Positions 1-64,000 of a stretch of DNA of 64,000 bases are shown piece by piece. Origin of the DNA: Oscillospiraceae bacterium (GTDB lineage Bacteria > Bacillota > Clostridia > Oscillospirales > CAG-272); NCBI GenBank assembly GCA_015064155.1, contig SVST01000004.1, forward strand, positions 62,001 through 126,000, in the 5' to 3' direction. How positions within the stretch are numbered: the first letter of the stretch is position 1; every line of letters begins with the position of its first letter. The position numbers were made by a program, and so were the translations under genes. The notes under the pieces were generated by a model, which searched no databases, was not told the DNA's origin, and saw only the letters and a program-made list of their open reading frames with translations.

Positions 1-665
1 TGCAGCTTTTTCTGATTTCTTGCATCGGGCTCCATCGCGTAAACGCTTCGAATACTGCCGTTTGCCGCATCCAAAAGCTCGCGCACGGTGTCCCCATTGT
101 AGGCACCGAGGTCGGCAACGGCACCGAGCGCAGACGGACGAACCAATTCGCGCAAGGCACACTCCATATCCGACTCGGCATCATATAAAAACTCCAATCT
201 GCCCGACAGCTTGAACGAGATCACGTTTTCAAAGATACGTCTGGACTCCTCGTCCGACAAAAGCCCGTACGCTTGCTCCAATTCGTCTTGATGCTCCAAA
301 AAATACGCATCATCAAACAAGCCGTCACCAAATGCGGGAACGTCGGGAGCATACAGCTCCGCCTCCCCTGCAACTCGCGCAATCAGCTCCAGGACGTCCT
401 CTCGCGAGCTGCCGAACGAAAGCAGCACGATGACGTTTTCCGCACCGTATTTTTCCTTGATCGCGCTCCAAGAAAGCACGGGCTTTCCGTGAAACGTATG
501 ACCGCGCACAAACCCGTCACTGGCAAAGAAATCAGCGACCTCGATTCCCTTTTGCGCACACGCCGCCAAAATTTTGTCGGCACCGTTTCCCATGCCGTAC
601 ATCACAACCGTTTTGGTCGTTTCATGCAGGTACGACCATAAGTCGCTCGTTACCGAAATCCGCAT
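1..665 (-). CDS. FkbM-family SAM-dependent methyltransferase, C-terminus cut by window edge
   Basis: Open from an ATG at 665 to the left edge (221 codons seen, 3' end missing). The first ~130 residues form a Rossmann-like domain (VVMYGMGNGADKIL, later VIVLLSFGSS). Near residue 185 comes VADLGAYNGDTVREL, a methyltransferase motif I, followed by an acidic VYAMEPD strand, as in the FkbM family of O-methyltransferases that often act on glycans. Inferred role: small-molecule or glycan methylation; the substrate cannot be told. It is divergent from the HIT gene. The start has only a modest AAGGG site 6 nt upstream. Confidence 0.7.
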   Translation of the reverse strand, partial: MRISVTSDLWSYLHETTKTVVMYGMGNGADKILAACAQKGIEVADFFASDGFVRGHTFHGKPVLSWSAIKEKYGAENVIVLLSFGSSREDVLELIARVAGEAELYAPDVPAFGDGLFDDAYFLEHQDELEQAYGLLSDEESRRIFENVISFKLSGRLEFLYDAESDMECALRELVRPSALGAVADLGAYNGDTVRELLDAANGSIRSVYAMEPDARNQKKL

Positions 666-694
666 CGTAAGCCCTTGAAAATCCTTTCTTTCTC

Positions 695-723
695 TTGACA
701 AGCGTACTCTTTTGTTGTATACT
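695..723 (+). promoter_or_regulatory. Sigma-A-type promoter of HIT gene
   Basis: TTGACA (695-700), 17 bp spacer, TATACT (718-723), about 30 bp before the HIT start codon. Confidence 0.8.
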
Positions 724-753
724 GAAAGCAACCCACAGAAAGGAAGTACGCTT

Positions 754-1095
754 ATGTCAAACTGTATTTTTTGTAAAATCATCGCAGGGGAGATCCCGTC
801 CTCCAAGGTTTATGAGGACGATGCCGTTTACGCATTCCGCGACATCAATCCCATGGCTCCCGTGCATATCCTGATCGTTCCCAAGGTACACGTGGCGAGT
901 GCCAACGACGTCACCGCCGAAAATGCGGCATCCGTCGCACGCATCTTTGAAGCCATTCCCAAGATTGCGGCATCCGAGGGACTTGTGAACGGATACCGTG
1001 TGATCACCAACTGCGGCGAGGACGGCTGTCAATCGGTCAAGCACCTGCATTTCCATCTGCTCGGCGGCAAAAAGCTGCCCGAGAGCATGGCATAA
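754..1095 (+). CDS. HIT family protein (Hint-like nucleotide phosphoramidase)
   Basis: 113 residues, the usual size of a single HIT domain. The N-terminus CIFCKIIAGEIPSSKVYED and the C-terminal histidine triad HLHFHLL are typical of Hint/PKCI-like proteins, which hydrolyse AMP-lysine-type phosphoramidates in the cytoplasm. The start at 754 is chosen because AAAGGAAG lies just upstream and homologues begin near this MSNCIFC; an in-frame ATG at 712 overlaps the promoter. It appears monocistronic, between its own promoter and a strong terminator shared with the convergent aspartokinase gene. Confidence 0.92.
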   Translation: MSNCIFCKIIAGEIPSSKVYEDDAVYAFRDINPMAPVHILIVPKVHVASANDVTAENAASVARIFEAIPKIAASEGLVNGYRVITNCGEDGCQSVKHLHFHLLGGKKLPESMA

Positions 1096-1106
1096 CGAAA
1101 ATTTTG

Positions 1107-1141
1107 AAAAACGGGGTCAGCGTCAGGCTGACCCCGTTTTT
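1107..1141. terminator. Bidirectional terminator between HIT and lysC
   Basis: Arms ACGGGGTCAG (1111-1120) and CTGACCCCGT (1128-1137) with a short loop, flanked by A-run and T-run, so it can stop both convergent genes. Confidence 0.9.
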
Positions 1142-1147
1142 ATCTTT

Positions 1148-2464
1148 TTATTTTGCAAATTCGTCGTAAATCGCAATCAAAGCACGATGCAGATCATTCT
1201 CCTCTACACCGACGATAATATTCAATTCACTTGAACCCTGGTCGATCATGCGGATGTTGACATCTGCCTTGGAAATCGCCGAGAACACACGCACGGCAGT
1301 TCCCTTTGCCTTTACCATACCGCGTCCCACAACCGCCAACAACGCAAGACCGTCCTCAATCACAATGCTGTCGGGGCGCACTCTCTTCTGAATCGAAGCC
1401 AGAATGCGCTCGCGACGATCTGCAAGATAAGCGGTTCCAACCACCACGCTCATGGTGTCAACGCCCGAGGGAAGATGCTCAAAGGGCATATCGTTGTCCT
1501 CCAGCACATCGAGGATCTTACGTCCAAAGCCGATCTCGGAGTTCATCATATCCTTTTCCACCGAAAGAACCGAAAATCCGGGCTTGCCGGCAATACCCGT
1601 GATGATCATCTCGGAATCGTACTCGTCGGTTTCGGAAACGATCATGGTACCGGGTGCTTCGGGCTCGTTGGTGTTTCTGATATTGATCGGAATGCCCGCA
1701 TAACGAACCGGGAAAATCGCATCCTCATGCAGAACCGACGCACCCATGTACGAAAGCTCGCGAAGCTCACGGTAGGTAATGGTCTTGATCGGCTTGGGAT
1801 TCTTGACGATACGGGGGTCTGCCATCAGGCAACCCGAAACGTCGGTCCAGTTCTCGTACAGCTCAGCACCCGCAGCGCGCGCAACGATCGAACCCGTGAT
1901 GTCGGATCCACCGCGGCTAAAGGTCTTAATGGTGCCGTTTGGCATCACGCCGTAAAAGCCGGGAATGACCGCATATTTGTGTTTTTTCAGCTCACGCGAC
2001 AGCTCCTCGTTGGTCTTTTCATCGTCGTAAGAGCCGTTTTCGCGGAAAAATACAACCGACTCGGCATCAATGAAATCAAAGCCCAAAAACTTTGCCAAAA
2101 TCAAGGAGTTGAGATACTCACCGCGGCTTGCGGCAAAATCTCTGCCCGAATGATGCATGATTGCATTGCGGATATATTCGAGTTCGCCGGTAATATCAAA
2201 ATTCAAGCCCAAATCGCGGATGATCGCATTGTAACGCTCGCAGATCTGCTCATAATATTCGGTGATATCCTGACGGTTTTGTACCATCTCAAAGCAATGG
2301 TACAGCATATCGGTCACCTTTACGTCGTTCGAATAGCGTTTACCGGGTGCAGACGCAACAACAAAATGACGGTCGGGGTCCGCCTTTACAATCGCGGCAA
2401 CCTTGCGGAATTGCGCTGCATCCGCCAAGGAAGAACCGCCGAATTTTACAACTTTCAGTCCCAT
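1148..2464 (-). CDS. lysC: Aspartate kinase
   Basis: 438 residues, full length for a monofunctional aspartokinase. The kinase domain opens with KFGGSS (residues 7-12) and includes FSRGGSDITGS near residue 185, the aspartate/ATP-binding region. Two ACT-type regulatory segments fill roughly residues 290-438 (GFSVLSVEKD and ALLAVVGRGM). It phosphorylates L-aspartate to aspartyl-4-phosphate, the entry to lysine, threonine, methionine and diaminopimelate synthesis. The ACT pair implies end-product control by amino acids; which one cannot be read here. Its 5' leader is too short (about 55 nt) for a lysine riboswitch. Start supported by AAAGGA about 12 nt upstream. Confidence 0.95.
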   Translation of the reverse strand: MGLKVVKFGGSSLADAAQFRKVAAIVKADPDRHFVVASAPGKRYSNDVKVTDMLYHCFEMVQNRQDITEYYEQICERYNAIIRDLGLNFDITGELEYIRNAIMHHSGRDFAASRGEYLNSLILAKFLGFDFIDAESVVFFRENGSYDDEKTNEELSRELKKHKYAVIPGFYGVMPNGTIKTFSRGGSDITGSIVARAAGAELYENWTDVSGCLMADPRIVKNPKPIKTITYRELRELSYMGASVLHEDAIFPVRYAGIPINIRNTNEPEAPGTMIVSETDEYDSEMIITGIAGKPGFSVLSVEKDMMNSEIGFGRKILDVLEDNDMPFEHLPSGVDTMSVVVGTAYLADRRERILASIQKRVRPDSIVIEDGLALLAVVGRGMVKAKGTAVRVFSAISKADVNIRMIDQGSSELNIIVGVEENDLHRALIAIYDEFAK

Positions 2465-2523
2465 GGGCTTCTAAAATCCTTTCCGTTAGCCGTTTTTCAT
2501 ACAAAAAAACATATATATTACAT

Positions 2524-2552
2524 ATTATATGAAATCTCTTCGCTTTTGTCAA
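2524..2552 (-). promoter_or_regulatory. Promoter of lysC
   Basis: On the minus strand TTGACA (2552-2547), 17 bp, TATAAT (2529-2524). Confidence 0.85.
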
Positions 2553-2624
2553 TAGAAAAACCGACGAAAGAATCCGAAAAAAATGAAAAAAAGTCGTGAT
2601 TATGCAAAAAAAGCGGCAAAAAAC

Positions 2625-2653
2625 TTGCAACCGTCCTCTTTTTTTGCTATAAT
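2625..2653 (+). promoter_or_regulatory. Promoter of malQ
   Basis: TTGCAA (2625-2630), 17 bp, TATAAT (2648-2653), divergent from the lysC promoter. Confidence 0.8.
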
Positions 2654-2699
2654 AAGAACAGAACCGCGCCAAACGGCGCAAAGAAAGGATACCGTTTCT

Positions 2700-4130
2700 A
2701 TGAAGCGTTGCGCAGGTGTTTTGATGCACGTTTCCTCACTTTGGGGAAATTACTCCGAGGGGTCTTTGGGCAAGGAGGCGAGAGCCTGGATCGATCTGTT
2801 GGAAAAATCGGGCTTTCACGCGTGGCAGGTACTGCCCTTTTGTCTGCCCGATGAATACAACTCGCCCTACAAATCCTTCAGTGCCTTTAGCCTCAACCCG
2901 AATTTTATCGATCTTCCAACCCTTTACGAACAAGGGCTTCTGACCAAGGAGGAGCTTACCGCCGCCGAGCAAAAGGTTCCCTTTGCCTGCGAGTTCGAGC
3001 GTCTTGCCAAGGAACGCTTCGATCTGCTCGCAAAAGCCGCGGAAAGGGTTGCTGACCGCACGGCAATCGATGCCTTCCTGGAAGCACATCCGCAAACCGC
3101 CGCATTTTGCCGTTTCATGGCAATCAAGGCAACCAACGGCGGCGCCGAGTGGCAGGATTGGGAGCATGAGGATGCCGATCCCGCAGTTCTTGCCGCATGG
3201 CAATTCACGCAATACGAATGTCACCGCCAATGGATGGAGCTGAAGCAATATGCCAACGCGCACGGTGTTTCGATCATTGGTGATATCCCAATCTACGTTG
3301 CCGCCGACAGTGCAGACGTTTGGGCAAACCGTGAGCTGTTTTTGTTGGATGCACGCAACCGTCCCACCGCTGTAGCCGGTGTTCCGCCCGATTATTTTTG
3401 TGCAGACGGTCAGCTTTGGGGCAATCCGCTTTACAACTGGCGTCGCATGAAACAGGACAAGTACGCTTGGTGGCGCGCACGCATAAGCTTTATGCTGGAG
3501 CTGTTTGACGGTGTGCGGATCGACCACTTCCGCGGCTTGGAATCCTATTTCAGCATCCCCGCCACCGAAACCACGGCTCGTAACGGAGTTTGGAAAAAGG
3601 GACCCGGTATGTCACTCATCCGCGCGTTGCGCCCGCTTTGCCAAGACAAGCTGATGATTGCCGAGGATCTCGGGGACATCACCCCCGCCGTGGAAAAGCT
3701 GGTGCGCGACAGCGGATTTCCCGGGATGCGCGTGCTGCAATTCGCCTTTTTGGGGGACGAAAACACCCCGCACCTTCCCCACAACTATGAAAACAACTGC
3801 GTTGCCTACACGGGCACGCACGACAACAACACGCTGCTCGGCTACGTTTGGGAGCTGGACGACCCCACGCGGCTGCGTCTGATGGAGTACTGCGGCTACG
3901 AGGGCGATTTCGACCGTTGCTACGGTGAAGTCTTGCGCACCATGTTTGCAAGCCATGCCGGTCTTTTGATGCTCCCCGTACAGGATCTGTTGTATTTCGG
4001 CAGAGATACACGGCTGAACCGCCCCGGTGACAGCAACGGAAACTGGAGCTGGCGGTTGACAAAATCACAAGCCGAGGCAATTCCGACCGAGCGTCTTCTC
4101 GGCTTGAACCGATTGTACGGAAGACTGTAA
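2700..4130 (+). CDS. malQ: 4-alpha-glucanotransferase (amylomaltase, GH77)
   Basis: 476 residues, close to the ~500 usual for short bacterial amylomaltases. Hallmarks in order: SPYKSFSAFSLNPNFIDL, DYFCADGQLWGNPLYNW, VRIDHFRGLESYF containing the catalytic nucleophile Asp, IAEDLGDITPAVEKL containing the acid/base Glu, and YTGTHDNNT. The cytoplasmic enzyme transfers 4-alpha-glucan segments between maltodextrins during glycogen or maltodextrin turnover. The ATG at 2700 is chosen because it follows AAGAAAGGA and lies downstream of the promoter; the longer in-frame reading starts upstream of the -35 box. No other maltodextrin gene adjoins it. Confidence 0.96.
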   Translation: MKRCAGVLMHVSSLWGNYSEGSLGKEARAWIDLLEKSGFHAWQVLPFCLPDEYNSPYKSFSAFSLNPNFIDLPTLYEQGLLTKEELTAAEQKVPFACEFERLAKERFDLLAKAAERVADRTAIDAFLEAHPQTAAFCRFMAIKATNGGAEWQDWEHEDADPAVLAAWQFTQYECHRQWMELKQYANAHGVSIIGDIPIYVAADSADVWANRELFLLDARNRPTAVAGVPPDYFCADGQLWGNPLYNWRRMKQDKYAWWRARISFMLELFDGVRIDHFRGLESYFSIPATETTARNGVWKKGPGMSLIRALRPLCQDKLMIAEDLGDITPAVEKLVRDSGFPGMRVLQFAFLGDENTPHLPHNYENNCVAYTGTHDNNTLLGYVWELDDPTRLRLMEYCGYEGDFDRCYGEVLRTMFASHAGLLMLPVQDLLYFGRDTRLNRPGDSNGNWSWRLTKSQAEAIPTERLLGLNRLYGRL

Positions 4131-4199
4131 AACGAAACAAAAAAAGGAACGGACCGACTTTTGGTGTCGTCCGCAAACGCAGGTTTAAATTAAGAGATC

Positions 4200-4248
4200 A
4201 AAAAGCACTTACGATAACGAAAAAATCGTCTGTCATAAGTGCTTTTGC
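4200..4248. repeat. GCACTTA-family stem-loop, copy A (terminator-like)
   Basis: Arms AAAAGCACTTA (4201-4211) and TAAGTGCTTTT (4236-4246), with an inner ACGA/TCGT pair. A second copy of the same length and plan lies at 55567-55616. Read on the minus strand it ends in TGCTTTTT, so it could end the pot transcript; read on plus it could end malQ. Confidence 0.7.
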
Positions 4249-4280
4249 GTTACTTTTGTCTTACTTTCCCGACAGTAACG

Positions 4281-4447
4281 GTGAAGTTTTCGCTTTAGCG
4301 AAAGTGAAGTTGCTTCGCAGTGAAGTTTGATGCAGAGCATCAAGTGAAGTTAAGCTTGCCCCACTTTGCCGTAGGCAAAACTTCACTATCCGCAGGATAA
4401 CTTCACTTACGAAGTAAACTTCACTTGCCCCTTGGGGCAAACTTAGT
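4281..4447. repeat. Composite element of GTGAAGTT linkers and mini-hairpins
   Basis: Four direct GTGAAGTT units (4281, 4304, 4320, 4344) are followed by three inverted AACTTCAC units (4379, 4399, 4417) and a degenerate one near 4439. Between consecutive linkers lies a different small palindrome: TTCGCtttaGCGAA, TGCttcGCA, TGATGCagaGCATCA, TTTGCCgtaGGCAAA, ATCCgcaGGAT, TACgaaGTA, TGCCCCttGGGGCA. The linkers themselves can pair across the centre. It has no convincing reading frame. Confidence 0.85.
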
Positions 4448-4450
4448 TAA

Positions 4451-4487
4451 TGGGCGCACTCGAAAACTGCGTTTTCGGGCGCGCCCA
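4451..4487. terminator. Nested hairpin, candidate terminator
   Basis: Outer arms TGGGCGC (4451-4457) and GCGCCCA (4481-4487), inner arms CGAAAAC and GTTTTCG; followed on plus by TTTTG. Confidence 0.5.
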
Positions 4488-4511
4488 TTTTGTAAGCCGA
4501 TCCGTTTTTTG

Positions 4512-5756
4512 TCAGTCATACAATTTTGCCCAACGCCGTTTTTTCAAAAACTGCCAAACGACGAGTGCAGCCAAGGAACAGACGATCACACCGCAACAAA
4601 CGTAAATTCCCTTTCCGATGCGGCTCTCTACCTTCAATTCCTCCCAAAGATCGTTCAGCATCTCCAACCGATCGGGAGAAAGGTTCAGATATGCCTGCTT
4701 CGGTGTCGAACTCGCTTCCTCACCATACAGAATATCCATCGCATCCTCATGCACCTCGCTCATTGCCTCAATATAGTCGGCATTCTCGCGCACGGTAGTC
4801 AAGGGCGACGCATAATAGGTGTAGCTTGCGTTTGCCACCGCAATATCCTCTCGGCACATGAAATTGATATATTGCATCGCCAAATCGGCATTGCGAGAGT
4901 TTTTGGGAATGCACATTGCATCCACGTAGTAGTTGGTTCCCTCTCGGGGATAGAAAAATGCCAGATCGTCATTGTCCTCATACATGGAAAGAAAATCTCC
5001 CGCATAGTATGCGGCAACCGCTGCAGAGCCACTCTTCATCTTGTTAAAGATCTCGTCCATCACGTAACCCTGCACCACGTCCTTCTGCGTTTTCAGAAGC
5101 TCCAGTGCCTCTCTCCACTGCTCGGGGGTGGCTTCATTGACGTCGTAGCCCAAGCGGTACAGTGCCGTACCGAAGGCATCACGGCTGTTATTGAATTGCA
5201 GAATATCACCGCTGTAATCGGCATCCCACAACAAATCCCACGAGCCAAGCTGCTCGTCGTCCGCCTTGACGATCTTCGAGTTGTAGATCACGCCTACCAT
5301 GCCGTAAAAATAGGGCACCGAGTAGACCGCGTCGGTATCGTCCTCGTAATAGACGTTTTCACCCTTGAATTCATCGGAAATATATTGGTAGTTTGGAATT
5401 TTGGAAAGATCCAACGGCAAGAGAAGTCCCTCTCCAACCATTCTTTGAATCATATAGTCCGACGGAATAATGACGTCATAGGTGGAAGACCCGCTGCTGA
5501 CCTTGGCATACATATCCTCGTTGGAGGAAAAGGTGGAGTAGTTGACCTTGACGTTTCTGCCCAGCTTTTCGCGGCAATATTTTTCAAACTCGGCATTGGT
5601 ATCAACGCTGCCCTCCGAGCCGTCGGAGATATATTCTCCCCAGTTGTACACGTACAGCGTTTCGACCTTGGTGCTTTTCCCGCAAGAGGACAAAATCGCA
5701 CAAAGAAGAACAAGCATCAGCAGAAAAAGAGTATAAAGGCAAGCAAAGCGTTTCAT
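4512..5756 (-). CDS. potD: Spermidine/putrescine-binding lipoprotein PotD with extra C-terminal membrane anchor
   Basis: 414 residues. A signal sequence ends in the lipobox LSSC with Cys25. The solute-binding protein type 1 fold begins TLYVYNWGEYISDG, a signature of polyamine-binding PotD/PotF, and continues through YDVIIPSDYMIQRM, AVYSVPYFYGMVGV and YYVDAMCIPKNS. It should capture spermidine or putrescine outside the membrane for PotABC. Unusually, residues ~384-403 form a second hydrophobic segment (CCGVIVCSLAALVVWQF) followed by basic KKRRWAKLYD, so the protein may be tethered at both ends. Its start lies 1 bp after the potC stop; last gene of the operon. Confidence 0.93.
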   Translation of the reverse strand: MKRFACLYTLFLLMLVLLCAILSSCGKSTKVETLYVYNWGEYISDGSEGSVDTNAEFEKYCREKLGRNVKVNYSTFSSNEDMYAKVSSGSSTYDVIIPSDYMIQRMVGEGLLLPLDLSKIPNYQYISDEFKGENVYYEDDTDAVYSVPYFYGMVGVIYNSKIVKADDEQLGSWDLLWDADYSGDILQFNNSRDAFGTALYRLGYDVNEATPEQWREALELLKTQKDVVQGYVMDEIFNKMKSGSAAVAAYYAGDFLSMYEDNDDLAFFYPREGTNYYVDAMCIPKNSRNADLAMQYINFMCREDIAVANASYTYYASPLTTVRENADYIEAMSEVHEDAMDILYGEEASSTPKQAYLNLSPDRLEMLNDLWEELKVESRIGKGIYVCCGVIVCSLAALVVWQFLKKRRWAKLYD

Positions 5757-5757
5757 C

Positions 5758-6582
5758 TTACTTCGTCACCCCCGTTTGTTTCTTTTTGCGACGACCGCCT
5801 TCATCCTTTGCTCCGGCAATGTTCACCGCAATAAGGAGCGCAAGGATCACAACGATCAACAGCGTGCAAAGCGCGTACATACTGAATTTGACCTCGTGCG
5901 CGGTCTGATTGTAAATATACAAGGGCAGAGTTTTGAAATCGGGCGAGCTGACGAAATGGCTGATGATAAAGTCATCCAACGACAACGCAAAGCTCATCAT
6001 AAGTCCCGATGCAATACCCGGCATGACGTACGGAAGCTCGATGCGGAAAAAGGTCTGCGCGGGAGTACATCCGAGATCAAGTGCCGCTTCGGTCAGGCTT
6101 TTGTCCATCTGACGGAACCTGGGCAACACCGAAAGGATCACGTAAGGAAGATTAAACGTGGTATGCGCCACAAGCATCGTCCAAAAGCCCAGGGTATTCG
6201 AAAGCTTCAGCATCGCACCGACACCGACGAACAGCAGCATCATCGATACACCCGTTACGATATCGGGGTTCATCATCGGAATATTGGAAACGCCCTCCAT
6301 TGCACGCTGATAACGGCGACTTTTTGCACGCGCAATGCTGAACGCCGCCAAGGTGCCGAGTACGGTTGCCAGCAACGAGGAAGCAACCGCCAAAATCAAA
6401 GAATTTTTCAGAGCAGACAGTGCCGCACCGTCGCGGAACAGCTCCTCGTACCACTTCAGCGAAAAGCCGGTAAAGGAGCTGAGGCTGTTGGACGCGTTAA
6501 AGGAAAACAGTACCACAACCAAAATCGGAGCATACAGCAAAAGGAAGATCAGACCGATGTAAATTCTCGACAAAAGTTTCAT
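5758..6582 (-). CDS. potC: Polyamine ABC transporter permease PotC
   Basis: 274 residues with about six membrane spans, typical of PotC. The cytoplasmic EAA loop reads EAALDLGCTPAQTFFRIELP. The first helix (YIGLIFLLLYAPILVVVLFSF) and the DDFIISHFVSSP segment are common in PotC/PotI proteins. It pairs with PotB to form the channel. Its start overlaps the potB stop by 4 bp (ATGA), showing translational coupling. A basic tail (GGRRKKKQ) follows the last helix. Confidence 0.94.
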   Translation of the reverse strand: MKLLSRIYIGLIFLLLYAPILVVVLFSFNASNSLSSFTGFSLKWYEELFRDGAALSALKNSLILAVASSLLATVLGTLAAFSIARAKSRRYQRAMEGVSNIPMMNPDIVTGVSMMLLFVGVGAMLKLSNTLGFWTMLVAHTTFNLPYVILSVLPRFRQMDKSLTEAALDLGCTPAQTFFRIELPYVMPGIASGLMMSFALSLDDFIISHFVSSPDFKTLPLYIYNQTAHEVKFSMYALCTLLIVVILALLIAVNIAGAKDEGGRRKKKQTGVTK

Positions 6583-7400
6583 ACGATGATATCCTCCCCA
6601 CTGTCCGAAAACTTATTCATCACCGCCAAGGAAAGCAGGATCAAAATCATCATCACCAAGGAGATTGCCGCGCCCGTGTGGTAGGTGACCGCATTTTTGA
6701 ACTGACGGTCGATCACGTCACCCAACAAATCAAACGAGCCGCCTCCCAGCTTCTGCGAAATATAGAAGGTACTCATCGACGGAACGAACACCATCGTTAT
6801 TCCCGAAACGATACCGGGCATGGTCAGGGGCAGCACCACGCGGAACAGCGTTTTCGTGCCACTGCAGCCAAGGTCGGCCGCCGCCTCCAAATACCGCTTG
6901 TCCAGCTTGGTCATTGAGGTATAGATGGGAAGCACCATGTACGGCAGGAAATCGTAGATCATACCCAAAATCACCGCCGCCTCGGTTCCGATAAAGGTCA
7001 TTTTCTCAAAGCCGAGCCTTACGAAAAAGGAATTGATCAAGCCTCCGTTATCCAACAGTGCCATCAAGGAATAGGTACGGATGAGCAGGCTGATCCACAT
7101 GGGAAGCATAATCAGCGTCATCAGCACGTTGCGCGTGCGCGCCTTCATCTGCGACATACAGTACGCAAGAGGATAGCCGATCAAAAAGCAAACGGCTGTG
7201 GCAATCAGCGAAAAGCCGATCGACATCACAAAGGTTTGCGAATAGGAGGGCAACGTTCGGATATTCTCCAGGGTAAACGCACCGTTTCGGTCGGTAAACG
7301 CAAAATACACCACGAACAAAAGCGGCGCAATGATAAAGAGTGCCGACCAGGCAACGTAGGGAGAACCCGAAAGTCGCTCAAAAACAGACCGTTTTTTCAT
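6579..7400 (-). CDS. potB: Polyamine ABC transporter permease PotB
   Basis: 273 residues, about six membrane spans. EAA loop [20 protein letters not shown] faces the ATPase. PotB-type features include the cytoplasmic N-terminus before the first helix ([19 protein letters not shown]) and [13 protein letters not shown]. Start overlaps the potA stop by 4 bp. Together with PotC it forms the membrane pore of the importer. Confidence 0.94.
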
Positions 7401-8524
7401 GCTTCCTCCTCTTCCTCCGTTACGTCGGAAAGCTTGTCCAATTCATCACTGAACGAGGAATAGTCGCCAAACATACCCGAAAATTCGGATTTTTTCATAA
7501 TGTGGATGGCATCGGGATCGATCGAAAGTCCGATGGTTTCTCCCTCGGCAACGAAATCGGTGGTTTGAATCATCCACTTAAAGCCCTGTACGTCCACAAT
7601 GATCTCGTAATGAACGCCACGGAAGGTAACCGTGGTCACAAGACCCTTCAGCATTCCCTTTTCGGGGGCTACCACGTCCACGTCCTCGGGACGGATCACC
7701 ACGTCAACCGCTTCATTCTTTGCAAAGCCGCCGTCCACACAATCAAACACGTGTCCTGCAAACTTTGCGCGGCAGTCCGCCAGCATGATGCCGTCTACGA
7801 TATTGGATTCACCGATAAAATCGGCAACGAACGCATTGACGGGCTCATTGTAAATATCGGTAGGAGAGCCGATCTGCTGGATATGTCCGTTTTCCATGAC
7901 CACAACGGTATCGGACATGGAAAGAGCTTCCTCCTGATCGTGCGTCACGTAAATAAAGGTAATTCCCGTTTGATGCTGGATATTCTTCAATTCATTCTGC
8001 ATATCCTTGCGCAGCTTCAAGTCCAGCGCGGAAAGCGGCTCGTCCAAAAGAAGCACCTTGGGCTGATTGACCAGTGCGCGCGCAATGGCAACGCGCTGCT
8101 GCTGTCCGCCGGACAGCGTGCTGACACGACGACGCTCAAAGCCACGCAGATTCACCATTGCAAGCATGTCCTTGACCTTGGTTTTGATCTCGGCATCGGG
8201 ACACTTTTTCAGGCGCAATCCAAACGCGATGTTATCGAATACGTTCAGATGCGGAAAGAGGGCATAACGCTGAAAAACGGTGTTCACCTGCCGTTCGTAC
8301 GGAGGCACGTCGTTGATCCGCTTGCCGTCAAAATAAACGTCACCCGTGTCGGGCGTTTCAAAGCCGCCGATGATTCGCAGCGTGGTGGTTTTTCCACACC
8401 CCGACGGTCCCAACAGCGTAATAAATTCTTTGTCGTGGATTTCCAGACACATGTTGTCCAGAACGGTTTCTCCGTCAAACGCCTTCGAGATCCCGTTCAG
8501 CCGAATCAGTACATTTTTGTTCAT
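7397..8524 (-). CDS. potA: Polyamine ABC transporter ATP-binding protein PotA
   Basis: 375 residues. ABC ATPase with Walker [10 protein letters not shown], signature [15 protein letters not shown], Walker [13 protein letters not shown] and the switch histidine in THDQEEAL, then a C-terminal TOBE-like domain typical of PotA/MalK ATPases. It energises polyamine import. The start at 8524 (MNKNVLIRL) follows AAGGAG about 12 nt upstream; the reading could extend 14 codons further, but those lie over the ribosome-binding region. First gene of the potABCD operon. Confidence 0.94.
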
Positions 8525-8659
8525 TCCGCATAAATACTCCTTAAAAGAAAAATATTCATGGAACACAACGGAAATCTTCCGCGGTCGGTTCTTTTTTCAA
8601 ACGGCTGAAAATCTTGAAAAAGCAGATTCCGACACTTTGACCATAAACTTACAGGCTAT

Positions 8660-8688
8660 ATTGTAACAGATAGTAACAAAAAATGCAA
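8660..8688 (-). promoter_or_regulatory. Promoter of potABCD
   Basis: Minus strand TTGCAT (8688-8683), 17 bp, TACAAT (8665-8660), leaving a leader of about 130 nt before potA. The rest of the ~300-bp gap to the next gene is AT-rich with no recognised feature. Confidence 0.7.
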
Positions 8689-8822
8689 TAGCTTTTCAAA
8701 AAAAATAAAAATTCGTCATTATTCACAGTATTTTGACTTAAACCCGAATCAGTTGGAGTTAACTTTGAAAAACACCGATTTTTCTCTTAAAATCTCCCTA
8801 ATTCTTTGTTTTTCTTGCTTTT

Positions 8823-9413
8823 TCATGAAAAATCATTCTCTAAAAAGCGAAGAAAAAGGCAAAGCGAAAAGAAGAAGAGCGAGATCCCGTTTCCCACCCG
8901 AATGAGAAAATAAGCGGCAGTTGCCCAAAGCAAAAACAAAAACAAAAAGGAGATCAGCTGCATGGTCCGATCTAAGAGGCGCACCGACAAAAAGCGCGAC
9001 AGCATACATTCCAGCATACGTCCGCCGTCAAAGCTGCGCACGGGGAGCAAATTGAGGATTCCCAGCAGCAAAGAAGCCGCGGAAAAATAGAGGGACACGG
9101 GCAACACCTCCCAAAAAAGCCCCGCCAAGGCACCGCCGAACAGACTTGCAGTCGGACCTGCCGCCGCCAGCATCCATTCCTCCCCAAAGCCGAGCATTCT
9201 GCCCCCGATTTCCAATCTTGCTCCCGTAAAATCAATCTGCATATTCCGCAGTGGAATATGCATCAACCGTGCCGCCAAAAGATGTCCGCACTCATGCCAA
9301 AGGGCGGCAAGCAGCGTAGCAACGCCAAAGCCGGTTCGGTCGGTAACCGACAAAATCACCAGCACAATCAAAATACGCAGCGATACCCCTGTGCCGGCAG
9401 ACAATCGTTTCAT
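8823..9413 (-). CDS. Site-2 protease family (M50) membrane metalloprotease, SpoIVFB-like
   Basis: 196 residues and strongly hydrophobic. HECGH at residues 40-44 is the HExxH zinc site, and NLLPVRSFDGG at 121-131 matches the second M50 motif (N-x-x-P-x-x-x-x-DG) carrying the third ligand. Intramembrane cleavage is expected. The small size and layout resemble SpoIVFB-like proteases, but the substrate is unknown and no sporulation gene is nearby. The start at 9413 is chosen over the ATG at 9419 because the G-run Shine-Dalgarno directly abuts the latter. Confidence 0.85.
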   Translation of the reverse strand: MKRLSAGTGVSLRILIVLVILSVTDRTGFGVATLLAALWHECGHLLAARLMHIPLRNMQIDFTGARLEIGGRMLGFGEEWMLAAAGPTASLFGGALAGLFWEVLPVSLYFSAASLLLGILNLLPVRSFDGGRMLECMLSRFLSVRLLDRTMQLISFLFLFLLWATAAYFLIRVGNGISLFFFSLCLFLRFLENDFS

Positions 9414-9504
9414 GTACATCCCCCCCCTTGTAACACCGTATGAACGCACCGTGCGGTTTATGCAGGTCATAACCACCTGCCGGCGGTTTTCGAGATACAA
9501 AAAC

Positions 9505-9535
9505 ACGGCGTTGCGACCGTTTGTCGCAACGCCGT
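9505..9535 (-). terminator. Terminator of cold-shock gene
   Basis: Arms ACGGCGTTGCGAC and GTCGCAACGCCGT with a 5-nt loop; the minus transcript continues into GTTTTTG. Confidence 0.9.
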
Positions 9536-9561
9536 ATTCTAAAATATCGGTTTAACGATGC

Positions 9562-9774
9562 TCAAGCCAAGCAAACGTTTACAGCTCTCAGCTTCGCGCT
9601 GTTCTTGGGATCCGGCTCGGTATCGAACGTAACCTTCTGACCCTCAGTCAAGGTCTTGAAGCCCTCAACCTGAATTGCCGAGAAATGTACGAATACGTCG
9701 TCGCCGCCCTCGTCGTTGGAGATGAAGCCATAGCCCTTCTCCGCGTTAAACCACTTTACTGTACCTTTATTCAT
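9562..9774 (-). CDS. cspA: Cold-shock domain protein
   Basis: 70 residues, a lone cold-shock domain. RNP1 is KGYGFISND and RNP2 is DVFVHF, the aromatic RNA/ssDNA-binding faces. [17 protein letters not shown] is the standard start, and the ATG at 9774 has GGAGG upstream. It is expected to act as an RNA chaperone and antiterminator. The ~110-nt leader from its promoter fits the long regulatory 5' UTR of csp genes. Confidence 0.96.
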
Positions 9775-9890
9775 TTCGGGTACCTCCATAGAAAATAGAA
9801 ATAGTTGTACCCGAAAAAACAGGTTCAAGGACCGCGCGTTATAGAAGGATCAACGGGGGAAGCCAAGGATGTTATCACGAATACAGTAGC

Positions 9891-9919
9891 AGTATAGCAC
9901 AAAAGTGCTGAAAAGTCAA
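9891..9919 (-). promoter_or_regulatory. Promoter of cold-shock gene with long leader
   Basis: Minus strand TTGACT (9919-9914), 17 bp, TATACT (9896-9891); predicted 5' UTR about 110 nt. Confidence 0.8.
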
Positions 9920-9955
9920 TAGGATTTCTGATTTTTTCCAAATAAGTCGGGCAAG

Positions 9956-11284
9956 CTACGGCAGCCGCTTTTCGGCATAGGACAAGAGTGCCTCTCTTTC
10001 GTTTGGAAGCTCGCCGTCGATGACGCGTTCGAGCAGCTCGGCAAGCATCTCTCCCAGCTTCTTCCCCGCGGGATAGCCCAACGTCAAAAGATCGGTTCCC
10101 GTCACCGCCAACGATTTCAGCGACAGACACGCATCCTCCGCGCGGAGCCTTCGAACCAGCCGAGGGATCTCCCATACACTCGGCTTCGGCTCGTTGTAGG
10201 GAGCTGCGTGCGCCAAGCGGTCGCACCGTTGCACCTCCATCAAACGAAGAATATTCTCGTCACTCATCTTGCACATCAGCCGCTTCACCGCCCGTTCCTC
10301 GGCAGGAAAATCGCGGTCGTGATAATCCACAAGCTGTACCACGGCGGAGATCGTCGCGTTATCAAACCGAAGACGCTGCAACACGTCACGCGCCAGTTGG
10401 GTACTGACGGCACCGTGCCCCTTGAAATGTCCTCCCTCGGCATCCTCGGTGTAGGTGTGCGGCTTGCCGACGTCATGCAGATAGATTGCAAGCCGCGTGA
10501 TCAGGTCAGCGTTCGATTCCTGCAGAGCCCTGAGGCTATGCTCGTAAACGTCGTAGCAATGGTATCGGCTGTTTTGCAAAAAATCAAACGTGGGCGCAAT
10601 TTCCGGCATGAAGACGGCAATCACGTCGCGGAATTCGCGCAGAATCCGCACCGCACCAATCCCCATCAAAAGCTTACAAAACTCCTCGCGGATGCGCTCG
10701 GCAGCAATATAGTGAAGCAGCTCCTTTTGGTCGTGAATGGCACGCGCGGTGGACGGATCAACCGTAAAATCCAACACTGCGGCAAAGCGAATCGCACGCA
10801 GAATACGCAGCCCGTCCTCCGAGAACCGCTTTTCGGCATCTCCCACACAAGCAATCGTTCGTTCGCAAAGCGCCGTTTGCCCCTCATAAAGATCCAAAAG
10901 CCCCCGTTCGGGATGATATGCCATGGCATTCACCGTGAAATCGCGTCTTGCAAGGTCATCCTGCACCCGTCCCGAAAAGGTCACGGCAACGGGGTGTCGA
11001 TGATCGGCATACTCGCCGTCGTCACGGTAGGTGGTAATTTCAAGCGGCATACCGTCCATGATCACGGTCAGCGTTCCGTGCTTGATTCCCACGTCGAGCG
11101 TGCGGCAGTCCGAAAAGCACGCGGCGGTTTCCTCGGGGCGCGCCGAGGTCGTAATATCCCAGTCGTTCGGCACGCGCGAAAGCAGACTGTCGCGCACGCA
11201 ACCGCCAACGGCCCAAGCCGTGTAGCCATGCGCCTCCAGCCGTCGAATCGCTTTTTCCACCGGCATCGGCAAATCGATCTTCAT
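9956..11284 (-). CDS. cca: CCA tRNA nucleotidyltransferase with HD domain
   Basis: 442 residues. Class II nucleotidyltransferase head: AVGGCVRDSLL then DWDITT with the metal-binding Asp pair, followed by RRDFTVNAMAY and the neck ERIREEF. A C-terminal HD-type region contains YLHDVGKPH and YHDRDFPAE. It adds or repairs the 3' CCA of tRNAs. The gene lies 37 bp after queT on the same strand, so it may be read from that transcript. Confidence 0.94.
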   Translation of the reverse strand: MKIDLPMPVEKAIRRLEAHGYTAWAVGGCVRDSLLSRVPNDWDITTSARPEETAACFSDCRTLDVGIKHGTLTVIMDGMPLEITTYRDDGEYADHRHPVAVTFSGRVQDDLARRDFTVNAMAYHPERGLLDLYEGQTALCERTIACVGDAEKRFSEDGLRILRAIRFAAVLDFTVDPSTARAIHDQKELLHYIAAERIREEFCKLLMGIGAVRILREFRDVIAVFMPEIAPTFDFLQNSRYHCYDVYEHSLRALQESNADLITRLAIYLHDVGKPHTYTEDAEGGHFKGHGAVSTQLARDVLQRLRFDNATISAVVQLVDYHDRDFPAEERAVKRLMCKMSDENILRLMEVQRCDRLAHAAPYNEPKPSVWEIPRLVRRLRAEDACLSLKSLAVTGTDLLTLGYPAGKKLGEMLAELLERVIDGELPNEREALLSYAEKRLP

Positions 11285-11321
11285 TCGGTCACGCTCCTTT
11301 CATCAAACAGTAAAATTGCGC

Positions 11322-11828
11322 TCATTTCCTCCGAAACAGCCGCGCGGCGTGAGGCTTGAGCGCAAAATACAGCAGCATTCCCAAGCAGTATGCCGAGAGT
11401 ACCTCTCCCAGCCCAACGGTCAAGGCAAAGAAGGCAAGTCCCCCCTCAAATCCATAGGCGTATGCCAAAACAGGCGGCACGATCAGCGTGTTTGCGAGCA
11501 CCGTAGGAAGCGGTGTCAGAAACGCTCGACGACGCAAAAGATAAGCCCCCAGCGCACCGAGAAGCGTTGCAAGCGAGCCGAACAACACGTCTTGCCAAAG
11601 ACACGCCATCAAAAGATTGGACAAGAAGCATCCCACGGTCAAGCCGGGGATCGCCGCCGCCGTCCAGATCGGCAAAATACACAGTGCCTCCGAAACGCGC
11701 ACCTGGATTGCGCCCGACGCAAGACCGAACGAGCCGATCACCATCGTAAGCACCGTATACAGTGCCGCGATCAAGGCGCTCTGCGTCAGAAAAAGCACAC
11801 GTTGCCTGTTTTTTGATGAATGTTGCAT
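11322..11828 (-). CDS. queT: QueT-family ECF transporter substrate-binding protein (queuosine precursor)
   Basis: 168 residues with about five or six membrane spans. IQVRVSEALCILPIW is a QueT-family pattern. QueT is the S component that, with a shared ECF energising module (not in this window), imports a queuosine precursor such as preQ1 or preQ0. The assignment is strengthened by a class I preQ1 riboswitch immediately upstream that overlaps its Shine-Dalgarno. Confidence 0.92.
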   Translation of the reverse strand: MQHSSKNRQRVLFLTQSALIAALYTVLTMVIGSFGLASGAIQVRVSEALCILPIWTAAAIPGLTVGCFLSNLLMACLWQDVLFGSLATLLGALGAYLLRRRAFLTPLPTVLANTLIVPPVLAYAYGFEGGLAFFALTVGLGEVLSAYCLGMLLYFALKPHAARLFRRK

Positions 11829-11836
11829 TTTTATTT

Positions 11837-11878
11837 CTCCTTAGTTTTGTTTATCGTGAGGATGGTTACGAACTCACG
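11837..11878 (-). promoter_or_regulatory. PreQ1-I riboswitch controlling queT
   Basis: On the minus strand P1 is CGTGAG / CTCACG (11878-11873 and 11860-11855) around the loop TTCGTAACCATC. An A-rich tail ATAAACAAAACTAAGGAG follows. This matches the minimal H-type pseudoknot aptamer, in which the ACTAAGGAG end pairs back into the loop and hides the Shine-Dalgarno when preQ1 is bound. Translational OFF control is expected. A weak promoter (TTGGCG, 17 bp, TATGAA) may lie just upstream inside the folC 3' end. Confidence 0.88.
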
Positions 11879-11898
11879 TTTGATTCATAAAGAATCAC

Positions 11899-13185
11899 TC
11901 AATCGCCGCCAAGCACCTTTTGCAGTGCCTCGGTTGCCGAAAGATAGAGGTACAAGGATCCCAGACAAACCAACGGGATTCCCTTTTCACGGCTGTCCAG
12001 AACCGCGGCACGGACTCCCGCCTCCACGGTTTCATGCGCGGTAGCCTCGATATGATGCATCACAAAATGTTTCGCATAGTCCTCGGCAGACAAGGCTCTT
12101 GCACCGCCGGGGCAAACCGTGAATACGTGCGCCGCGATCGGCTTCAGCTTCTCGATCATCTCGTCGTATCCCTTGTCCGCCATCACACCGGTCAAAAGGT
12201 TGACGGTTTGACCCGGAAAGTAAGTACGGATGCTTTCCACCGCTGCCGAAATGCCCTGCGCGTTGTGTCCTCCGTCGTACAGAATGGGAAGCTCACGGTT
12301 CAGCAATTCAAAGCGTGCCGGCCAAGCAACCGTGGAAAGACCCTTTCGAATTGCCGATTCGGAGATTGCAAGGTCACCCTGCTCACACAAAATCCGAACG
12401 GCGGTCAGCACCGTAGCGGCATTCAACGGCTGGTACGTGCCGAGCAACGACAGGGAAAGATCGGTATAGTCCTCATAATCGAACACCGTACCGTCCAAGG
12501 TCAGCGATTTGACGCGCAGCGTGGAACGGTCTACCGCATAAAACGGTGCGTTTTTTTCGTGCGCCACAGCGCGGATCGTGCGCAAGGCGGCAGCGTCCTG
12601 GCTACCGTACAGGCAAGGACAGCCGTGCTTGATAATGCCCGCCTTTTCCCGTGCAATTGCCTGAATGGTGTTGCCAAGCAAGGCGGTATGGTCAAAATCG
12701 ATACCCGTGATGACCGACAAAAGCGAGGATTCGATCACGTTGGTGGAATCCAAGCGTCCGCCAAGTCCGGTTTCCAGCACCACGACGTCACATTCGTGGC
12801 GGCAAAAATATTCGAATCCGATGGCGGTTACCAACTCAAATTCGGTAGGCTTCTCGTCCATAGAGTCGGCAAACGGGCGGATATAGGACGTAATCTCTGC
12901 CAGCTCTTCGTCCCCGATGCAAGCACCGTCGATCTGCATTCTCTCGTTGAATCGGCGGATAAAGGGCGAGGTATACAACCCGGTTTTGTAGCCCGCAGCG
13001 GAAAGAATTGCCGCCAGCATCGCGCAAAACGAGCCCTTTCCGTTGGTGCCCGCCACGTGTATGAAGCGGAGCTTCTTTTCGGGATTGCCCAGCTTTTCGC
13101 ACAAGGCTCTCGTACGGGAAAGACCCGGATTGCAAAATTGCCAGTTGATATTATGGATATAGCTCAAGGCTTCGGTATAGGTCAT
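11899..13185 (-). CDS. folC: Bifunctional folylpolyglutamate synthase / dihydrofolate synthase
   Basis: 428 residues, full length. Mur-ligase-like ATPase with P-loop HVAGTNGKGSFCAM, YTSPFIRRFNERM (folate loop), ETGLGGRLDSTNVI and GIDFDHTALLGNT. A C-terminal ligase domain carries LYDGGHNAQG. It adds glutamate to dihydropteroate and/or folates, trapping them in the cell. It starts 5 bp after folT, so imported folate and its polyglutamylation are co-regulated by the upstream THF riboswitch. Confidence 0.95.
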   Translation of the reverse strand: MTYTEALSYIHNINWQFCNPGLSRTRALCEKLGNPEKKLRFIHVAGTNGKGSFCAMLAAILSAAGYKTGLYTSPFIRRFNERMQIDGACIGDEELAEITSYIRPFADSMDEKPTEFELVTAIGFEYFCRHECDVVVLETGLGGRLDSTNVIESSLLSVITGIDFDHTALLGNTIQAIAREKAGIIKHGCPCLYGSQDAAALRTIRAVAHEKNAPFYAVDRSTLRVKSLTLDGTVFDYEDYTDLSLSLLGTYQPLNAATVLTAVRILCEQGDLAISESAIRKGLSTVAWPARFELLNRELPILYDGGHNAQGISAAVESIRTYFPGQTVNLLTGVMADKGYDEMIEKLKPIAAHVFTVCPGGARALSAEDYAKHFVMHHIEATAHETVEAGVRAAVLDSREKGIPLVCLGSLYLYLSATEALQKVLGGD

Positions 13186-13190
13186 AAAAC

Positions 13191-13724
13191 TTACCTGCTT
13201 TCAATCATTCGTTGAATGGATTTGCGTCTGAACAGCCAACAGAGGATACAGATTTCAAGAGTGGAAATTGCCAAGTAAAGAGGAATGCGGAGCAGCACCG
13301 CAATGCCGTAGAATTGATACAGTCCAAAGGTTTTGATCGTCATGGAGCCGATCACGTGTGCCAATCCCGCGGAAAAAACGATCTGCAGCGTTCCGCGCTT
13401 GCGAACGGCGAAGCGTGATACCAAGCCCGAAACGACACCGATCGAGCAAGCTCCGAGCGTGACGATCAGATTGGGAGGATAGATCTGATTGGAAAGCAGA
13501 TAGCTGATCAGATCCGACCCGACGCCCACCATGCCGCCGACAATCGGACCGAAAACGATCCCCGAGAAAATAATGGGAATGTTTTCAAAGGTGATGCGGA
13601 ACAGCCCGTTTCCGAAATTCAAAAAATTCTTACAGAAAATTCCGATCATCACACTCATTGCCGCCATCATTGCGGCGAGCGTCAGTCCTTGTACGTTGCG
13701 AAAAACAGAGCTTCTTTTTTGCAT
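13191..13724 (-). CDS. folT: Folate ECF transporter S component FolT
   Basis: 177 residues, about six membrane spans. The pattern ITFENIPIIFSGIVFGPIVGGMVG is typical of the FolT/BioY-type S components, and the folate assignment rests on the THF riboswitch and on folC next door. It binds folate in the membrane and needs an ECF module encoded elsewhere. The start at 13724 has AAGGAGGT 7 nt upstream; that site lies within a hairpin with an anti-SD arm. Confidence 0.9.
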   Translation of the reverse strand: MQKRSSVFRNVQGLTLAAMMAAMSVMIGIFCKNFLNFGNGLFRITFENIPIIFSGIVFGPIVGGMVGVGSDLISYLLSNQIYPPNLIVTLGACSIGVVSGLVSRFAVRKRGTLQIVFSAGLAHVIGSMTIKTFGLYQFYGIAVLLRIPLYLAISTLEICILCWLFRRKSIQRMIESR

Positions 13725-13731
13725 AAAAAAT

Positions 13732-13768
13732 ACCTCCTTTTCCACCCATACGGCAAAGATAAGGAGGT
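13732..13768 (-). promoter_or_regulatory. SD-sequestering hairpin of folT (riboswitch expression platform)
   Basis: On the minus strand ACCTCCTT (13768-13761) can pair perfectly with the Shine-Dalgarno AAGGAGGT (13739-13732) across a 21-nt loop; ATTTTTT follows. It could block translation or end transcription. Confidence 0.7.
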
Positions 13769-13806
13769 CGCACCAAGCTATAAAAGCTCTCTCCGATCGG
13801 CCATAC

Positions 13807-13919
13807 GAAGCGGGATGCAAGACACGAACCGCAAGAGCGCAACTCTTTTCGTCCGTTCGACAACTCCCCGTTCGAACGGCACTAAAGGGATAAAACCAAC
13901 GCCCGTGTCTTTACTCTTC
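13807..13919 (-). promoter_or_regulatory. Tetrahydrofolate (THF) riboswitch
   Basis: On the minus strand the element opens GAAGAGTA (from 13919) and closes GCATCCCGCTTC (to 13807), the conserved THF-aptamer ends. Inside, AAGACACG pairs with CGTGTCTT. Enclosed stems include CCGTTCGA/TCGAACGG and AAGAGttgcgCTCTT. Location directly before folT-folC agrees with known THF riboswitches. Ligand binding should lower folT expression through the downstream SD hairpin. Confidence 0.82.
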
Positions 13920-13959
13920 ATATTTTCCGCGCATCGCGGAAGAAACTATTCTACTGTAT

Positions 13960-13988
13960 ATTATATAAAAAACGGAAACGCTTGTCAA
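13960..13988 (-). promoter_or_regulatory. Promoter of folT-folC transcript
   Basis: Minus strand TTGACA (13988-13983), 17 bp, TATAAT (13965-13960), about 40 bp before the riboswitch. Confidence 0.88.
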
Positions 13989-14062
13989 GACGGCATTTTT
14001 ACAGGCATTTTCCAAATAAGGATATCATTTCTTGGTAATTTTGCTTGTTTTCTACTTAGAAC

Positions 14063-14091
14063 TTGCAAATGCGAACGATTTATGGTATACT
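14063..14091 (+). promoter_or_regulatory. Promoter of the small-protein / nuclease pair
   Basis: TTGCAA (14063-14068), 17 bp, TATACT (14086-14091), about 30 bp before the TTG start. Confidence 0.75.
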
Positions 14092-14124
14092 GAAAGCAAC
14101 GATACAAACACGGGAGGGATCAAC

Positions 14125-14526
14125 TTGAAGCTCATTGTTTGTTTGGACGACCGAGGCGGCATGGCATTCAACCGCAGAAGGCAGAGCCGTGACCGCATCC
14201 TGATTGAAAATCTTGTACAACACGTAGGCACTGCCCGTTTGTACGTCACACCGTATACCGCCAAGCTGTTCCGGGGACACGTGCTCGATCTTTGGGAAAC
14301 CGATACCCCACTCCTCGATGCGGGCAGCACCGATTACTGCTTTTCGGAATTGGAGGCTCCCTCACACGAGGCAGACGTTTCCGAATTGACCGTTTACCGA
14401 TGGAACCGCCATTATCCGTCCGACACCGTGTTTTCTTTGAATCTTTCCGACTTTACGCTTGCGTCCACCACAGAGTTTGTCGGCTCATCCCATGAAAAAA
14501 TTACCAAGGAGGTATGGAAAAAATGA
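14125..14526 (+). CDS. Conserved small protein of unknown function (often mislabelled ribonuclease Z)
   Basis: 133 residues from a TTG start at 14125, placed by GGGAGGG 8 nt upstream and the promoter position. Begins MKLIVCLDDRGGMAFNRRRQ, a pattern I recall from short clostridial proteins labelled ribonuclease Z, but there is no HxHxDH metal motif, so that label is not supported. No signal peptide or membrane span. Its stop overlaps the nuclease start as ATGA, so the two are translationally coupled, and a partner role with the secreted nuclease is possible. Function unknown. Confidence 0.75.
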   Translation: MKLIVCLDDRGGMAFNRRRQSRDRILIENLVQHVGTARLYVTPYTAKLFRGHVLDLWETDTPLLDAGSTDYCFSELEAPSHEADVSELTVYRWNRHYPSDTVFSLNLSDFTLASTTEFVGSSHEKITKEVWKK

Positions 14527-15710
14527 AACGTCTTACGTCTTTGAGGCTCGTCGCCCTTTTACTCGCGCTTCTGCTCGTTTTCACGGGGTGTATCCAAGAT
14601 CAGGCAGATCGCGACTTCGATACGACGAATAGCGCATCCTCCGACAAAGCCGCAACGGCAACAACCGAGGACGCTCTTTCGGAATCCGGCGCCCCCATTT
14701 CGTCCGAGCCTGAAACCGAACCCTCAACAGAACCCACAAGCGAGCCCACAACCGAGCCCGCAACCGAACCCGTAACCGAGCCCGTAACCGAACCCGTAAC
14801 CGAGCCCGTAACAAATCCTGCTACCGATTCTACCACCGTCCCGACATCCGACACCTCTACGCCCTCGACCCCCGCAGATCCCGATGAAATTCCTCCGTAT
14901 ACGGGGGATCCTTACGTGGTGCTCAACGGGAACCTGCCTCTGTTCAAGCCGTCACAGTATACCACCGTTTCTTACGAGTCCTATGCCGATACCGATGAAT
15001 GGGGACGCTGCGGCGTTGCCATTGCCTGCGTGGGAATCGATTTGATGCCTACCGAGGAGCGCGGCGATATCGGATCGGTCACTCCCACGGGCTGGAAATC
15101 GGTGAAATACGACCACATCAGTGGAAAATACCTCTATAACCGCTGTCACTTGATCGGATTCCAGCTCAGCGGTGAAAATGCCAATGCCAAAAATCTGATT
15201 ACGGGAACGCGTTATCTCAACATCGAAGGTATGCTCCCCTTTGAAAACATGATTGCCGACTACGTCAAGGAAACCGAAAACCACGTGCTGTACCGCGTCA
15301 CACCGATTTTTGAAGGCAACAATTTGGTTGCATCGGGCGTGCGAATGGAGGCATATTCGATTGAAGACAACGGCGAGGGCATCTGCTTCCACGTATATGC
15401 CTACAACGTACAGCCGGGTGTCACCATCGATTATGCGACGGGCGACAGTTGGCTCTCCACCAACACCCCCGAGTCCTCCGAGCCGATCACAACCGATTCC
15501 GTCGCAGAGCCGACGACCGATCCCTCGACAGAACCGGCAACCAAAGCCCCCGCCGCGGACTATATCCTGAATACCTCAACGAAAAAATTCCACGATCCCG
15601 ACTGCTGGTCTGCCAAAAAGATCTCGGATGCCAACAAGGAAAGCGTTCACACCTCGCGTGACGACCTGATCGAAGACGGCTATTCCCCCTGCAACAACTG
15701 TAAACCCTAA
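14523..15710 (+). CDS. Secreted lipoprotein DNA/RNA non-specific endonuclease, EndA-like
   Basis: 395 residues. Signal peptide with lipobox VFTGC (Cys23), then a low-complexity Thr-Glu-Pro linker (about residues 60-105) that would span the cell wall. The nuclease domain contains YNRCHLIGFQLSGENANAKN and LITGTRYLNIEGMLPFE, the His-Me finger region of DNA-entry nucleases; NRCH replaces the DRGH of other NUC enzymes. A second TEP linker leads to a C-terminal module, KKFHDPDCWSA through YSPCNNCKP, resembling an Ada-type metal-binding knob. Likely roles are nutrient scavenging from DNA or uptake. Start 14523 chosen by the ATGA overlap and by GGAGG 10 nt upstream. Confidence 0.85.
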   Translation: MKRLTSLRLVALLLALLLVFTGCIQDQADRDFDTTNSASSDKAATATTEDALSESGAPISSEPETEPSTEPTSEPTTEPATEPVTEPVTEPVTEPVTNPATDSTTVPTSDTSTPSTPADPDEIPPYTGDPYVVLNGNLPLFKPSQYTTVSYESYADTDEWGRCGVAIACVGIDLMPTEERGDIGSVTPTGWKSVKYDHISGKYLYNRCHLIGFQLSGENANAKNLITGTRYLNIEGMLPFENMIADYVKETENHVLYRVTPIFEGNNLVASGVRMEAYSIEDNGEGICFHVYAYNVQPGVTIDYATGDSWLSTNTPESSEPITTDSVAEPTTDPSTEPATKAPAADYILNTSTKKFHDPDCWSAKKISDANKESVHTSRDDLIEDGYSPCNNCKP

Positions 15711-15736
15711 AGCCATACCGTCAGGATAAAAAATAT

Positions 15737-16693
15737 ATGAGTATGAACACAGACAAGAAAATCAAGGTCATCATCGACACCGACATCGGTGACGACATCG
15801 ACGACGCGCTGGCACTCTACGTTGCGATGCGGGAGGAAATTGAAATCGTTGGCATTACCACGGTCTTCCGAACCACCGAGCAACGTGCGCGCCAAGCAAA
15901 AAAGCTGCTCTGCGACTATGCAAACGGGTATGAAAACGTCCCCGTATTCGCAGGCTACGGCACACCGATCAGTGTGGGCGTTTCGGACGAGCCGAGCATT
16001 CCTTACGATACTCCCGATCCGGAAGACCCACGCTACACCCCCGATGGATGCACACCCGAGGATGCCGTGGATTTCATTATCGATGCCTGCTACCGTTACG
16101 GAGAAGAGCTTACGCTCCTTGCAATCGGACCGTTTACCAACGTGGCAAAGGTCATCCAAAAGGACGCAAATGCCCTGAACCGAATCCAAAAGGTTGTCAT
16201 CATGGGCGGTGCATACTATAAACAGTATGCCGATTGGAACGTGCTGTGCGACGTGGAGGCGGCGGATATCATGTTCCGCGGAATCGACCGACTGGAATGC
16301 ATCGGGGCTGACGTCACGCACCAAGCCGTTGCCGAGGATGCCCTGTATAACAACCTCTTTCACTACCAAGGAAGCGAGCCGGCACACGCATATCTTACCG
16401 AGCTTTGCCGACTTTGGGAGGTGACCCACCCCCATACCAAGCCGGTGCTTCACGACCCGTTAGCCGTTTTCTACACAAAATACCCCTCCGTTTGTACGAT
16501 GCAAAGCGCCTCGGTGGTGGTTTTAACCGAGGGTTACGCACGCGCAATTACGCTGAACGTGGATGCCTACAGCAAGAAAAAATACCATCCCGAGGACTAC
16601 GCAGACCTGAACGAACACCGTCGGGCATTGGTTGCAAAAGAGGTCGATCTTCCCGTCTTTCACGCACACCTTTTACGAATTTTTACAATTTAA
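15737..16693 (+). CDS. Nucleoside hydrolase (inosine-uridine preferring type)
   Basis: 318 residues, normal for the family. The N-terminal calcium motif is IIDTDIGDDIDDALAL, and TLLAIGPFTNVA plus VVIMGGAYY are typical of the fold. The late Asp ligand fits HDPLAVFY. It cleaves ribonucleosides to base and ribose in the cytoplasm. Following 26 bp after a secreted nuclease, it could complete salvage of scavenged nucleic acid, though this pairing is inference. Substrate preference is not readable. Confidence 0.92.
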   Translation: MSMNTDKKIKVIIDTDIGDDIDDALALYVAMREEIEIVGITTVFRTTEQRARQAKKLLCDYANGYENVPVFAGYGTPISVGVSDEPSIPYDTPDPEDPRYTPDGCTPEDAVDFIIDACYRYGEELTLLAIGPFTNVAKVIQKDANALNRIQKVVIMGGAYYKQYADWNVLCDVEAADIMFRGIDRLECIGADVTHQAVAEDALYNNLFHYQGSEPAHAYLTELCRLWEVTHPHTKPVLHDPLAVFYTKYPSVCTMQSASVVVLTEGYARAITLNVDAYSKKKYHPEDYADLNEHRRALVAKEVDLPVFHAHLLRIFTI

Positions 16694-16696
16694 AAA

Positions 16697-16737
16697 ACAA
16701 GCGGACTGCTTCTCATCATCGAAAAGAGTCCGCTTGT
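16697..16737. terminator. Bidirectional terminator
   Basis: Arms ACAAGCGGACT (16697-16707) and AGTCCGCTTGT (16727-16737), A-run before and T-run after, between convergent nucleoside hydrolase and oxidoreductase genes. Confidence 0.85.
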
Positions 16738-16745
16738 CTTATTTT

Positions 16746-17837
16746 TTATTCTTCCGTAAAGCGATAGATGTCTCCGGTTTTTGCAGAGGTGTAAATGCCC
16801 TCCAAAATGCGCGTGATAACGTATGCCTGCTCGGGCAACGTAATGGGATCCTTATCCTCACGGATTGCCTCGATCCACAAGCGTGCCTCGCGGTTTGCCA
16901 TGCTCTCGCCCTTCTCACCGCCGTTGAATGCAACGCCACCCGCCGTAAAGGAAGGCTGCAACACGTACTGACGTCCGTTTCGAACACCGTTGATGCGTAC
17001 ACCGTCTACCATATCGGCTCCCGCTTTTGTACCCGAGAACTGCGTCACCGCCTCGCGCACGTCAAGCGTATTGAGTGCCCAGGAGGTTTCCAAGGAAATG
17101 GTAGCACCGTTCTCCATCACCACGAAACCGAACGCGGAATCCTCAACCGTAAACTTTTCGGGATCCCAATTGCCCCACATATTTGCCTGATCGGTGTCGT
17201 TGTTCAGCTTATGGTAGGTCGTACCCACGCAGTACTTCGGCTTGTAGTTGTTCATCAGCCACAGGGTAAGGTCAAGCGCGTGCGTGCCGATATCGATCAG
17301 AGGTCCTCCGCCCTGCTCGTACTCGTTGAGGAACACGCCCCACGTGGGGACTGCGCGGCGGCGCAGGGAAATGGCTCTTGCGTAGTAGATATCCCCGAAC
17401 GTACCGCTTTCCACCTCGGATTTGAGGTACTGGGAATCGTCGCGGAAGCGCGATTGATACCCGATGGTCAGCTTCTTGCCGGTACGCTTTGCGGCATCCA
17501 GCATCTTCTTTGCCTCGATGGAATTGATTGCCATGGGCTTTTCACACATGACGTGCTTGCCTGCCTCAAGTGCATCCACCGTAATGAAGCTGTGCGAACG
17601 GTTGGGGGTACAAACGTGAACCACCTCGATCTCGGGATCCTTCAAAAGCTCCTTGTAATCGGTATACACCTTTGCGTCGGGAGTTCCGAATTTTTCTTTT
17701 GCCTCTTCTGCTCGCTCAAGAACGATATCGCAGAATGCCACCATCTCGCAATCGGCAACCTTTTTCAGCGAAGGCATATGCTTGCCGTTGGCAATGCCGC
17801 CGCATCCGATAATTCCAACCTTAATCAATCTTGCCAT
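16746..17837 (-). CDS. Gfo/Idh/MocA-family oxidoreductase
   Basis: 363 residues. N-terminal Rossmann fold with GIIGCGGIANGKHMPSL, then VCTPNRSH and CEKPMAINS, whose Lys is the family catalytic-site lysine. The C-terminal domain includes GPLIDIGTHALDLTLWL. NAD(P)-dependent oxidation of a sugar or inositol derivative is expected. It follows the AraC regulator gene by 23 bp on the same strand, so the pair form an operon, and the regulator probably responds to the related sugar. Confidence 0.9.
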   Translation of the reverse strand: MARLIKVGIIGCGGIANGKHMPSLKKVADCEMVAFCDIVLERAEEAKEKFGTPDAKVYTDYKELLKDPEIEVVHVCTPNRSHSFITVDALEAGKHVMCEKPMAINSIEAKKMLDAAKRTGKKLTIGYQSRFRDDSQYLKSEVESGTFGDIYYARAISLRRRAVPTWGVFLNEYEQGGGPLIDIGTHALDLTLWLMNNYKPKYCVGTTYHKLNNDTDQANMWGNWDPEKFTVEDSAFGFVVMENGATISLETSWALNTLDVREAVTQFSGTKAGADMVDGVRINGVRNGRQYVLQPSFTAGGVAFNGGEKGESMANREARLWIEAIREDKDPITLPEQAYVITRILEGIYTSAKTGDIYRFTEE

Positions 17838-17860
17838 GATTTGTACTCCTTGTTTCGTTT

Positions 17861-18808
17861 TTATTCTGCAGACCCCGCGTCTGTTGGCAGGGGCAAAGCT
17901 TCCTTTTTTGAGGACTTCTCTTTTTCAAGCGGCGCAATCACTCCGTTGTTCTTACGGTACGCGTCGGGGGAACAGCCGTATCGATTCTTAAACATGCGGC
18001 TAAAGCTGTACAGCGACGGATAATTGAGCTTGTCCGCCACCTTCGTGATCGACATTTTTTGGTCGAGAATCATATTCTTTGCCGCTTCCAGACGTTGCTC
18101 GTAGAAATAATCCATAATCGAGCGTCCCGTCGTCACCTTGAAAAGATTGGACAGATAGCTGTAGTTGTAGCTGAGTGCCTCGGCGATTTCGGAAAGTTTC
18201 TTGATAGTATAGATGTGTGTATCGATGTAATGCATAATCTGATAACAAAGGATCTCGGAATCCACCGTATCCACACCTCTTGCGTGTTTTTTCTGCTTTG
18301 GCTGAAAGGCGCGGATCACGTAGATCACGATTTGCTCAAACATGTGACACAAAAGCTCTTTGGAGCAATATTCCTCATTGTGCAGCTCCCAGATGGCGTT
18401 TGCAACCAGCGACACCACGTTTTCGCTTTGGAACAAACGGTCCGCCGCGGTGGGACGCTCCCCGATGATCTGCATCAAGCGCTCCCGATGCTCCTGATTC
18501 TTCAGTCGGAACGCAAAAAAATCATATTTCAAGGGATCGGAATGGTCGGATATAATGCCGTGCATTTCCCAAGGTCCGCCAAGATGCACGTCGCCTCTGC
18601 CAACCTTGACCTCGGTTTCTCCCGTGATCAGCGTTCCCTTTCCCGAATTGACCACCGTCAATTCGAAAAAGTCCTCGTGCTCACCCATCATTTGAAAATC
18701 GGCGTTACAGTAACAGCGTCCAAGCTGGATCAGGGAAAGATTTCCAAACTCCAACGGATGCTGAAAATAGTTATTATTCAAATGATATTGATGATAATGC
18801 GTTGCCAT
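17861..18808 (-). CDS. AraC-family transcriptional regulator
   Basis: 315 residues. A cupin-like sensor domain (about 1-160, with FFELTVVNSGKGTLITGE) precedes the double helix-turn-helix: IKKLSEIAEALSYNYSYLSN and MSITKVADKLNYPSLYSFSR ending MFKNRYGCSPDAYRK. A lysine/glutamate-rich tail follows. Start at 18808 is supported by AAGGAGG upstream; the frame stays open farther 5' but runs over the promoter. Inferred activator of the downstream oxidoreductase gene. Confidence 0.9.
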   Translation of the reverse strand: MATHYHQYHLNNNYFQHPLEFGNLSLIQLGRCYCNADFQMMGEHEDFFELTVVNSGKGTLITGETEVKVGRGDVHLGGPWEMHGIISDHSDPLKYDFFAFRLKNQEHRERLMQIIGERPTAADRLFQSENVVSLVANAIWELHNEEYCSKELLCHMFEQIVIYVIRAFQPKQKKHARGVDTVDSEILCYQIMHYIDTHIYTIKKLSEIAEALSYNYSYLSNLFKVTTGRSIMDYFYEQRLEAAKNMILDQKMSITKVADKLNYPSLYSFSRMFKNRYGCSPDAYRKNNGVIAPLEKEKSSKKEALPLPTDAGSAE

Positions 18809-18845
18809 AAAGCACCTCCTTTTCGGGGTGTATCCGATTGAACAC

Positions 18846-18874
18846 ATTATAGCATACCGATACTCAAAAAGCAA
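18846..18874 (-). promoter_or_regulatory. Promoter of AraC-oxidoreductase operon
   Basis: Minus strand TTGCTT (18874-18869), 17 bp, TATAAT (18851-18846). Confidence 0.75.
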
Positions 18875-18924
18875 GCCTTTTGCTCCACATTTTTTTGTTT
18901 TTTTACAAAAAAATTGCTGTAAAA

Positions 18925-19632
18925 TTACGGCATTGAAAGCTCCAGAAGTGCTTCCCGATTGGTGCAGTAGCAGATATCGTCTCGTCGGCTCATCATCTTC
19001 AAAAACTCCTCCATTTGATCCCACGTATCGTGGATATCAAACTCGTACGCATGTCCCCAAACGTAGTAGATCTGCTTTTTTTCGGGCTTCATTTGCAAAA
19101 ACTGCTCGCCAAGCGCAAACATACGGTCCATCTCCTTGTGGTGATAGACCGAGGGGCAAAAATCGATCAGCTCGGTTTGCACGTCAAACGAGAAATTGGA
19201 GGTCGTATTTCGCGCGTAGCGGATTCCCGTCCGCGTTTTGACCAAATCGACCACACGCGCGTCAACGTACGGGCTGCCTCCGGGATATGCCATGCCCACC
19301 ACCTCGTAGCCGCAAAGCTCGGATAAAATCAACCGATCCTGCTCCACCTCGCGCACCAATTTGTCATCATTTTCGATCAGACGGAGATTGGGATGCGTCA
19401 AGGTATGCGCCGCAATCTCATGACCCTCGTACACGTACTTGATATCAGCGTGCTTGATCTTGTTGTGATTGACCGTCCTGCCCTCGCGCTCCATAATCCT
19501 TTGTTCACCCAAGCGCGCGCTGTTGAGATTGAAGGTTGCCCTCATTCCGTATTTGTTGAACAGCTCGATCAAACGGATGTCCTGCGTCACGCCGTCGTCG
19601 TAGCTAAAGGTTAAAAATTTCTTAAATTCCAT
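18925..19632 (-). CDS. Polysaccharide deacetylase-like protein (NodB homology)
   Basis: 235 residues, cytoplasmic-looking (no signal peptide). NodB motifs: TFSYDDG (metal and catalytic Asp), HEIAAHTLTHPNL (His-x3-His metal ligands) and MAYPGG. Family members remove N- or O-acetyl groups from carbohydrates. The absence of an export signal argues for a small soluble substrate. Start from GGAGG directly before 19632. A terminator separates it from the upstream SGNH hydrolase gene. Confidence 0.85.
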   Translation of the reverse strand: MEFKKFLTFSYDDGVTQDIRLIELFNKYGMRATFNLNSARLGEQRIMEREGRTVNHNKIKHADIKYVYEGHEIAAHTLTHPNLRLIENDDKLVREVEQDRLILSELCGYEVVGMAYPGGSPYVDARVVDLVKTRTGIRYARNTTSNFSFDVQTELIDFCPSVYHHKEMDRMFALGEQFLQMKPEKKQIYYVWGHAYEFDIHDTWDQMEEFLKMMSRRDDICYCTNREALLELSMP

Positions 19633-19660
19633 CTTTCCTCCGTCCTTTCGATGATAAAAT

Positions 19661-19692
19661 CGGCTCACTTCCGTATGCCGAAAAGTGAGCCG
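19661..19692 (-). terminator. Hairpin terminator after SGNH hydrolase gene
   Basis: Arms CGGCTCACTT and AAGTGAGCCG; the minus transcript then runs into ATTTTATC. Confidence 0.7.
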
Positions 19693-19718
19693 TTTTCTTT
19701 TTACGTATACGGTTCCGT

Positions 19719-20708
19719 TTACATATACGTTTCTATGATTCTGTACAAATTCTGCGCGTAGATCTGTGCGCCCGCATCGATGGGGTGCAAGGAATCGCTG
19801 GTAAACGCTTTCATGTGCGGTGCCAAATTGTCCCCGCAAATCACCGTGACGTTCTCAAGATCGGCGGTCTGCTGAGAAATCAGATCACAAATCACGCTTA
19901 CCGGTGCTTTACAAGCGTCCCCCTCGGCAGCGTCGCCCCGCCAGATCGGAGAAATGGCAAAGATTGTCGACTTCGGATACAGTTCCGACAGCTTTTTATA
20001 AAAAGCACGACAGTTTTTCGCAATGGTTTCATAGGGAAGATGCCGCCAATCGTTGGTTCCGTACGCAACCGTGATATAGTCGGGTGCCGTTGCGACGGGC
20101 TCGTCCAAGAGCTCCGGGAAAAAGATCTCGCCGCCAATGCCCTTGTTCATCGCATCGGCATCCAGCAAACGCGCCAAGGTAGAGGCATAGGTCAAGGACG
20201 GATACTTACAATCGTATCCTTGCGTAATAGAATCCCCGTATTGAAGCATCGTACGGGAACGGTTGAACGGCTCAAAGCTTGCACCGTCGTCCAACGTAAC
20301 GTCGGAAAGCTCCGTCGCCATCACCCACGGAAGATAGAGCTCCACCTTGTGGCTTCCCTCTCCCAGCGCGACCTCGGCGCGTGCTTCGCGGTCGATGTAA
20401 TCGTCAAGCCCCACGTGCTTGATCATCGCACCGTCTTGGTAGACGTCGATGCGCGGATAAATACGCGGAATCGGACTTTCCTGACATTTAAAAAAGCGGA
20501 AAGAAAAAGCCAACGTGTTGGAATCGGTCACGAATGCCAACCGAACGCCTGCCGTTGCAGGGGTTTTAATGGCTCTTCCCGGATAAATTTCCTCGTAAAT
20601 CTTTCGTTGCGCTTCGGTAAAGCGGTGAAATTGAATCCACTTACCGTCAAGCTCCACGCTTTCTGCGCCGCGAACCGCCGACGCAACCTGCACGAAATTC
20701 AAAATCAT
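19719..20708 (-). CDS. SGNH/GDSL-type esterase with N-terminal sandwich domain
   Basis: 329 residues. The first ~145 are a beta-rich domain; the second half carries block I LQYGDSITQG (catalytic Ser), a block III-like GTNDWRHL, and SDSLHPIDAG (catalytic Asp and His). The layout matches two-domain carbohydrate esterases that remove acetyl groups. No signal peptide is visible. The ATG at 20708 is chosen since GAGG lies 8 nt upstream, whereas an in-frame TTG at 20714 is too close. Follows the S26 gene by 15 bp and so could be co-transcribed with the HPrK-PqqD-S26 genes. Confidence 0.85.
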   Translation of the reverse strand: MILNFVQVASAVRGAESVELDGKWIQFHRFTEAQRKIYEEIYPGRAIKTPATAGVRLAFVTDSNTLAFSFRFFKCQESPIPRIYPRIDVYQDGAMIKHVGLDDYIDREARAEVALGEGSHKVELYLPWVMATELSDVTLDDGASFEPFNRSRTMLQYGDSITQGYDCKYPSLTYASTLARLLDADAMNKGIGGEIFFPELLDEPVATAPDYITVAYGTNDWRHLPYETIAKNCRAFYKKLSELYPKSTIFAISPIWRGDAAEGDACKAPVSVICDLISQQTADLENVTVICGDNLAPHMKAFTSDSLHPIDAGAQIYAQNLYRIIETYM

Positions 20709-20723
20709 GGTCAATACCTCTTC

Positions 20724-21197
20724 TCAATAATCATAGTTGTAAGGCTTCCACCGGGTTTTTATCCCAAGCTTCCGCGCAATTCTCCAAAGCACGTACTTGA
20801 CGTTCCGAACCAAAAACCGTGCGGGATACAAGATGTACCACAGCCGCACGTAGGCTTGATAGCCCTTGCTTTTTGCCACGACGTGCCGATTGCCACGGTA
20901 AAATTCCTGCATGACACCCAACACCTGCTCGTGCGGCACCCGTTCCTTGCGATAGGTGTTATCGCCCCGAATCACGTAATACCCGTCCTTTACCCCGATG
21001 ACGCGGTGCAAAACGTATTTTCCGTCGGGACGTCGGTACAAGGGGAGATCAAATTTAGACAGCGTTTCCCCCTCGTTGACACGGCGGATAATCACGCGGT
21101 CACGGCGGTTTCGGAGCATGGGCCACATGCTGACGCCTACCGTTGTGCTGACGTAAAAGCCGGTTGCGTCAAGCTGCTCCTCGATCTCTCGCTTCAT
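20724..21197 (-). CDS. S24/S26-type signal-peptidase-like protein
   Basis: 157 residues. GVSMWPML carries the catalytic-type Ser23; YVLHRVIGV (His64) and GDN (78-80) fit the ER/SipW branch of signal peptidases that uses Ser-His rather than Ser-Lys. No N-terminal membrane anchor precedes the active site; a weakly hydrophobic, aromatic and very basic C-terminus does follow. It overlaps the PqqD-like gene by 4 bp. In such cassettes the peptidase may cut a modified leader peptide, but none was found here. Confidence 0.8.
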   Translation of the reverse strand: MKREIEEQLDATGFYVSTTVGVSMWPMLRNRRDRVIIRRVNEGETLSKFDLPLYRRPDGKYVLHRVIGVKDGYYVIRGDNTYRKERVPHEQVLGVMQEFYRGNRHVVAKSKGYQAYVRLWYILYPARFLVRNVKYVLWRIARKLGIKTRWKPYNYDY

Positions 21198-21460
21198 ACG
21201 AACAGCTGTGCTTCGCGCATCGACTCAACCAATCGGTGTACGTCGGCAGCTGCCATCTCGCGCGAAACCTCGTATTCGGCAAGCAAAGCCTCAACCAGCT
21301 CCTCCTCAGAAATATCCTTCTCTGCCATCAACTTCCACAAAAATGCGCCCGTTTCGTTCAAACGAAGCATGGCATGGAAATGCTTGCTGGTTTCACCGAT
21401 CGGCACGGCAACGTAATAGCCGCCTACCTGCTGAATCGTAAAATCGGGATTGATCTTCAT
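21194..21460 (-). CDS. PqqD-family peptide-binding (RRE-like) protein
   Basis: 88 residues, the size of a stand-alone PqqD/RRE domain. AMLRLNETGAFLWKLM followed by an acidic helix (SEEELVEALLAEY) and a final helix is the PqqD pattern. Such proteins bind the leader of a precursor peptide and present it to a modifying enzyme. Start 21460 follows AGGAGAG. Lies between the HPrK-like and S26 genes, with 22 bp and a 4-bp overlap respectively, so the three are one unit. Confidence 0.85.
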   Translation of the reverse strand: MKINPDFTIQQVGGYYVAVPIGETSKHFHAMLRLNETGAFLWKLMAEKDISEEELVEALLAEYEVSREMAAADVHRLVESMREAQLFV

Positions 21461-21482
21461 ATCGAACTCTCCTATTCTGGTT

Positions 21483-22181
21483 TTATTTTTTTCGCATGGT
21501 TTCAAAGGAAAGTCTTGCCGCTTCCTTTGAGATATTGCAATGTAAGAGATAGAACGGCACACCGCGGACAAAGCTGTCCATCAGCATCAGCTGCTTCATC
21601 ACCGACTGTCGGGGACCGCGCAAATAAAGCTGGTGAATCAGGCGGTCAACCGCCTCGCCCTCCGAAACCGTTTCAATGGTATTGATCTCGCCTCGCTCAA
21701 TAAAGCAAACCGCCGCCAAGGGAGCCGAAATATTCTCGCCCCAGTTCTCCTTGCCGTTCCACGGGGTTCCGAACGCGGTGAGCGTACCGTCCTCCTCTAC
21801 GCGAATCAAAGGCTTATCGCCGTTGAGAACGCGGGCATTGGGAACGGTTTTCAGCCAAAGCGCGCAATGCGTCGATTTTCCGACACCGCTTTTTGCGGTA
21901 AAGGCATAAGCGTATCCGTCAACCTCCAGAATGCAGGAATGGAACAAGAACACGTTATGCGCGGGAATCAGCTCACAGATATGGCGGTATAAGCAGATGC
22001 TCTCGCAATAGTCCGCCGCATAGTCCCCCAAGGCTTGTTCCTTGGCAATTTCCTCGGGAGAAGCCGACACGGTAAATGCAAGATCGCGCGCCTCGCACAG
22101 ATAGTCCTTGCATTGATGCTCCACGAAGGAATAGCGGTTGTCCATACCGATACGGACCCCTGCCAACTGAATTGCAAACAT
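21483..22181 (-). CDS. HPr kinase-like P-loop protein
   Basis: 232 residues. The fold resembles the HprK/PEPCK family: Walker A SGVGKST at residues 98-104, then NGDKPLIR and FGTPWNGKE with the family acidic residues. True HprK proteins have a distinct N-terminal domain that is absent here, so action on HPr is unlikely. These stand-alone HprK-like proteins are often found with PqqD-like partners in peptide-modification loci, where they may phosphorylate a peptide. First gene of the cassette, with its own promoter. Confidence 0.82.
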   Translation of the reverse strand: MFAIQLAGVRIGMDNRYSFVEHQCKDYLCEARDLAFTVSASPEEIAKEQALGDYAADYCESICLYRHICELIPAHNVFLFHSCILEVDGYAYAFTAKSGVGKSTHCALWLKTVPNARVLNGDKPLIRVEEDGTLTAFGTPWNGKENWGENISAPLAAVCFIERGEINTIETVSEGEAVDRLIHQLYLRGPRQSVMKQLMLMDSFVRGVPFYLLHCNISKEAARLSFETMRKK

Positions 22182-22224
22182 GACGTTCTCCTTTCCACCG
22201 ACACTTGATATCTATACAAGCTTC

Positions 22225-22253
22225 ATTTTATCACAAAACCGATCCAAATGCAA
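22225..22253 (-). promoter_or_regulatory. Promoter of HPrK-PqqD-S26 cassette
   Basis: Minus strand TTGCAT (22253-22248), 17 bp, TAAAAT (22230-22225). Confidence 0.7.
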
Positions 22254-22305
22254 GAGATTTCGCAATATTTTACAACGAATTTATACGGTTTTCAGAATCA
22301 AGATA

Positions 22306-22344
22306 CGGACACGTCGTTTCCGCGATGGCATCTCGACGTGTCCG
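22306..22344. terminator. Hairpin downstream of GH31 gene
   Basis: Arms CGGACACGTCG (22306-22316) and CGACGTGTCCG (22334-22344). The T-rich tail is on the plus side (TTTTGATTTT), so for the minus-strand GH31 it may act as 3' stabiliser more than terminator. Confidence 0.5.
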
Positions 22345-22352
22345 TTTTGATT

Positions 22353-24755
22353 TTATGAAAACGTAATTTCGTACAGCGCGTTGCGGATAGAATCCGACAT
22401 CGCGATACTGTTTAGGGAGATTGCAATATCTTCCTTTGAGGTCGCCGTCTTGTACACGGCAAAAATTGCGGTCTTATCAACCACGGGCATTTGAGCCGCC
22501 ATCAGGAAATCGAATACACGCTCCTTAAAGTTCCCGTTTCCGTGCGGACGGGCACCTTCAAGCGTGATCTCAACCCTTTCGTCGGGAGTCAATTCCGCAA
22601 GCTCTACCGAAAGCGTGTTCGTTTCCTCGTCATAGGACTGCGACACAATCTTTTCTCCCCTTGCCACGGCATTCTTCTCATAGCCTCTGAAATGCAGCGT
22701 AAAGCTTCGCTTTTGCGGGAGGAAAGAACGCTCCCCGCGCGTGGAAATCGAAAGAACGGCACGCTCTCCCCAATCCAGCTTGAAATCGGTAAAGGCGCAT
22801 TTGCCAAGTTGGTAATCGTAACCGTCGCCCGCGTCCTCGTATAGCTCGTAGGCTCCCGACGCGCCCGGGAAGACGTAAATATCCATTTGCTTTGGATTTT
22901 CAACGCAGTTATCACCCCACGCGTCCTTGGAAAGCGGAACGATCGCACCTGCGCGCGCCAGCACCGCCTCGTCCCGAATCGCGCGGTTCAGATAGACGGT
23001 ACGTCCGCCGCGGTAAACGCGTCCCGTGAACACGTCCGTCCAAAGTCCGTCGGGAATGTATGCCCTGACCCCTGCCATGCCGCTGTCAAATGCGGTGGGA
23101 GTGGTGATCGGGCAAACCATCAAAGCACTGCCGAAGAAATACTGATTGCCAAACTGCATGACCTGCGCGTTTTCGGGATAGCGATAGTAAAGCGGCGTTA
23201 TCATGGGAGTCAGCTCCATCGACTGTCGGTAGGATTCCGAATAGATGTACGGAATCAACCGGTGGCGCAGACGGAAATAACGGCTGACGATCTCCTCGGC
23301 TTCCTTTCCGTAAACCCACGGCTCCTTGCTCGTAAAGGGATCGCTGCTCGAATGCATTCGCAAAACGGGCGAGAATACACCGAATTGCACCCAACGGATA
23401 AACAATTCTCTTTCTCTGACACCGGTTTTGAAGCCACCGATGTCGTGGCTCCAGCACGTATAGCCCACGTTGGTGGAGGTTGCGGTAAAGTACGGCTGAA
23501 ACTGCAAAGATTTCCACGTGGCAATGGTGTCACCCGAAAAACCGAACGGATAGCGGTGACTTCCAAGCCCCGAATAGCGCGACAGAATCATGCCGCGACG
23601 GTCCTTTTTGCAGTTGTCAAGATAGTGGAAATGGTTGAGTGCCCAAAGCGGATCAAGCCCCTTGATGGCGCTTTCGGTTCCCGATTGCCAATCGATCCAC
23701 CAAAAGTCTGCTCCGAGTTCCTCGTTGCTGTGAATCAAGTGCTTAAAATATGCCTTGATAAATTTGGGGGAGGCAATATCAAAATTGACGGGGTCCTCGC
23801 GCGTAGCATCAACCCCCATTTCCTCTGCCATTGCGGGATATGCGTCCTCAAAGCCCTGCACACCATCGGCGGGGTGCAGATTCAAGCCGCAATGCATCCC
23901 GTTTTGATGAAGATACCCGAGAAATCTTGCGGGATCGGGGAAGAAATCCCGATTCCACGTGTACCCCGTCCAGCCTCTTCCGTACTTCTCTTCCACCTCG
24001 GTCACGTGCCAATCCATATCAAGCATGGCAACGGTAAAGGGCATCCCGTGCTCCTTGAATTTCTCCAAAAGCGCGGAATAGCTCTCCTCGGTATATTTCC
24101 AATATCGGCTCCACCAGTTGCCATAGGCGTATCTGGGCAGCATCGGAGGCGCGCCCGTCAGCCGATAAAAATCACGGATGGCTTCGGTATAGTTGTGATG
24201 GTAGCAGAAAAAATATACGTCGCTGTTTCCCTCAATTCGCTCTCCCACCCAACCGTTTTCGTCCAACAAAAGCGATTTGCTGTCGTCGAAAAAGCTGCGG
24301 CCGCCGGTATCCTGCAAGCCAAAATCAAGGGGATACGCACCGTCGACCTTGTCAAGCGTTCTCGTCGTTCCCATCAGATTGTTGTGTCTTGGAGGATTCC
24401 CAAAGGTGGTGGCACCGTATTTCCAGCGTCCCGCATAGTTGGTGCAGCGGTTCTTTGCGTCAATGTAAAGATTTTCCGGCGAAAACGTCTTTTTGTTGTA
24501 GACAAGATGGAAATCCTTCGTGTCGATCTCCAACAGCCCCTCTTCCTCCTTGACGTGATATTCGGGGGTGTCAAATTGACGGTTGAGCACAACCTGTGAC
24601 GGACGATCCTCAAAAATCCCCTTTTCACTGTATTCAAGACGAAGCAAATTGGAGGTCAGCACGGTAAAGCGGTAATGCGCCCCCTTTACAACGCTCGCGG
24701 CATTGCACGTTCCCCGTCCTAAATATTCGGGATGATTTTCATAAAAGCTTTTCAT
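22353..24755 (-). CDS. Glycoside hydrolase family 31 (alpha-glucosidase/xylosidase-type)
   Basis: 800 residues. The N-terminal beta-sandwich contains HNNLMGTTRTLDKVDG; the barrel has MLDMDWHV, the nucleophile region DFWWIDWQSG and the acid/base segment GFSGDTIATW, and WCRMHS-type distal residues appear as VLRMHSSSDPF. No signal peptide, so it acts in the cytoplasm on imported oligosaccharides with alpha-linked glucose, xylose or similar. An ~80-residue C-terminal tail after the last sandwich is longer than usual. Start 24755 follows GGAAAGGGAA. Divergent from an AraC regulator that probably controls it. Confidence 0.93.
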   Translation of the reverse strand: MKSFYENHPEYLGRGTCNAASVVKGAHYRFTVLTSNLLRLEYSEKGIFEDRPSQVVLNRQFDTPEYHVKEEEGLLEIDTKDFHLVYNKKTFSPENLYIDAKNRCTNYAGRWKYGATTFGNPPRHNNLMGTTRTLDKVDGAYPLDFGLQDTGGRSFFDDSKSLLLDENGWVGERIEGNSDVYFFCYHHNYTEAIRDFYRLTGAPPMLPRYAYGNWWSRYWKYTEESYSALLEKFKEHGMPFTVAMLDMDWHVTEVEEKYGRGWTGYTWNRDFFPDPARFLGYLHQNGMHCGLNLHPADGVQGFEDAYPAMAEEMGVDATREDPVNFDIASPKFIKAYFKHLIHSNEELGADFWWIDWQSGTESAIKGLDPLWALNHFHYLDNCKKDRRGMILSRYSGLGSHRYPFGFSGDTIATWKSLQFQPYFTATSTNVGYTCWSHDIGGFKTGVRERELFIRWVQFGVFSPVLRMHSSSDPFTSKEPWVYGKEAEEIVSRYFRLRHRLIPYIYSESYRQSMELTPMITPLYYRYPENAQVMQFGNQYFFGSALMVCPITTPTAFDSGMAGVRAYIPDGLWTDVFTGRVYRGGRTVYLNRAIRDEAVLARAGAIVPLSKDAWGDNCVENPKQMDIYVFPGASGAYELYEDAGDGYDYQLGKCAFTDFKLDWGERAVLSISTRGERSFLPQKRSFTLHFRGYEKNAVARGEKIVSQSYDEETNTLSVELAELTPDERVEITLEGARPHGNGNFKERVFDFLMAAQMPVVDKTAIFAVYKTATSKEDIAISLNSIAMSDSIRNALYEITFS

Positions 24756-24880
24756 AAACGCAGTTCCCTTTCCTCTTAAAATTCTTATCAATATCATTTT
24801 ATCACAGTTTTTTCACGGAGTATATCAAAAAAAGTACCGTTTTCGGGTAAAAAGTTTATATTTTTAACAATTCTGCGGCA

Positions 24881-24909
24881 TTGACATTTGTCAGATCCGA
24901 TGCTATAAT
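24881..24909 (+). promoter_or_regulatory. Promoter of AraC regulator
   Basis: TTGACA (24881-24886), 17 bp, TATAAT (24904-24909). Confidence 0.85.
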
Positions 24910-24931
24910 AGGGTTGAAGGGAGTGACGCTG

Positions 24932-25789
24932 ATGAATCCATGGCAAGAATTCCGATATTCACCGCAGAAAAGTCCGATCAGCATCAAAAAAATCACGCGA
25001 TCGGTCGGGTACACGCACAAAAGCACGCACATGCACGGCTTGAACGAGCTGCTTTTGATATCCTGTCGTGCAAACGGACTGGTATTCAGCAACGGGACGA
25101 CGCAACGCATCAAAACACCTGCCTTGATCCTCCATCGCGCAGGGTCTTATCACTATGCCGATACCTTTGATTCGGAAAACGAGGGGTATTCCTGCTACTG
25201 CATCTACTACGATGAGAAATTGATTCGGCAAATTCCCGAGGAGCTTTCACACGCATCAAAAATGCTTTGCAACGACTGTCTTGTGATGGAGCTGAGCTCG
25301 GACGAATGTGCGCGCTTGTCAAGCCTTGCGCAGCTGATTGCCTCGGACGGTGCAACCCAAGATCCCGTCAGGTCGCGCCTTTTGCTTCTCTTGATTCTGC
25401 ACGAAGCCTACGCGCTTTTGCCGTCCGCGCCCGTCTTTCGGCTCAACACCCCCAACAACTATATTTTTGAGGTGGTTCAGTATCTCACGCAACATACCGA
25501 GGAAGCCTTGACCGAAAAGCAGCTGGCAGCCAAATTTCACGTTAGTACCACCAAGCTGAACACCGATTTTCAAAGGATCACCAATCAAACGCCCAAAAGC
25601 TTTTCCAAGCAAATCAAGCTCTCCCGCGCGTCGGATCTCCTTGCTTCCACCAAGCTGCCGATTGCCGAGATTGCTTATCTCTGCGGCTTTTCCGGTGAAA
25701 GCTATTTCATCCAATGCTTTGGGAAGCAAATCGGGGTGACCCCCAATGCCTATCGCAAGCAGATACATTTACAAAACGAACCGACGTGA
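24932..25789 (+). CDS. AraC-family transcriptional regulator
   Basis: 285 residues. A sensor domain resembling the AraC_binding cupin (THMHGLNELLLISCRANGLVF) precedes a C-terminal double HTH: LTEKQLAAKFHVSTTKLNTD and LPIAEIAYLCGFSGESYFIQ, ending GVTPNAYRKQ. The ATG at 24932 has GAAGGGAG upstream; the longer reading begins inside the -35 box and is rejected. Candidate regulator of the divergent GH31 gene and/or the downstream WbsX and GH20-like genes. Confidence 0.9.
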   Translation: MNPWQEFRYSPQKSPISIKKITRSVGYTHKSTHMHGLNELLLISCRANGLVFSNGTTQRIKTPALILHRAGSYHYADTFDSENEGYSCYCIYYDEKLIRQIPEELSHASKMLCNDCLVMELSSDECARLSSLAQLIASDGATQDPVRSRLLLLLILHEAYALLPSAPVFRLNTPNNYIFEVVQYLTQHTEEALTEKQLAAKFHVSTTKLNTDFQRITNQTPKSFSKQIKLSRASDLLASTKLPIAEIAYLCGFSGESYFIQCFGKQIGVTPNAYRKQIHLQNEPT

Positions 25790-25804
25790 ATTGTAAAAAA
25801 CGTC

Positions 25805-25833
25805 TTGACAACCCACACGGTTTCGGATACAAT
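25805..25833 (+). promoter_or_regulatory. Promoter of WbsX/GH20-like operon
   Basis: TTGACA (25805-25810), 17 bp, TACAAT (25828-25833). Confidence 0.8.
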
Positions 25834-25932
25834 GACTCTATAGCGCACAAGTATTATGCCTTCTATCACGGAAGATTTCATTCAAATCATGCTACAATAA
25901 CGCAAGCAATTCTTATCAAGGAGGGACTGTTC

Positions 25933-27039
25933 ATGGCGAAATACGACGTTGCCGCATACGTTTGGCCTGCATACACGGGAAACGAACCGCGCGCCAGACT
26001 GTTTTGGGAGGAAGGAATCGGTGAATGGCAGACTGTTAAAAATTCGAGTCCCAAGTCAAACGGGTACGTTTGGAACAGAAAACCATTGTGGGGCTACGTA
26101 AACGAAGCCGATCCCTACGTTATGAGTATGCAGATTGATGCTGCGACCGATCATGGAGTAAACGTTTTTATTTACGATTGGTATTGGTATGACAATCGCC
26201 CTTTTCTTGAAAACTGTCTGAACGACGGCTTTCTGAAAGCTCCGAACTGTAACAAAATGAAATTTTACATCATGTGGGCAAATCACGATGCCAATTATCT
26301 GTGGGATATTCGCAATTCCGACAGCTTAAAAGAAACCGTTTGGAACGGAAGTGTTGACCGTGTGCAGTTTGAAACCATCGGAAAGAGATGGATCACTCAA
26401 TACTTTACCAAAGAAAATTACTATAAAATAAACGGAAAACCGGTTGTCAGCATTTACGATATGAAAAATTTCATCGGCGGTCTTGGCGGTGTGGAAGAAG
26501 CCGCACAGGCAATGACGTGGTTGAAGGAGGAAGCCAAAAAAGCCGGTCTTGAAGGGATTCACTTTCAGTTTATCCGTTGGAACGAAAAGGGACAGAATAT
26601 TACCGGTGTTGACGGAAAAACGATTGCAACCACCCCCGAGCTGATAGAAAAAATGGGCTTTGACTCGCTGACACATTATCAGTTCGTTCACTTCGTCAAC
26701 GTCACAAGAGATTACTGTGACATCGTCGGCGATGTGACCAAGGAATGGGATCTCATTCAAGAAGCCTACAATATTCCCTATTACCCGCACGTGTCGATCG
26801 GTTGGGATAACAACCCGAGATTCAAGAGCTTCAAAGATAGAATCATTGAGAATAACACCCCCGAAAATTTTGAAAAGGCACTGCGAGAAGCAAAACGGTT
26901 TGCCAACGAAAACAAGGTATCTCTCATCACCCTGAACAGTTGGAACGAGTGGACCGAAACGAGCTATCTCCAGCCTGATAATCTCTATGGCTACGGCTAT
27001 CTTGAAGCCGTTAAGAGAGTCTTTTCGGAGGATCGCTAA
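25933..27039 (+). CDS. WbsX / GH99-like TIM-barrel glycoside hydrolase
   Basis: 368 residues. VAAYVWPAYTGNEPRARLFW near the start, FIYDWYWYDNRPFLENCL, KMKFYIMWANHD and LNSWNEWTE near the end are hallmarks of the WbsX family (once called glycosyltransferase, now grouped with GH99-like endo-hydrolases). Conserved acidic residues in NEWTE are probable catalytic or structural sites. No signal peptide. Start from AAGGAGG about 9 nt upstream of 25933. Followed 42 bp later by the GH20-like gene, probably one transcript. Confidence 0.87.
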   Translation: MAKYDVAAYVWPAYTGNEPRARLFWEEGIGEWQTVKNSSPKSNGYVWNRKPLWGYVNEADPYVMSMQIDAATDHGVNVFIYDWYWYDNRPFLENCLNDGFLKAPNCNKMKFYIMWANHDANYLWDIRNSDSLKETVWNGSVDRVQFETIGKRWITQYFTKENYYKINGKPVVSIYDMKNFIGGLGGVEEAAQAMTWLKEEAKKAGLEGIHFQFIRWNEKGQNITGVDGKTIATTPELIEKMGFDSLTHYQFVHFVNVTRDYCDIVGDVTKEWDLIQEAYNIPYYPHVSIGWDNNPRFKSFKDRIIENNTPENFEKALREAKRFANENKVSLITLNSWNEWTETSYLQPDNLYGYGYLEAVKRVFSEDR

Positions 27040-27081
27040 ACACACAAAAATCATTTGCTTTATGCAACGGGAGGAATCCGT

Positions 27082-28056
27082 ATGGACAAAAAACGATTTG
27101 TATTTCTGATGCATCTCGGCGGAAATATGTGGCAAAAGCCGGGCAATACCAAGGGCTACAAAAAGGAAAGCATCGATTGGGTTTACCGCGACTATCTGGT
27201 CACCGATGATGCCACTTGGAGAACGGTAACCGATTTTTTGCCGACCCGTAAAATCAATACCCTGCTGATCGATATGGGCGAGGCGGTTGAACTGAAAACC
27301 CACCCCGAGCTGGCGGTAAGGGGCAGTTGGTCGCAAAGGAAGTTCAAGGACGAGCTGAAAAGACTTCGCGAAATCGGTCTTGAGCCGTTACCCAAATTCA
27401 ACTTTTCGGCTTGCCACAACGCGTGGATGAAGGACATGATGTACAAGATCGGCACGAAGGAATACTACGAGTTCTGTCGGGATATCGTCAACGAAGCCTG
27501 CGAGCTGTTCGACGGTCCTGCACTCTTCCACCTCGGCATGGACGAGGAAGACTGGATGTCACAGCACCTCAACGGTCATTCGATCATTGTCACAAAAAGC
27601 CCCGAACAGTTTGCCGAGGATACCCAAAAGCTCTTTGATGTCTGCGCGCAAAACGGCGCAAGACCGTGGATGTGGGCGGGGGTTTCCGCGTTCGATTACT
27701 ACGGCGGTGAACAACGCTTTGCCGAGGCGGTACCAAAGGACGTGGTGCTCTCCAACTACCACTACGGCTCAATCCACGTAGATGCCGACGATATGTACGC
27801 GTCCCCCTCGGTTCTGCACTATAAAAAGCTGGAACAGCTTGGATACGATCAAATTCCCTGCGCCTCCACCTGGTCAGAGCCCACCTGCAATCTGCGTACC
27901 ATGAATTTTGCAAAAAAATATATGGATGATGGAAAGCTTCTCGGATTTCTGAGCGCACCGTGGCACCTGACCATCCCCGAGATGCTTTACGGTCTTTTGC
28001 ACGACGCAACCTGCCAGGGTCTTGCCATTGAAAGGTATTACGGAAAAGAGTCCTAA
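27082..28056 (+). CDS. GH20-like (beta-N-acetylhexosaminidase-type) TIM-barrel hydrolase
   Basis: 324 residues. FHLGMDEED matches the GH20 H-x-G-x-D-E catalytic signature, preceded by LEPLPKFNFSACHNAW and followed by RPWMWAGVSAFDYYG, as on a barrel. The sandwich domain usual in GH20 is absent and there is no signal peptide, so it is a compact cytoplasmic version. It may remove N-acetylhexosamine from imported glycans; substrate unproven. Start by GGGAGGAA upstream of 27082. Confidence 0.75.
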   Translation: MDKKRFVFLMHLGGNMWQKPGNTKGYKKESIDWVYRDYLVTDDATWRTVTDFLPTRKINTLLIDMGEAVELKTHPELAVRGSWSQRKFKDELKRLREIGLEPLPKFNFSACHNAWMKDMMYKIGTKEYYEFCRDIVNEACELFDGPALFHLGMDEEDWMSQHLNGHSIIVTKSPEQFAEDTQKLFDVCAQNGARPWMWAGVSAFDYYGGEQRFAEAVPKDVVLSNYHYGSIHVDADDMYASPSVLHYKKLEQLGYDQIPCASTWSEPTCNLRTMNFAKKYMDDGKLLGFLSAPWHLTIPEMLYGLLHDATCQGLAIERYYGKES

Positions 28057-28104
28057 AGCAACCGCACTGCCCCTTTGAAGAAAGAAACAAAGATCATTTT
28101 CCTA

Positions 28105-28133
28105 TTGACGGTTCTCCCGATATGTTATATAAT
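28105..28133 (+). promoter_or_regulatory. Promoter of CBM9-like gene
   Basis: TTGACG (28105-28110), 17 bp, TATAAT (28128-28133). Confidence 0.8.
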
Positions 28134-28168
28134 GGGGTGACGAAAATTTTCGCACAAGGAGAAATACC

Positions 28169-28777
28169 ATGAATTACTATCAAATAAAAAGAGCAGATCA
28201 AAAGATTGATTGGTCGTCGGTGGCAAGCCTGGAAATAGGCTGCAGATACCTCGATACCCCGCAAAAAATCAAAGCGTTTGCGCAAATTTGTTATAACGAC
28301 GAGGGAATCCAGGTACATCTTTGGTCGGAAAACGACGACGTAAGAGCCGTTGAAGTGGGGCACTTGGGTGCGCCTTACGAGGACAGCTGCCTGGAATTTT
28401 TCTTCGCTCCCATGGAGGGTGACGTTCGATATTTCAACATTGAGTTCAATTCCAACTGCTGCCTATACCTCGGGCTGGGAAGATGCATGGAGGACCATAC
28501 CCGATTGATCCACGAGGAGGAGGGCGCAAATATTCTTTCCCCCAAGGCATCGCTCACCGATACGGGCTGGGAAATTTTTTACACCGTCCCTTACAAATTG
28601 ATCCGCCGATTCTTCCCCGATTTTGAAATCACCAAGGGAAAAACGATTCGCGCAAACTGCTTCAAGTGCGCCGATCTGACAACACCTGCCAACTACCTCT
28701 CGTGGAATCCCGTAGATCCCACCCCCTTTACGTTCCATAAGCCCGAATGCTTCGGTGTGATGGAATTTGATGCATAA
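28169..28777 (+). CDS. CBM9-like carbohydrate-binding protein
   Basis: 202 residues. A beta-rich sequence with DDVRAVEVGHLGAPYEDSCLEFFF and YFNIEFNSNCCLYL, followed by GWEIFYTVPYKLI, matches the family 9-like carbohydrate-binding domain that often occurs as a lone protein in clostridia. No signal peptide or catalytic module. Inferred role: binding of a sugar or glycan linked to the hydrolases just upstream. Downstream lies a MITE-like repeat. Confidence 0.8.
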   Translation: MNYYQIKRADQKIDWSSVASLEIGCRYLDTPQKIKAFAQICYNDEGIQVHLWSENDDVRAVEVGHLGAPYEDSCLEFFFAPMEGDVRYFNIEFNSNCCLYLGLGRCMEDHTRLIHEEEGANILSPKASLTDTGWEIFYTVPYKLIRRFFPDFEITKGKTIRANCFKCADLTTPANYLSWNPVDPTPFTFHKPECFGVMEFDA

Positions 28778-28830
28778 AAGGAAACATGGTCTGTCAAAAA
28801 AAAGGCTAATTCATTACAATAGAACTGCAC

Positions 28831-28958
28831 AAAAAAGCCTCCCCTGTGTAAGGGGAGGTCAGACTATAGACAAAAGGTGTATTCAATCGCACATTGTATA
28901 AAGAACAATCCCTCAGTCGCTTCGCGCCAGCTCCCTTTACACAAGGGAGCCTTTTTTA
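28831..28958. repeat. MITE-like inverted-repeat element
   Basis: About 128 bp with imperfect terminal inverted repeats: the left end begins AAAAAAGCCTCCCCTGTGTA and the reverse complement of the right end reads AAAAAAGGCTCCCTTGTGTA. Each end is itself a small hairpin (CTCCCC...GGGGAG; CTCCCTT...AAGGGAG). It encodes no protein; the internal GGAGCTGGCGCGAAGCGACTGAG segment reads as KGSWREATEG, a string found in many spurious predicted proteins. The rest of the 228-bp gap holds nothing else. Confidence 0.75.
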
Positions 28959-29005
28959 TTCCTTTGTTTGTGCAATTTATCCTGAATGACACAGCCTTTT
29001 TTTGC

Positions 29006-30334
29006 TCAATAGCGGTACTTTTTGCGCAAAGCCACCAAGAAGATGACGCTGACAACTGCAGCCATCAATTCGGCAACAACCACCGACAGCCAGATACCGT
29101 CGGTTCCCAAAATCAAGGGCAATAAAAAAACCGCCGCAATTTGAAATACCAAGGTGCGCAAAAAGGAGATCACTGCCGAAACCAAGCCGTTATTCAGCGC
29201 GGTAAAGAAACCGGAACCGAAAATGGCAAGTCCGCTGAACAAAAACGAAAAGGAATACACCGCGAATCCGCGCAACGTCAGCGTATACAGCTCTTTGTCA
29301 TACCCCACAAAGAGCTGAGAAAGAGGACGGGCGAGCAACTCTCCCAAGCCCAGCATGGCAACCGAAAAAATCGAGATCATCACGATGCTTTTTTTCAAAA
29401 GACTACGCAGCTCGTGATGATTCTGTGCGCCGAAATGAAAGCCGATCACGGGTGCCGTTCCGATGGAATATCCGATAAAAGCGCCGATAAAAATCATGGT
29501 GACGTACATCAAAACACCGTATGCCGCCACGCCGTCCTCGCCGGCATACTTCATCAGCTGAATATTGTACAGCATCCCGACCAGCGACATCGACACGTTG
29601 CTCATCAGCTCCGAGGAGCCGTTGGTGCAGGTTTTCAGCAGTGCCGCACCGTCAAAATTCGTTTTTGTCAAGGAAAGAAGACTGCTGTTGGGACGCGCAA
29701 AATAAATCACGGGAATCAAACCGCCCACAATTTGGCTCAAGCCGGTTGCCACGGCGGCACCGACGATGCCCCAGCGGAATCCGACAATAAAGAGCGCGTC
29801 CAACGCCATGTTCACAACCCCGGCAACCACGGTGGAGGCAAGCCCGAGCTGTGGCTTTTCCGCTGTGACGAAAAAGCTTTGGAACTCCATTTGCAGCATA
29901 AAGCCCGGCAAGGCAACGAGAATGATTCTGCCGTACAGCACGCAATCCGAAAGCATCTCGCCCTCGGCTCCGAGCAATTTCGCAACGGTTGGCAAAAAGA
30001 GAATGCCAAGCACGGCAACCGCCACGCCCACACCGATGGAGATATAGGTCAGCATGGAAAAGAGCCGATTCGCCCGTTTCGTGTCCCCCTCTCCCAGGGT
30101 TTTGGACACCAGCGCACTGCCGCCCGCACCGAACATAAAGCCGAACGTCCCGAGAATCATCAAAAACGGCATGATGAAATTTACCGCCGCAAAGGGGGTC
30201 TTTCCCACGAAATTCGACACGAAAAAGCCGTCCACCACACCGTAGATCGACGTAAAAATCATCATGGCAATCGACGGCAACGTAAAGCGCAGCAGCTTTC
30301 GGTAAGTAAAATGATCAGACAGTTGAATCTTCAT
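29006..30334 (-). CDS. MATE-family multidrug/metabolite exporter
   Basis: 442 residues and about 12 membrane spans in two similar halves. LPSIAMMIFTSIYGVVDGFFVSNFVG begins half one; VAAYGVLMYVTMIFIGAFIGYSIGTAPVIGFHFGAQ lies in half two, both typical of MATE proteins. Sodium or proton antiport of drugs or metabolites is expected. The start at 30334 lacks a good Shine-Dalgarno; 13 nt upstream ends an 18-codon frame with a strong one, so translation may depend on reinitiation. Confidence 0.92.
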   Translation of the reverse strand: MKIQLSDHFTYRKLLRFTLPSIAMMIFTSIYGVVDGFFVSNFVGKTPFAAVNFIMPFLMILGTFGFMFGAGGSALVSKTLGEGDTKRANRLFSMLTYISIGVGVAVAVLGILFLPTVAKLLGAEGEMLSDCVLYGRIILVALPGFMLQMEFQSFFVTAEKPQLGLASTVVAGVVNMALDALFIVGFRWGIVGAAVATGLSQIVGGLIPVIYFARPNSSLLSLTKTNFDGAALLKTCTNGSSELMSNVSMSLVGMLYNIQLMKYAGEDGVAAYGVLMYVTMIFIGAFIGYSIGTAPVIGFHFGAQNHHELRSLLKKSIVMISIFSVAMLGLGELLARPLSQLFVGYDKELYTLTLRGFAVYSFSFLFSGLAIFGSGFFTALNNGLVSAVISFLRTLVFQIAAVFLLPLILGTDGIWLSVVVAELMAAVVSVIFLVALRKKYRY

Positions 30335-30347
30335 GCTTTCAATCCGA

Positions 30348-30401
30348 TCAAGCCTCGTTGATAAAATCATTCTGCATATCTACAACAATCAACAGCTTCA
30401 T
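30348..30401 (-). pseudogene. Remnant or leader frame with isochorismatase-type N-terminus
   Basis: Seventeen codons reading MKLLIVVDMQNDFINEA then stop, with AAGGAGAGG 6 nt upstream. The sequence is the exact style of the start of cysteine hydrolases (nicotinamidase/isochorismatase), whose catalytic Asp is in VVDMQNDF, but the rest of the gene is gone. It lies between the cupin gene and the MATE start, so it may survive as a translated leader. Confidence 0.65.
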
Positions 30402-30420
30402 ATCAAACCTCTCCTTGCAA

Positions 30421-30744
30421 TTATTGTTGCGGTATCACCGCGAAAAAGACGAGATCCTCTTGTTCGTCATTTCGCAGGGTATGCGCGTGTCCCTTGGGAC
30501 AATAGTGAAAATCCCCCGCCGAAAGCTGCTCGGTCTTTCCGTCCATCAAAGCGATCCCTTGTCCCGAAATCACGTACAAAATCTCGCAGGAATCCTCGTG
30601 GGTATGCATTCCGATGGAGCATCCCGTCTTCAGGCAGCCTCTCATAAATCGGTTTGCATCGTTGACCACCATACGCGTACGCAACGCGCCGTCACCGTCC
30701 TTAAAGTGCTCCAAAACCAGCTCTTCCACTCTGTCAAATTTCAT
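30421..30744 (-). CDS. Small cupin-domain protein
   Basis: 107 residues, a single cupin. Motif 1 GMHTHEDSCEILYVISGQG and motif 2 CPKGHAHTLRN supply His/Glu metal ligands. Such proteins serve as sugar-binding, isomerase or sensor units. It overlaps the preceding isomerase gene by 11 bp, pointing to joint action, perhaps on the same sugar. Precise reaction not readable. Confidence 0.85.
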   Translation of the reverse strand: MKFDRVEELVLEHFKDGDGALRTRMVVNDANRFMRGCLKTGCSIGMHTHEDSCEILYVISGQGIALMDGKTEQLSAGDFHYCPKGHAHTLRNDEQEDLVFFAVIPQQ

Positions 30745-31597
30745 GATTCCAAACCTCCCGTATCATGTTCTTCAAAAAATACACCGTTTGCAAAATTTCT
30801 CGGTCATCGCCCAAAAGCTCCAAGGAAACGTCACCGTCGTATCCCGCGCGTTTCAGCTTTTCAAAGCAGTAGCGGAAATCGGTTACGCCCTCGCCAATGG
30901 GACAATCGGTCAGATAGCGTCCCGCACGGCTGACGTACGATCTTTTCTGCGGATCGGGAGAATCGGTTACGCGATAATCCTTGACGTGTACGTGTCTGAT
31001 ATCGGTGAGAAACGCATCGTAAATTTCACGTGCAGAGGCATCGACGAACAAGCCGTTTCCAACGTCCCCGCAAATGCCGACGTTTGAGGAATGACGCTTG
31101 ATTTCGTCGTAAAAGCCCCGTAGCCCCGCCACGCCGTTGAAATAGCAGCCCTGCGGCTCGTACAAGCAAGCCATCCCGCGAGCCGCCGCGGCATCGGCAA
31201 TCTGCACGGCATACGGCAAAACAGCGGCAAGAACCGACTCGTAGGGCACGACAGTCTTCCCGAAATCAAGCCCCGGGACCAACGTGTGATGAATCTTTGG
31301 TGAACCGATATCCGCGGCAAAATCAACCAAGCGCAGCATTTGCGCGGTCGCGGCTTCCACGTCACCCCAAAAAAGATCGACGCACGCCGAAAAGCAGGAC
31401 ACACGCAAGCCGTTTTCGTCCAAAATCCGTTTTACCTCTTTTGCCGTATAACGGTTGCAAACCGAGGCTTCGTCAAGCGGAAGAATCACTAAAAATTCAA
31501 CCGCGCCCAAGCCCAGATCACGCGAATGCCGTGCGGCATATTCCAAACCGCGTGTCTTCAAATCCTTGTAAAAGACACTGTAATTGACAAATTCCAT
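30734..31597 (-). CDS. Sugar phosphate isomerase/epimerase-like TIM-barrel protein (AP endonuclease 2 fold)
   Basis: 287 residues. Xylose-isomerase-like barrel: KIHHTLVPGLDFGKT, CLYEPQGCYFNG, GICGDVGNGLFV, HVHVKDYRV and VSLELLGDD provide the metal-binding Glu/Asp/His set seen in IolE/IolI-type proteins. Probably epimerises or dehydrates a sugar or inositol derivative. Start from AAGGAG about 8 nt upstream. First gene of an operon with the cupin and MATE genes. Confidence 0.87.
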   Translation of the reverse strand: MEFVNYSVFYKDLKTRGLEYAARHSRDLGLGAVEFLVILPLDEASVCNRYTAKEVKRILDENGLRVSCFSACVDLFWGDVEAATAQMLRLVDFAADIGSPKIHHTLVPGLDFGKTVVPYESVLAAVLPYAVQIADAAAARGMACLYEPQGCYFNGVAGLRGFYDEIKRHSSNVGICGDVGNGLFVDASAREIYDAFLTDIRHVHVKDYRVTDSPDPQKRSYVSRAGRYLTDCPIGEGVTDFRYCFEKLKRAGYDGDVSLELLGDDREILQTVYFLKNMIREVWNHEI

Positions 31598-31628
31598 ACG
31601 ACAAGCTCCTTGCAAAATAACTTCCATC

Positions 31629-31657
31629 ATTATATACGCTTCTCTCAAAAAAGTCAA
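31629..31657 (-). promoter_or_regulatory. Promoter of isomerase-cupin-MATE operon
   Basis: Minus strand TTGACT (31657-31652), 17 bp, TATAAT (31634-31629). Its -35 lies 17 bp from the -35 of the divergent promoter. Confidence 0.82.
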
Positions 31658-31674
31658 GTATTCTGTCAAAGTTC

Positions 31675-31703
31675 TTGCTTTTTCCAAAGAAATATGCTAT
31701 AAT
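31675..31703 (+). promoter_or_regulatory. Promoter of second isomerase gene
   Basis: TTGCTT (31675-31680), 17 bp, TATAAT (31698-31703). Confidence 0.78.
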
Positions 31704-31752
31704 ACACAATGAATAAATTGCCGCGCAGACGGCACGGAAAGAGAGAAACGCT

Positions 31753-32601
31753 ATGCAAATCGGAATGACGGCAGGAGCATACACCCCCGATCTATCGGTT
31801 TTTGAAAAGGAACTCCAAACGCTCAAGGAGATCGGCTTTACTTGTATCGATTATCAGGGCTTTATCAACACAAAAACCGAGTTGTTTTCCCTGAACGACG
31901 AGCAGTTTGACGCGTACGTCCTCGCACAAAAGCGCATTCTGGAGAAGGTGGGGATGCGAGCCTATCAAGTGCACGGTCCTTGGCAGTGGCCCGCAAAGGA
32001 CGACACCGAGGAGGGGCGCGCCGAGCGTTTTGAAAAAATGGCAAAATCGATCCGCGGCACGGCTCTCTTGGGAAGTGACCGCATGGTCATACACAACCTC
32101 ATGCCGCAAAAGCGCATCGACACCGATCCCGCAGCCGTCAAGGAGCTGAATGCTATGTTCCTGACAAGGCTTTGCGAGGTTGCAAAGCAATACGCCGTCA
32201 CAATCTGCTTGGAAAACATGCCGTTTGCCTGCCAGTGCCTTGCAAGACCGCGGCAGACGCTCGAATTTGTCAAGTCGTTGGGGCTGGAAAATCTCCGTGT
32301 CTGCCTGGATACGGGGCACGCCGAGGTTGTGGGAACGACCCCTGCCGATGCCGTACGGCTGATCGGAAAGGACTCCCTTTATGCCCTGCACGTACACGAC
32401 ACCGACGGTCTGCGTGACCGACATTGGATCATCGGTGACGGCATCATCGATTGGGAGGATTTCGGCACGGCACTCTATGAAATCGGCTTTGACGGTTGCT
32501 TCTCCATCGAAAGCGTAATTGACGCAACGCTGCCCAAAGCCGAGAAAAGGTCGCAGCTTACACGGCTTTACACAGCAGCATCCAAAATAATCGGGACTTG
32601 A
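31753..32601 (+). CDS. Sugar phosphate isomerase/epimerase-like TIM-barrel protein
   Basis: 282 residues. ICLENMPFACQC, RVCLDTGHAEVVG, LHVHDTDGLRDRH and FSIESVIDA supply the Glu, Asp/His, His and Glu metal ligands of the xylose-isomerase-like barrel. Divergent from another member of the same fold at 30734-31597 but only distantly similar in sequence. Expected to act on a ketose or inositol derivative. A hairpin terminator follows. Confidence 0.88.
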   Translation: MQIGMTAGAYTPDLSVFEKELQTLKEIGFTCIDYQGFINTKTELFSLNDEQFDAYVLAQKRILEKVGMRAYQVHGPWQWPAKDDTEEGRAERFEKMAKSIRGTALLGSDRMVIHNLMPQKRIDTDPAAVKELNAMFLTRLCEVAKQYAVTICLENMPFACQCLARPRQTLEFVKSLGLENLRVCLDTGHAEVVGTTPADAVRLIGKDSLYALHVHDTDGLRDRHWIIGDGIIDWEDFGTALYEIGFDGCFSIESVIDATLPKAEKRSQLTRLYTAASKIIGT

Positions 32602-32640
32602 AACAATCCGATGCTGCGATCCCCCAAAAAGCTGTAAAAA

Positions 32641-32679
32641 AAACACACGTATTTCCGCGCTTTGGAAATGCGTGTGTTT
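32641..32679. terminator. Bidirectional terminator, GCGCTTT-loop family copy 1
   Basis: Arms AAACACACGTATTTCC and GGAAATGCGTGTGTTT around loop GCGCTTT, between convergent isomerase and rnhA genes. The same loop and core stem recur at 40584-40626. Confidence 0.85.
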
Positions 32680-32706
32680 TCTATCTTGTTTCCTGCTTCA
32701 ATATAC

Positions 32707-33150
32707 TTACGGTTCCGGAAAGGAATCGGCAAATGCAGTTGCCAGCTTGTCGCAACGCTCGTTGTAGGGGTGTCCGTCATGCCCCTTTACCCAAACGAAT
32801 TCCACCTCGTGCTTTGCCAAAAGTGCTAAAAGGCGCTCCCAGAGATCGGGATTGAGTGCCGGTGATTTGTCCGCCTTTTTCCAGCCCTTTGCGCGCCACG
32901 ACTCCGCCCATCCCTTTGTGATTGCATCCACCAGATATTTGGAATCCGAGGTCAGGGTCACACGGCACGGCTCACGCAACGCAGCCAAAGCCGAAATTGC
33001 CGCCACCAGCTCCATGCGGTTGTTGGTGGTCATTGCTTCGCCGCCCGACAGCTCCTTTTCCACACCGTTATACACCAAAACCGCCCCCCAGCCGCCCCGT
33101 CCGGGATTGCCTCGGCAGGCACCGTCGGTATAGATCGCCACGTGCTTCAT
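32707..33150 (-). CDS. rnhA: Ribonuclease HI
   Basis: 147 residues, normal size. Active-site carboxylates appear in [29 protein letters not shown] and [11 protein letters not shown] (Asp-Glu-Asp-Asp). It cuts RNA in RNA:DNA hybrids. Start 33150 chosen by AAAGGAGA upstream and by family length; the frame is open for 23 further codons that cross the 5' leader. Confidence 0.95.
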
Positions 33151-33190
33151 CGTCCGTTCTCCTTTCTCGGTCTTTGATTCGTCCTTTTGT

Positions 33191-33219
33191 ATTATACCGC
33201 ATTTTCTTGCTTTTTTCAA
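33191..33219 (-). promoter_or_regulatory. Promoter of rnhA
   Basis: Minus strand TTGAAA (33219-33214), 17 bp, TATAAT (33196-33191). Confidence 0.8.
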
Positions 33220-33248
33220 CCGTCTTTTCTCTTTTTTTCTAAAACATC

Positions 33249-33277
33249 TTGATTATTTGTGAACTTTCGTTTATAAT
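33249..33277 (+). promoter_or_regulatory. Promoter of acyltransferase-like gene
   Basis: TTGATT (33249-33254), 17 bp, TATAAT (33272-33277). Confidence 0.75.
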
Positions 33278-33335
33278 AGAGGTAAGTATGGGCTTTTCGT
33301 CACACGACACTATTTTTTGAAAAGGAACTGTATCT

Positions 33336-34226
33336 ATGGCTGAGAAAAAGAAAAGACGTTACCGCCTTGGGGATCGCTCGGACGGTTATCGGTTGAGAAC
33401 CATCAACCCCATGAATAAATTCATGCCCTATATCATGCCGCAACGGTGCGATGCCTGCAATACCTACGCGGATATGTTTGACATCACCAAAACCGACCGC
33501 TTCTGCCGCGAAAAGGTAAAGGAAGGAAAAACCAACTTCGGATTTCTGCACGTGATGCTGGGCGCATACGTTCGTACCATCTCACAGCGTCCCGGAATCA
33601 ACCGATTCGTCAGCGGTCAAAAAATCTACGCACGCAAGGATATCCAAATCTCGATGGCTGTGAAAAAAACCATGTCAATCGATGCCCCCGATACCATGAT
33701 TAAGGTGCGCTTCAATCCCGACGATACCATCGACGAGATCTATGAAAAATTTAATGCCGCCGTTACCGAGGTCACCTCAAAGCCCGATGACAAATCGTCC
33801 TTTGATCGCTTGAACAAGGTGCTCTCGCTCATTCCCGGGCTTCTCTGCCGTTGGACCGTAAAGTTTCTCAATTTTTTGGATTATTTCGGTCTGCTGCCCA
33901 AAAAGCTGCTGTGGCTCAGCCCGTTCCACGGCTCTATGATTATCACCAGCATGGGCTCCTTGGGAATTCGTCCCATCTACCACCATATCTATAATTTCGG
34001 TAACCTGCCCGTCTTCATTGCCTACGGAGGACGCCGTTCGGTGGTTTCCTGCGATCGCGACGGTAAGGTTTCCACTAAAAAGTACATCGAAATGAAGGTG
34101 GTTACCGACGAGCGTATCTGCGACGGTTACTATTACGCGTCGGCATTCAAGCTGATCCGCCGCTACGTCGAAAACCCCGAGCTGCTTGAGGTCAAGCCCG
34201 AACAGGTATTTGAGGATATCGACTGA
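33336..34226 (+). CDS. Orphan 2-oxoacid dehydrogenase acyltransferase (E2 catalytic domain)-like protein
   Basis: 296 residues. The fold is that of the E2/chloramphenicol acetyltransferase catalytic domain, with FHGSMIITSMGSLGIRPIYHH and a late DERICDGYYYASAF, which aligns to the HxxxDG active-site motif. The usual His is Glu here, so classical acyl transfer is doubtful. There is no lipoyl or subunit-binding domain and no E1 or E3 gene nearby. Function unknown; possibly a non-catalytic or altered-specificity acyltransferase. Followed by a clear terminator. Confidence 0.75.
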   Translation: MAEKKKRRYRLGDRSDGYRLRTINPMNKFMPYIMPQRCDACNTYADMFDITKTDRFCREKVKEGKTNFGFLHVMLGAYVRTISQRPGINRFVSGQKIYARKDIQISMAVKKTMSIDAPDTMIKVRFNPDDTIDEIYEKFNAAVTEVTSKPDDKSSFDRLNKVLSLIPGLLCRWTVKFLNFLDYFGLLPKKLLWLSPFHGSMIITSMGSLGIRPIYHHIYNFGNLPVFIAYGGRRSVVSCDRDGKVSTKKYIEMKVVTDERICDGYYYASAFKLIRRYVENPELLEVKPEQVFEDID

Positions 34227-34231
34227 GCATC

Positions 34232-34266
34232 AAACGAACCGCTGAAGCTCTTTGGCGGTTCGTTTT
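34232..34266 (+). terminator. Terminator after acyltransferase-like gene
   Basis: Arms AAACGAACCGC and GCGGTTCGTTT, followed by TATTTG. Confidence 0.85.
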
Positions 34267-34301
34267 ATTTGAAAAAGATTGTTAAAAAAAATCAAAACCT
34301 C

Positions 34302-34330
34302 TTGACGGAAGCGTTAAAATCCATTATAAT
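34302..34330 (+). promoter_or_regulatory. Promoter of ROK kinase gene
   Basis: TTGACG (34302-34307), 17 bp, TATAAT (34325-34330). Confidence 0.85.
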
Positions 34331-34365
34331 GTGGATAGTACTTTTTCCAAGGAAAGGATATTCTT

Positions 34366-35328
34366 ATGACATACCGTATCGGAGTAGACCTGGGCGGCAC
34401 CAATATCGCCGCAGGCGTTGTAAACGAAAGCTTTGAAATCGTTGCACAAGGCAGCGTTCCCACGCAGGCGGGAAGACCCTGCATTGAAATTGTTCGGGAT
34501 ATTGCCGCAGTTTGCAAAAAGGTGATCGCAGACGCGGGCCTTACCGAAGCCGATATCAAATCGGTCGGTGTAGCTTCTCCCGGTACCGTGGACGATGAAA
34601 CCGGCATCGTATTCCGCGCAGCAAACCTGAATTTTTTCAACTTTCCCTTAGTTCCTCATTTGAGAGAAATGCTGAGCATCCCCGAATTCCATCTGGAAAA
34701 CGACGCAAACGCCGCCGCTTGGGGTGAAGCAATCGTGGGTGCCGCAAAGGGCTCCAAAAGCTCGATTATGATCACTCTGGGAACCGGTGTTGGAGGCGGT
34801 GTGGTGGAAAACGGCAAGATCCACAAGGGCTTCAACAATGCAGGTGCCGAAATGGGTCACTTCGTAATTGAGGTGGACGGACGTCCCTGCACTTGCGGCC
34901 GTAAGGGCTGCTGGGAGGCATACTCCTCGGCAACGGGTCTGATCAACATGACCAAGGAAAAGCTCGCTGCTTGCGAGGCGGAGGACAGAAAAACCGTCAT
35001 GACCGATTTGGTTGCGCAAAAGGGCAAGGTAAACGGACGTATCGCATTTGACGGCATGCGCCTTGGCGATGAAGCCGCAAAGGAAGTGGTTAACGAATAC
35101 ATTGAGTATCTGTCCGACGCGCTTGCAAGCGTCATTACCCTCTTCCAACCCGAGGTTCTGTCGATTGGCGGCGGTATCTCCAACGAGGGGCAGTTCCTTT
35201 TGGATCTCGTGGTTCCGCGCGTGCAAGAGGCTTTGCGAGGGAACGGCACGGCATGCCTGACCGACATTCGCATCGCACAGCTCCGCAACAACGCGGGCAT
35301 CATCGGTGCCGCGGTTTTGGGAATGTAA
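34366..35328 (+). CDS. glk: ROK-family glucokinase
   Basis: 320 residues. N-terminal phosphate-binding GVDLGGTNIAAGVV; LENDANAAAWGEA with the catalytic Asp; ITLGTGVGGGVV; zinc motif CTCGRKGCWEAY; LSIGGGISN near the C-terminus. ROK kinases phosphorylate glucose or related hexoses with ATP in the cytoplasm. Monocistronic with its own promoter. It could equally be an N-acetylhexosamine kinase of this region, since the sequence alone does not fix the sugar. Confidence 0.9.
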   Translation: MTYRIGVDLGGTNIAAGVVNESFEIVAQGSVPTQAGRPCIEIVRDIAAVCKKVIADAGLTEADIKSVGVASPGTVDDETGIVFRAANLNFFNFPLVPHLREMLSIPEFHLENDANAAAWGEAIVGAAKGSKSSIMITLGTGVGGGVVENGKIHKGFNNAGAEMGHFVIEVDGRPCTCGRKGCWEAYSSATGLINMTKEKLAACEAEDRKTVMTDLVAQKGKVNGRIAFDGMRLGDEAAKEVVNEYIEYLSDALASVITLFQPEVLSIGGGISNEGQFLLDLVVPRVQEALRGNGTACLTDIRIAQLRNNAGIIGAAVLGM

Positions 35329-35346
35329 TACAAAGGTATATTTTTT

Positions 35347-35373
35347 GGGGAGAAGTCTTTTCGGCTTCTCCCC
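35347..35373. terminator. Stem-loop between convergent genes
   Basis: Arms GGGGAGAAG (35347-35355) and CTTCTCCCC (35365-35373) between the ROK kinase and an oxidoreductase gene; preceded by T-run, followed by AAATTTT. Confidence 0.7.
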
Positions 35374-35381
35374 AAATTTTG

Positions 35382-36395
35382 TTAGAAATTGTAATTGGGC
35401 TTTACGGGAGCACCTGTTTTGCTCGACTCCATGATCGCAAAGCAGGTGGCAACCGTTTTGGCTCCCTCCCGTGCGCTCATTTTCACGGGAGTGTCGTTGA
35501 GAATATGCTCGGCAAACACGTCAAATTCACCTACGACGTTGTGATTGTCTACCTTGATCGGAATGATCTCGGGAGTCTTGTTCACCGCGATTCCGTCCTC
35601 GGACAGCGTCCAAAGCTGCATGGTGTCCGAGGTGTTGTCGCACAGAATCGTTCCCTTGGTTCCCCAAATTTGCGTGCGCATGGTGTAGGGACGCTTACAG
35701 CCCGTGGAAACGAAAACCTTTCCAATCGCACCGCAAGAAAATTTCAAAACGGCAATGGTTGCATCGTCGTAGGTCACGTTGGGGAGCAGCTTGTGACTGC
35801 CGTAGGCAAAGACCTCCTCGGGGTCACCTACCAACCAGCGCAAGAGGTCAACCGCATGACAGCCGCCCCCCACAACGCCGTGACGGTTGGGATCGGCTCT
35901 CCACTCGTGCAGAATTTTGGCATAGTCGTGCGCGTATTCGGATTCGGCAAAGCAGATTTCTCCGATCACGCCGGCATCGATCAGCTCCTTTGCCTTGACG
36001 AATGCCGGAGTAAAGCGGCAGATCTGACCCACCATAAATTTCGCGTCTGCATTGTCTGCCGCGCGAACGATGGCATCAAGATCTTCCCGAATAATCGCCA
36101 AGGGCTTTTCGCACATCACGTGCTTCCCCTTTGCCAAAAATGCTTCGCTCATTTCTCTGTGAAGCTGGTCGGGGGTGATGACCAGCACGGTGTTCATCTG
36201 CTCCAATTTGAGAAGCTCGTGCCAATCGGTAAAGCATTTTTCATCGGGAAGATTGTATTTTTCCTGCTCGGTTTTCAGCGTTTCCGGATTGACGTCGCAA
36301 ATTGCCGCGACCTCGATCCCTTTGTCGATCAGACCCTTTAAATGATATCTTCCCATGCTCAAGCCGATCACACCGACCGAAAGCTTTTGTTTCAT
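35382..36395 (-). CDS. Gfo/Idh/MocA-family oxidoreductase
   Basis: 337 residues. Rossmann start GVIGLSMGRYHLKGLIDKG, dinucleotide loop ICDVNPE, CEKPLAIIRED with the conserved Lys, and GGGCHAVDLLRWLVGDPEE. NAD(P)-dependent sugar or inositol dehydrogenase by family; substrate unknown. The start has GAAGGAGAG upstream. Divergent from an AraC gene with which its promoter physically overlaps, so the AraC protein is the likely regulator. Confidence 0.9.
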   Translation of the reverse strand: MKQKLSVGVIGLSMGRYHLKGLIDKGIEVAAICDVNPETLKTEQEKYNLPDEKCFTDWHELLKLEQMNTVLVITPDQLHREMSEAFLAKGKHVMCEKPLAIIREDLDAIVRAADNADAKFMVGQICRFTPAFVKAKELIDAGVIGEICFAESEYAHDYAKILHEWRADPNRHGVVGGGCHAVDLLRWLVGDPEEVFAYGSHKLLPNVTYDDATIAVLKFSCGAIGKVFVSTGCKRPYTMRTQIWGTKGTILCDNTSDTMQLWTLSEDGIAVNKTPEIIPIKVDNHNVVGEFDVFAEHILNDTPVKMSAREGAKTVATCFAIMESSKTGAPVKPNYNF

Positions 36396-36436
36396 GATTC
36401 CTCTCTCCTTCGTATGGACTTTGTGCCGACGGATGC

Positions 36437-36486
36437 TTGACAAAAAGCACCGCCGCGTGTATAATTATCTTACCGCAGGAATGCAA
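36437..36486. promoter_or_regulatory. Interlocked divergent promoters of oxidoreductase and AraC genes
   Basis: Plus strand: TTGACA (36437-36442), 17 bp, TATAAT (36460-36465). Minus strand: TTGCAT (36486-36481), 17 bp, TATACA (36463-36458). The two -10 boxes share bases 36460-36463. Confidence 0.75.
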
Positions 36487-36555
36487 AAAAGTCTATACAA
36501 AATCCAACATTTTTTTAGCACAATTCAAGCAACCGAACGAAAAAGGAGGGATCCC

Positions 36556-37455
36556 GTGCATACCGAATCGACCTATCATTGCAACTCGATGGAAAACCGA
36601 CACACCTTTGATATCGCGGGACTGGTTTGCGCCTACCACTTTACTGCCAAGCCGAATTTTGAACCGCGTCCCGAACAATACGGCTTTTCGCAGATTTTTT
36701 TGGTTTTGGAAGGAAGCGGCAGATATACGTCCCCACACGGCAGCTACACGCTTTCGCCGGGAGTCATGTTCTACCGCCCCGCCGACCAAGAATCGATCTA
36801 CGAATGGGACAGCGACAAGGTTTCGTTCGGAATCATCAGCTTTGTATGCAGCTCCCCGGATATGCAAGCCTTTGAGGGCGCGCCAATCTTTTTGCAGGAG
36901 GAGGAACGTGCAACGCTTTTGGACGTCATCAAAACGGGGGTTCGCATTTGCGAGCCGTTGCGGCACGATCAGCCGCTTCTCGGAATGCGCTTCAAGGACG
37001 GTATTCCCGATGCGGTTTTTGATTTTCTGCGCGCCTCGCTGGAGCGTTTCTTCGCCATGCTGTATTGCCGTATGCGGGGGATCGATCTCTTGCACGAGCA
37101 GACCGAAAAGGTAAGCCGCGTAATCGACGACTCGCGAATTTTGGAGGCGGCAAAGAGCTACCTCTCCGGGCATCTTGCAAAGCAGCTCTCCGTCAAGGCT
37201 TTATGCGAGGAATTGGGGGTCAGCCAAACCACGCTGACTCGTCTTTTCCGCCGCGAGCTGGATCGGGGCGTGATGGAGTACTTTACCGAGCTGAAAATCA
37301 AAGAGGCAAAGCAACAGATCCGCAAGAGCGACCGTTCTTTTACCGAAATTGCCGAGTCGCTCGGCTTTTCCTCGGTGAATTATTTTTCCCGCGTGTTCAA
37401 GCAAAAAACGGGACTGACCCCCACCGAATACAGCCGTTACGTATCGAAGCATTGA
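36556..37455 (+). CDS. AraC-family transcriptional regulator
   Basis: 299 residues from a GTG at 36556 preceded by GGAGGG. A cupin-like sensor (FSQIFLVLEGSGRYTSPHGSYTLSPG) precedes the double HTH: LSVKALCEELGVSQTTLTRL and RSFTEIAESLGFSSVNYFSR, ending TGLTPTEYSRY. Its promoter interlocks with that of the divergent oxidoreductase gene. Inferred local regulator of a sugar-oxidation gene. Confidence 0.88.
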   Translation: MHTESTYHCNSMENRHTFDIAGLVCAYHFTAKPNFEPRPEQYGFSQIFLVLEGSGRYTSPHGSYTLSPGVMFYRPADQESIYEWDSDKVSFGIISFVCSSPDMQAFEGAPIFLQEEERATLLDVIKTGVRICEPLRHDQPLLGMRFKDGIPDAVFDFLRASLERFFAMLYCRMRGIDLLHEQTEKVSRVIDDSRILEAAKSYLSGHLAKQLSVKALCEELGVSQTTLTRLFRRELDRGVMEYFTELKIKEAKQQIRKSDRSFTEIAESLGFSSVNYFSRVFKQKTGLTPTEYSRYVSKH

Positions 37456-37498
37456 AGCAAAAGTACCGCCAAAAGCGGCACACCGTATAGAAAACGAA

Positions 37499-37526
37499 TC
37501 AGGCGGTGCCTCGCGGCACCGCCTGA
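37499..37526. repeat. 28-bp palindrome, copy 1
   Basis: Arms CAGGCGGTGCC and GGCACCGCCTG around TCGC, bounded by T and A. An identical 28-bp copy lies at 38816-38843. Sits between convergent AraC and lipoprotein genes and may serve as terminator. Confidence 0.9.
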
Positions 37527-37549
37527 TTTACGTAAACGTCTTGCAATTT

Positions 37550-38530
37550 TCAAGGCTCTGTTACAAATACGTAACGGTTTTTGAAGGGATTCACCGAAGG
37601 ATAGCCCTTGTAGTAGCTATCGGGGTCGGTGATATTGGGAAACTCAATACAAAAGCAAAGAGCAATTTCTTCCTCGGTTACGGGAAGATCTTCACGGTCG
37701 ATCAGCATCAAGTATCCCCACTTCGTATCTGCCATGACTTCTCCCCAATCGTCTTCTTGATTGGAGGAATGAACCGCCAACAGAACGTTCCCGGTTCGAA
37801 CGAGTTTATCAAATTGTACCCTGATTCCGCCACACGACCCCGCCATCACCAAAACTGCTTTTTTTGTAAAATCAACGGCTTGCAGCTGCTCGTAAATTTC
37901 CTTGCAATCATCGGGAAGCGCACCACTCTTCAAAAAGTATGCATCAAGCTCGTCAAGCGTTGTAATCAATGCCGAACTCATTAAGTGATTTTTATCCAAA
38001 GGATACCATCCCTCCCCGTAGAAAGAATCCAACACCTCAAACGGTACTTCCTCTGTCGGGATGCTTTCCGGAAGATTCAGGCTTTCGCGCCATGCCGCGT
38101 ATTCTTCCAGCGTTTTAGGTGATTCCGCTAAAACAGCCTTTACCGTGGGTTCCTCGGAGGATGGCGGCATTTCGGAAGATGCAGGCTCTTCGGAGGTTGC
38201 AGGCTCTTCGGAGGTTGCAGGCTCTTCGGAGCTTGTAGGCTCTTCGGAGGTTGCAGGCTCTTCGGAGGTTGCAGGCTCTTCGGAGGTTGCAGGCTCTTCG
38301 GAGGTTGCAGGCTCTTCGGAGCTTGCGGGCTCTTCGGAGCTTTCGGGCTCTTCGGAGCTTGCGGGCTCTTCGGAGCTTTCGGGCTCTTCGGACAACGTAG
38401 GATTTTCGGTGGACGGCAAGATACCCAAACCGTCGGTAGTTGAAATAGGTTCATCCTTTTCGGTTGCACAACCACAGAAGCATCCCAGTCCCAAGGCAAT
38501 AATCAAAAGCATACTAAGAATTTTTTTCAT
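37550..38530 (-). CDS. Lipoprotein with Ser/Thr-Glu-Glu-Pro repeat linker, unknown function
   Basis: 326 residues. Signal peptide ending in a lipobox-like FCGC (Cys21), then about 15 tandem six-residue units of type S-E-E-P-A-(S/T) coded by an 18-bp repeat (about 38150-38400), a likely wall-spanning linker. The C-terminal ~190 residues are globular (AVLVMAGSCGGIRVQFDKLV, KWGYLMLIDREDLPVTEEE) and I do not recognise a family. A surface or periplasm-like role is inferred. The repeat number may vary between strains. Confidence 0.8.
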   Translation of the reverse strand: MKKILSMLLIIALGLGCFCGCATEKDEPISTTDGLGILPSTENPTLSEEPESSEEPASSEEPESSEEPASSEEPATSEEPATSEEPATSEEPATSEEPTSSEEPATSEEPATSEEPASSEMPPSSEEPTVKAVLAESPKTLEEYAAWRESLNLPESIPTEEVPFEVLDSFYGEGWYPLDKNHLMSSALITTLDELDAYFLKSGALPDDCKEIYEQLQAVDFTKKAVLVMAGSCGGIRVQFDKLVRTGNVLLAVHSSNQEDDWGEVMADTKWGYLMLIDREDLPVTEEEIALCFCIEFPNITDPDSYYKGYPSVNPFKNRYVFVTEP

Positions 38531-38852
38531 GATAACTCCTTTCAATATTTGTTTTTCCTTGAGCAATTTTTAATTCCGCTTTTGTTAGACTTTCGTTTTG
38601 GTTTAATTTTAACAAAAAAAGCAGGAGAAGCTTTTATCTTTTTATACATTTTGCTACCCGATTAAATAGTAACATAAATAAGGACTTTTGTCAATACTTT
38701 TTTGAAAATTCGTGTAGTCGAATAAAAAAACTTTTTTTCGCTTGCCATCTTTCCATGTCCGATGAATCATATTTATACAATCTATCACCCCCAAAAATGG
38801 CTTTTTAAGTACAACTCAGGCGGTGCCTCGCGGCACCGCCTGACCGATATAA
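38531..38852. other. 322-bp AT-rich spacer
   Basis: Holds the lipoprotein promoter, minus strand TTGACA (38694-38689), 17 bp, TACTAT (38671-38666), and the second 28-bp palindrome. Otherwise AT-rich without reading frames I would support. Confidence 0.7.
38816..38843. repeat. 28-bp palindrome, copy 2
   Basis: Identical to 37499-37526. It lies just downstream of the Xre gene stop (38853) on the minus strand, again at a 3' end, though without a T-run. Confidence 0.9.
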
Positions 38853-39089
38853 TCAATCTTCAATATCCAAAAGCTTTGCCGCCGAAACGTGCAATGCCTC
38901 GCCTATCAAAAACAGCGTTTTCAAGGACGGGCAAAAATAGCAATTCGGTGCTTCCAGTTGGGAAATATACCCCGCGGACAATGCGCAAGCTTCAGCCAAT
39001 TCTTCCTGTGTCATTCCCGCAAGCTTTCTATAATAGCTGATTTTTAACCCGATTTTGATCAAATTCATTTTATATTGGCTTTCCAGCAC
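38853..39089 (-). CDS. Small Xre-family DNA-binding protein
   Basis: 78 residues, a lone HTH_3 domain: GLKISYYRKLAGMTQEELAEACALSAGYISQLE. GTG start at 39089 has GAGG 9 nt upstream; an internal ATG seven codons later is a less likely start. Next to a remnant gene on the other strand. Target unknown, possibly its own promoter region. Confidence 0.82.
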   Translation of the reverse strand: MLESQYKMNLIKIGLKISYYRKLAGMTQEELAEACALSAGYISQLEAPNCYFCPSLKTLFLIGEALHVSAAKLLDIED

Positions 39090-39498
39090 CGCAAATCACC
39101 TCTTTGAAAATATTATAAACTATTTACAAAAAGATTGTTATATGGTATAATATAGGAATCTTTAGACGATTTATAGTATTTTAAGGTAATGTTATAAGAA
39201 AGAGGGTTGAAGCTGTGAAATTGTTGATTGTAGGCTCAAGAAAGATAGAACAATTTGATTTGTCTGCATACATTACAGAAAAGTCGGAGTGGATCATTTG
39301 ACGGATTGATCCTCTTTTTTGCATTGAAAGCACTTGACATCTTTCTTTGTCGGGTGTATAATATTCATGTAATCCTCCTTGCGAAAAGATTACTTTTTGC
39401 AATGCAAAAATAAAGATTTTGCAATTTACTTTGTAAAAAAACAGTGTATAATTTACAGTGGAAAATTTTGACACAATCTTTGAAAGGAACGGTGCAAC
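39090..39498. other. 409-bp spacer with remnant gene and tandem promoters
   Basis: Contains a promoter (TTTACA 39123-39128, 17 bp, TATAAT 39146-39151), the truncated frame at 39215-39301, a hairpin with T-run (GGATCA...TGATCC, 39291-39319), promoter TTGACA (39334-39339), 17 bp, TATAAT (39357-39362), the palindrome TTTTTGCAATGCAAAAA (39394-39410), and a second -10 TATAAT at 39447 before the oxidoreductase gene. Confidence 0.75.
39215..39301 (+). pseudogene. Remnant of a SLOG-type (DUF2493-like) gene
   Basis: A GTG start with AGAGGG upstream and a promoter, then 28 codons beginning MKLLIVGSRKIEQFDLSAYI and a TGA. The opening is that of short clostridial SLOG/YspA-type proteins, which continue into a GGA-x-GID nucleotide site; here the frame ends just before it and a terminator hairpin begins inside the last codons. 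Confidence 0.6.
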
Positions 39499-40569
39499 AT
39501 GAAAAAATTAACGCTGGCAATTATCGGTCAGGGTCGAAGCGGAAAAGACATCCACGGTGCCTATTACCGCAGAGAGGACAACAAATATTATGATGTCAAA
39601 TACGTGGTGGATGCCGATGCGCATCGCCGCGCGGTTGCCGAGGAGATCTACCCCGGCTGCAAGACCTTTGCTTGTTATGAGGAGCTTTATGCGCTGAATG
39701 ATATTGATCTTGTGGTCAACGCAACCTATTCCGAAATGCACTACCCCATCACGCGCGATCTGTTGCTTCACAAAAAGAACGTGCTGGTGGAAAAGCCCTT
39801 TGCGCGCACGCGCTATGAGTGCGATGAGCTGATCAAAATTGCCAAGGATCAGGGCGTTGTTTTGGCGGTCTTCCAGCAGACCTTCCTCGCTCCTTTCTAT
39901 ACGTTTGCCTATGATCTGACCAAGTCGGGCAAGCTTGGCGACATCAAACAGATCAGCATCCGCTATAACGGTCTTTCGCGCCGTTGGGACTGGCAAACCC
40001 TGCAAAAGAAATGCGCGGGCAGCACCTACAACACAGGACCTCACCCCATCGGTATGGGTCTTGGATTTTTGGACTTTGACGCCAACACTCGCGTTGCATA
40101 CAGCAAGCTCGACACCGCGCTCACCAGCGGAGACAGCGACGACTATGCGAAGATCCTTTTGGAGGCGCCCAACAAGCCCCTGGTGGATATTGAAATCAAT
40201 TCCACCGATGCATACTCAAAATATATGCTGAAGATCCAGGGCTCGCGCGGCACCTTCACCGCCAACACCAAGGAATACGAAATGACTTATATCGTAGACG
40301 GTGAAAATCCCGAGCGACCCGTGGTGGAAACCTTCTTGCAGAACGAGGCAGGTGACCCGATTTACTGCTCGGAAAAGCTCGTCAAGCACGTGGAGAATGG
40401 CAAATTCGACGGCACGGCATTCGACGTTGGAACCGCCTCCCTCTACGAGCAGCTTTACTTCCGCATCACCGAGGGCAAGCCCATGACGGTGACCCCCGAA
40501 ATGGCGGCGAGCGTTATCTCGGTTGTCGAAACCGTCCACGCACAAAATCCCCTGCCCTTGAAATTCTGA
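39499..40569 (+). CDS. Gfo/Idh/MocA-family oxidoreductase
   Basis: 356 residues. Rossmann motif AIIGQGRSGKDIHGAYY, VNATYSEMH, and VEKPFARTRYECD with the conserved Lys. The C-terminal sheet contains NTGPHPIGMGLGFLDFD in place of the usual GGG-x-x-x-D-x-x-H. NAD(P)-dependent oxidation of a sugar derivative is expected. Start from AAAGGAA upstream. Followed by a strong bidirectional terminator. Confidence 0.9.
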   Translation: MKKLTLAIIGQGRSGKDIHGAYYRREDNKYYDVKYVVDADAHRRAVAEEIYPGCKTFACYEELYALNDIDLVVNATYSEMHYPITRDLLLHKKNVLVEKPFARTRYECDELIKIAKDQGVVLAVFQQTFLAPFYTFAYDLTKSGKLGDIKQISIRYNGLSRRWDWQTLQKKCAGSTYNTGPHPIGMGLGFLDFDANTRVAYSKLDTALTSGDSDDYAKILLEAPNKPLVDIEINSTDAYSKYMLKIQGSRGTFTANTKEYEMTYIVDGENPERPVVETFLQNEAGDPIYCSEKLVKHVENGKFDGTAFDVGTASLYEQLYFRITEGKPMTVTPEMAASVISVVETVHAQNPLPLKF

Positions 40570-40583
40570 TTGTATCAAGTCAA

Positions 40584-40626
40584 AAACAGACACGCATTTC
40601 CGCGCTTTGGAAATGCGTGTCTGTTT
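40584..40626. terminator. Bidirectional terminator, GCGCTTT-loop family copy 2
   Basis: Arms AAACAGACACGCATTTCC and GGAAATGCGTGTCTGTTT around GCGCTTT, the same loop and core as 32641-32679. Confidence 0.88.
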
Positions 40627-40629
40627 CGT

Positions 40630-41358
40630 TTAATCGTGTCTTTGGTCAAAATTATCGTACGTTTCGCAAAATCTTGCCGAAAACGAGGGCTGTTCGCCTG
40701 CGACGTACAGGTGCGAGGTATCTCCAAAGGATGCCACGCGGAAAGCGGCAATTCCCCGTCTGCGCTCCTCGGTATAGATGGTTGTTACCGACGACGGTGC
40801 CGCGCAAAGTCCGTGCCAGAACACCATCGGGGACACCCCTAACAGATGCGACAGCAGAACACACTGCAAGCCAAAATGGCAAAACAGCACGATCGTATCG
40901 CTATTTGCCTCTGTCACGCGGTAGTAGCCGTTTTCGCGCCGGTAGCCATGCTCTGCAAGAAGCGCGTCCAGTCCGTCGGTGACGTACTTGTACCCCGCAC
41001 GCATATCAACCGATGCAAATGCGGGGTCGTCCATCCATGCGTCACGGTCGTAAAAATGCGCCTTGCTCGTCCAATCGGCAGGCAGCCAATCCCAACAGCA
41101 GGAGGGCTTCGTTTCTCCCTCCTTCACGATATCCAGGGGAAACTCGCGCAACCAATCCAAAACGGTTGCCTCTCTGCCCATCTTCTCCAGCGTCGGTCTT
41201 GCGGTGTCACGCGCTCTGCCCAAGGGGGAGGTATAAAAGGCTTTGACGTCCCACTTGGAAACGCGCCGGGAAAGCAGCTCGGCTTCACGCCACCCCGTGG
41301 GAGTTAAAGAATCGATCTCGTAATTGGGATCGCCGTGTCGAATAATAATCAGTTTCAT
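40630..41358 (-). CDS. Histidine phosphatase family protein
   Basis: 242 residues. N-terminal IIIRHGDP (catalytic His8), SPLGRARDTA, and FCHFG, the second His, define the phosphoglycerate-mutase-like phosphatases. An insert (PSCCWDWLPADWTSKAHFYD) is typical of a clostridial subgroup. Substrate could be a sugar phosphate or nucleotide. Start 41358 chosen because the RHG core begins six residues in and AGGTGC precedes it. Promoter at 41406-41434. Confidence 0.9.
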   Translation of the reverse strand: MKLIIIRHGDPNYEIDSLTPTGWREAELLSRRVSKWDVKAFYTSPLGRARDTARPTLEKMGREATVLDWLREFPLDIVKEGETKPSCCWDWLPADWTSKAHFYDRDAWMDDPAFASVDMRAGYKYVTDGLDALLAEHGYRRENGYYRVTEANSDTIVLFCHFGLQCVLLSHLLGVSPMVFWHGLCAAPSSVTTIYTEERRRGIAAFRVASFGDTSHLYVAGEQPSFSARFCETYDNFDQRHD

Positions 41359-41405
41359 AAAGCACCTCGGTTTCCGACACGGCTGTTCCGTGTCTTTCTT
41401 AGCAT

Positions 41406-41434
41406 AGTATAGCACAGTACGTTGCAAAAGTAAA
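41406..41434 (-). promoter_or_regulatory. Promoter of histidine phosphatase gene
   Basis: Minus strand TTTACT (41434-41429), 17 bp, TATACT (41411-41406). Confidence 0.65.
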
Positions 41435-41453
41435 GCCGAATAACCGTCCTCAC

Positions 41454-42293
41454 TCAATATTTTTTATTCTGCAGTGCCGTTTCGGTATTGTAGATTGCCT
41501 GCTTGGACGCCTTGTCGGAATGCAACACGATATAGCTGTAGATGCTGTCAAACAGCGCAAGCTGTGAATATCTGGAGCTCATCCCAAGAATCGAATACTT
41601 GGTTTCGGCTGACTTTGTAAACAGCGCGTAATCCGAAACCGCCACGATCGGAGAATCCCCGTAGTTGGTCACGCAAACCGTTGCGGCACCGCAGATCTTA
41701 CAAAGCTGTAATGCCTCCACGATATCCTTGGACGCGCCCGAGTGCGAAATTCCGATGGCAACGCTGCCCCGTTTCAGGTGCGACGCGATGATTGCCTGCA
41801 TGTGGTTGTCGCAGCAAGCCTGCGCCGAAAGCCCCAATCGCAGCAGTTTATGTGCCGCGTCCTGCGCGATTGCCGCCGAGTTTCCAAGACCAAACAGCAC
41901 GATTCGGTCGCTTTGCATCACAAGACGCGCCACCGCCTCCAGCTGCTCGGCATCCAAAACCGATTCGGTATCCTTCAAGGATTCCGCAATGTTTCCGTTT
42001 TGCTTGCAAAAGATCTCGTAGCACGTGTCACTCTTTTGGATCTCCTTGCCAAGTGCCGAGGATGCACTCAGCTCGCCTGCCAACCGAATCTTGAGTGCCT
42101 GGTAGCCGTCCAATCCCAACCGACGCGAAAGACGAACCACCGTTGCGTCACCGCACCCGCACTTTTTCGCCAATTCGGAAATCGAAAGCTCAACCATCTC
42201 TCCGGTATGATTCAGAATATACTCTGCGATCCGCTTCTCGGCAGGTCCCATTTCCCCCTGCAAAAACCGCAGTCTGTGCATGATCGATTCCAT
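41454..42293 (-). CDS. MurR/RpiR-family transcriptional regulator
   Basis: 279 residues. An N-terminal HTH_6 domain (LSISELAKKCGCGDATVVRL) is followed by a SIS sugar-phosphate-binding domain (RIVLFGLGNSAAIAQDAAHK, SVAIGISHSGASKDIVEA). Such proteins sense phosphosugars. The ATG at 42293 is preferred because GGGG is 7 nt upstream. It is divergent from a nine-gene catabolic operon, with a 21-bp perfect palindrome next to its own -10, so autoregulation and control of that operon are likely. Confidence 0.9.
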   Translation of the reverse strand: MESIMHRLRFLQGEMGPAEKRIAEYILNHTGEMVELSISELAKKCGCGDATVVRLSRRLGLDGYQALKIRLAGELSASSALGKEIQKSDTCYEIFCKQNGNIAESLKDTESVLDAEQLEAVARLVMQSDRIVLFGLGNSAAIAQDAAHKLLRLGLSAQACCDNHMQAIIASHLKRGSVAIGISHSGASKDIVEALQLCKICGAATVCVTNYGDSPIVAVSDYALFTKSAETKYSILGMSSRYSQLALFDSIYSYIVLHSDKASKQAIYNTETALQNKKY

Positions 42294-42304
42294 CATTTTA
42301 CCCC

Positions 42305-42325
42305 AAATGAAAATTATTTTCATTT
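42305..42325. promoter_or_regulatory. Candidate RpiR operator palindrome
   Basis: Perfect 21-bp palindrome, AAATGAAAAT-T-ATTTTCATTT, abutting the -10 of the regulator promoter on its downstream side. A related imperfect GAAATAATTTTC lies at 42362-42373, just before the -35 of the divergent operon. Confidence 0.75.
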
Positions 42326-42354
42326 ATTGTAGCATTTTTCGAGAAAAAAGTCAA
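42326..42354 (-). promoter_or_regulatory. Promoter of RpiR-type regulator
   Basis: Minus strand TTGACT (42354-42349), 17 bp, TACAAT (42331-42326). Confidence 0.8.
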
Positions 42355-42381
42355 GAGAATAGAAATAATTTTCAAAACTTC

Positions 42382-42410
42382 TTGAAACTGCCCCTTGCGT
42401 ATGGTAGAAT
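42382..42410 (+). promoter_or_regulatory. Promoter of nine-gene catabolic operon
   Basis: TTGAAA (42382-42387), 17 bp, TAGAAT (42405-42410), about 40 bp before the oxidase start. Confidence 0.72.
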
Positions 42411-42451
42411 AAACTGTCTGAAAATATAAAATAAAAGAGGAGAATTCAGTT

Positions 42452-43888
42452 ATGCAGATTCAAATGAATGAATTTTTGTTCTCAATGATCCTGACCGAGC
42501 TGGAAGATGCCGTTGGCGTTGAAAACTGCTCGGTGCGTCAAATTGACAAGGTCACACACAGCGTAGACTACTATTGGCTCTCGCGTATGTGGGCTGACCG
42601 CGGATGCCGTATGCCCGAGGCGGACTTCATCGTTTGCCCCAAGGATGCAAGCGAGGTATCCAAGGTTCTCAAAATTGCGAACTATTATAAGCTGCCCGTA
42701 ACCACTTGGGGTGCCGGCGGCGGAACGCAAGGCGGTGCAATCCCCGTTTGCGGCGGTATTCTGTTGGATACCAAGCGCATGAACAAGATCTACGAGGTCA
42801 ACACCGACGGTATGTACATCGAGTGCGGCACGGGCGCGATCTATAAGCACATTGAGTATGCCGCAAACGAGGTTGGTAAGGCAACCATGCACTATCCCTC
42901 CTCCCTGACCTGCTCCACCGTGGGCGGATTCCTTGCCCACAGAGGCATCGGCGTTTGCTCCACCAAGTACGGCAAGATCGACGACATGGTGCTCCAGATG
43001 GAGGTCGTTCTTCCCAACGGTGATATCATCACCACCTCCCCCGCACCCAAGCATGCGGCAGGTCCCGACCTCAACCAGATTTTCATCGGCTCCGAGGGCA
43101 CGCTTGGCGTAATCACCAAGGCACAGATCCGCATTTTCGACCAGCCCGAGGAACGCCGCTTCAGAGGATTTTTGTTCCAGGATATGCACGGTGCATTCCA
43201 GGCATCCCGCGAGCTTCTGCAGAAGTTCAAGCCCTCTGTTATGCGCTTGTACGACGAGGCAGAAACCGCATCGCTCATCAAAAAGATCGTTGGTGTGGAA
43301 CGCAAGGGCGCATTCATGAACATCGCCTACGAGGGTTGCCGCGAAATGGTAGAGGTCGAGGAAAAGATCCTGCTGGAAACCTTCAAAAAATACGGTGCCG
43401 AGGACCTTGGCAGCGAATACGGCGAAAAGTGGTGGAAGGAAAAGATCACCTTCTTCTATCCCGGTCACATGATGGACATTCCGCAGATGTTCGGCACGAT
43501 GGACACCATTGCCCCCTACAACAAGATCGAGGAGATCTACTGGGCAATGAAGAATGCCATTGAAACCAACTTCCCGCAGGCAAAATTCATTGCGCATTTC
43601 TCGCATTGGTACGAGTGGGGCGCAATGGTTTACGACCGCTTTATCATCGAGGGGAAGGACGTACCGCAGGATCCCGTTGAGGCACTCCGTCTGCACCAAG
43701 CAGTTTGGACGTGCGGTGTTCGTGCGGCTCTGGCACACGGCGGTGTCGTGAACGATCACCACGGTGTGGGCATTAAGCTCGGTCGCTTGATGAAGGAGCA
43801 ATACGGTCCCGCGATGCAGGTGTTCGAGGGTCTGAAAAAACAGCTTGACCCCAACGGAATCATGAATCCCTTTAAGCTGGGTCTTTGA
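42452..43888 (+). CDS. FAD-binding oxidoreductase (GlcD / alkyl-DHAP synthase-like)
   Basis: 478 residues. PCMH-type FAD domain over about residues 45-235: FIVCPKDASEVSKVLKIANY, TTWGAGGGTQGG, CSTVGGFLAHRGIGVCSTKYG, FIGSEGTLGVITKAQI. The C-terminal FAD-oxidase cap ends NDHHGVGIKLGRLM and LDPNGIMNPFKLGL, as in glycolate/D-lactate dehydrogenases. It should oxidise a hydroxyl group of a sugar or sugar acid and hand electrons to the Fe-S partner and the ETF in the same operon. First gene after the RpiR-controlled promoter. Confidence 0.9.
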   Translation: MQIQMNEFLFSMILTELEDAVGVENCSVRQIDKVTHSVDYYWLSRMWADRGCRMPEADFIVCPKDASEVSKVLKIANYYKLPVTTWGAGGGTQGGAIPVCGGILLDTKRMNKIYEVNTDGMYIECGTGAIYKHIEYAANEVGKATMHYPSSLTCSTVGGFLAHRGIGVCSTKYGKIDDMVLQMEVVLPNGDIITTSPAPKHAAGPDLNQIFIGSEGTLGVITKAQIRIFDQPEERRFRGFLFQDMHGAFQASRELLQKFKPSVMRLYDEAETASLIKKIVGVERKGAFMNIAYEGCREMVEVEEKILLETFKKYGAEDLGSEYGEKWWKEKITFFYPGHMMDIPQMFGTMDTIAPYNKIEEIYWAMKNAIETNFPQAKFIAHFSHWYEWGAMVYDRFIIEGKDVPQDPVEALRLHQAVWTCGVRAALAHGGVVNDHHGVGIKLGRLMKEQYGPAMQVFEGLKKQLDPNGIMNPFKLGL

Positions 43889-43904
43889 TCGGAGGTAGAT
43901 TGAA

Positions 43905-44990
43905 ATGATGATGTCTGAAAAATGTAAGCAGCACGTAGATTCCTGCCGTTTCTGCTGGATGTGCCACCATATCTGCCCCATCGGAAACGCAACGGGTCAC
44001 GAAAGAAGCACGCCCCGCGCAAGAGCATTGGGCATTTCCCTTGTCAACCGCGAGGCAATCGAGCTGTCCGAAATTATGGATAATATTTACGAGTGCGCAG
44101 GCTGTATGGCTTGCGTCAAGGAATGTGTAACAGGCTGGGATCCCGTGATGTTCACCAAAGAGGTCAGAATGCAGGCTGCGATGGAAGACAAGCTCCCCGC
44201 GTACGTCAACAAATTGGTGGATGCTTGCCTGGATTGCGGCAACGCGTACGGCAAGACCGCAATCTGCGACACGCTGCGTGCAAAAATCGCATCCCATTCC
44301 GAAGCAACCGACACACTTTTGTTCCTCGGTACCGATGCACGCTACATGGCTTGTAAGCAGGCAGTCAAGGCAATCGAGGTGCTGGAAAAGGCAGGCGTTC
44401 GCTTCACCGTTCTTGCCGACGAGCCCGCATCGGGCGCACAGCTTGATTTTCTCGTCGGTGCGTTGGAGGAAACCAAGGAGCAAATGGCAAAAGCAGCCGG
44501 GATTATGAACGGCTACAAAACCGTTGTCATCTACGATCCCTTTGATGCAAAGGCAATCAAGCAAACCTACCACGAGTACGGTGTTGAATTGTCCGCAAAG
44601 GCAGTTACCTACACCGCGTTTCTTGCAGAATTGGTACAGTCGGGTGCCTTGCAGGCAAAGAAGACCGACCGCCGCGTGGTCTTCCAGGATCCTTGTCAGC
44701 TCTCCCGCGATCTGGAGGAAACCGAGGAGGCTCGCACGGTCATCTCGGCTTACGCACAGCTTGACGAGATGCTGCTCCACGGCAAGGAAACCGTTTGGGC
44801 GGGTAACATTCTGATGGCACAGTATATGCCGGACGTGATCGATCTGGTTGCAAAGAGAAGACTCTTCAATGCCACCTCCATCGGTGCAACCGCAATCGTG
44901 ACGGCAAGTCCTGCGGAATATACCGCGCTCAAGAACGTCAAGGACAGCGGCGTTGAAATCCTTTCCATTGAAGATTTGATTCTTGCGTGA
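43905..44990 (+). CDS. Iron-sulfur (CCG-type) electron-transfer subunit, GlcF-like
   Basis: 361 residues. Two four-cysteine clusters for 4Fe-4S centres: Cys14-17-20-24 (CRFCWMCHHICP) and Cys64-67-70-74 (CAGCMACVKEC). A heterodisulfide-reductase-like region follows with DACLDCGNA and QDPCQLSRDL. It pairs with the FAD oxidase 16 bp upstream as in GlcDF or LutA-type enzymes and would carry electrons onward. Start by GGAGGT 8 nt before 43905, the first of three consecutive ATGs. Confidence 0.87.
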   Translation: MMMSEKCKQHVDSCRFCWMCHHICPIGNATGHERSTPRARALGISLVNREAIELSEIMDNIYECAGCMACVKECVTGWDPVMFTKEVRMQAAMEDKLPAYVNKLVDACLDCGNAYGKTAICDTLRAKIASHSEATDTLLFLGTDARYMACKQAVKAIEVLEKAGVRFTVLADEPASGAQLDFLVGALEETKEQMAKAAGIMNGYKTVVIYDPFDAKAIKQTYHEYGVELSAKAVTYTAFLAELVQSGALQAKKTDRRVVFQDPCQLSRDLEETEEARTVISAYAQLDEMLLHGKETVWAGNILMAQYMPDVIDLVAKRRLFNATSIGATAIVTASPAEYTALKNVKDSGVEILSIEDLILA

Positions 44991-45001
44991 GGTGAACAAC
45001 G

Positions 45002-45841
45002 ATGCTGGTCAATTTGCAAACCGTATTAAAAATGGCGGAGGAGGGCAACTACTGCATCCCCGCATTTAACGTATACAATATGGAAACCGTGATGGGTGTT
45101 TTGCATGCCGCAGAGGAAATGCACGCCCCGATCATCATGCAGATCTATCCTCGCCTGATGAAGGAGGAAACCGGCTACTTCCTCTCCCCCGTGGTGCTTG
45201 CCGCCGCGGCACGTGCGAGCGTTCCCGTTTGTTTCCATCTTGACCACGGTCCGTCCGAACTGGAAACCACACGCTCTCTCCGTTACGGTGCCACGGGCAT
45301 CATGCTCGACGGCTCCACACTTCCCTTTGAGGAAAACATTGCACTGACCAAACGTGTAGTGGATACCTGCTCTTATCTTGATATCGGCGTTGAGGGTGAG
45401 CTCGGTCACGTAGGAACCACAAACGACGCCGAAATGGACGAATTTACCACTCCCCAAGATGCAAAACGCTTTGTAGAGGAAACCGGAGTGTCCTGCCTTG
45501 CGGTTGCCGTCGGTACGGCACACGGCAGATATTCCAAGCCTCCGAAGCTCGATATCGACCGCATCCGTGCCATTCGTGAGGCAACCGGAAACACGGCTCT
45601 TGTGCTGCACGGCGGCTCGGGTGTTCCCGACGAGGAGATCAAAAAGGCGGTTGCGGCAGGAATTCGCAAAATGAATTTTGCCACCGACATCTGCTATGCG
45701 TTCCTGGACACCTGTCTTGCGGAGCTGCAAAAGCCCAACCGCGCCATCGCGGTGGACAACTTTATGAAAAAGCCGATTGAGGCAGTCAAAGAGTTCTGCG
45801 TCAGCCGCATCAAGCTGGTGGGTGCAGACGGAAAGGCTTAA
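45002..45841 (+). CDS. Class II (zinc) ketose-bisphosphate aldolase
   Basis: 279 residues. Zinc and catalytic motifs: CFHLDHGPSELET, VEGELGHVG, AVGTAHGRY and LVLHGGSGVPDEE, KMNFATDICYAF. Family members include FbaA, GatY/KbaY and IolJ. In company with a PfkB kinase and an IolB-like isomerase it may cleave a phosphorylated deoxy-keto-acid or ketose to DHAP plus an aldehyde. GatY-like length. 11 bp after the Fe-S gene. Confidence 0.92.
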   Translation: MLVNLQTVLKMAEEGNYCIPAFNVYNMETVMGVLHAAEEMHAPIIMQIYPRLMKEETGYFLSPVVLAAAARASVPVCFHLDHGPSELETTRSLRYGATGIMLDGSTLPFEENIALTKRVVDTCSYLDIGVEGELGHVGTTNDAEMDEFTTPQDAKRFVEETGVSCLAVAVGTAHGRYSKPPKLDIDRIRAIREATGNTALVLHGGSGVPDEEIKKAVAAGIRKMNFATDICYAFLDTCLAELQKPNRAIAVDNFMKKPIEAVKEFCVSRIKLVGADGKA

Positions 45842-45844
45842 TCC

Positions 45845-46756
45845 ATGAACAAGATCGTAGGAATCGGCGCGTGTGTATTTGACACGCTCTATAACGTTCC
45901 GACTTACCCCACGGAGGATACCAAAATGCGCGCGGACAGCAGCAAAACGGCGGGTGGCGGTCCGGTTGCAACGGGTCTTGTTGCCGCACAGAAGCTGGGA
46001 ATTCCTACCGCTTATATCGGGAATCTCTCGGATGATAACGGCGGCTTGTTTCTCAAGGGGGACTTTGAAAAATACGGGGTTGCAACCGATTTGATCGACG
46101 TCAAGTCGGGCTACCGTTCCTTTGCGTCGGTGCTGTGGCTGTGTGCCGACAGCGCAACCCGTACCTGCGTTTTTGACAAGGGAAATCTTCCGCCCCTTGC
46201 GCTCAACGAAGCGCAAAAAAAGGCAATTGCCGACGCGACGCTTCTGATGGTAGACGGCAACGAGCTGGATGCCGCCGTGGAAGCGGCAAAAATCGCCAAG
46301 GAAAACGGCACGAGGGTGCTTTACGATTGCGGCGGTCTTTACCCCAACGTTGACCGCTTGCTGTCCCTGACCGATATCATGATCCCCTCCGAGGAGTTTG
46401 CGCTCGGTCACACGGGCTGTACAAGCGTTGAAGACGCCGCACGCGAGCTGTTTGCGCGGTATGCGCCAAGGGTCGTGGTCATCACCCAAGGCAAAAAGGG
46501 CGGCATTCTGTTCGACGGAGAACACATGGAGTCCTATCCCATCTATCCCGCAAAGGTTGTTGATTCCAACGGCTCGGGGGACGTCTTCCACGGCGCGTTT
46601 GCCGCCGCAACCGTGATGGGATACGACTACAAAACCTGCTGTCATTTTGCCAGCGCGACTGCCGCGCTCAAATGTACGGGGATCGGTGCGCGCGAAAGCG
46701 TGCCGAGCTTCGACACGGTAAAGAAATTTATGGAGGAAAACGGCTATGAACTTTAA
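45845..46756 (+). CDS. PfkB-family carbohydrate kinase
   Basis: 303 residues. N-terminal SKTAGGGPVATGLVAAQKLG (sugar-binding Gly run) and the C-terminal anion-hole motif VDSNGSGDVFHGAFAAA with the catalytic Asp. It phosphorylates a sugar or keto-acid with ATP. The 3-bp spacing from the aldolase gene suggests its product is the aldolase substrate, as IolC precedes IolJ in inositol breakdown. Overlaps the next gene by 11 bp. Confidence 0.92.
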   Translation: MNKIVGIGACVFDTLYNVPTYPTEDTKMRADSSKTAGGGPVATGLVAAQKLGIPTAYIGNLSDDNGGLFLKGDFEKYGVATDLIDVKSGYRSFASVLWLCADSATRTCVFDKGNLPPLALNEAQKKAIADATLLMVDGNELDAAVEAAKIAKENGTRVLYDCGGLYPNVDRLLSLTDIMIPSEEFALGHTGCTSVEDAARELFARYAPRVVVITQGKKGGILFDGEHMESYPIYPAKVVDSNGSGDVFHGAFAAATVMGYDYKTCCHFASATAALKCTGIGARESVPSFDTVKKFMEENGYEL

Positions 46757-47540
46757 AAAATCCTATCGCCCCCAAAAGGGCTATACACCGATCTGCAAGA
46801 TCGGAGAATGCTCCCTTGGCAAGCTGGAATTCGGCATCATCGAATTGGATGCCAAGGAAAAGCTGACCTTTGATACCCAAGATAAGGAAACCGCATTCAT
46901 CATGTTGCGGGGTCACTGCAACGTCTTCGTGAACGGCGAGCTTTGGGAAAACGTGGGAAACAGACAAAGCGTATTCGAAAACCGCCGCGCAGAAAGCTTC
47001 TATATGCCGCGTGAGCAGACACTTGAAATCGAAGCGATCGACTCTGTCAAGATCGCGGTTTGCGCAACGCCGGTTGCAGAAAAGACCGCACCCCAGCTGC
47101 TTCGCGAGGATCACGTCGTGCTCAAGCTGTTGGGAGAGGTTCCTTTCCAAAGAGAAACCAGCTTTATCATCGACCAAAATTCCAATGCCAAGGTGCTGAC
47201 CATCGGGGAAGCCTACTGCACCGAGGGCAACTGGGCAGGATTCCCGCCGCACAAGCACGACGTAAACAACATGCCCACCGAGTGCGTTGCCGAGGAGATC
47301 TACTACTTCCTCTTCGAGCCCGAGCAGGGATTTGCGGTACAGTGCCTGTACACGGCGGACGGGGAGATCGACGAAGCCTACCGCGTGAAAAACGACGAGC
47401 TGGTGGAATTCCCCTACGGCTACCATACCACCGTATCCACTCCCGGCTATCAGACCTACTTTTTGTGGCTGATGGCGGGTGATTATCAGGGCTTTAACCG
47501 CAGCAGCGACCCCGATCACGCTTGGATCGAAAAGCGCTGA
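46746..47540 (+). CDS. IolB/KduI-like uronate isomerase (5-deoxy-glucuronate isomerase family)
   Basis: 264 residues, a double cupin. WAGFPPHKHD and AEEIYYFLFEPEQGFAVQ are the metal-binding block of IolB, with a late His in YGYHTTVS. IolB converts 5-deoxy-D-glucuronate to 5-dehydro-2-deoxy-gluconate. No IolD, IolE or IolG is in this operon, so the real substrate may be a related uronate. Translation is coupled to the kinase by the 11-bp overlap. Confidence 0.87.
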   Translation: MNFKKSYRPQKGYTPICKIGECSLGKLEFGIIELDAKEKLTFDTQDKETAFIMLRGHCNVFVNGELWENVGNRQSVFENRRAESFYMPREQTLEIEAIDSVKIAVCATPVAEKTAPQLLREDHVVLKLLGEVPFQRETSFIIDQNSNAKVLTIGEAYCTEGNWAGFPPHKHDVNNMPTECVAEEIYYFLFEPEQGFAVQCLYTADGEIDEAYRVKNDELVEFPYGYHTTVSTPGYQTYFLWLMAGDYQGFNRSSDPDHAWIEKR

Positions 47541-47560
47541 GGGGTTCTGTGGAGAAGAAT

Positions 47561-49033
47561 ATGAAGTATCTTCTTGGAATTGATTTCGGAGGCGGTGCCT
47601 CCAAGGCCACGCTTCTTGCCGAAAACGGGCAGATCGTGGCAGAGCATACCGTGGAATATCCGACGCTTTATCCCGAAGCGGGAGCTTGCGAGCAATCGCC
47701 TGCGGATTGGATCTCGGCACTGCATGAAAACTGCAAAGCAATCCTTTCAAAAAGCGGAATTTCGCCCTCCGATATTTCCGCCGTTGCCATCGATTCGGCA
47801 ACGCATACCTCGCTTCTTTGCGACAAGGACTTCAAACCGCTTTGCAATGCGATGCATTGGACCGACAGCCGCAGCAGACACGAAGCAACCGATCTTTTGT
47901 TGGGATACGGAGAAGCAATCTTTGAAAAAACCTTTCACAAGCCCGACACGATCTGGACGCTTCCACAGCTTCTTTGGCAGAGGCGCAACCGCCCCGAGCT
48001 GTTTGAAAAGGCACGCTACGTCTTCTTTGAAAAAGACTATATCCGCTATTATCTGACGGGTGTTTTCTGCACCGATTATATCGAAGCCGAGGGCAGTATG
48101 CTCTTTGATTGCACGAAAATGCAATGGGACGAGGCACTTTGTGCGCTCGTCGGAATTTCGGTTGAAATGCTTCCCCCCATCGTTCGTCCCACCGATATCA
48201 TCGGTGCCGTAACAAGCGAGGCGGCAGAAAAAACGGGACTTCTTGCAGGCACACCGGTCATTTGCGGAACCACCGATACCGTGATGGAGGTCTTCGCATC
48301 GGGAGCAGTTGAGCAAGGCGACATGACGGTCAAGCTGGCAACGGCGGGACGAATCTGCGTCATCACCGACCGCCCCTACCCCGACCGCCACTTGGTCAAC
48401 TACTCACACATTGCAGACGGGCTGTGGTATCCCGGCACGGCTACGAAAGCGGCGGCGGCTTCCTACCGCTGGTACCGCGACACCTTTGGAGGAGAATACC
48501 GCGAGCTGGACGAGGCAGCGGCAAAGCTCCCCATCGGAGCCGACGGTGTATTCTTTCACCCGTATCTCAACGGGGAATTGACCCCTTATGCAGATCCGCA
48601 GCTGTGCGGCAGCTTCACGGGGCTTCGTGCAACGCACACCAAAGCACACTTTACCCGCGCGGTTTTGGAGGGCGTTTCGCTCTCGCTTCTTGATTGCAAA
48701 CGCTATTTGGACGGCTTGGAAATTCCGCACAAGGATTTTGCCACGCTGATCGGCGGCGGCACCAAGGGGACGCTCTGGCGGCAAATTACCGCAGATGCCC
48801 TTGGGATCACACTGCACGTCACCGAAAGTGCCGATTCCTCGTTTGGCTCGGCAATGCTGGCAGGCATCGCAACGGGGGTATTCTCCAACGCGAAGGACGC
48901 CGTCCAAAAATGCGTCAAAAAAATCGCAACCGTAACCCCCAATCCCGAAAGCACCGCGCAGTATGCACGGCTGTTTGAGGACTATCAAAAAATTCACCAT
49001 GCGCTCGCCCCGATCTACCGTGAGCGTGTGTAA
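47561..49033 (+). CDS. FGGY-family carbohydrate kinase (xylulokinase-like)
   Basis: 490 residues. GIDFGGGASKATLLAENG (phosphate loop 1), AIDSATHTSLLCD, MHWTDSRS, GTTDTVMEVFASG and IGGGTKGTLWRQITAD (ATP side). The second kinase in the operon, so two distinct sugars or two phosphorylation points are handled. Start at 47561 with GGAGAAG upstream. Substrate is probably a keto-pentose or keto-hexose. Confidence 0.92.
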   Translation: MKYLLGIDFGGGASKATLLAENGQIVAEHTVEYPTLYPEAGACEQSPADWISALHENCKAILSKSGISPSDISAVAIDSATHTSLLCDKDFKPLCNAMHWTDSRSRHEATDLLLGYGEAIFEKTFHKPDTIWTLPQLLWQRRNRPELFEKARYVFFEKDYIRYYLTGVFCTDYIEAEGSMLFDCTKMQWDEALCALVGISVEMLPPIVRPTDIIGAVTSEAAEKTGLLAGTPVICGTTDTVMEVFASGAVEQGDMTVKLATAGRICVITDRPYPDRHLVNYSHIADGLWYPGTATKAAAASYRWYRDTFGGEYRELDEAAAKLPIGADGVFFHPYLNGELTPYADPQLCGSFTGLRATHTKAHFTRAVLEGVSLSLLDCKRYLDGLEIPHKDFATLIGGGTKGTLWRQITADALGITLHVTESADSSFGSAMLAGIATGVFSNAKDAVQKCVKKIATVTPNPESTAQYARLFEDYQKIHHALAPIYRERV

Positions 49034-49059
49034 GCTTTATCAAAAAAAGGAGTTTTATC

Positions 49060-49917
49060 ATGAAATATCAAGACATCAATCTGATTCCGCCCGAGGAGTT
49101 GGGCATTGGAAGCAACATCAAGCTCAACGTATGCGAGCATGAGGTCGATATGTACTGGAAGGTCGCCATCGAGGTGCTGGAGGTCATCGCAGAAAACAAT
49201 CGCAAGGGCGAGCCCACCGTTATGGTCGTTCCCTACGGCCCCATCGGTCCCTACGCGCGCATGGCGGAATTGGTAAACAAGTACCGCATCTCGCTGAAAA
49301 ACTGCGTATTCATCAACATGGACGAATACCTCAAGGAGGATCTCACCTACATCGATTACGATCATCCGCTTTCCTTCCGCGGCGGTATGGACAGAACCTT
49401 CTATTCCAAGGTTGACGACGAATTGAACGTCCTCCCCGAAAACCGCATCTTCCCCGAGCCCGGCAACGAGGGTCGCGTTCTGGAGATCATTGAAAAATAC
49501 GGCAAGCTGGACATGGTATTCGGCGGTGTCGGCATCAACGGACACTATGCCTTCAACGAGCCGCCCGAAGCCGACGAAAACGTAACCCCCGAGGAATTTG
49601 CACAGCGTCCCACCAGAAAGCTCAAAATCGCGCGTGAAACCCGCACCATCAACGCATTCATGAACTGCGGTGCCAACATCGAAGCCATTCCCGAGAACTG
49701 CATCACGGTTGGTATGAAAGAAATTATGATGGCGAAAAAGATCCGTATGTGCATGCCCCGCGACTGGAATGCGGCGGCTTTGCGTAAGGTTCTGCACGGC
49801 GGCGTAACCGCAAGCGTTCCCTGCTCGCTCTTCCAGAATCATCCCGACGCACTTCTGTATGCGGCAAAGGTAGCAACCGCTTGCCCCGTATCCGAAATCC
49901 GCGTTTACAACAAATAA
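49060..49917 (+). CDS. nagB: Glucosamine-6-phosphate deaminase/isomerase-like protein
   Basis: 285 residues. FINMDEYLKEDL and FGGVGINGHYAFNEPPEADE are the NagB catalytic and sugar-phosphate segments, and RTINAFMNCG plus ITVGMKEIMMAKKI complete the fold. NagB turns glucosamine-6-P into fructose-6-P and ammonia. The sequence departs from standard NagB (GVGINGH for GIGEDGH), so a variant amino-sugar phosphate is possible. Immediately followed by nagA, only 1 bp apart. Confidence 0.82.
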   Translation: MKYQDINLIPPEELGIGSNIKLNVCEHEVDMYWKVAIEVLEVIAENNRKGEPTVMVVPYGPIGPYARMAELVNKYRISLKNCVFINMDEYLKEDLTYIDYDHPLSFRGGMDRTFYSKVDDELNVLPENRIFPEPGNEGRVLEIIEKYGKLDMVFGGVGINGHYAFNEPPEADENVTPEEFAQRPTRKLKIARETRTINAFMNCGANIEAIPENCITVGMKEIMMAKKIRMCMPRDWNAAALRKVLHGGVTASVPCSLFQNHPDALLYAAKVATACPVSEIRVYNK

Positions 49918-49918
49918 G

Positions 49919-51118
49919 ATGCATGATCTGATCATTTCGGGAGCATCCGTGGTGCTTCCCACGGGTGTTCTCCCCGAGAGGAACGTCCTGATCCGAAACG
50001 GTAAGATCGCAGACCTCAACCTTCCCGACAAAACAAGGGAAGGTATTTTGAGCATTGACGCAAAAGGAATGCTCTTGTTTGCGGGATTTGTCGATCTGCA
50101 CGTGCACGGCGGAGGCGGCGCGGACTTCATGGATGCCACCCCCGAAGCCTTTGAAACGGCAGTCCGTGCGCACCTGGCACATGGAACGACTCTGCTCTAC
50201 CCCACCGCCATGAGTGCTACGGAACGGGATCTTACCGCATTTCTGCAAGCCTTTTCGGCTTTTCGCAAGACGAGTTTGCTGGCTTCTTTGACACCGGGCG
50301 TGCATCTGGAGGGTCCCTATTTTGCAGGTGCGGGACAGAAAAGCAGCGGCGCACAGCCGACCGACGTGTTGCGTCTTCCCGACCTTGACGAGGTCAAACG
50401 CTTGCTCGCAGTCGCAGACGGCGCGATCCTGCGCTGGGATGCCGCCCCCGAGTTGGAGGGGGCAGGCAGCTTTGCAAAGTACCTGACAGAACGCGGCGTC
50501 CGCGTTGCCGTTGCGCATACCGATGCCACCGCAGAAGAATGTGCAAACGGATACGAACACGGATTTTCTCACGTCACCCATTTCTACAACGCCAACAGTA
50601 TGCACCGCAAGCGCGACCAAAAGGTCTATGCGGGGGTCGTGGAGGCAACCTATCTTGACGACCGTGTCAGCGTGGAATTGATCGGTGACGGCTGTCATAT
50701 CCCTCGCGAGGACATCCTGCTCGCACTCAAAATCAAGGGATGCGACAAGGTTTCGGTCATCACCGATGCCACGCGCATTGCGGGAACCGATCTCAAGCAA
50801 GCCAAGCTTGGAAGCCTTACGAACGGACGCGACGTGATCGTGGAGGATGGCGTTGCCAAGCTTCCCGACCGTTCCTCGTTTGCCGGCAGTATTGCCACGA
50901 TGGATCGTTGCCTGTGCGTGCTTTGTCGGGACTATGGCATCTCCCCCGAGCTTGCAACGGTGATGCTTTCGCTGGCTCCCGCCAAATACATGGGCGCGGA
51001 TGCAACCAAGGGGAGCATTGAAATCGGAAAGGATGCCGATCTTTTGCTGGTAGATTCCGAGTGGAGGGTTCGCAAGGTCATTCTCGGCGGCAAGCCTTTG
51101 TCCGCAGAAGCTCTGTGA
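49919..51118 (+). CDS. nagA: N-acetylglucosamine-6-phosphate deacetylase
   Basis: 399 residues. Amidohydrolase with DLHVHGGGGADFMD, HLEGPYF (metal Glu), VAHTDATAEE, THFYNANSMHRK and the catalytic-Asp segment ITDATRIAGTD. It removes acetate from N-acetyl-hexosamine-6-phosphate in the cytoplasm. Paired with the NagB-like gene, it argues that the operon substrate carries an N-acetyl group. No strong Shine-Dalgarno, consistent with coupling to nagB. Confidence 0.92.
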   Translation: MHDLIISGASVVLPTGVLPERNVLIRNGKIADLNLPDKTREGILSIDAKGMLLFAGFVDLHVHGGGGADFMDATPEAFETAVRAHLAHGTTLLYPTAMSATERDLTAFLQAFSAFRKTSLLASLTPGVHLEGPYFAGAGQKSSGAQPTDVLRLPDLDEVKRLLAVADGAILRWDAAPELEGAGSFAKYLTERGVRVAVAHTDATAEECANGYEHGFSHVTHFYNANSMHRKRDQKVYAGVVEATYLDDRVSVELIGDGCHIPREDILLALKIKGCDKVSVITDATRIAGTDLKQAKLGSLTNGRDVIVEDGVAKLPDRSSFAGSIATMDRCLCVLCRDYGISPELATVMLSLAPAKYMGADATKGSIEIGKDADLLLVDSEWRVRKVILGGKPLSAEAL

Positions 51119-51125
51119 GGTGCTT

Positions 51126-52502
51126 ATGAAAATCGTTGTTTGCGTGCGCTTTGGCATCGACGGAGAGATCGGTCCCTTTGATGCCAGTGCCTATGAAACC
51201 GCCCTGCAGATCGAGGGAGCAGAGATTACGTTGCTTTCGATGGGTGCGCCAAGTGTCGGGGAGCGTCTTTTACAGCTCACGCGCTTGGGTGCCGCACGGG
51301 CAATCCTGCTGTCCGACAAAGCGTTTGCCGCAGCCGACACGCTTGCCACCGCCAAAACCCTTGCGGCGGCGGTGAAACGGCTCTCGCCCGATCTTGTGAT
51401 CTGCGGACGGCAAACCTTGGTGGGGGACACCGCACAAACCGGTCCCATGCTTGCCTATTTTGCAGGTCTTTCCCTAATTACGAACGTCATGTCGATCGAT
51501 ATGCTGTCCGACCGCGAAATGACGGCAACCACACGCATGGAGGAACGCGTTTGCGCGTCCTTTCCCGCGCTCATCACCGTAGAACGAATCAACACACTGC
51601 GCCTTCCGCGTATGCGTTCAAAGATCGGCGAAATTGAGGTATTGGGGATCGATGCGCTGTCGTTGACCGCCTCCGAGTGCGGACTTTTGGGTTCTCCCAC
51701 GCGCGTCGTACAAACCTTTGAAAACCAAAGCGGAAAACGGAAATGCAAAAGGATCGGCTACGGCGAATTGGACACCGCTATCCAAGACGGTCTGCGCCGC
51801 TATTTGGCAAAAACGCAGATCAAGACCGCGTCAGAGGAACGGCTTGCGCGGGTTTGCACCGTTGGAGAGGCCCCCGTGGAGTTTGCCAAAACGGTCAGTG
51901 ATGACGTGACAATACTCCCCTTTACCGATGCCGACGAGCTGTGCCGTCGCATCACGGCTTGCTCCCCCACGGCGGTGCTTTGGGGAAGCGACGATGCCTC
52001 CAAGAGAATGGCGGCAATCGTTGCGGCAAGACTGAATTTAGGTCTTTGTGCCGATTGCACGCGACTGGAAGCCGAAAACGGGGAATTGATGATGTACCGT
52101 CCGGCACTTTCGGGAAGCACGATCGCAAAAATTCGAAGCACCACGCGTCCCGCGATGGCAACGGTCAGAACCGCATCGGGCGGCAAGCGTGACGTTGTCA
52201 TTGGTGCGGGATTTGGCGTGCGAAACGATTTGGAACGGGTCTATGCCTTGGCAGAACGGCTGGATGCCGAAGTGGTTACCAGCCGAAAAATGGTGGACAA
52301 CGGCATTTTGCCCTACCCCTTGCAGCTTGGTCTTACCGGAAAAACTCTGCATCCGCCGGTTTATATTGCCATCGGCATCTCGGGCGCGATCCATCACGTT
52401 GCGGGGATGCAAAACGCGGGCACGGTGATCGCCATCAATCCCGACCCCGATGCCCCCATTTTCGAGTATGCCGACTACGGTATCGTCGATTGCTTCCGAT
52501 AA
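51126..52502 (+). CDS. Single-chain electron-transfer flavoprotein, EtfB-EtfA fusion
   Basis: 458 residues. Residues 1-~195 resemble EtfB (MKIVVCVRFG start, VICGRQTLVGDTAQTGPMLA). Residues ~210-458 resemble EtfA, ending in the FAD domain: GAGFGVRNDLERVYALAERL, SRKMVDNG, QLGLTGKTLHPPVYIAIG, GISGAIHHVAGMQNAG, INPDPDAPIFEYADYGIVD. Normal EtfB plus EtfA total near 600 residues, so both halves are trimmed. It should accept electrons from the operon's oxidase and Fe-S protein. ATG at 51126 with GAGG 5 nt upstream; a GTG at 51120 is the alternative. Last gene before the terminator. Confidence 0.9.
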   Translation: MKIVVCVRFGIDGEIGPFDASAYETALQIEGAEITLLSMGAPSVGERLLQLTRLGAARAILLSDKAFAAADTLATAKTLAAAVKRLSPDLVICGRQTLVGDTAQTGPMLAYFAGLSLITNVMSIDMLSDREMTATTRMEERVCASFPALITVERINTLRLPRMRSKIGEIEVLGIDALSLTASECGLLGSPTRVVQTFENQSGKRKCKRIGYGELDTAIQDGLRRYLAKTQIKTASEERLARVCTVGEAPVEFAKTVSDDVTILPFTDADELCRRITACSPTAVLWGSDDASKRMAAIVAARLNLGLCADCTRLEAENGELMMYRPALSGSTIAKIRSTTRPAMATVRTASGGKRDVVIGAGFGVRNDLERVYALAERLDAEVVTSRKMVDNGILPYPLQLGLTGKTLHPPVYIAIGISGAIHHVAGMQNAGTVIAINPDPDAPIFEYADYGIVDCFR

Positions 52503-52514
52503 CAGAAAAAACGA

Positions 52515-52548
52515 CTTCCCGCGCAAAATGGGCGCGGGAAGCTTTTTT
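52515..52548 (+). terminator. Terminator of the catabolic operon
   Basis: Arms CTTCCCGCGC (52515-52524) and GCGCGGGAAG (52532-52541), then CTTTTTTA. Overlaps the 3' end of the convergent Xre gene by 2 bp. Confidence 0.9.
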
Positions 52549-52939
52549 AATGCGGCAGACCGCAAATCAAAAAATACAGCCCAAAGGAAAGAATATCAAC
52601 CAAGAACAGAATCGCAAAAAGGATCCCGGCAAGCTTCAACGTTTTTTTCGCTTTGAGCCGATTTCGATCGGTCAAAACTCTCTTCCCGATATTTTCGACG
52701 CGTTGCGAAAAGCCCGATGACGTCACCCCATTTTTTTCGACGACCTCCTCTTTGAGCAGATAATCCATAGAACAGTCCAACAGTCTTCCCATCTCAATCA
52801 ACTTTTCGGTTTCGGGATAGGCAAGATCCAATTCCCACTTGCTGACCGACTGGCGCGAAACGCCCAAAACGTCGGCAAGCTGCTCCTGCGTGTAGTTACA
52901 TTCCTTTCTCAGCCTCGATAGCTTTTCCCCAAAGGTCAT
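52547..52939 (-). CDS. Xre-family regulator with C-terminal membrane segment
   Basis: 130 residues. HTH_3 at the N-terminus (LRKECNYTQEQLADVLGVSR, QSVSKWELDLAYPETEKLIE), a short linker, and a hydrophobic C-terminus (LKLAGILFAILFLVDILSFG) that would anchor it in the membrane. Such membrane-tied Xre proteins are common in Bacillota but their signals are mostly unknown. Start 52939 with AAAGGAG upstream; promoter TAGCAA, 17 bp, TATAAT at 53011-52983 on the minus strand. Confidence 0.87.
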   Translation of the reverse strand: MTFGEKLSRLRKECNYTQEQLADVLGVSRQSVSKWELDLAYPETEKLIEMGRLLDCSMDYLLKEEVVEKNGVTSSGFSQRVENIGKRVLTDRNRLKAKKTLKLAGILFAILFLVDILSFGLYFLICGLPH

Positions 52940-53091
52940 ACCGCTTCTCCTTTCCGTTTTTACTCTTTCGTGAACCATCCCCATTATAAAACAAAAAGAT
53001 AAAAATTGCTACCTATTTTTCGTTTCCAAATGTAAACTTTGGGTTGCATCGCCCGTGAAGAAAGGACCAAACGGTAAAATCTAATTTTATA

Positions 53092-53328
53092 TTATGATTG
53101 CGTGTCTTCTCCGTGCTTTTCAAAAAAAGCATCGGTCGTACAATTCAAAATTCTTGCAAGCTGCGGCAGAAAAATAATATCGGGGCAACAGATTCCCTGC
53201 TCCCATTTGCATACCGCCTGCGCAGAAACACCAATCAGATTGCCAAACTCCTTTTGCGACAGATTGTGCTGTTTGCGGTATGCCTTGATTTTGTCGGCAA
53301 TCGTTATTTGATAAGTCGGCATACTCAT
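53092..53328 (-). CDS. Small Xre-family DNA-binding protein
   Basis: 78 residues. HTH_3: KIKAYRKQHNLSQKEFGNLI then GVSAQAVCKWEQGICCPDII. Its ATG overlaps the stop of the ATPase gene (ATGA), so it is made with that protein and may regulate the same transcript. Confidence 0.88.
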   Translation of the reverse strand: MSMPTYQITIADKIKAYRKQHNLSQKEFGNLIGVSAQAVCKWEQGICCPDIIFLPQLARILNCTTDAFFEKHGEDTQS

Positions 53329-55136
53329 ACCACACCACCGCCCTTTACCATATTGATCTTCCGCATACGGTTGACAAGAGCCATCAGCTCTTGCTTGCGG
53401 GGCAGGTCAAGGAATCTTTCGCAGGTGGTAAAGAAAGACGAATAGAGAAAATCGATTCCTTCCTCATCTATCCGTGCATACAGATCGTTAATTTTCTTCT
53501 CAATATCGATCTTTCTGTCGTTGTTCGATACTTCCAAATAACGCAGCATAAAGCCAAGCGTGTCAAGCTGACGTGGAGAACCGATATCGTGAAGTCCGCG
53601 CACGTCTATCTTTTCGTCACCGATAATAACGAATCCCATATCCGAAACCTCAAGCTTTTCCGTGCCGCCGCCTTCGGGATAAGAAGAAAAACGGTCGGAA
53701 TAAAGGGTTCTGCATTGTTGCCAATTAGCAGACGATGGAAATACGCTTGTCACGTTATAGGAACTGCAAATATTCTTTGACTTGTCGGTTACGTCGTGAA
53801 TCAGATAATCCTCCATCATATAGATCTTATCGGCAATGGAAAGATATTCTCCGCTGCCACCGATAACGAGAATGGTGGAAACGCCGTGGGTCTTATAAAG
53901 CTCGTTCACTCTGTCCGTAAATGGTGTGATCGGCTCTTTTTCAATCAGTTTCTTCATCATACGGTCGCGAATCATGAAGTTGGTGGCGCTTCTGTCCTCA
54001 TCAATGAGCAATAAACTTGCCCCACAATCAACCGCCTCCATAATGTTAGCCGCTTGCGATGTCGAACCAGACGCGTGATCGGTTGAGAAATCGCTCGTGT
54101 CACCTCCCGGCAACCATTTGATAAAGGGTGAGATATTGACGTGCTTCACACTTCTGCCGTCCTCTGCGGAGATGGTGACGGCGCTTGCATCCGTAATACA
54201 AAGCTCGCGCCCATCACCAATCGCGTGGTCGTAAATTCCTGCGGATATCGCATCAAGCAGAGTGGATTTACCTGAATAACCACCGCCCGTAATGACGGTA
54301 ACGCCTTTTTTGATTCCCATACCGCGCACACCGCAAACCTCAATTTCATCATCGGGTGTAGATCTGAACGGAATAGCATCAAGCATGGGCAAATCTGTTC
54401 CTTTTGCGCGTGGCAAAATACTGCCATTTGCTACAAAGGCGCAATAGTCACTATTTTTCAGCCATTCTCTGATAGAAGATTGCTTTTTGGCAAGCTCGGT
54501 TGCTTTCTTCAGCCCCTCAATATCGAAATCCAAAACGAAACGGTCAACCGCATCGGGAAGATCACGACACATCATCTGAAATGTTTTTCGAAGCTTTTTT
54601 ATAGGAAACTGAACTTGAATTCTGATGCATAGGCACATCAGGGGCGGACGAGATACCCCGTCATTCAAAAGATACACGGTCGAACCCGAACCGTTCGTGT
54701 AATCCTTCTGCGGACACAGCGCAAAATACGCTGTGTTTCTTTTTATAATTTCACCGCCAGGCGCACACAAATAATACTTGCCTTTTTCGTTATCGGGACG
54801 GCTGCGGTTATATAATTCTGCATTGAGCTCATCAATGTATTTTTTGAAAGCGCGGAGGCAAAAGTCGGCTTCTACGTTCTCGGTAGATTTGTCCGGAATA
54901 TCGATTCCAAGTGTCGCACAAGGAATACTGATCACCACCGTTGGCTTATCCTGCGCAAGCTTGTGTGTGGTGGATATATCGAATCCAATACTTTCGTTGT
55001 AATAGGTCGAGCTGTAGTCCACATACTCCGGCATTGTTGATGAAGGATCAACGATGGTCATGCTGCCTTCATACATCGCCTTGTATGTGGTCGTGTTAGG
55101 CTCCATAGATAATATTTTGTTTTTCAATCTCTTCAT
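53325..55136 (-). CDS. COG3044-type ABC-class ATPase domain protein
   Basis: 603 residues. The conserved core matches the predicted ABC-class ATPase family (PF09818): P-loop VITGGGYSGKSTLLDAISAG, IGDGRELCITDASAVTISAE, ISPFIKWLPGGDTSDFST, DHASGSTSQAANIMEAVDCG and Walker B LLLIDEDRSATNFMIRDRMM. No membrane span. The biochemical role is unknown; a distant eukaryotic relative works in RNA editing. Start at 55136 has GAGGG 7 nt upstream, inside an overlapping leader frame. Expression is preceded by two terminators and two leader frames. Confidence 0.88.
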   Translation of the reverse strand: MKRLKNKILSMEPNTTTYKAMYEGSMTIVDPSSTMPEYVDYSSTYYNESIGFDISTTHKLAQDKPTVVISIPCATLGIDIPDKSTENVEADFCLRAFKKYIDELNAELYNRSRPDNEKGKYYLCAPGGEIIKRNTAYFALCPQKDYTNGSGSTVYLLNDGVSRPPLMCLCIRIQVQFPIKKLRKTFQMMCRDLPDAVDRFVLDFDIEGLKKATELAKKQSSIREWLKNSDYCAFVANGSILPRAKGTDLPMLDAIPFRSTPDDEIEVCGVRGMGIKKGVTVITGGGYSGKSTLLDAISAGIYDHAIGDGRELCITDASAVTISAEDGRSVKHVNISPFIKWLPGGDTSDFSTDHASGSTSQAANIMEAVDCGASLLLIDEDRSATNFMIRDRMMKKLIEKEPITPFTDRVNELYKTHGVSTILVIGGSGEYLSIADKIYMMEDYLIHDVTDKSKNICSSYNVTSVFPSSANWQQCRTLYSDRFSSYPEGGGTEKLEVSDMGFVIIGDEKIDVRGLHDIGSPRQLDTLGFMLRYLEVSNNDRKIDIEKKINDLYARIDEEGIDFLYSSFFTTCERFLDLPRKQELMALVNRMRKINMVKGGGVV

Positions 55137-55185
55137 AGGCATACCCTCTTTCATTTTTCAAAAGTGTTGTAATTGCGGTCATCAT
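55096..55185 (-). CDS. Leader frame 2 overlapping ATPase start
   Basis: 29 codons beginning MMTAITTLLKNERGYAYEEI, with AAAGGAG 8 nt upstream of 55185. It ends 40 nt inside the ATPase gene in another frame. The ATPase Shine-Dalgarno lies within it, so ribosomes reading this frame would affect ATPase initiation. Confidence 0.5.
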   Translation of the reverse strand: MMTAITTLLKNERGYAYEEIEKQNIIYGA

Positions 55186-55260
55186 AAAAAATTCTCCTTT
55201 CGGTTTTGTCAAATTTTTCCGTTCAAGTCGGATTCGAGGGCTTTCCGCGAAAAACAAAAA

Positions 55261-55276
55261 GCACCCCTGCGGGTGC
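55261..55276 (-). terminator. Leader terminator 2
   Basis: Minus strand GCACCC gcag GGGTGC followed by TTTTTGTTTTT. It lies between promoter and ATPase gene, so readthrough is needed for expression. Confidence 0.8.
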
Positions 55277-55320
55277 ATAAAGCTACACGTTTACCAAAGA
55301 TGTTTCAGGCAAACAAAAAA

Positions 55321-55340
55321 CACACCCGGGATCGGATGTG
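55321..55340 (-). terminator. Leader terminator 1 (attenuator)
   Basis: Minus strand CACATCC gatccc GGGTGTG followed by TTTTTTG. Its 5' arm can instead pair over 10 bp with a segment inside leader frame 1. Confidence 0.78.
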
Positions 55341-55403
55341 CATCCAAAAACCACATAGGCCTTGTGTTCAGCCTACCGCAGGCGATCTGTATGACATCCG
55401 ATC
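55330..55403 (-). promoter_or_regulatory. Candidate antiterminator pairing
   Basis: Minus strand GATCGGATGT (55403-55394, codons 7-10 of leader frame 1) is fully complementary to ACATCCGATC (55339-55330), which contains the 5' arm of terminator 1. The two structures exclude each other. Confidence 0.7.
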
Positions 55404-55421
55404 GATATAAGTGTTCATCAT
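55368..55421 (-). CDS. Leader peptide 1
   Basis: Seventeen codons, MMNTYIDRMSYRSPAVG, with GGAGGCG 5-10 nt upstream of 55421. It overlaps the antiterminator arm and ends 27 nt before terminator 1, the arrangement of ribosome-sensing attenuators. Confidence 0.6.
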   Translation of the reverse strand: MMNTYIDRMSYRSPAVG

Positions 55422-55465
55422 AAAATCGCCTCCTTTCGTGAAATTTGTCAATTGACTGTACCCAC

Positions 55466-55494
55466 AGTATAGCACAGTTTCCGGCGATTGTCAA
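55466..55494 (-). promoter_or_regulatory. Promoter of attenuator-ATPase transcript
   Basis: Minus strand TTGACA (55494-55489), 17 bp, TATACT (55471-55466). Confidence 0.85.
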
Positions 55495-55566
55495 TTCCAT
55501 CCGGAAAAGTTTTTATCAACCGTTGGTTTATAATCGGTTGGGTCGCGTCTGTTTTTTTCACAATTC

Positions 55567-55616
55567 AAAAAGCACCTAAGACCAACGATTGAATTCGTCA
55601 CCATAAGTGCTTTTTG
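55567..55616 (-). terminator. GCACTTA-family stem-loop, copy B (terminator)
   Basis: Minus strand AAAAAGCACTTATGG...TTAGGTGCTTTTT, with an inner ACGA/TCGT pair; same length and plan as copy A at 4200-4248. It ends the hydrolase-like gene at 55648. Confidence 0.82.
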
Positions 55617-55647
55617 TAAGGTCTTTATTTTTCTGTTTTGCAAAGTA

Positions 55648-56961
55648 TCAATCCTTAGACAGATAATACTCCACCGTAAAGGGTTCTTCGGTTGCCGATT
55701 GCACGCGATACAGTGACAGTGCCCCCGCCTCAAGATGCCCCGTCAAGACGGCGGTATCCATAAAGCTCAGCCGTTGCTCACCGTCGGCGGCATCCACGCG
55801 ATAAACGTGGGAACGCTCCTTGAGTGTCAGCGAAAAATGCGCGTCACGATCATAGTCACGGTTAAGAACCATCAGGTAGCGGTTGCCGTATGCATCGGTA
55901 TGCTCGGACACCGAAATGCGCAGCGGCAGCTTTCCGGTGAGTAGCTCGCTGTCCTCCATCGTTGCGCGCAGACCCTGCATATATGCGCAATCGGGAAGCA
56001 AGGAATCGTCGTGAATCACGCGGCGGCAGGACAGTGCCATCAGCGTGTTTCCAAGCTCGCGGATCTCGCGGAGAAAGCGTTGATGCTCGGCAAAATAGAT
56101 CCCCTCTCCGCCCGTTTCGGGATCAACCATCCCCTCAAACTCGGTGTAGCAGGTCAGTTGAACCGCACCATGCAGAATGCCCGCGTTCGCCAACATACGC
56201 ACCATGGGATAGGTAAAACGCTCGGCATACTTATAAAAATGGAATTTCTGTCCCTGATAGCAGAACCAGAACGGAATGCTCCGCTTTTGTGCGGCTCTGC
56301 GAACCACCTCAAGATCACACCACATCAAACAGTCGTCAAGCTGTGCCGCCTCGGTGTAACCGCGAAGACCGATCGGATAGTAATCAAACGAGAGCTGTGC
56401 GGGGTCGACGGTATCGGCGAATCGCTCAATATAGGGAGCGTATGCACCGTCCTCCCAACGCGTCAACCGATGATAGCTGGGAAGCGCGACGGTAAACGGA
56501 AGAAGACCCGGTCGCTCTTTCTCGCAAGCCGTAATCATCCGCCCCGTTTCGGCAAGCTGCTCGTCGGTGGTCGGCTCGTCCCACATATAGTACCCTGCGA
56601 TACAATTCCACTGTGCCGTGTCGCGAATCGCGCCAATGAGATCGTTGGTCTTGCAAAAGACGTTTGCCTCCCCCATGCCGCCAAACCGCTTCAGATTCTG
56701 ATAGATGATCTTCCCGCCCAAGGCTTCCGCCGTGCGCACGATCTCCATCCCCATCTCGGGACTTGCCCAGCAGGTGTCCAGCAAATTAAATCCCAGATCC
56801 AGACAGGTTTTTACCGCACGTCTGGTCTTTTTTGCAGTCCATTCGTCCTTGTATTCCAAGCCGATGGGACCGGGATTTGCAATCGACAAGAGGAAATTAT
56901 CCTGCCGCCAAGCTCTTCTCGGGTTCCCTATGGGATACCTTGCCAGCATTTTGTGTTTCAT
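55648..56961 (-). CDS. Putative TIM-barrel glycoside-hydrolase-like protein
   Basis: 437 residues. AVKTCLDLGFNLLDTCW, IAGYYMWDEPTTDEQL, LSFDYYPIGLRGY and IPFWFCYQGQ look like successive strands of a GH-A-type barrel, and the Glu of MWDEP is a plausible acid/base. A beta-rich C-terminal region follows. No signal peptide and no family I can name; GH42/GH5-like is a guess. Start 56961 has GGAGG 9-10 nt upstream. Monocistronic, promoter at 57002-57030. Confidence 0.6.
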   Translation of the reverse strand: MKHKMLARYPIGNPRRAWRQDNFLLSIANPGPIGLEYKDEWTAKKTRRAVKTCLDLGFNLLDTCWASPEMGMEIVRTAEALGGKIIYQNLKRFGGMGEANVFCKTNDLIGAIRDTAQWNCIAGYYMWDEPTTDEQLAETGRMITACEKERPGLLPFTVALPSYHRLTRWEDGAYAPYIERFADTVDPAQLSFDYYPIGLRGYTEAAQLDDCLMWCDLEVVRRAAQKRSIPFWFCYQGQKFHFYKYAERFTYPMVRMLANAGILHGAVQLTCYTEFEGMVDPETGGEGIYFAEHQRFLREIRELGNTLMALSCRRVIHDDSLLPDCAYMQGLRATMEDSELLTGKLPLRISVSEHTDAYGNRYLMVLNRDYDRDAHFSLTLKERSHVYRVDAADGEQRLSFMDTAVLTGHLEAGALSLYRVQSATEEPFTVEYYLSKD

Positions 56962-57001
56962 CGTTCTCATTCCTCCTCTTACGGGGTGTCGGTTTTGGCT
57001 C

Positions 57002-57030
57002 ATTATATCACAAATCTCAGAAAATGTAAA
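57002..57030 (-). promoter_or_regulatory. Promoter of hydrolase-like gene
   Basis: Minus strand TTTACA (57030-57025), 17 bp, TATAAT (57007-57002). Confidence 0.75.
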
Positions 57031-57062
57031 TAGAAATACCAAATTTCGGAAGAAAAGAAAGA

Positions 57063-57085
57063 CGGGGAACAAAAATCGTTCCCCG
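57063..57085 (-). terminator. Terminator of surface operon
   Basis: Minus strand CGGGGAAC gattttt GTTCCCCG, then TCTTTCTTTTC. Confidence 0.85.
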
Positions 57086-57099
57086 TGATGTCAGTTTTG

Positions 57100-60000
57100 C
57101 TAAGAAGCCATCCAAGAAAGTGCCGGGTAACCGTCTTGGATTGTGATCCAAACGGTATTGTTCCAGGAAAGCGTATTGTAGATTGTGTTCTCATTCATCA
57201 GATTTTCCGCTGTTTCCTGCGTTCCGACTGTATTCGTCGGTGTCGCCGGGGCTTCGTTCAGCATGAACTGTGCGTCCTTCTTGTAGTATACTTTATGCAA
57301 CGTACCGCCGTCAACAACAGCTCCTACAAAGCGACCGATGAAAACGCTCGTGGCACTTGTTGTAGCCGTGACGTCAGAAGCTGTAAAGCATTTGCTGATC
57401 ATACCCGTTTCCCCGTTTTCTCCAACGAAGCCACCCGTACCGACTCTCGTGCAGGTTGCAATTGCTCCCGTGCAATAGGAGTTTGTGATATTCTTGGAGT
57501 TAAGTGATACAAAACCGCCGATATAGGAGTTTGCACTGCTTTTTCCTTGGGAAAGCACGTTGATCGACACATTGGAATAACAGTTATTGATCACATTTCG
57601 ATTGTTGTATGCAAATCCACCAATCTGGATGCAGGAAATCGTACCCGTGGAATCGGTAATGCTTCCGTCTGCTCCGCAGGCAGTAACGGTGCCGTCATTC
57701 AAACCGACCAATCCGCCCAAGGCAACCGCGGACCAACCTTGGGTTCCGGATTCAACGTAGGAACGAACTACCTCGATTTCAATATCGGTATAACAGTTGG
57801 AAAGTACGGCTTCGTTATAACCGACAGCACCACCTGCAACCACCATCGAGTATACCGTATCACTATGATATTGTGCGTCGCAAGATAGGGAAATTTCGAT
57901 TCTTCCGTTTGCGGTAGAATTTTGTACCAGCTGTTCGGAATATCCCGCAATCATTCCCACAAACAAAGTCAAGTCCCCGCCGGTACTTCCGTAACGATAC
58001 GTTACGTCTTTTTCACTTCTGGCAGAAATTTCAGCCTCCGCATAACATCCGTCAACCGTTCCGCTGTTGGTTCCAACAACGCCTCCGCCAACGCAGGCAA
58101 AATCCTCGTCATTATCTACAACCGTTGCAAAGAACACCAACATCGCATCCAAAACAGAGCAATCCTGCACGGTTCCCTCGTTGATCGCACAAACAGCCCC
58201 CGCTTCAAAAGCATCCCCGGTGACACTGAGTGTAAAATCCTTGAGGGTCAAATCCTTGATCGTACCCTTGTTCGTGCCTATAAAACCGACGATTGCATCG
58301 GTAGAGGTAATCGTAAAGTTGGAAATCTTGTATCCTTTTCCGTTCAAAATACCGCTGAACTCCGCAATCGGCTGCCATTCCGCGCCACCAAGGTTAATAT
58401 CTGCCGTCAAATGGTAGTTTGCCGTAGGATCGGCGGCAATGCCCTTGAGCTGTTCGGCATTGGAAATGGGTGTACTGGTGATCCATTTGGCATACAGCGT
58501 TATATCAGACAACACGCGATAGGATTCACTGTATCCAACCGTAAAGTCCTCGTTATACCAACCGCCAAAGATCTTTCCGGGATACGTGGGATCTGCGGGC
58601 AGAGAAAGAACGGAATTATATTCCACCGTTTGAGGAGGAATCGAGGATCCTCCCTGCGTATCAAATCGAACCGTAAACTTAATGCTCTCCCAATGGGCAT
58701 ACAGATTCAGATCCTCCAACAAGCCGTACGTTGCCGACGGAGTTCCCTTGTCGTCTGTAAAGCGAGTCGCGCCGTCGCTCTCACCGTTAAACCAGCCGAG
58801 GAATCTGTATCCCACACGGGTGGGAACCTCCAGCTGATAGCTTCCCTGATAAGTAATCGGAATCTCATTTTTTGAAACCACACCGCCCAAAGCATACAAA
58901 CGAATGGTGTATTGCTCCAAGCTAAAGCTTGCATACAGCGTATAGTCACCATACAGCGTTGTTGGGATCGATTTCATAGGTGCGTCCGTCAGATCTTTTT
59001 TGGTACACCAACCGTTAAAAACATATCCGTTGCGGCTGATTACAGGCAACGCATTGGAATCACCTATGTGATAGGTAATCGGATCAAATACACTTCCCGC
59101 CGATTCGGCATCGAATTGAAGCGTGTAGGTTGCAGGCTCCCACTTTGCATACAGAATCGAAGAAGAAAGCGTATACGTCAGCTCGGTAATCGGAAGCCCG
59201 GAATACGACGAAGAGGTATACCATCCCTCGGCACGGTATCCGGGACGATCCAACAAATCAAACGTTTTCAGATCGATGGGCTCATTCCGATAAACCTGAA
59301 CCTGTACCTGATTTCCAAACGTATCATTCAGCGTGATCACACGATAATCCTTCCAAATCGGATAAAGGGTAAGATCCTCTGTCACCGATCCCCGGTAGGG
59401 TTCACTGCTGCCAGGAACAGCAGACCATCCGATAATAATACTCGAACCGGTATCCAAGTCGGGAAATTGATCCTCAGGAATAGATTGTCCGTATACGAGC
59501 GAGAGTTCCTTTTTCAGATATCTGCTGTCATTAAAGTCAAAGGTAACCGTAAGCTGCTTTGTTTCAAAACGTGCGTACAGTCTAACTGTATTTTCAACGA
59601 TCTGATAGATGCGGTCGGTAAAGTTCTGCTTTTCTCTCAAAACGGCTCCGCCGTTAGAGTAGCGAACACCGTCCGAGTCCTCCCACCCTACAAAGGTAAA
59701 TCCCTGCTTGACGGGAATCGGAAAGGTTTGCAGCGTACTGCCATACGCAACCTCCAATTCATCTTCGCCCGTGTTAAGGGTCGCGCCGGGAGCTTCAAAA
59801 ACAATGTAGTGCGGAATTGCTTTCCATTGTGCATACAGTGTCATGTCCCCCGTCATTTCAAGCTGACAAATCCCCAGCTCATCCACGTACATCGTTCCGC
59901 CCTGCTTGCTGTCAAACAGTCCGTTAAACACGTATCCGGTTTTAGTGGGAACAGACCCTATTTTGATTTTGTTGTTTTGCGTTGTATATTTTACGGGAGC

Positions 60001-60153
60001 ATTTGCATCGTCCATATAGAAATAACAAACAATCTCCCAAGGTCCTTGAGGAGATTCCTGCACTTTCTCTTTTGAACACCCTGCAAACGTCATACCGATC
60101 AATACCAGCCCCAACAAGCATACACACAGGGTCAAATTGATTTTTTTCATCAT
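57100..60153 (-). CDS. Surface lipoprotein with InlB-type and GLUG repeats
   Basis: 1017 residues. Lipobox FAGC (Cys26). The first ~550 residues hold at least seven Listeria/Bacteroides (InlB B-type) repeats of ~65-75 residues, each ending like GYVFNGWCTKKD or LTLYPIWKDY, i.e. a G-x-x-F-x-G-W turn followed by a L-Y-A-x-W strand. The second half has GLUG-type repeats (GGFVGENGETGMISKCFT, VGMIAGYSEQLVQNSTA) in a beta-helix-like series. These modules act in cell-surface adhesion or glycan contact. Last gene of a three-gene operon. Confidence 0.9.
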   Translation of the reverse strand: MMKKINLTLCVCLLGLVLIGMTFAGCSKEKVQESPQGPWEIVCYFYMDDANAPVKYTTQNNKIKIGSVPTKTGYVFNGLFDSKQGGTMYVDELGICQLEMTGDMTLYAQWKAIPHYIVFEAPGATLNTGEDELEVAYGSTLQTFPIPVKQGFTFVGWEDSDGVRYSNGGAVLREKQNFTDRIYQIVENTVRLYARFETKQLTVTFDFNDSRYLKKELSLVYGQSIPEDQFPDLDTGSSIIIGWSAVPGSSEPYRGSVTEDLTLYPIWKDYRVITLNDTFGNQVQVQVYRNEPIDLKTFDLLDRPGYRAEGWYTSSSYSGLPITELTYTLSSSILYAKWEPATYTLQFDAESAGSVFDPITYHIGDSNALPVISRNGYVFNGWCTKKDLTDAPMKSIPTTLYGDYTLYASFSLEQYTIRLYALGGVVSKNEIPITYQGSYQLEVPTRVGYRFLGWFNGESDGATRFTDDKGTPSATYGLLEDLNLYAHWESIKFTVRFDTQGGSSIPPQTVEYNSVLSLPADPTYPGKIFGGWYNEDFTVGYSESYRVLSDITLYAKWITSTPISNAEQLKGIAADPTANYHLTADINLGGAEWQPIAEFSGILNGKGYKISNFTITSTDAIVGFIGTNKGTIKDLTLKDFTLSVTGDAFEAGAVCAINEGTVQDCSVLDAMLVFFATVVDNDEDFACVGGGVVGTNSGTVDGCYAEAEISARSEKDVTYRYGSTGGDLTLFVGMIAGYSEQLVQNSTANGRIEISLSCDAQYHSDTVYSMVVAGGAVGYNEAVLSNCYTDIEIEVVRSYVESGTQGWSAVALGGLVGLNDGTVTACGADGSITDSTGTISCIQIGGFAYNNRNVINNCYSNVSINVLSQGKSSANSYIGGFVSLNSKNITNSYCTGAIATCTRVGTGGFVGENGETGMISKCFTASDVTATTSATSVFIGRFVGAVVDGGTLHKVYYKKDAQFMLNEAPATPTNTVGTQETAENLMNENTIYNTLSWNNTVWITIQDGYPALSWMAS

Positions 60154-60178
60154 AGTTAACTTCCTCAAAAAAATTTCG

Positions 60179-61033
60179 TTATATCGGCTTGAACCGTTTT
60201 GCAACAAGCTTAACCGCTGCAACGATTCCGCTTTTTCCATACTTGATGGCAGTTGCAATTGCAACGCAAGCAATCGAAAGCATCAAGGCAAGCAACAAAA
60301 TGCCTACAAAATACCCTCCGGCAAGATTGATATAATACACCGCGGTTTCATACGTCGAAAACGCAATGACACCAAAAAGCAAATTGAACACGACAAACGC
60401 GCCGATCAAATAAGGAAGTGCCTTGACGGAGTGGCTGATATCGGCTTGGCTGAGATTCATATGAATCGCGATGCACAAAGCAATCACCGCAAATCCCCAC
60501 CAAATTGCACCCAAATCGATGCAAGAAAGGATGGCACCAACCATGCCGGAAAACGTAATCGCGGCATATTTAAGAGAATAAACCGAAATCCCCATCGATT
60601 GTGCCAGGGCAAAATCCTGCAAATATGCTTCAATCTCAACCGCTGCTGCGGGGATCATCGCCTTGATCAAAACACAAATAAATATTGTTCCCACAAAAAT
60701 GGGCGCGGTTCCGATAAAAAACGAACCGATTACTTGATAGATATTCTTGTGATTGTATGTATGACTTACGTATCCCAGCGTTCCCGATTCCTCGTCAATC
60801 TGGAAAAATTTGATCTCAAGAATCTTATGCCCAAACACAAGACACATTAAGGCATGGCTCAATTCGTGAAACGGTGTACCGATGATTCCGGTTCCGTACA
60901 CCACGTATTTTTTGTAGTTCAGCATCCTATAAAACAGCTTATTCAGCACGCGGATCAAAAAACCCACCACAAAAAGGATGCCGATAAAATAAAGAAGCTG
61001 GAGCAAAATGTTTGAAAAAATAATCGAAAACAT
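60179..61033 (-). CDS. Polytopic membrane protein with HELSH zinc motif (M50-like)
   Basis: 284 residues, about seven membrane spans. GTPFHELSHALMCLVFGHKI contains HExxH and resembles M50 peptidases, but a clear second DG motif is not seen. Sits between two large surface-protein genes, 25 bp before the lipoprotein. Might process or assist export of the neighbours; function unproven. Start 61033 with AAGGAG upstream. A stem-loop (arms ATCGGGATG and CATCCCGAT, 61054-61083) precedes it. Confidence 0.72.
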   Translation of the reverse strand: MFSIIFSNILLQLLYFIGILFVVGFLIRVLNKLFYRMLNYKKYVVYGTGIIGTPFHELSHALMCLVFGHKILEIKFFQIDEESGTLGYVSHTYNHKNIYQVIGSFFIGTAPIFVGTIFICVLIKAMIPAAAVEIEAYLQDFALAQSMGISVYSLKYAAITFSGMVGAILSCIDLGAIWWGFAVIALCIAIHMNLSQADISHSVKALPYLIGAFVVFNLLFGVIAFSTYETAVYYINLAGGYFVGILLLALMLSIACVAIATAIKYGKSGIVAAVKLVAKRFKPI

Positions 61034-61097
61034 CGCATTCTCCTTCGTATAAGATCGGGATGCACCGAGTGGTACATCCCGATGGGATATCATATTT

Positions 61098-64000
61098 TTA
61101 CTTCAAATACCAAGTATGTTCGGCAATTTGAGAGGTTACGCTGGTGGAGCCGTTACCCTTTGCACGAATCTGTACGGTCAGTGTGGAAATCGAGCTGTAG
61201 TTCTCAATAATCATGCTGGTGGTCTTTACGGTTTCCCAATCAGAGAACGCACCGCCATCAATGGAAATCGAAATCTCGTAGCCGATTGCGTCTGCAATTG
61301 CGGGCCAGGACAAGAATCCGTCACCCGTCAGCTTAAAGGAAGCGGGGTTGGGAGATGCCAACAACACGATGGTATATCTGGAATTACCGCCCTGCGACTG
61401 AGAATCCAGATAATATACACCCTCATCGTCAAAGCCGCCGCCCAGTGCGTACACTCTTACGGGGATCTCACCCACGGTAGAGGGGAGATACTCAAAGCTT
61501 TCCTCGGCAGAGTTATGAGTTGCACCGCCGATTGTATAGGCGTATCCTCTTGCCCAAGGAGAGGGCTTGGTGACCGAAACAATGATCTTTCCGCTTTCGC
61601 TGTATGCTTCCTCGGAATAAGAAAGCTCAAAATCGGGAGTTTGAAGCTGCTTGGTCATTTGCTGAATATTTGCAGAAGAGGAGTCGATGGTGGTAATGCC
61701 GCCGTCACCGATTGCATAGATATCAATCTGATAGGTTTTCAGCTCTTCGAAATGAGGCGTGTAAGAGAGGATGGATCCCGACTGATGGATCATCGCATCC
61801 ATCTTGACACCGTCAACGTAAACAACGTAGTTGGTTGCGTTGGCAATCGCACTCCACGTGTAAGCACCGTCCACACGGCTCACGTTGGGAGTATGAAGCT
61901 TATAAAGCGTTACAACCGTCGAAAGGTCGGAGTTGATATAGTTGGTTCCGTTACCGATTGCCTTTACTTGGAAGGAATAGGACATACCACCCTCCAAAGA
62001 AGGCAGCTCCATGGTGGTGCCGTTCTTGACTCCGCTGAAGGAAGTCATATTGTTTGCATTGTAAACCTCATAAGTAGGCGTATAGACCGCCGTATTGATG
62101 TTTGCAGGGGCATTCCACATCAACTGGGAGCCGTTAAACTTCACTTCTCCAAAGGTAGGCTTGGAAAGCTTGATGAAGTTAGTGGTGGTACCGGGTTGAG
62201 ATTCCATATAATATACGGTTCTGTCCTCGTTGAAATAGTTTGCCGAGCTGAGCATGTAGATAGGCGTGCCTTCCTCGGTAATCTTTTCATTGATGTTGCT
62301 CATGGTATCAACGGGGATCGCGTTTCCGTCGTTATTGAACACGATGTAGTAGCCCGTCGCGTGAAGCACGGGGGTAAAAGTCAGAACACCCTCGGATGCC
62401 TCGGAGGTATCAATTCTGAGGTTGGTGGGTGCCTCCAGTCTAGTCACCGCAATGGGAGCCGAGTAATTGGAGGGCAATACGTCACTTCCATTCCCCTTTG
62501 CGCAAACGGAAACAGAGTAATTGCCCGCTTCCAGCATGCTCAGCTCGTAAGAGGTTGCACTGCTCGTGTAGCTCTTACCGCCAACGTCGATCACGTATCC
62601 CATACTGCCGTTTACACTACCGTAGGTATAGGTAAAGCCGGAAATATCGGGCGTTGCGGGCGTTGCAAGAACCTTGATCGAGAAAGACAAGGTGTCATCG
62701 CTGAGAGAGGAAAGCGTTGCGTGAATCCTTCCTGCGGTACGGGTCACCGAGCCAACCGCCTGAACTTTAAAGTTATAAATCTGCTCTTCAATCGATGCGG
62801 CAGAAGCCAGCTCGGTCACCTTGAATTGATTGGAAACTCCGTTCATGTGCAGAACGCCGTCCTTGAACAAGCGGTACTGCGTAGCACCTGCTACCGACTG
62901 GAAGCTTACGGTAAAGCCCTGGCTGAGCTTGTTGGCATCGCTGACGATAAAGTTTTCGGGAGCTGCCAGAGGGGCTGCAAGTCTTGTAACGGTAATCGGA
63001 GCCGAGTATCCGGAATCGTATACGTTGTTATTGCCTGCACCCGCCAGTGATTTGATTTCAACCGTGTAAGTACCGTTCGTCAAATATGCGTTTGCATAAA
63101 CGCGCTGGGTTTCGCCAACGGTGATCTCCTGCACAGTACCCGTGGGGTCGGTCACGCGGATCACGTAGCCTGCGGCGTTTGCAACACCGTCCCAAAAGAT
63201 ATTGTTGTTTTCCCGACCGTCAAGCTCCAGGTCCTCGTTCCATTGCAAAACGGGAGCCGGGAGCAACAAAATGCTCACGTTTGCGGACCAAGCAGAGAAA
63301 TAGGTGCTGTCGGAGCTGATGGGCATAATCTGCACGTCGGTCGTTGCGTTGACCGAAAGACCGCTGTATTCGCATGCTGTGATCGCGGGCTTGGGATTGC
63401 CGTTCAGCTTAACGATGTAGCCCGTTGCATTTTCTACGGGACTCCACTTCAAAACACCGTCCTCAACACGGATATCGGACACAGGATCAAGGTATACAAA
63501 CTTCTTGGTTTCACTCACAGTACCGTCAAAGGTAAAGGTATGGTTACCAAGAGCCTTGATCGACACCTCAAACGCAATATTTTGAGAATCGTATGCGATC
63601 GAGGTTGCCTTGCAATCCGAATTGATGCTGATGCCGTTGACCAAAACGTCATAGCCCACTGCGCCCTGGACGACGTTCCAGTGAATCAAGCCGTCGGAAT
63701 AGGTAATCGAATCCTTGTTAACGCTACCGAGAACGGTAACCGCCTTGGTGGCACTCCATACGGAGTAGTAGGAATCGTCACCTTGGATCACGGGACGAAC
63801 CTGAATCGAATGTGCGCCCTCGCCGGTCACCGCAAATTCGGTGAGTGCCCCGTTGTCACGCTCTTCTCCGTCAATGCGAACCAGATAACCGGTTGCATTG
63901 GCAACGGGATCCCAAGAGATCACAGCCGTTTCCGAAACGCGAAGCTCCTGCACGCTGTCCATTGGCTTAAAGGTGATGGTAGTCTTCTTGGAGGGGCTGA
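61098..64000 (-). CDS. Giant FN3-like repeat surface protein, N-terminus beyond window edge
   Basis: At least 967 residues seen; the frame continues through the right edge. About nine to ten repeats of ~95-110 residues, each with a strand such as VISWDPVANATGYLVRIDGE, GLIHWNVVQGAVGYDVLVNG or LKWSPVENATGYIVKLNG: W-x(5)-A-x-GY-x-V-x-(I/L)-(D/N)-G, the fibronectin type III-like pattern of extracellular proteins. The C-terminus (EHTWYLK) has no LPXTG or membrane anchor. Likely secreted or held by its missing N-terminal part. Confidence 0.85.
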   Translation of the reverse strand, partial: SPSKKTTITFKPMDSVQELRVSETAVISWDPVANATGYLVRIDGEERDNGALTEFAVTGEGAHSIQVRPVIQGDDSYYSVWSATKAVTVLGSVNKDSITYSDGLIHWNVVQGAVGYDVLVNGISINSDCKATSIAYDSQNIAFEVSIKALGNHTFTFDGTVSETKKFVYLDPVSDIRVEDGVLKWSPVENATGYIVKLNGNPKPAITACEYSGLSVNATTDVQIMPISSDSTYFSAWSANVSILLLPAPVLQWNEDLELDGRENNNIFWDGVANAAGYVIRVTDPTGTVQEITVGETQRVYANAYLTNGTYTVEIKSLAGAGNNNVYDSGYSAPITVTRLAAPLAAPENFIVSDANKLSQGFTVSFQSVAGATQYRLFKDGVLHMNGVSNQFKVTELASAASIEEQIYNFKVQAVGSVTRTAGRIHATLSSLSDDTLSFSIKVLATPATPDISGFTYTYGSVNGSMGYVIDVGGKSYTSSATSYELSMLEAGNYSVSVCAKGNGSDVLPSNYSAPIAVTRLEAPTNLRIDTSEASEGVLTFTPVLHATGYYIVFNNDGNAIPVDTMSNINEKITEEGTPIYMLSSANYFNEDRTVYYMESQPGTTTNFIKLSKPTFGEVKFNGSQLMWNAPANINTAVYTPTYEVYNANNMTSFSGVKNGTTMELPSLEGGMSYSFQVKAIGNGTNYINSDLSTVVTLYKLHTPNVSRVDGAYTWSAIANATNYVVYVDGVKMDAMIHQSGSILSYTPHFEELKTYQIDIYAIGDGGITTIDSSSANIQQMTKQLQTPDFELSYSEEAYSESGKIIVSVTKPSPWARGYAYTIGGATHNSAEESFEYLPSTVGEIPVRVYALGGGFDDEGVYYLDSQSQGGNSRYTIVLLASPNPASFKLTGDGFLSWPAIADAIGYEISISIDGGAFSDWETVKTTSMIIENYSSISTLTVQIRAKGNGSTSVTSQIAEHTWYLK

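Follow-up and report, generated by a model that had tools for sequence, protein, structure and literature searches.

The operon at positions 41,454–52,548 of the window, a 64,000-nucleotide stretch of an Oscillospiraceae genome, is a variant of a catabolic cassette that is widespread in uncultured gut Clostridia. It looks like an undescribed sugar-oxidation route linked to an electron transfer flavoprotein (ETF), and no description of the cassette was found in the literature searched. If true, the seven-gene set conserved across many uncultured gut Clostridia would provide a so far unrecognised way of using dietary or mucin sugars, and its redox step could change fermentation yields and perhaps hydrogen output. 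The cassette also places the AGPS/YgcU flavoenzymes, of which the E. coli representative has only a putative annotation, in a working context.

Operon organisation

Nine genes on one strand lie between a promoter-like site and a strong terminator-like hairpin, with a divergent RpiR-family regulator in front (Table 1); domains, coordinates and predicted sites thus confirm the layout proposed by the first-pass annotation. The FGGY kinase gene could start at the TTG at 47522 or at the in-frame ATG at 47561, the latter being likelier, and with this ATG the intergenic gaps are −11 to 26 bp, inside the range of −11 to 40 bp claimed earlier. Over the whole region, 7 promoter-like sites (shuffle mean 5.2) and 20 terminator-like sites (shuffle mean 14.4) were counted, close to chance, so that the weight of the two sites bounding the operon rests on their position. 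Of 80 relatives, 34 had an RpiR-like gene on the opposite strand and 28 an AraC-like one.

Table 1. Features of the operon and of the regulatory sites around it
Feature	Position	Strand	Basis
RpiR-family regulator, divergent	41454..42323	−	HTH_6 PF01418 77 bits, SIS PF01380 66 bits
Promoter-like site TTGAAA-17-TAGAAT, extended −10	42382..42410	+	consensus match only
FAD dehydrogenase, alkyl-DHAP-synthase/YgcU type (predicted)	42452..43888	+	PF01565/PF02913
Fe-S electron-transfer subunit, two 4-Cys cluster motifs	43905..44990	+	PF13183
Class II (F_bP_aldolase) aldolase	45002..45841	+	PF01116 292 bits
PfkB-family sugar kinase	45845..46756	+	PF00294
KduI/IolB-family isomerase	46746..47540	+	TIGR04378 220.6 bits, cut-off 205
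FGGY-family carbohydrate kinase	47522..49033	+	XylB TIGR01312 365.6 bits, cut-off 380.25
NagB-like protein, accessory entry module	49060..49917	+	TIGR00502 101.6 bits, cut-off 236.9; no Pfam match
NagA-like deacetylase, accessory entry module	49919..51118	+	TIGR00221 214.7 bits, cut-off 225.65
Single-chain electron transfer flavoprotein, EtfB part then EtfA part	51120..52502	+	PF01012 + PF00766
Intrinsic terminator-like hairpin, 10 pairs, then CTTTTTT	52515..52541	+	just 3′ of ETF gene

Conserved core and exchangeable entry genes

Sixty related loci extended 8 kb or more beyond the flavoenzyme on its downstream side; 55 of them contained all seven core genes, namely FAD dehydrogenase, two-cluster Fe-S protein, class II aldolase, PfkB kinase, IolB-like isomerase, FGGY kinase and single-chain ETF, and 44 of these 55 kept them in this order, which is that of the window. 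Conservation of gene order beyond this genome, a check set in advance, was thereby found. The core is carried by numerous uncultured gut bacteria, many of which come from ruminants. No other protein of the cassette is as conserved as the flavoenzyme, whose median pairwise identity over the 55 loci is 91%; its conservation exceeds that of RecA in 104 of 105 pairs of genomes and that of EF-Tu in 39 of 45, even though synonymous sites are close to saturation. Why a catabolic flavoenzyme should vary less than EF-Tu when the other genes of its operon drift is a puzzle.

The genes at the entry of the pathway vary. SftI-like isomerase genes occurred in 42 of the 60 loci, DUF4867 in 26, aldose-1-epimerase in 19, NagB in 10 and NagA in 8, and PMI-like or GlcNAc-2-epimerase-like genes in a few; 11 of the 53 loci with both flanks had neither an SftI-like gene nor NagB on the same strand. 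NagB and NagA were found together in only 8 of 60 loci, outside the conserved core. Since the SftI-like gene is the usual entry gene and the NagB/NagA pair is accessory, the core probably begins with a ketose. The SftI-like proteins scanned from three relatives scored 93–113 bits, below the cut-off of 700. The window operon contains no SftI-like gene, and no orthologue was found in the 86%-complete genome of the organism (best match 21%). Together with one related locus (L140), where a GH20 beta-N-acetylglucosaminidase lies upstream of nagB, nagA and the FAD dehydrogenase gene, with an AraC-type gene between them on the other strand, this makes an N-acetylated amino sugar plausible as substrate here. 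The earlier argument from NagA to an N-acetylated substrate is therefore reasonable for this organism but does not guide the reading of the pathway as a whole, and the earlier gene set needs amending in that its NagB is only NagB-like and the NagB/NagA pair stands outside the core. GH2 beta-galactosidase-like, GH4 and GH20 enzymes lie near some cassettes.

In all 18 aligned rows (17 distinct) of the NagB-like protein, D141 is changed to N and K208 to N or Q, R172 is lost and the phosphate loop is shortened, whereas D72, H143 and E148 are kept. All 17 distinct copies have thus lost what we take to be the phosphate contacts and a catalytic aspartate. Identity as glucosamine-6-phosphate deaminase was rejected on the profile score (Table 1) and on K208, R172 and the loop, kept in none of the 18 rows; a normal NagB (400 bits) is encoded elsewhere in the same genome. 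Judged by these residues, the NagB-like deaminase probably acts on an unphosphorylated amino sugar. The NagA-like protein, narrowly below the cut-off for N-acetylglucosamine-6-phosphate deacetylase, keeps E131, H195, H216, D273 and H251 in all 15 rows and R227 in 10 of them, including that of the window; with R227 and H251 retained, a phosphorylated substrate may still bind.

Assignment of the core enzymes

The first-pass annotation named an FAD oxidase, but a place for the flavoenzyme among glycolate-type oxidases and other GlcD/Ldh alpha-hydroxy-acid dehydrogenases is not supported: it scored 190.3 bits with the NCBIfam glcD model (cut-off 567.9) and reads NDHHGVG against SGEHGIG in E. coli GlcD, which lacks RLYD. 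Its best solved relatives are AGPS (2uuu/4bby, 135 bits vs 103 for LctD), and it is 29% identical to E. coli YgcU (186 bits). The AGPS/YgcU motifs RLYD, HxxHxY and HHGVG, for whose residues we assume the usual roles, are all present in the window, in the core relatives shown and in L177–L178; the distant relatives L179–L183 and YgcU carry them too, one site in L183 reading HHGLG. In the AGPS alignments RVYD or RLMD occurs with HHGVG, and H-x2-H-x-Y in the 2uuu sequence only. These motifs suggest an AGPS/YgcU-type enzyme. The operon contains no lipid genes.

The Fe-S subunit has two four-cysteine motifs, the eight cysteines being invariant in 58 of 58 rows, with a further Cys108 in 54; no conserved adjacent cysteine pair of the CCG type was seen in this alignment. 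It matches TfrB, LdhH and GlpC weakly. The matches of the ETF to solved structures are headed by 5ol2, 4kpu, 7qh2 and 6fah, which we take to be bifurcating ETFs. The GDTAQ-type motif of the beta part, a mark of bifurcation, is conserved (GDT in all 58 rows; A and Q in 47 and 57 of them), and the single-chain ETF is predicted to be of the bifurcating type. The ETF coupling postulated earlier agrees with this protein as the likely electron acceptor.

The aldolase is nearest to tagatose-bisphosphate aldolase (1gvf) among solved structures; assignment as the aldolase of the tagatose-1,6-bisphosphate pathway was rejected (TIGR01858 228.9 bits, cut-off 443.55). The PfkB kinase is nearest to sulfofructose kinase (7ag6, 111 bits) and reaches 94.6 bits with the IolC profile (cut-off 300). 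The IolB-like protein exceeds the cut-off for 5-deoxy-glucuronate isomerase and, aligned with 2qjv, keeps the KHD region. The proposed parallel to IolB-IolC-IolJ accordingly survives for IolB but not for the kinase or the aldolase. The FGGY kinase falls narrowly below the xylulokinase cut-off (Table 1).

Seven distant loci carry the flavoenzyme. L178 keeps it together with the Fe-S protein, the aldolase, IolB and one kinase (FGGY), PfkB and ETF not being found in the stretches read; it also has a hydroxypyruvate-isomerase-like protein (78 of 353 bits), an iron alcohol dehydrogenase and a TRAP transporter, which hints at an acidic substrate at this locus. L182 adjoins glycerol kinase (GlpK) and a glycerol-3-phosphate-oxidase-like gene. 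No FGGY gene accompanies the flavoenzyme and Fe-S pair in the stretches read at four of the seven (L179, L180, L181 and L183), where neighbours are mixed, e.g., a lipid-kinase-like, fatty-acid-synthesis or phosphofructokinase gene; the FGGY link is thus not general.

Possible pathway and alternatives

We infer, tentatively, a scheme of reactions, step order and sugar in which interchangeable entry modules would convert different aldoses to one ketose, through an SftI-like aldose isomerase in most genomes and through the NagA-like deacetylase and NagB-like deaminase in the window. The FGGY kinase would phosphorylate this ketose at its far end, and the flavoenzyme would oxidise the alcohol beside the phosphate, comparable to glycerol kinase and glycerol-3-phosphate dehydrogenase acting on glycerol. 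Electrons would pass through the two-cluster Fe-S protein to the single-chain, bifurcating-type ETF, and the class II aldolase would cleave the oxidised product into DHAP and a second three-carbon piece, with IolB and PfkB taking the other half as substrate or acting just before cleavage. Leading candidates for the sugar are a hexose of galacto or gluco configuration and its N-acetylamino form. The conserved core, the varying entry genes, the NagB-like losses, the flavoenzyme motifs and the ETF type argue for this scheme, as do L182 beside glycerol kinase, E. coli YgcU near the FGGY kinase YgcE and the ETF-like YgcQR, and L178 with FGGY as its one kinase. Against it stand the four loci without FGGY, the TRAP transporter of L178, the 11 loci where SftI-like and NagB genes were both missing from the same strand and the possible binding of phosphorylated substrate by the NagA-like protein. 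Moreover, oxidation of a ketose 6-phosphate at C5 would give as second fragment a hydroxy-dicarbonyl triose, which is awkward; IolB and PfkB have no firm place; and PfkB alone could supply the aldolase with ketose 1-phosphate, freeing FGGY and the flavoenzyme for another role. It is unlikely that all parts of a more specific version hold jointly, i.e., a new sugar-degrading route starting at the non-reducing end, in which oxidation of the hydroxyl next to the phosphorylated far carbon would create a DHAP-like end, the aldolase would cut DHAP from that end, the bifurcating-type ETF would accept the electrons, and free N-acetylhexosamines would enter via deacetylase and deaminase without need for a 6-phosphate.

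Cleavage might instead precede oxidation: PfkB and the aldolase would yield DHAP and a three-carbon aldehyde from a ketose 1-phosphate, and the flavoenzyme, Fe-S protein and ETF would finally oxidise a lactate-, glycerate- or glycerol-phosphate-like product, as in Ldh-Etf complexes. The proximity of the ETF to LctB and other bifurcating ETFs, the weak TfrB, LdhH and GlpC scores and an Ldh_2-type dehydrogenase downstream in a few loci are consistent with this order, which we nevertheless consider doubtful, given the departure of the flavoenzyme from GlcD in score and motifs, and FGGY and IolB left without explanation. Somewhat less probable is a sugar-acid route with two arms, IolB and PfkB for a uronate and FGGY and the flavoenzyme for an aldonate, converging on a 5-keto-aldonate 6-phosphate that the aldolase would split into DHAP and tartronate semialdehyde. 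It would suit the IolB score, a PfkB nearest to a kinase whose substrate bears an acid at C6, and the three additional genes of L178; however, the entry genes of the main group (NagA/NagB-like, PMI-like, GlcNAc-2-epimerase-like and aldose-1-epimerase) and the nearby glycoside hydrolases suggest neutral sugars, and the NagB-like protein has lost positive charges and kept no acid site.

The ETF type and hosts that are presumably gut anaerobes would also fit an electron sink, in which NADH is bifurcated to reduce ferredoxin and, via a reversed flavoenzyme, a keto-sugar phosphate. This seems improbable, as a route already yielding trioses needs no such reduction and no reduced product is readily apparent. 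A canonical operon for N-acetylglucosamine or myo-inositol with some additional genes is largely contradicted and very improbable: the near-threshold NagA and passing IolB scores would speak for it, but the NagB residues are lost in every row while a normal NagB exists elsewhere, IolD was not found in the 86%-complete genome, and the core is conserved without NagA/NagB. The earlier statement that the operon fits none of the standard inositol, N-acetylglucosamine, galactitol or glycolate operons was borne out.

Comparison with known systems

In E. coli, the ygcQRS-ygcUW-yqcE-ygcE neighbourhood, whose annotation is putative only, similarly unites an AGPS-like FAD dehydrogenase, an ETF-like pair (YgcQ/YgcR) and an FGGY kinase (23% identical). 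It differs in gene arrangement, in its separate ETF subunits and in having an SDR-type dehydrogenase and two transporters but no annotated aldolase, PfkB or IolB. LctBCD, the lactate dehydrogenase-Etf complex of Acetobacterium woodii (7qh2), likewise combines a FAD_binding_4 dehydrogenase with a bifurcating-type ETF; LctD is more distant from the flavoenzyme than AGPS, and the window operon has a one-chain ETF, a separate Fe-S protein and a sugar-catabolism setting. With GlpK/GlpABC the operon shares an FGGY kinase, a flavoenzyme and a GlpC-like Fe-S protein, but its kinase is XylB-like (366 bits vs 152 for GlpK) and its flavoenzyme presumably belongs to a family other than that of GlpA. The myo-inositol set is matched by IolB, a PfkB kinase and a class II aldolase, whereas IolG, IolE and IolD are missing from the operon.

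Related loci share with sulfoglycolysis (sulfo-SFT, sulfo-EMP2; PMC11968277, section 6) an SftI-like isomerase and DUF4867 (SftX), and the operon a PfkB nearest to sulfofructose kinase and a class II aldolase; unlike sulfoglycolysis, the core has no sulfolactaldehyde enzyme, and the SftI-like scores are low. GlcNAc/GalNAc operons (nagBA, aga) resemble the window operon in NagA- and NagB-like genes and an aldolase nearest to KbaY, although here the NagB-like residues are changed and the genes only accessory; the D141 to N change is common to the NagB-like protein and E. coli AgaI.

Gene content, order and distribution of the cassette

We regard the operon as a variant sugar-catabolic operon built round an unusual flavoenzyme. 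The ORF list and family scans bore out all nine genes of the first-pass annotation, together with its divergent RpiR regulator. The window is a portion of contig C12 of a draft genome of 2.1 Mb and 86% completeness; a search of that genome gave no further flavoenzyme copy, and the window genes flanking the operon gave no clue to its substrate.

Features located in the window and elsewhere in its genome
Feature	Position	Strand	Basis or remark
Promoter-like site	42382-42410	+	sequence match
Strong terminator-like hairpin	52515-52541	+	directly 3' of the last gene
THF riboswitch	13806-13920	-	Rfam match
cspA thermoregulator family	9503-9912	-	Rfam match
Gut-1 RNA	4375-4449	-	Rfam match, score just at the gathering score
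ORF with a long SSEEPATSEEP-like repeat run	37550-38566	-	perhaps a cell-surface linker
Large downstream protein with Flg_new (Listeria-Bacteroides) repeats and GLUG motifs	57100-60273	-	likewise in the related locus L084
NagB-family match with one in-frame stop	contig C20, 20036-20629		

Scanning one genome per species for the flavoenzyme gave 210 relatives, the best 80 of which were kept; going by their record titles, 45 of the 80 come from the rumen or from a ruminant host. Core and entry genes were counted in the 60 loci that extend at least 8 kb past the flavoenzyme, and all seven core genes (flavoenzyme, Fe-S protein, class II aldolase, PfkB, IolB-like protein, FGGY kinase and single-chain ETF) are present in 55 of them; of the five exceptions, L097 and L168 run into the locus end, and for L110, L114 and L115 no copy was found of one to three of aldolase, PfkB and IolB. 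Aldolase and PfkB were not found in L110 and L115, nor was IolB in L115, possibly reflecting partial deletions. The search for a conserved gene order that had been suggested with the first-pass annotation was successful, as the window's core order is kept in 44 of the 55 complete loci; IolB follows the ETF gene in eight, L152 additionally has the aldolase in front, and L158 and L163 hold a third order.

Several cassettes showed further variation. A second IolB class, 35-40% identical to that of the window, stands in place of the usual class (71-87%) in otherwise similar cassettes (L069-L072, L078-L081, L085, L088, L138, L157, L158 and L163, with L072 and L157 being one locus). An Ldh_2-type dehydrogenase directly follows the ETF gene in L102, L104 and L131, that of L104 being L-sulfolactate dehydrogenase-like (245 of 500 bits), and a FAD_oxidored (PF12831) protein or a relative lies within or ends the cassette in L106, L164 and L177.

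Of 146 genomes sampled from the family, 13 (that of the window included) have full-length matches to the single-chain ETF; the other three genomes listed for the genus gave none. IolB matches (E <= 0.001) were present in 33 of 295 genomes of the order, with copies 83-100% identical in seven genomes (own counted) from four families. The flavoenzyme is far from universal in the phylum, being matched at E <= 1e-60 in 8 of 398 genomes, own counted. No account of the cassette was found in the literature searched, most subscription journals being outside its reach.

Conservation of the flavoenzyme

Median pairwise identity across 55 loci is 91% for the flavoenzyme against 56-78% for the other six core proteins. 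At four-fold sites, compared in the 57 loci of any length with all seven genes, median agreement is 41% for the flavoenzyme gene and 32-37% for its partners, with 29% expected by chance. With agreement this near to chance, a recent spread confined to the flavoenzyme gene is not favoured, and purifying selection on the protein explains its 91% identity better. Between genomes the flavoenzyme also exceeds RecA in similarity in 104 of 105 pairs (medians 86% vs 62%; 15 of 18 genomes, as G388, G040 and G098 had no RecA ORF passing the motif filter) and exceeds EF-Tu in 39 of 45 (medians 85% vs 81%; 10 genomes, EF-Tu being full-length in 13 of the 18). Whole-cassette transfer, which is suggested by the patchy distribution of the cassette, may have taken place to a moderate extent and may account for some of the difference from RecA and EF-Tu. 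The gap between the flavoenzyme and its partner genes is not easily explained by such transfer.

Entry modules

The entry modules, accessory genes that would feed the core, are exchangeable. On the same strand, the 60 loci contain an SftI-like (sulfoquinovose-isomerase-like) protein in 42 cases, DUF4867 in 26, aldose-1-epimerase in 19, NagB in 10 and NagA in 8, and a few loci hold a mannose-6-phosphate-isomerase-like protein or a GlcNAc-2-epimerase-like protein together with a MurQ/GKRP-like protein. L098, L112, L115, L120, L142, L066 and L067 share the window's FGGY-NagB-NagA-ETF arrangement. In some loci GH2, GH3, GH4 or GH31 genes are in line with the cassette, including a beta-galactosidase GalA-like GH2 (L161, 769 of 900 bits) and a GH4 of the alpha-galactosidase subfamily (L152, 480 of 486 bits). 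In the flank scan, which took in 63 of 76 selected proteins and tallied the 25 most frequent of 102 families, GH20 was present in three of the 63. The L140 protein matches GH20C beta-N-acetylglucosaminidases (363 bits); its gene is upstream of nagB-nagA, from which an opposite-strand AraC-type gene separates it. PDB searches with an SftI-like protein and with the 677-aa flank protein of L120 returned no match.

According to PMC11968277 (section 6), 434 of the 557 members of the largest DUF4867 cluster are in neighbourhoods assigned to aldose/ketose metabolism, which hold fucose-isomerase-family and FGGY genes, so that this trio was already known; the flavoenzyme cassette does not come up in that section. 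The entry modules are most simply read as turning aldoses and amino sugars that differ at C2 into a single ketose.

In the NagB-like alignment (18 rows, 17 distinct, L072 and L157 being one gene, as shown by NagB identity), every row retains the E. coli residues D72, H143 and E148, and every row has N for D141, N or Q for K208, F, Y or S for R172, and a shortened loop around G43-T44; the functional roles of the E. coli residues are those we presume for NagB. Judged by these positions, the NagB-like enzyme is not NagB, and we infer a substrate without 6-phosphate; a bona fide NagB (400 bits) lies on another contig of the same genome. E. coli AgaI likewise has N at position 141, which is a weak hint of a galacto configuration. 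In the NagA-like protein E131, H195, H216, D273 and H251 are found in all 15 rows and R227 in 10 of the 15, including the window (L072/L157 counted twice), and the case for a substrate without 6-phosphate is less clear than for the NagB-like enzyme.

Proposed route and alternatives

The Fe-S protein carries eight invariant cysteines, as two four-Cys motifs, in 58 of 58 rows, and the ETF is a single polypeptide that begins with the beta part; its closest solved relatives are 5ol2, 4kpu and 7qh2, which we take to be bifurcating ETFs. Because the potential of secondary alcohol oxidation is too high for NAD+ alone, a bifurcating-type ETF would suit such a reaction. In the proposed plan, the FGGY kinase would convert a ketose to its omega-phosphate, the flavoenzyme with the Fe-S protein and ETF would oxidise the carbon adjacent to the phosphate, the aldolase would cleave the oxidised product and release DHAP, and IolB and PfkB would act on the other half of the sugar. 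IolB and PfkB have no firm place in this plan, and the second cleavage fragment would be chemically awkward.

Among more distant relatives of the flavoenzyme the genomic context is mixed. In L177 (71% identical), NagA, a Gfo/Idh protein, NagB and a TIM-barrel protein precede flavoenzyme-FeS-aldolase-PfkB-IolB-FGGY, and the stretches read showed no ETF. L178 (57%) holds the flavoenzyme, an Fe-S gene whose sequence, as read from the DNA, includes a CCG-type Cys pair, then aldolase, iron alcohol dehydrogenase, TRAP transporter, hydroxypyruvate-isomerase-like protein, IolB and FGGY. Its stretches read likewise contained no ETF, and no PfkB either; the plan would account for the linkage of FGGY, flavoenzyme, Fe-S protein and aldolase even there, seemingly without PfkB. 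L179, L180, L181 and L183 (34-36%, all of one family) have a flavoenzyme-FeS pair with mixed neighbours and no FGGY gene in the stretch read, which lowers the odds both of the whole explanation and of its bolder form. The former, in which entry modules lead to one ketose that passes through FGGY, flavoenzyme oxidation and DHAP cleavage, is the best that we can offer and stays tentative, being rather doubtful as a whole; the latter, a new route from the non-reducing end of the sugar with a bifurcating-type ETF and with N-acetylhexosamines entering without 6-phosphate, seems improbable. Among the rivals, the canonical Nag/Iol operon alone is largely excluded. Replacement of glycolysis as a whole pathway was rejected, given that of 24 genomes carrying cassette genes all but one encode a phosphofructokinase (PF00365; 23 of 24, the exception, G395, being 68% complete), so the cassette looks like a route additional to glycolysis.

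Comparison with known systems

Among solved structures the flavoenzyme is closest to alkyl-DHAP synthases (135 bits); D-lactate dehydrogenase (119) and LctD (103) follow. By BLAST it scores 186 bits with E. coli YgcU against about 100 bits with E. coli GlcD. An AlphaFold model had a mean pLDDT of 44, and no conclusion was drawn from it. The RLYD, HxxHxY and HHG(V/I/L)G motifs are common to the flavoenzyme, YgcU and the distant relatives, whereas GlcD has EHGIG at the last of these. In E. coli, YgcU lies among the ETF-like YgcQR and the FGGY kinase YgcE, and in L182 (35%) a glycerol-3-phosphate-oxidase-like gene and glycerol kinase adjoin the flavoenzyme. An FGGY kinase thus stands beside this flavoenzyme type in three of seven distant loci and in E. 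coli, a pairing that, where present, as it is not always, resembles that of glycerol kinase with glycerol-3-phosphate dehydrogenase.
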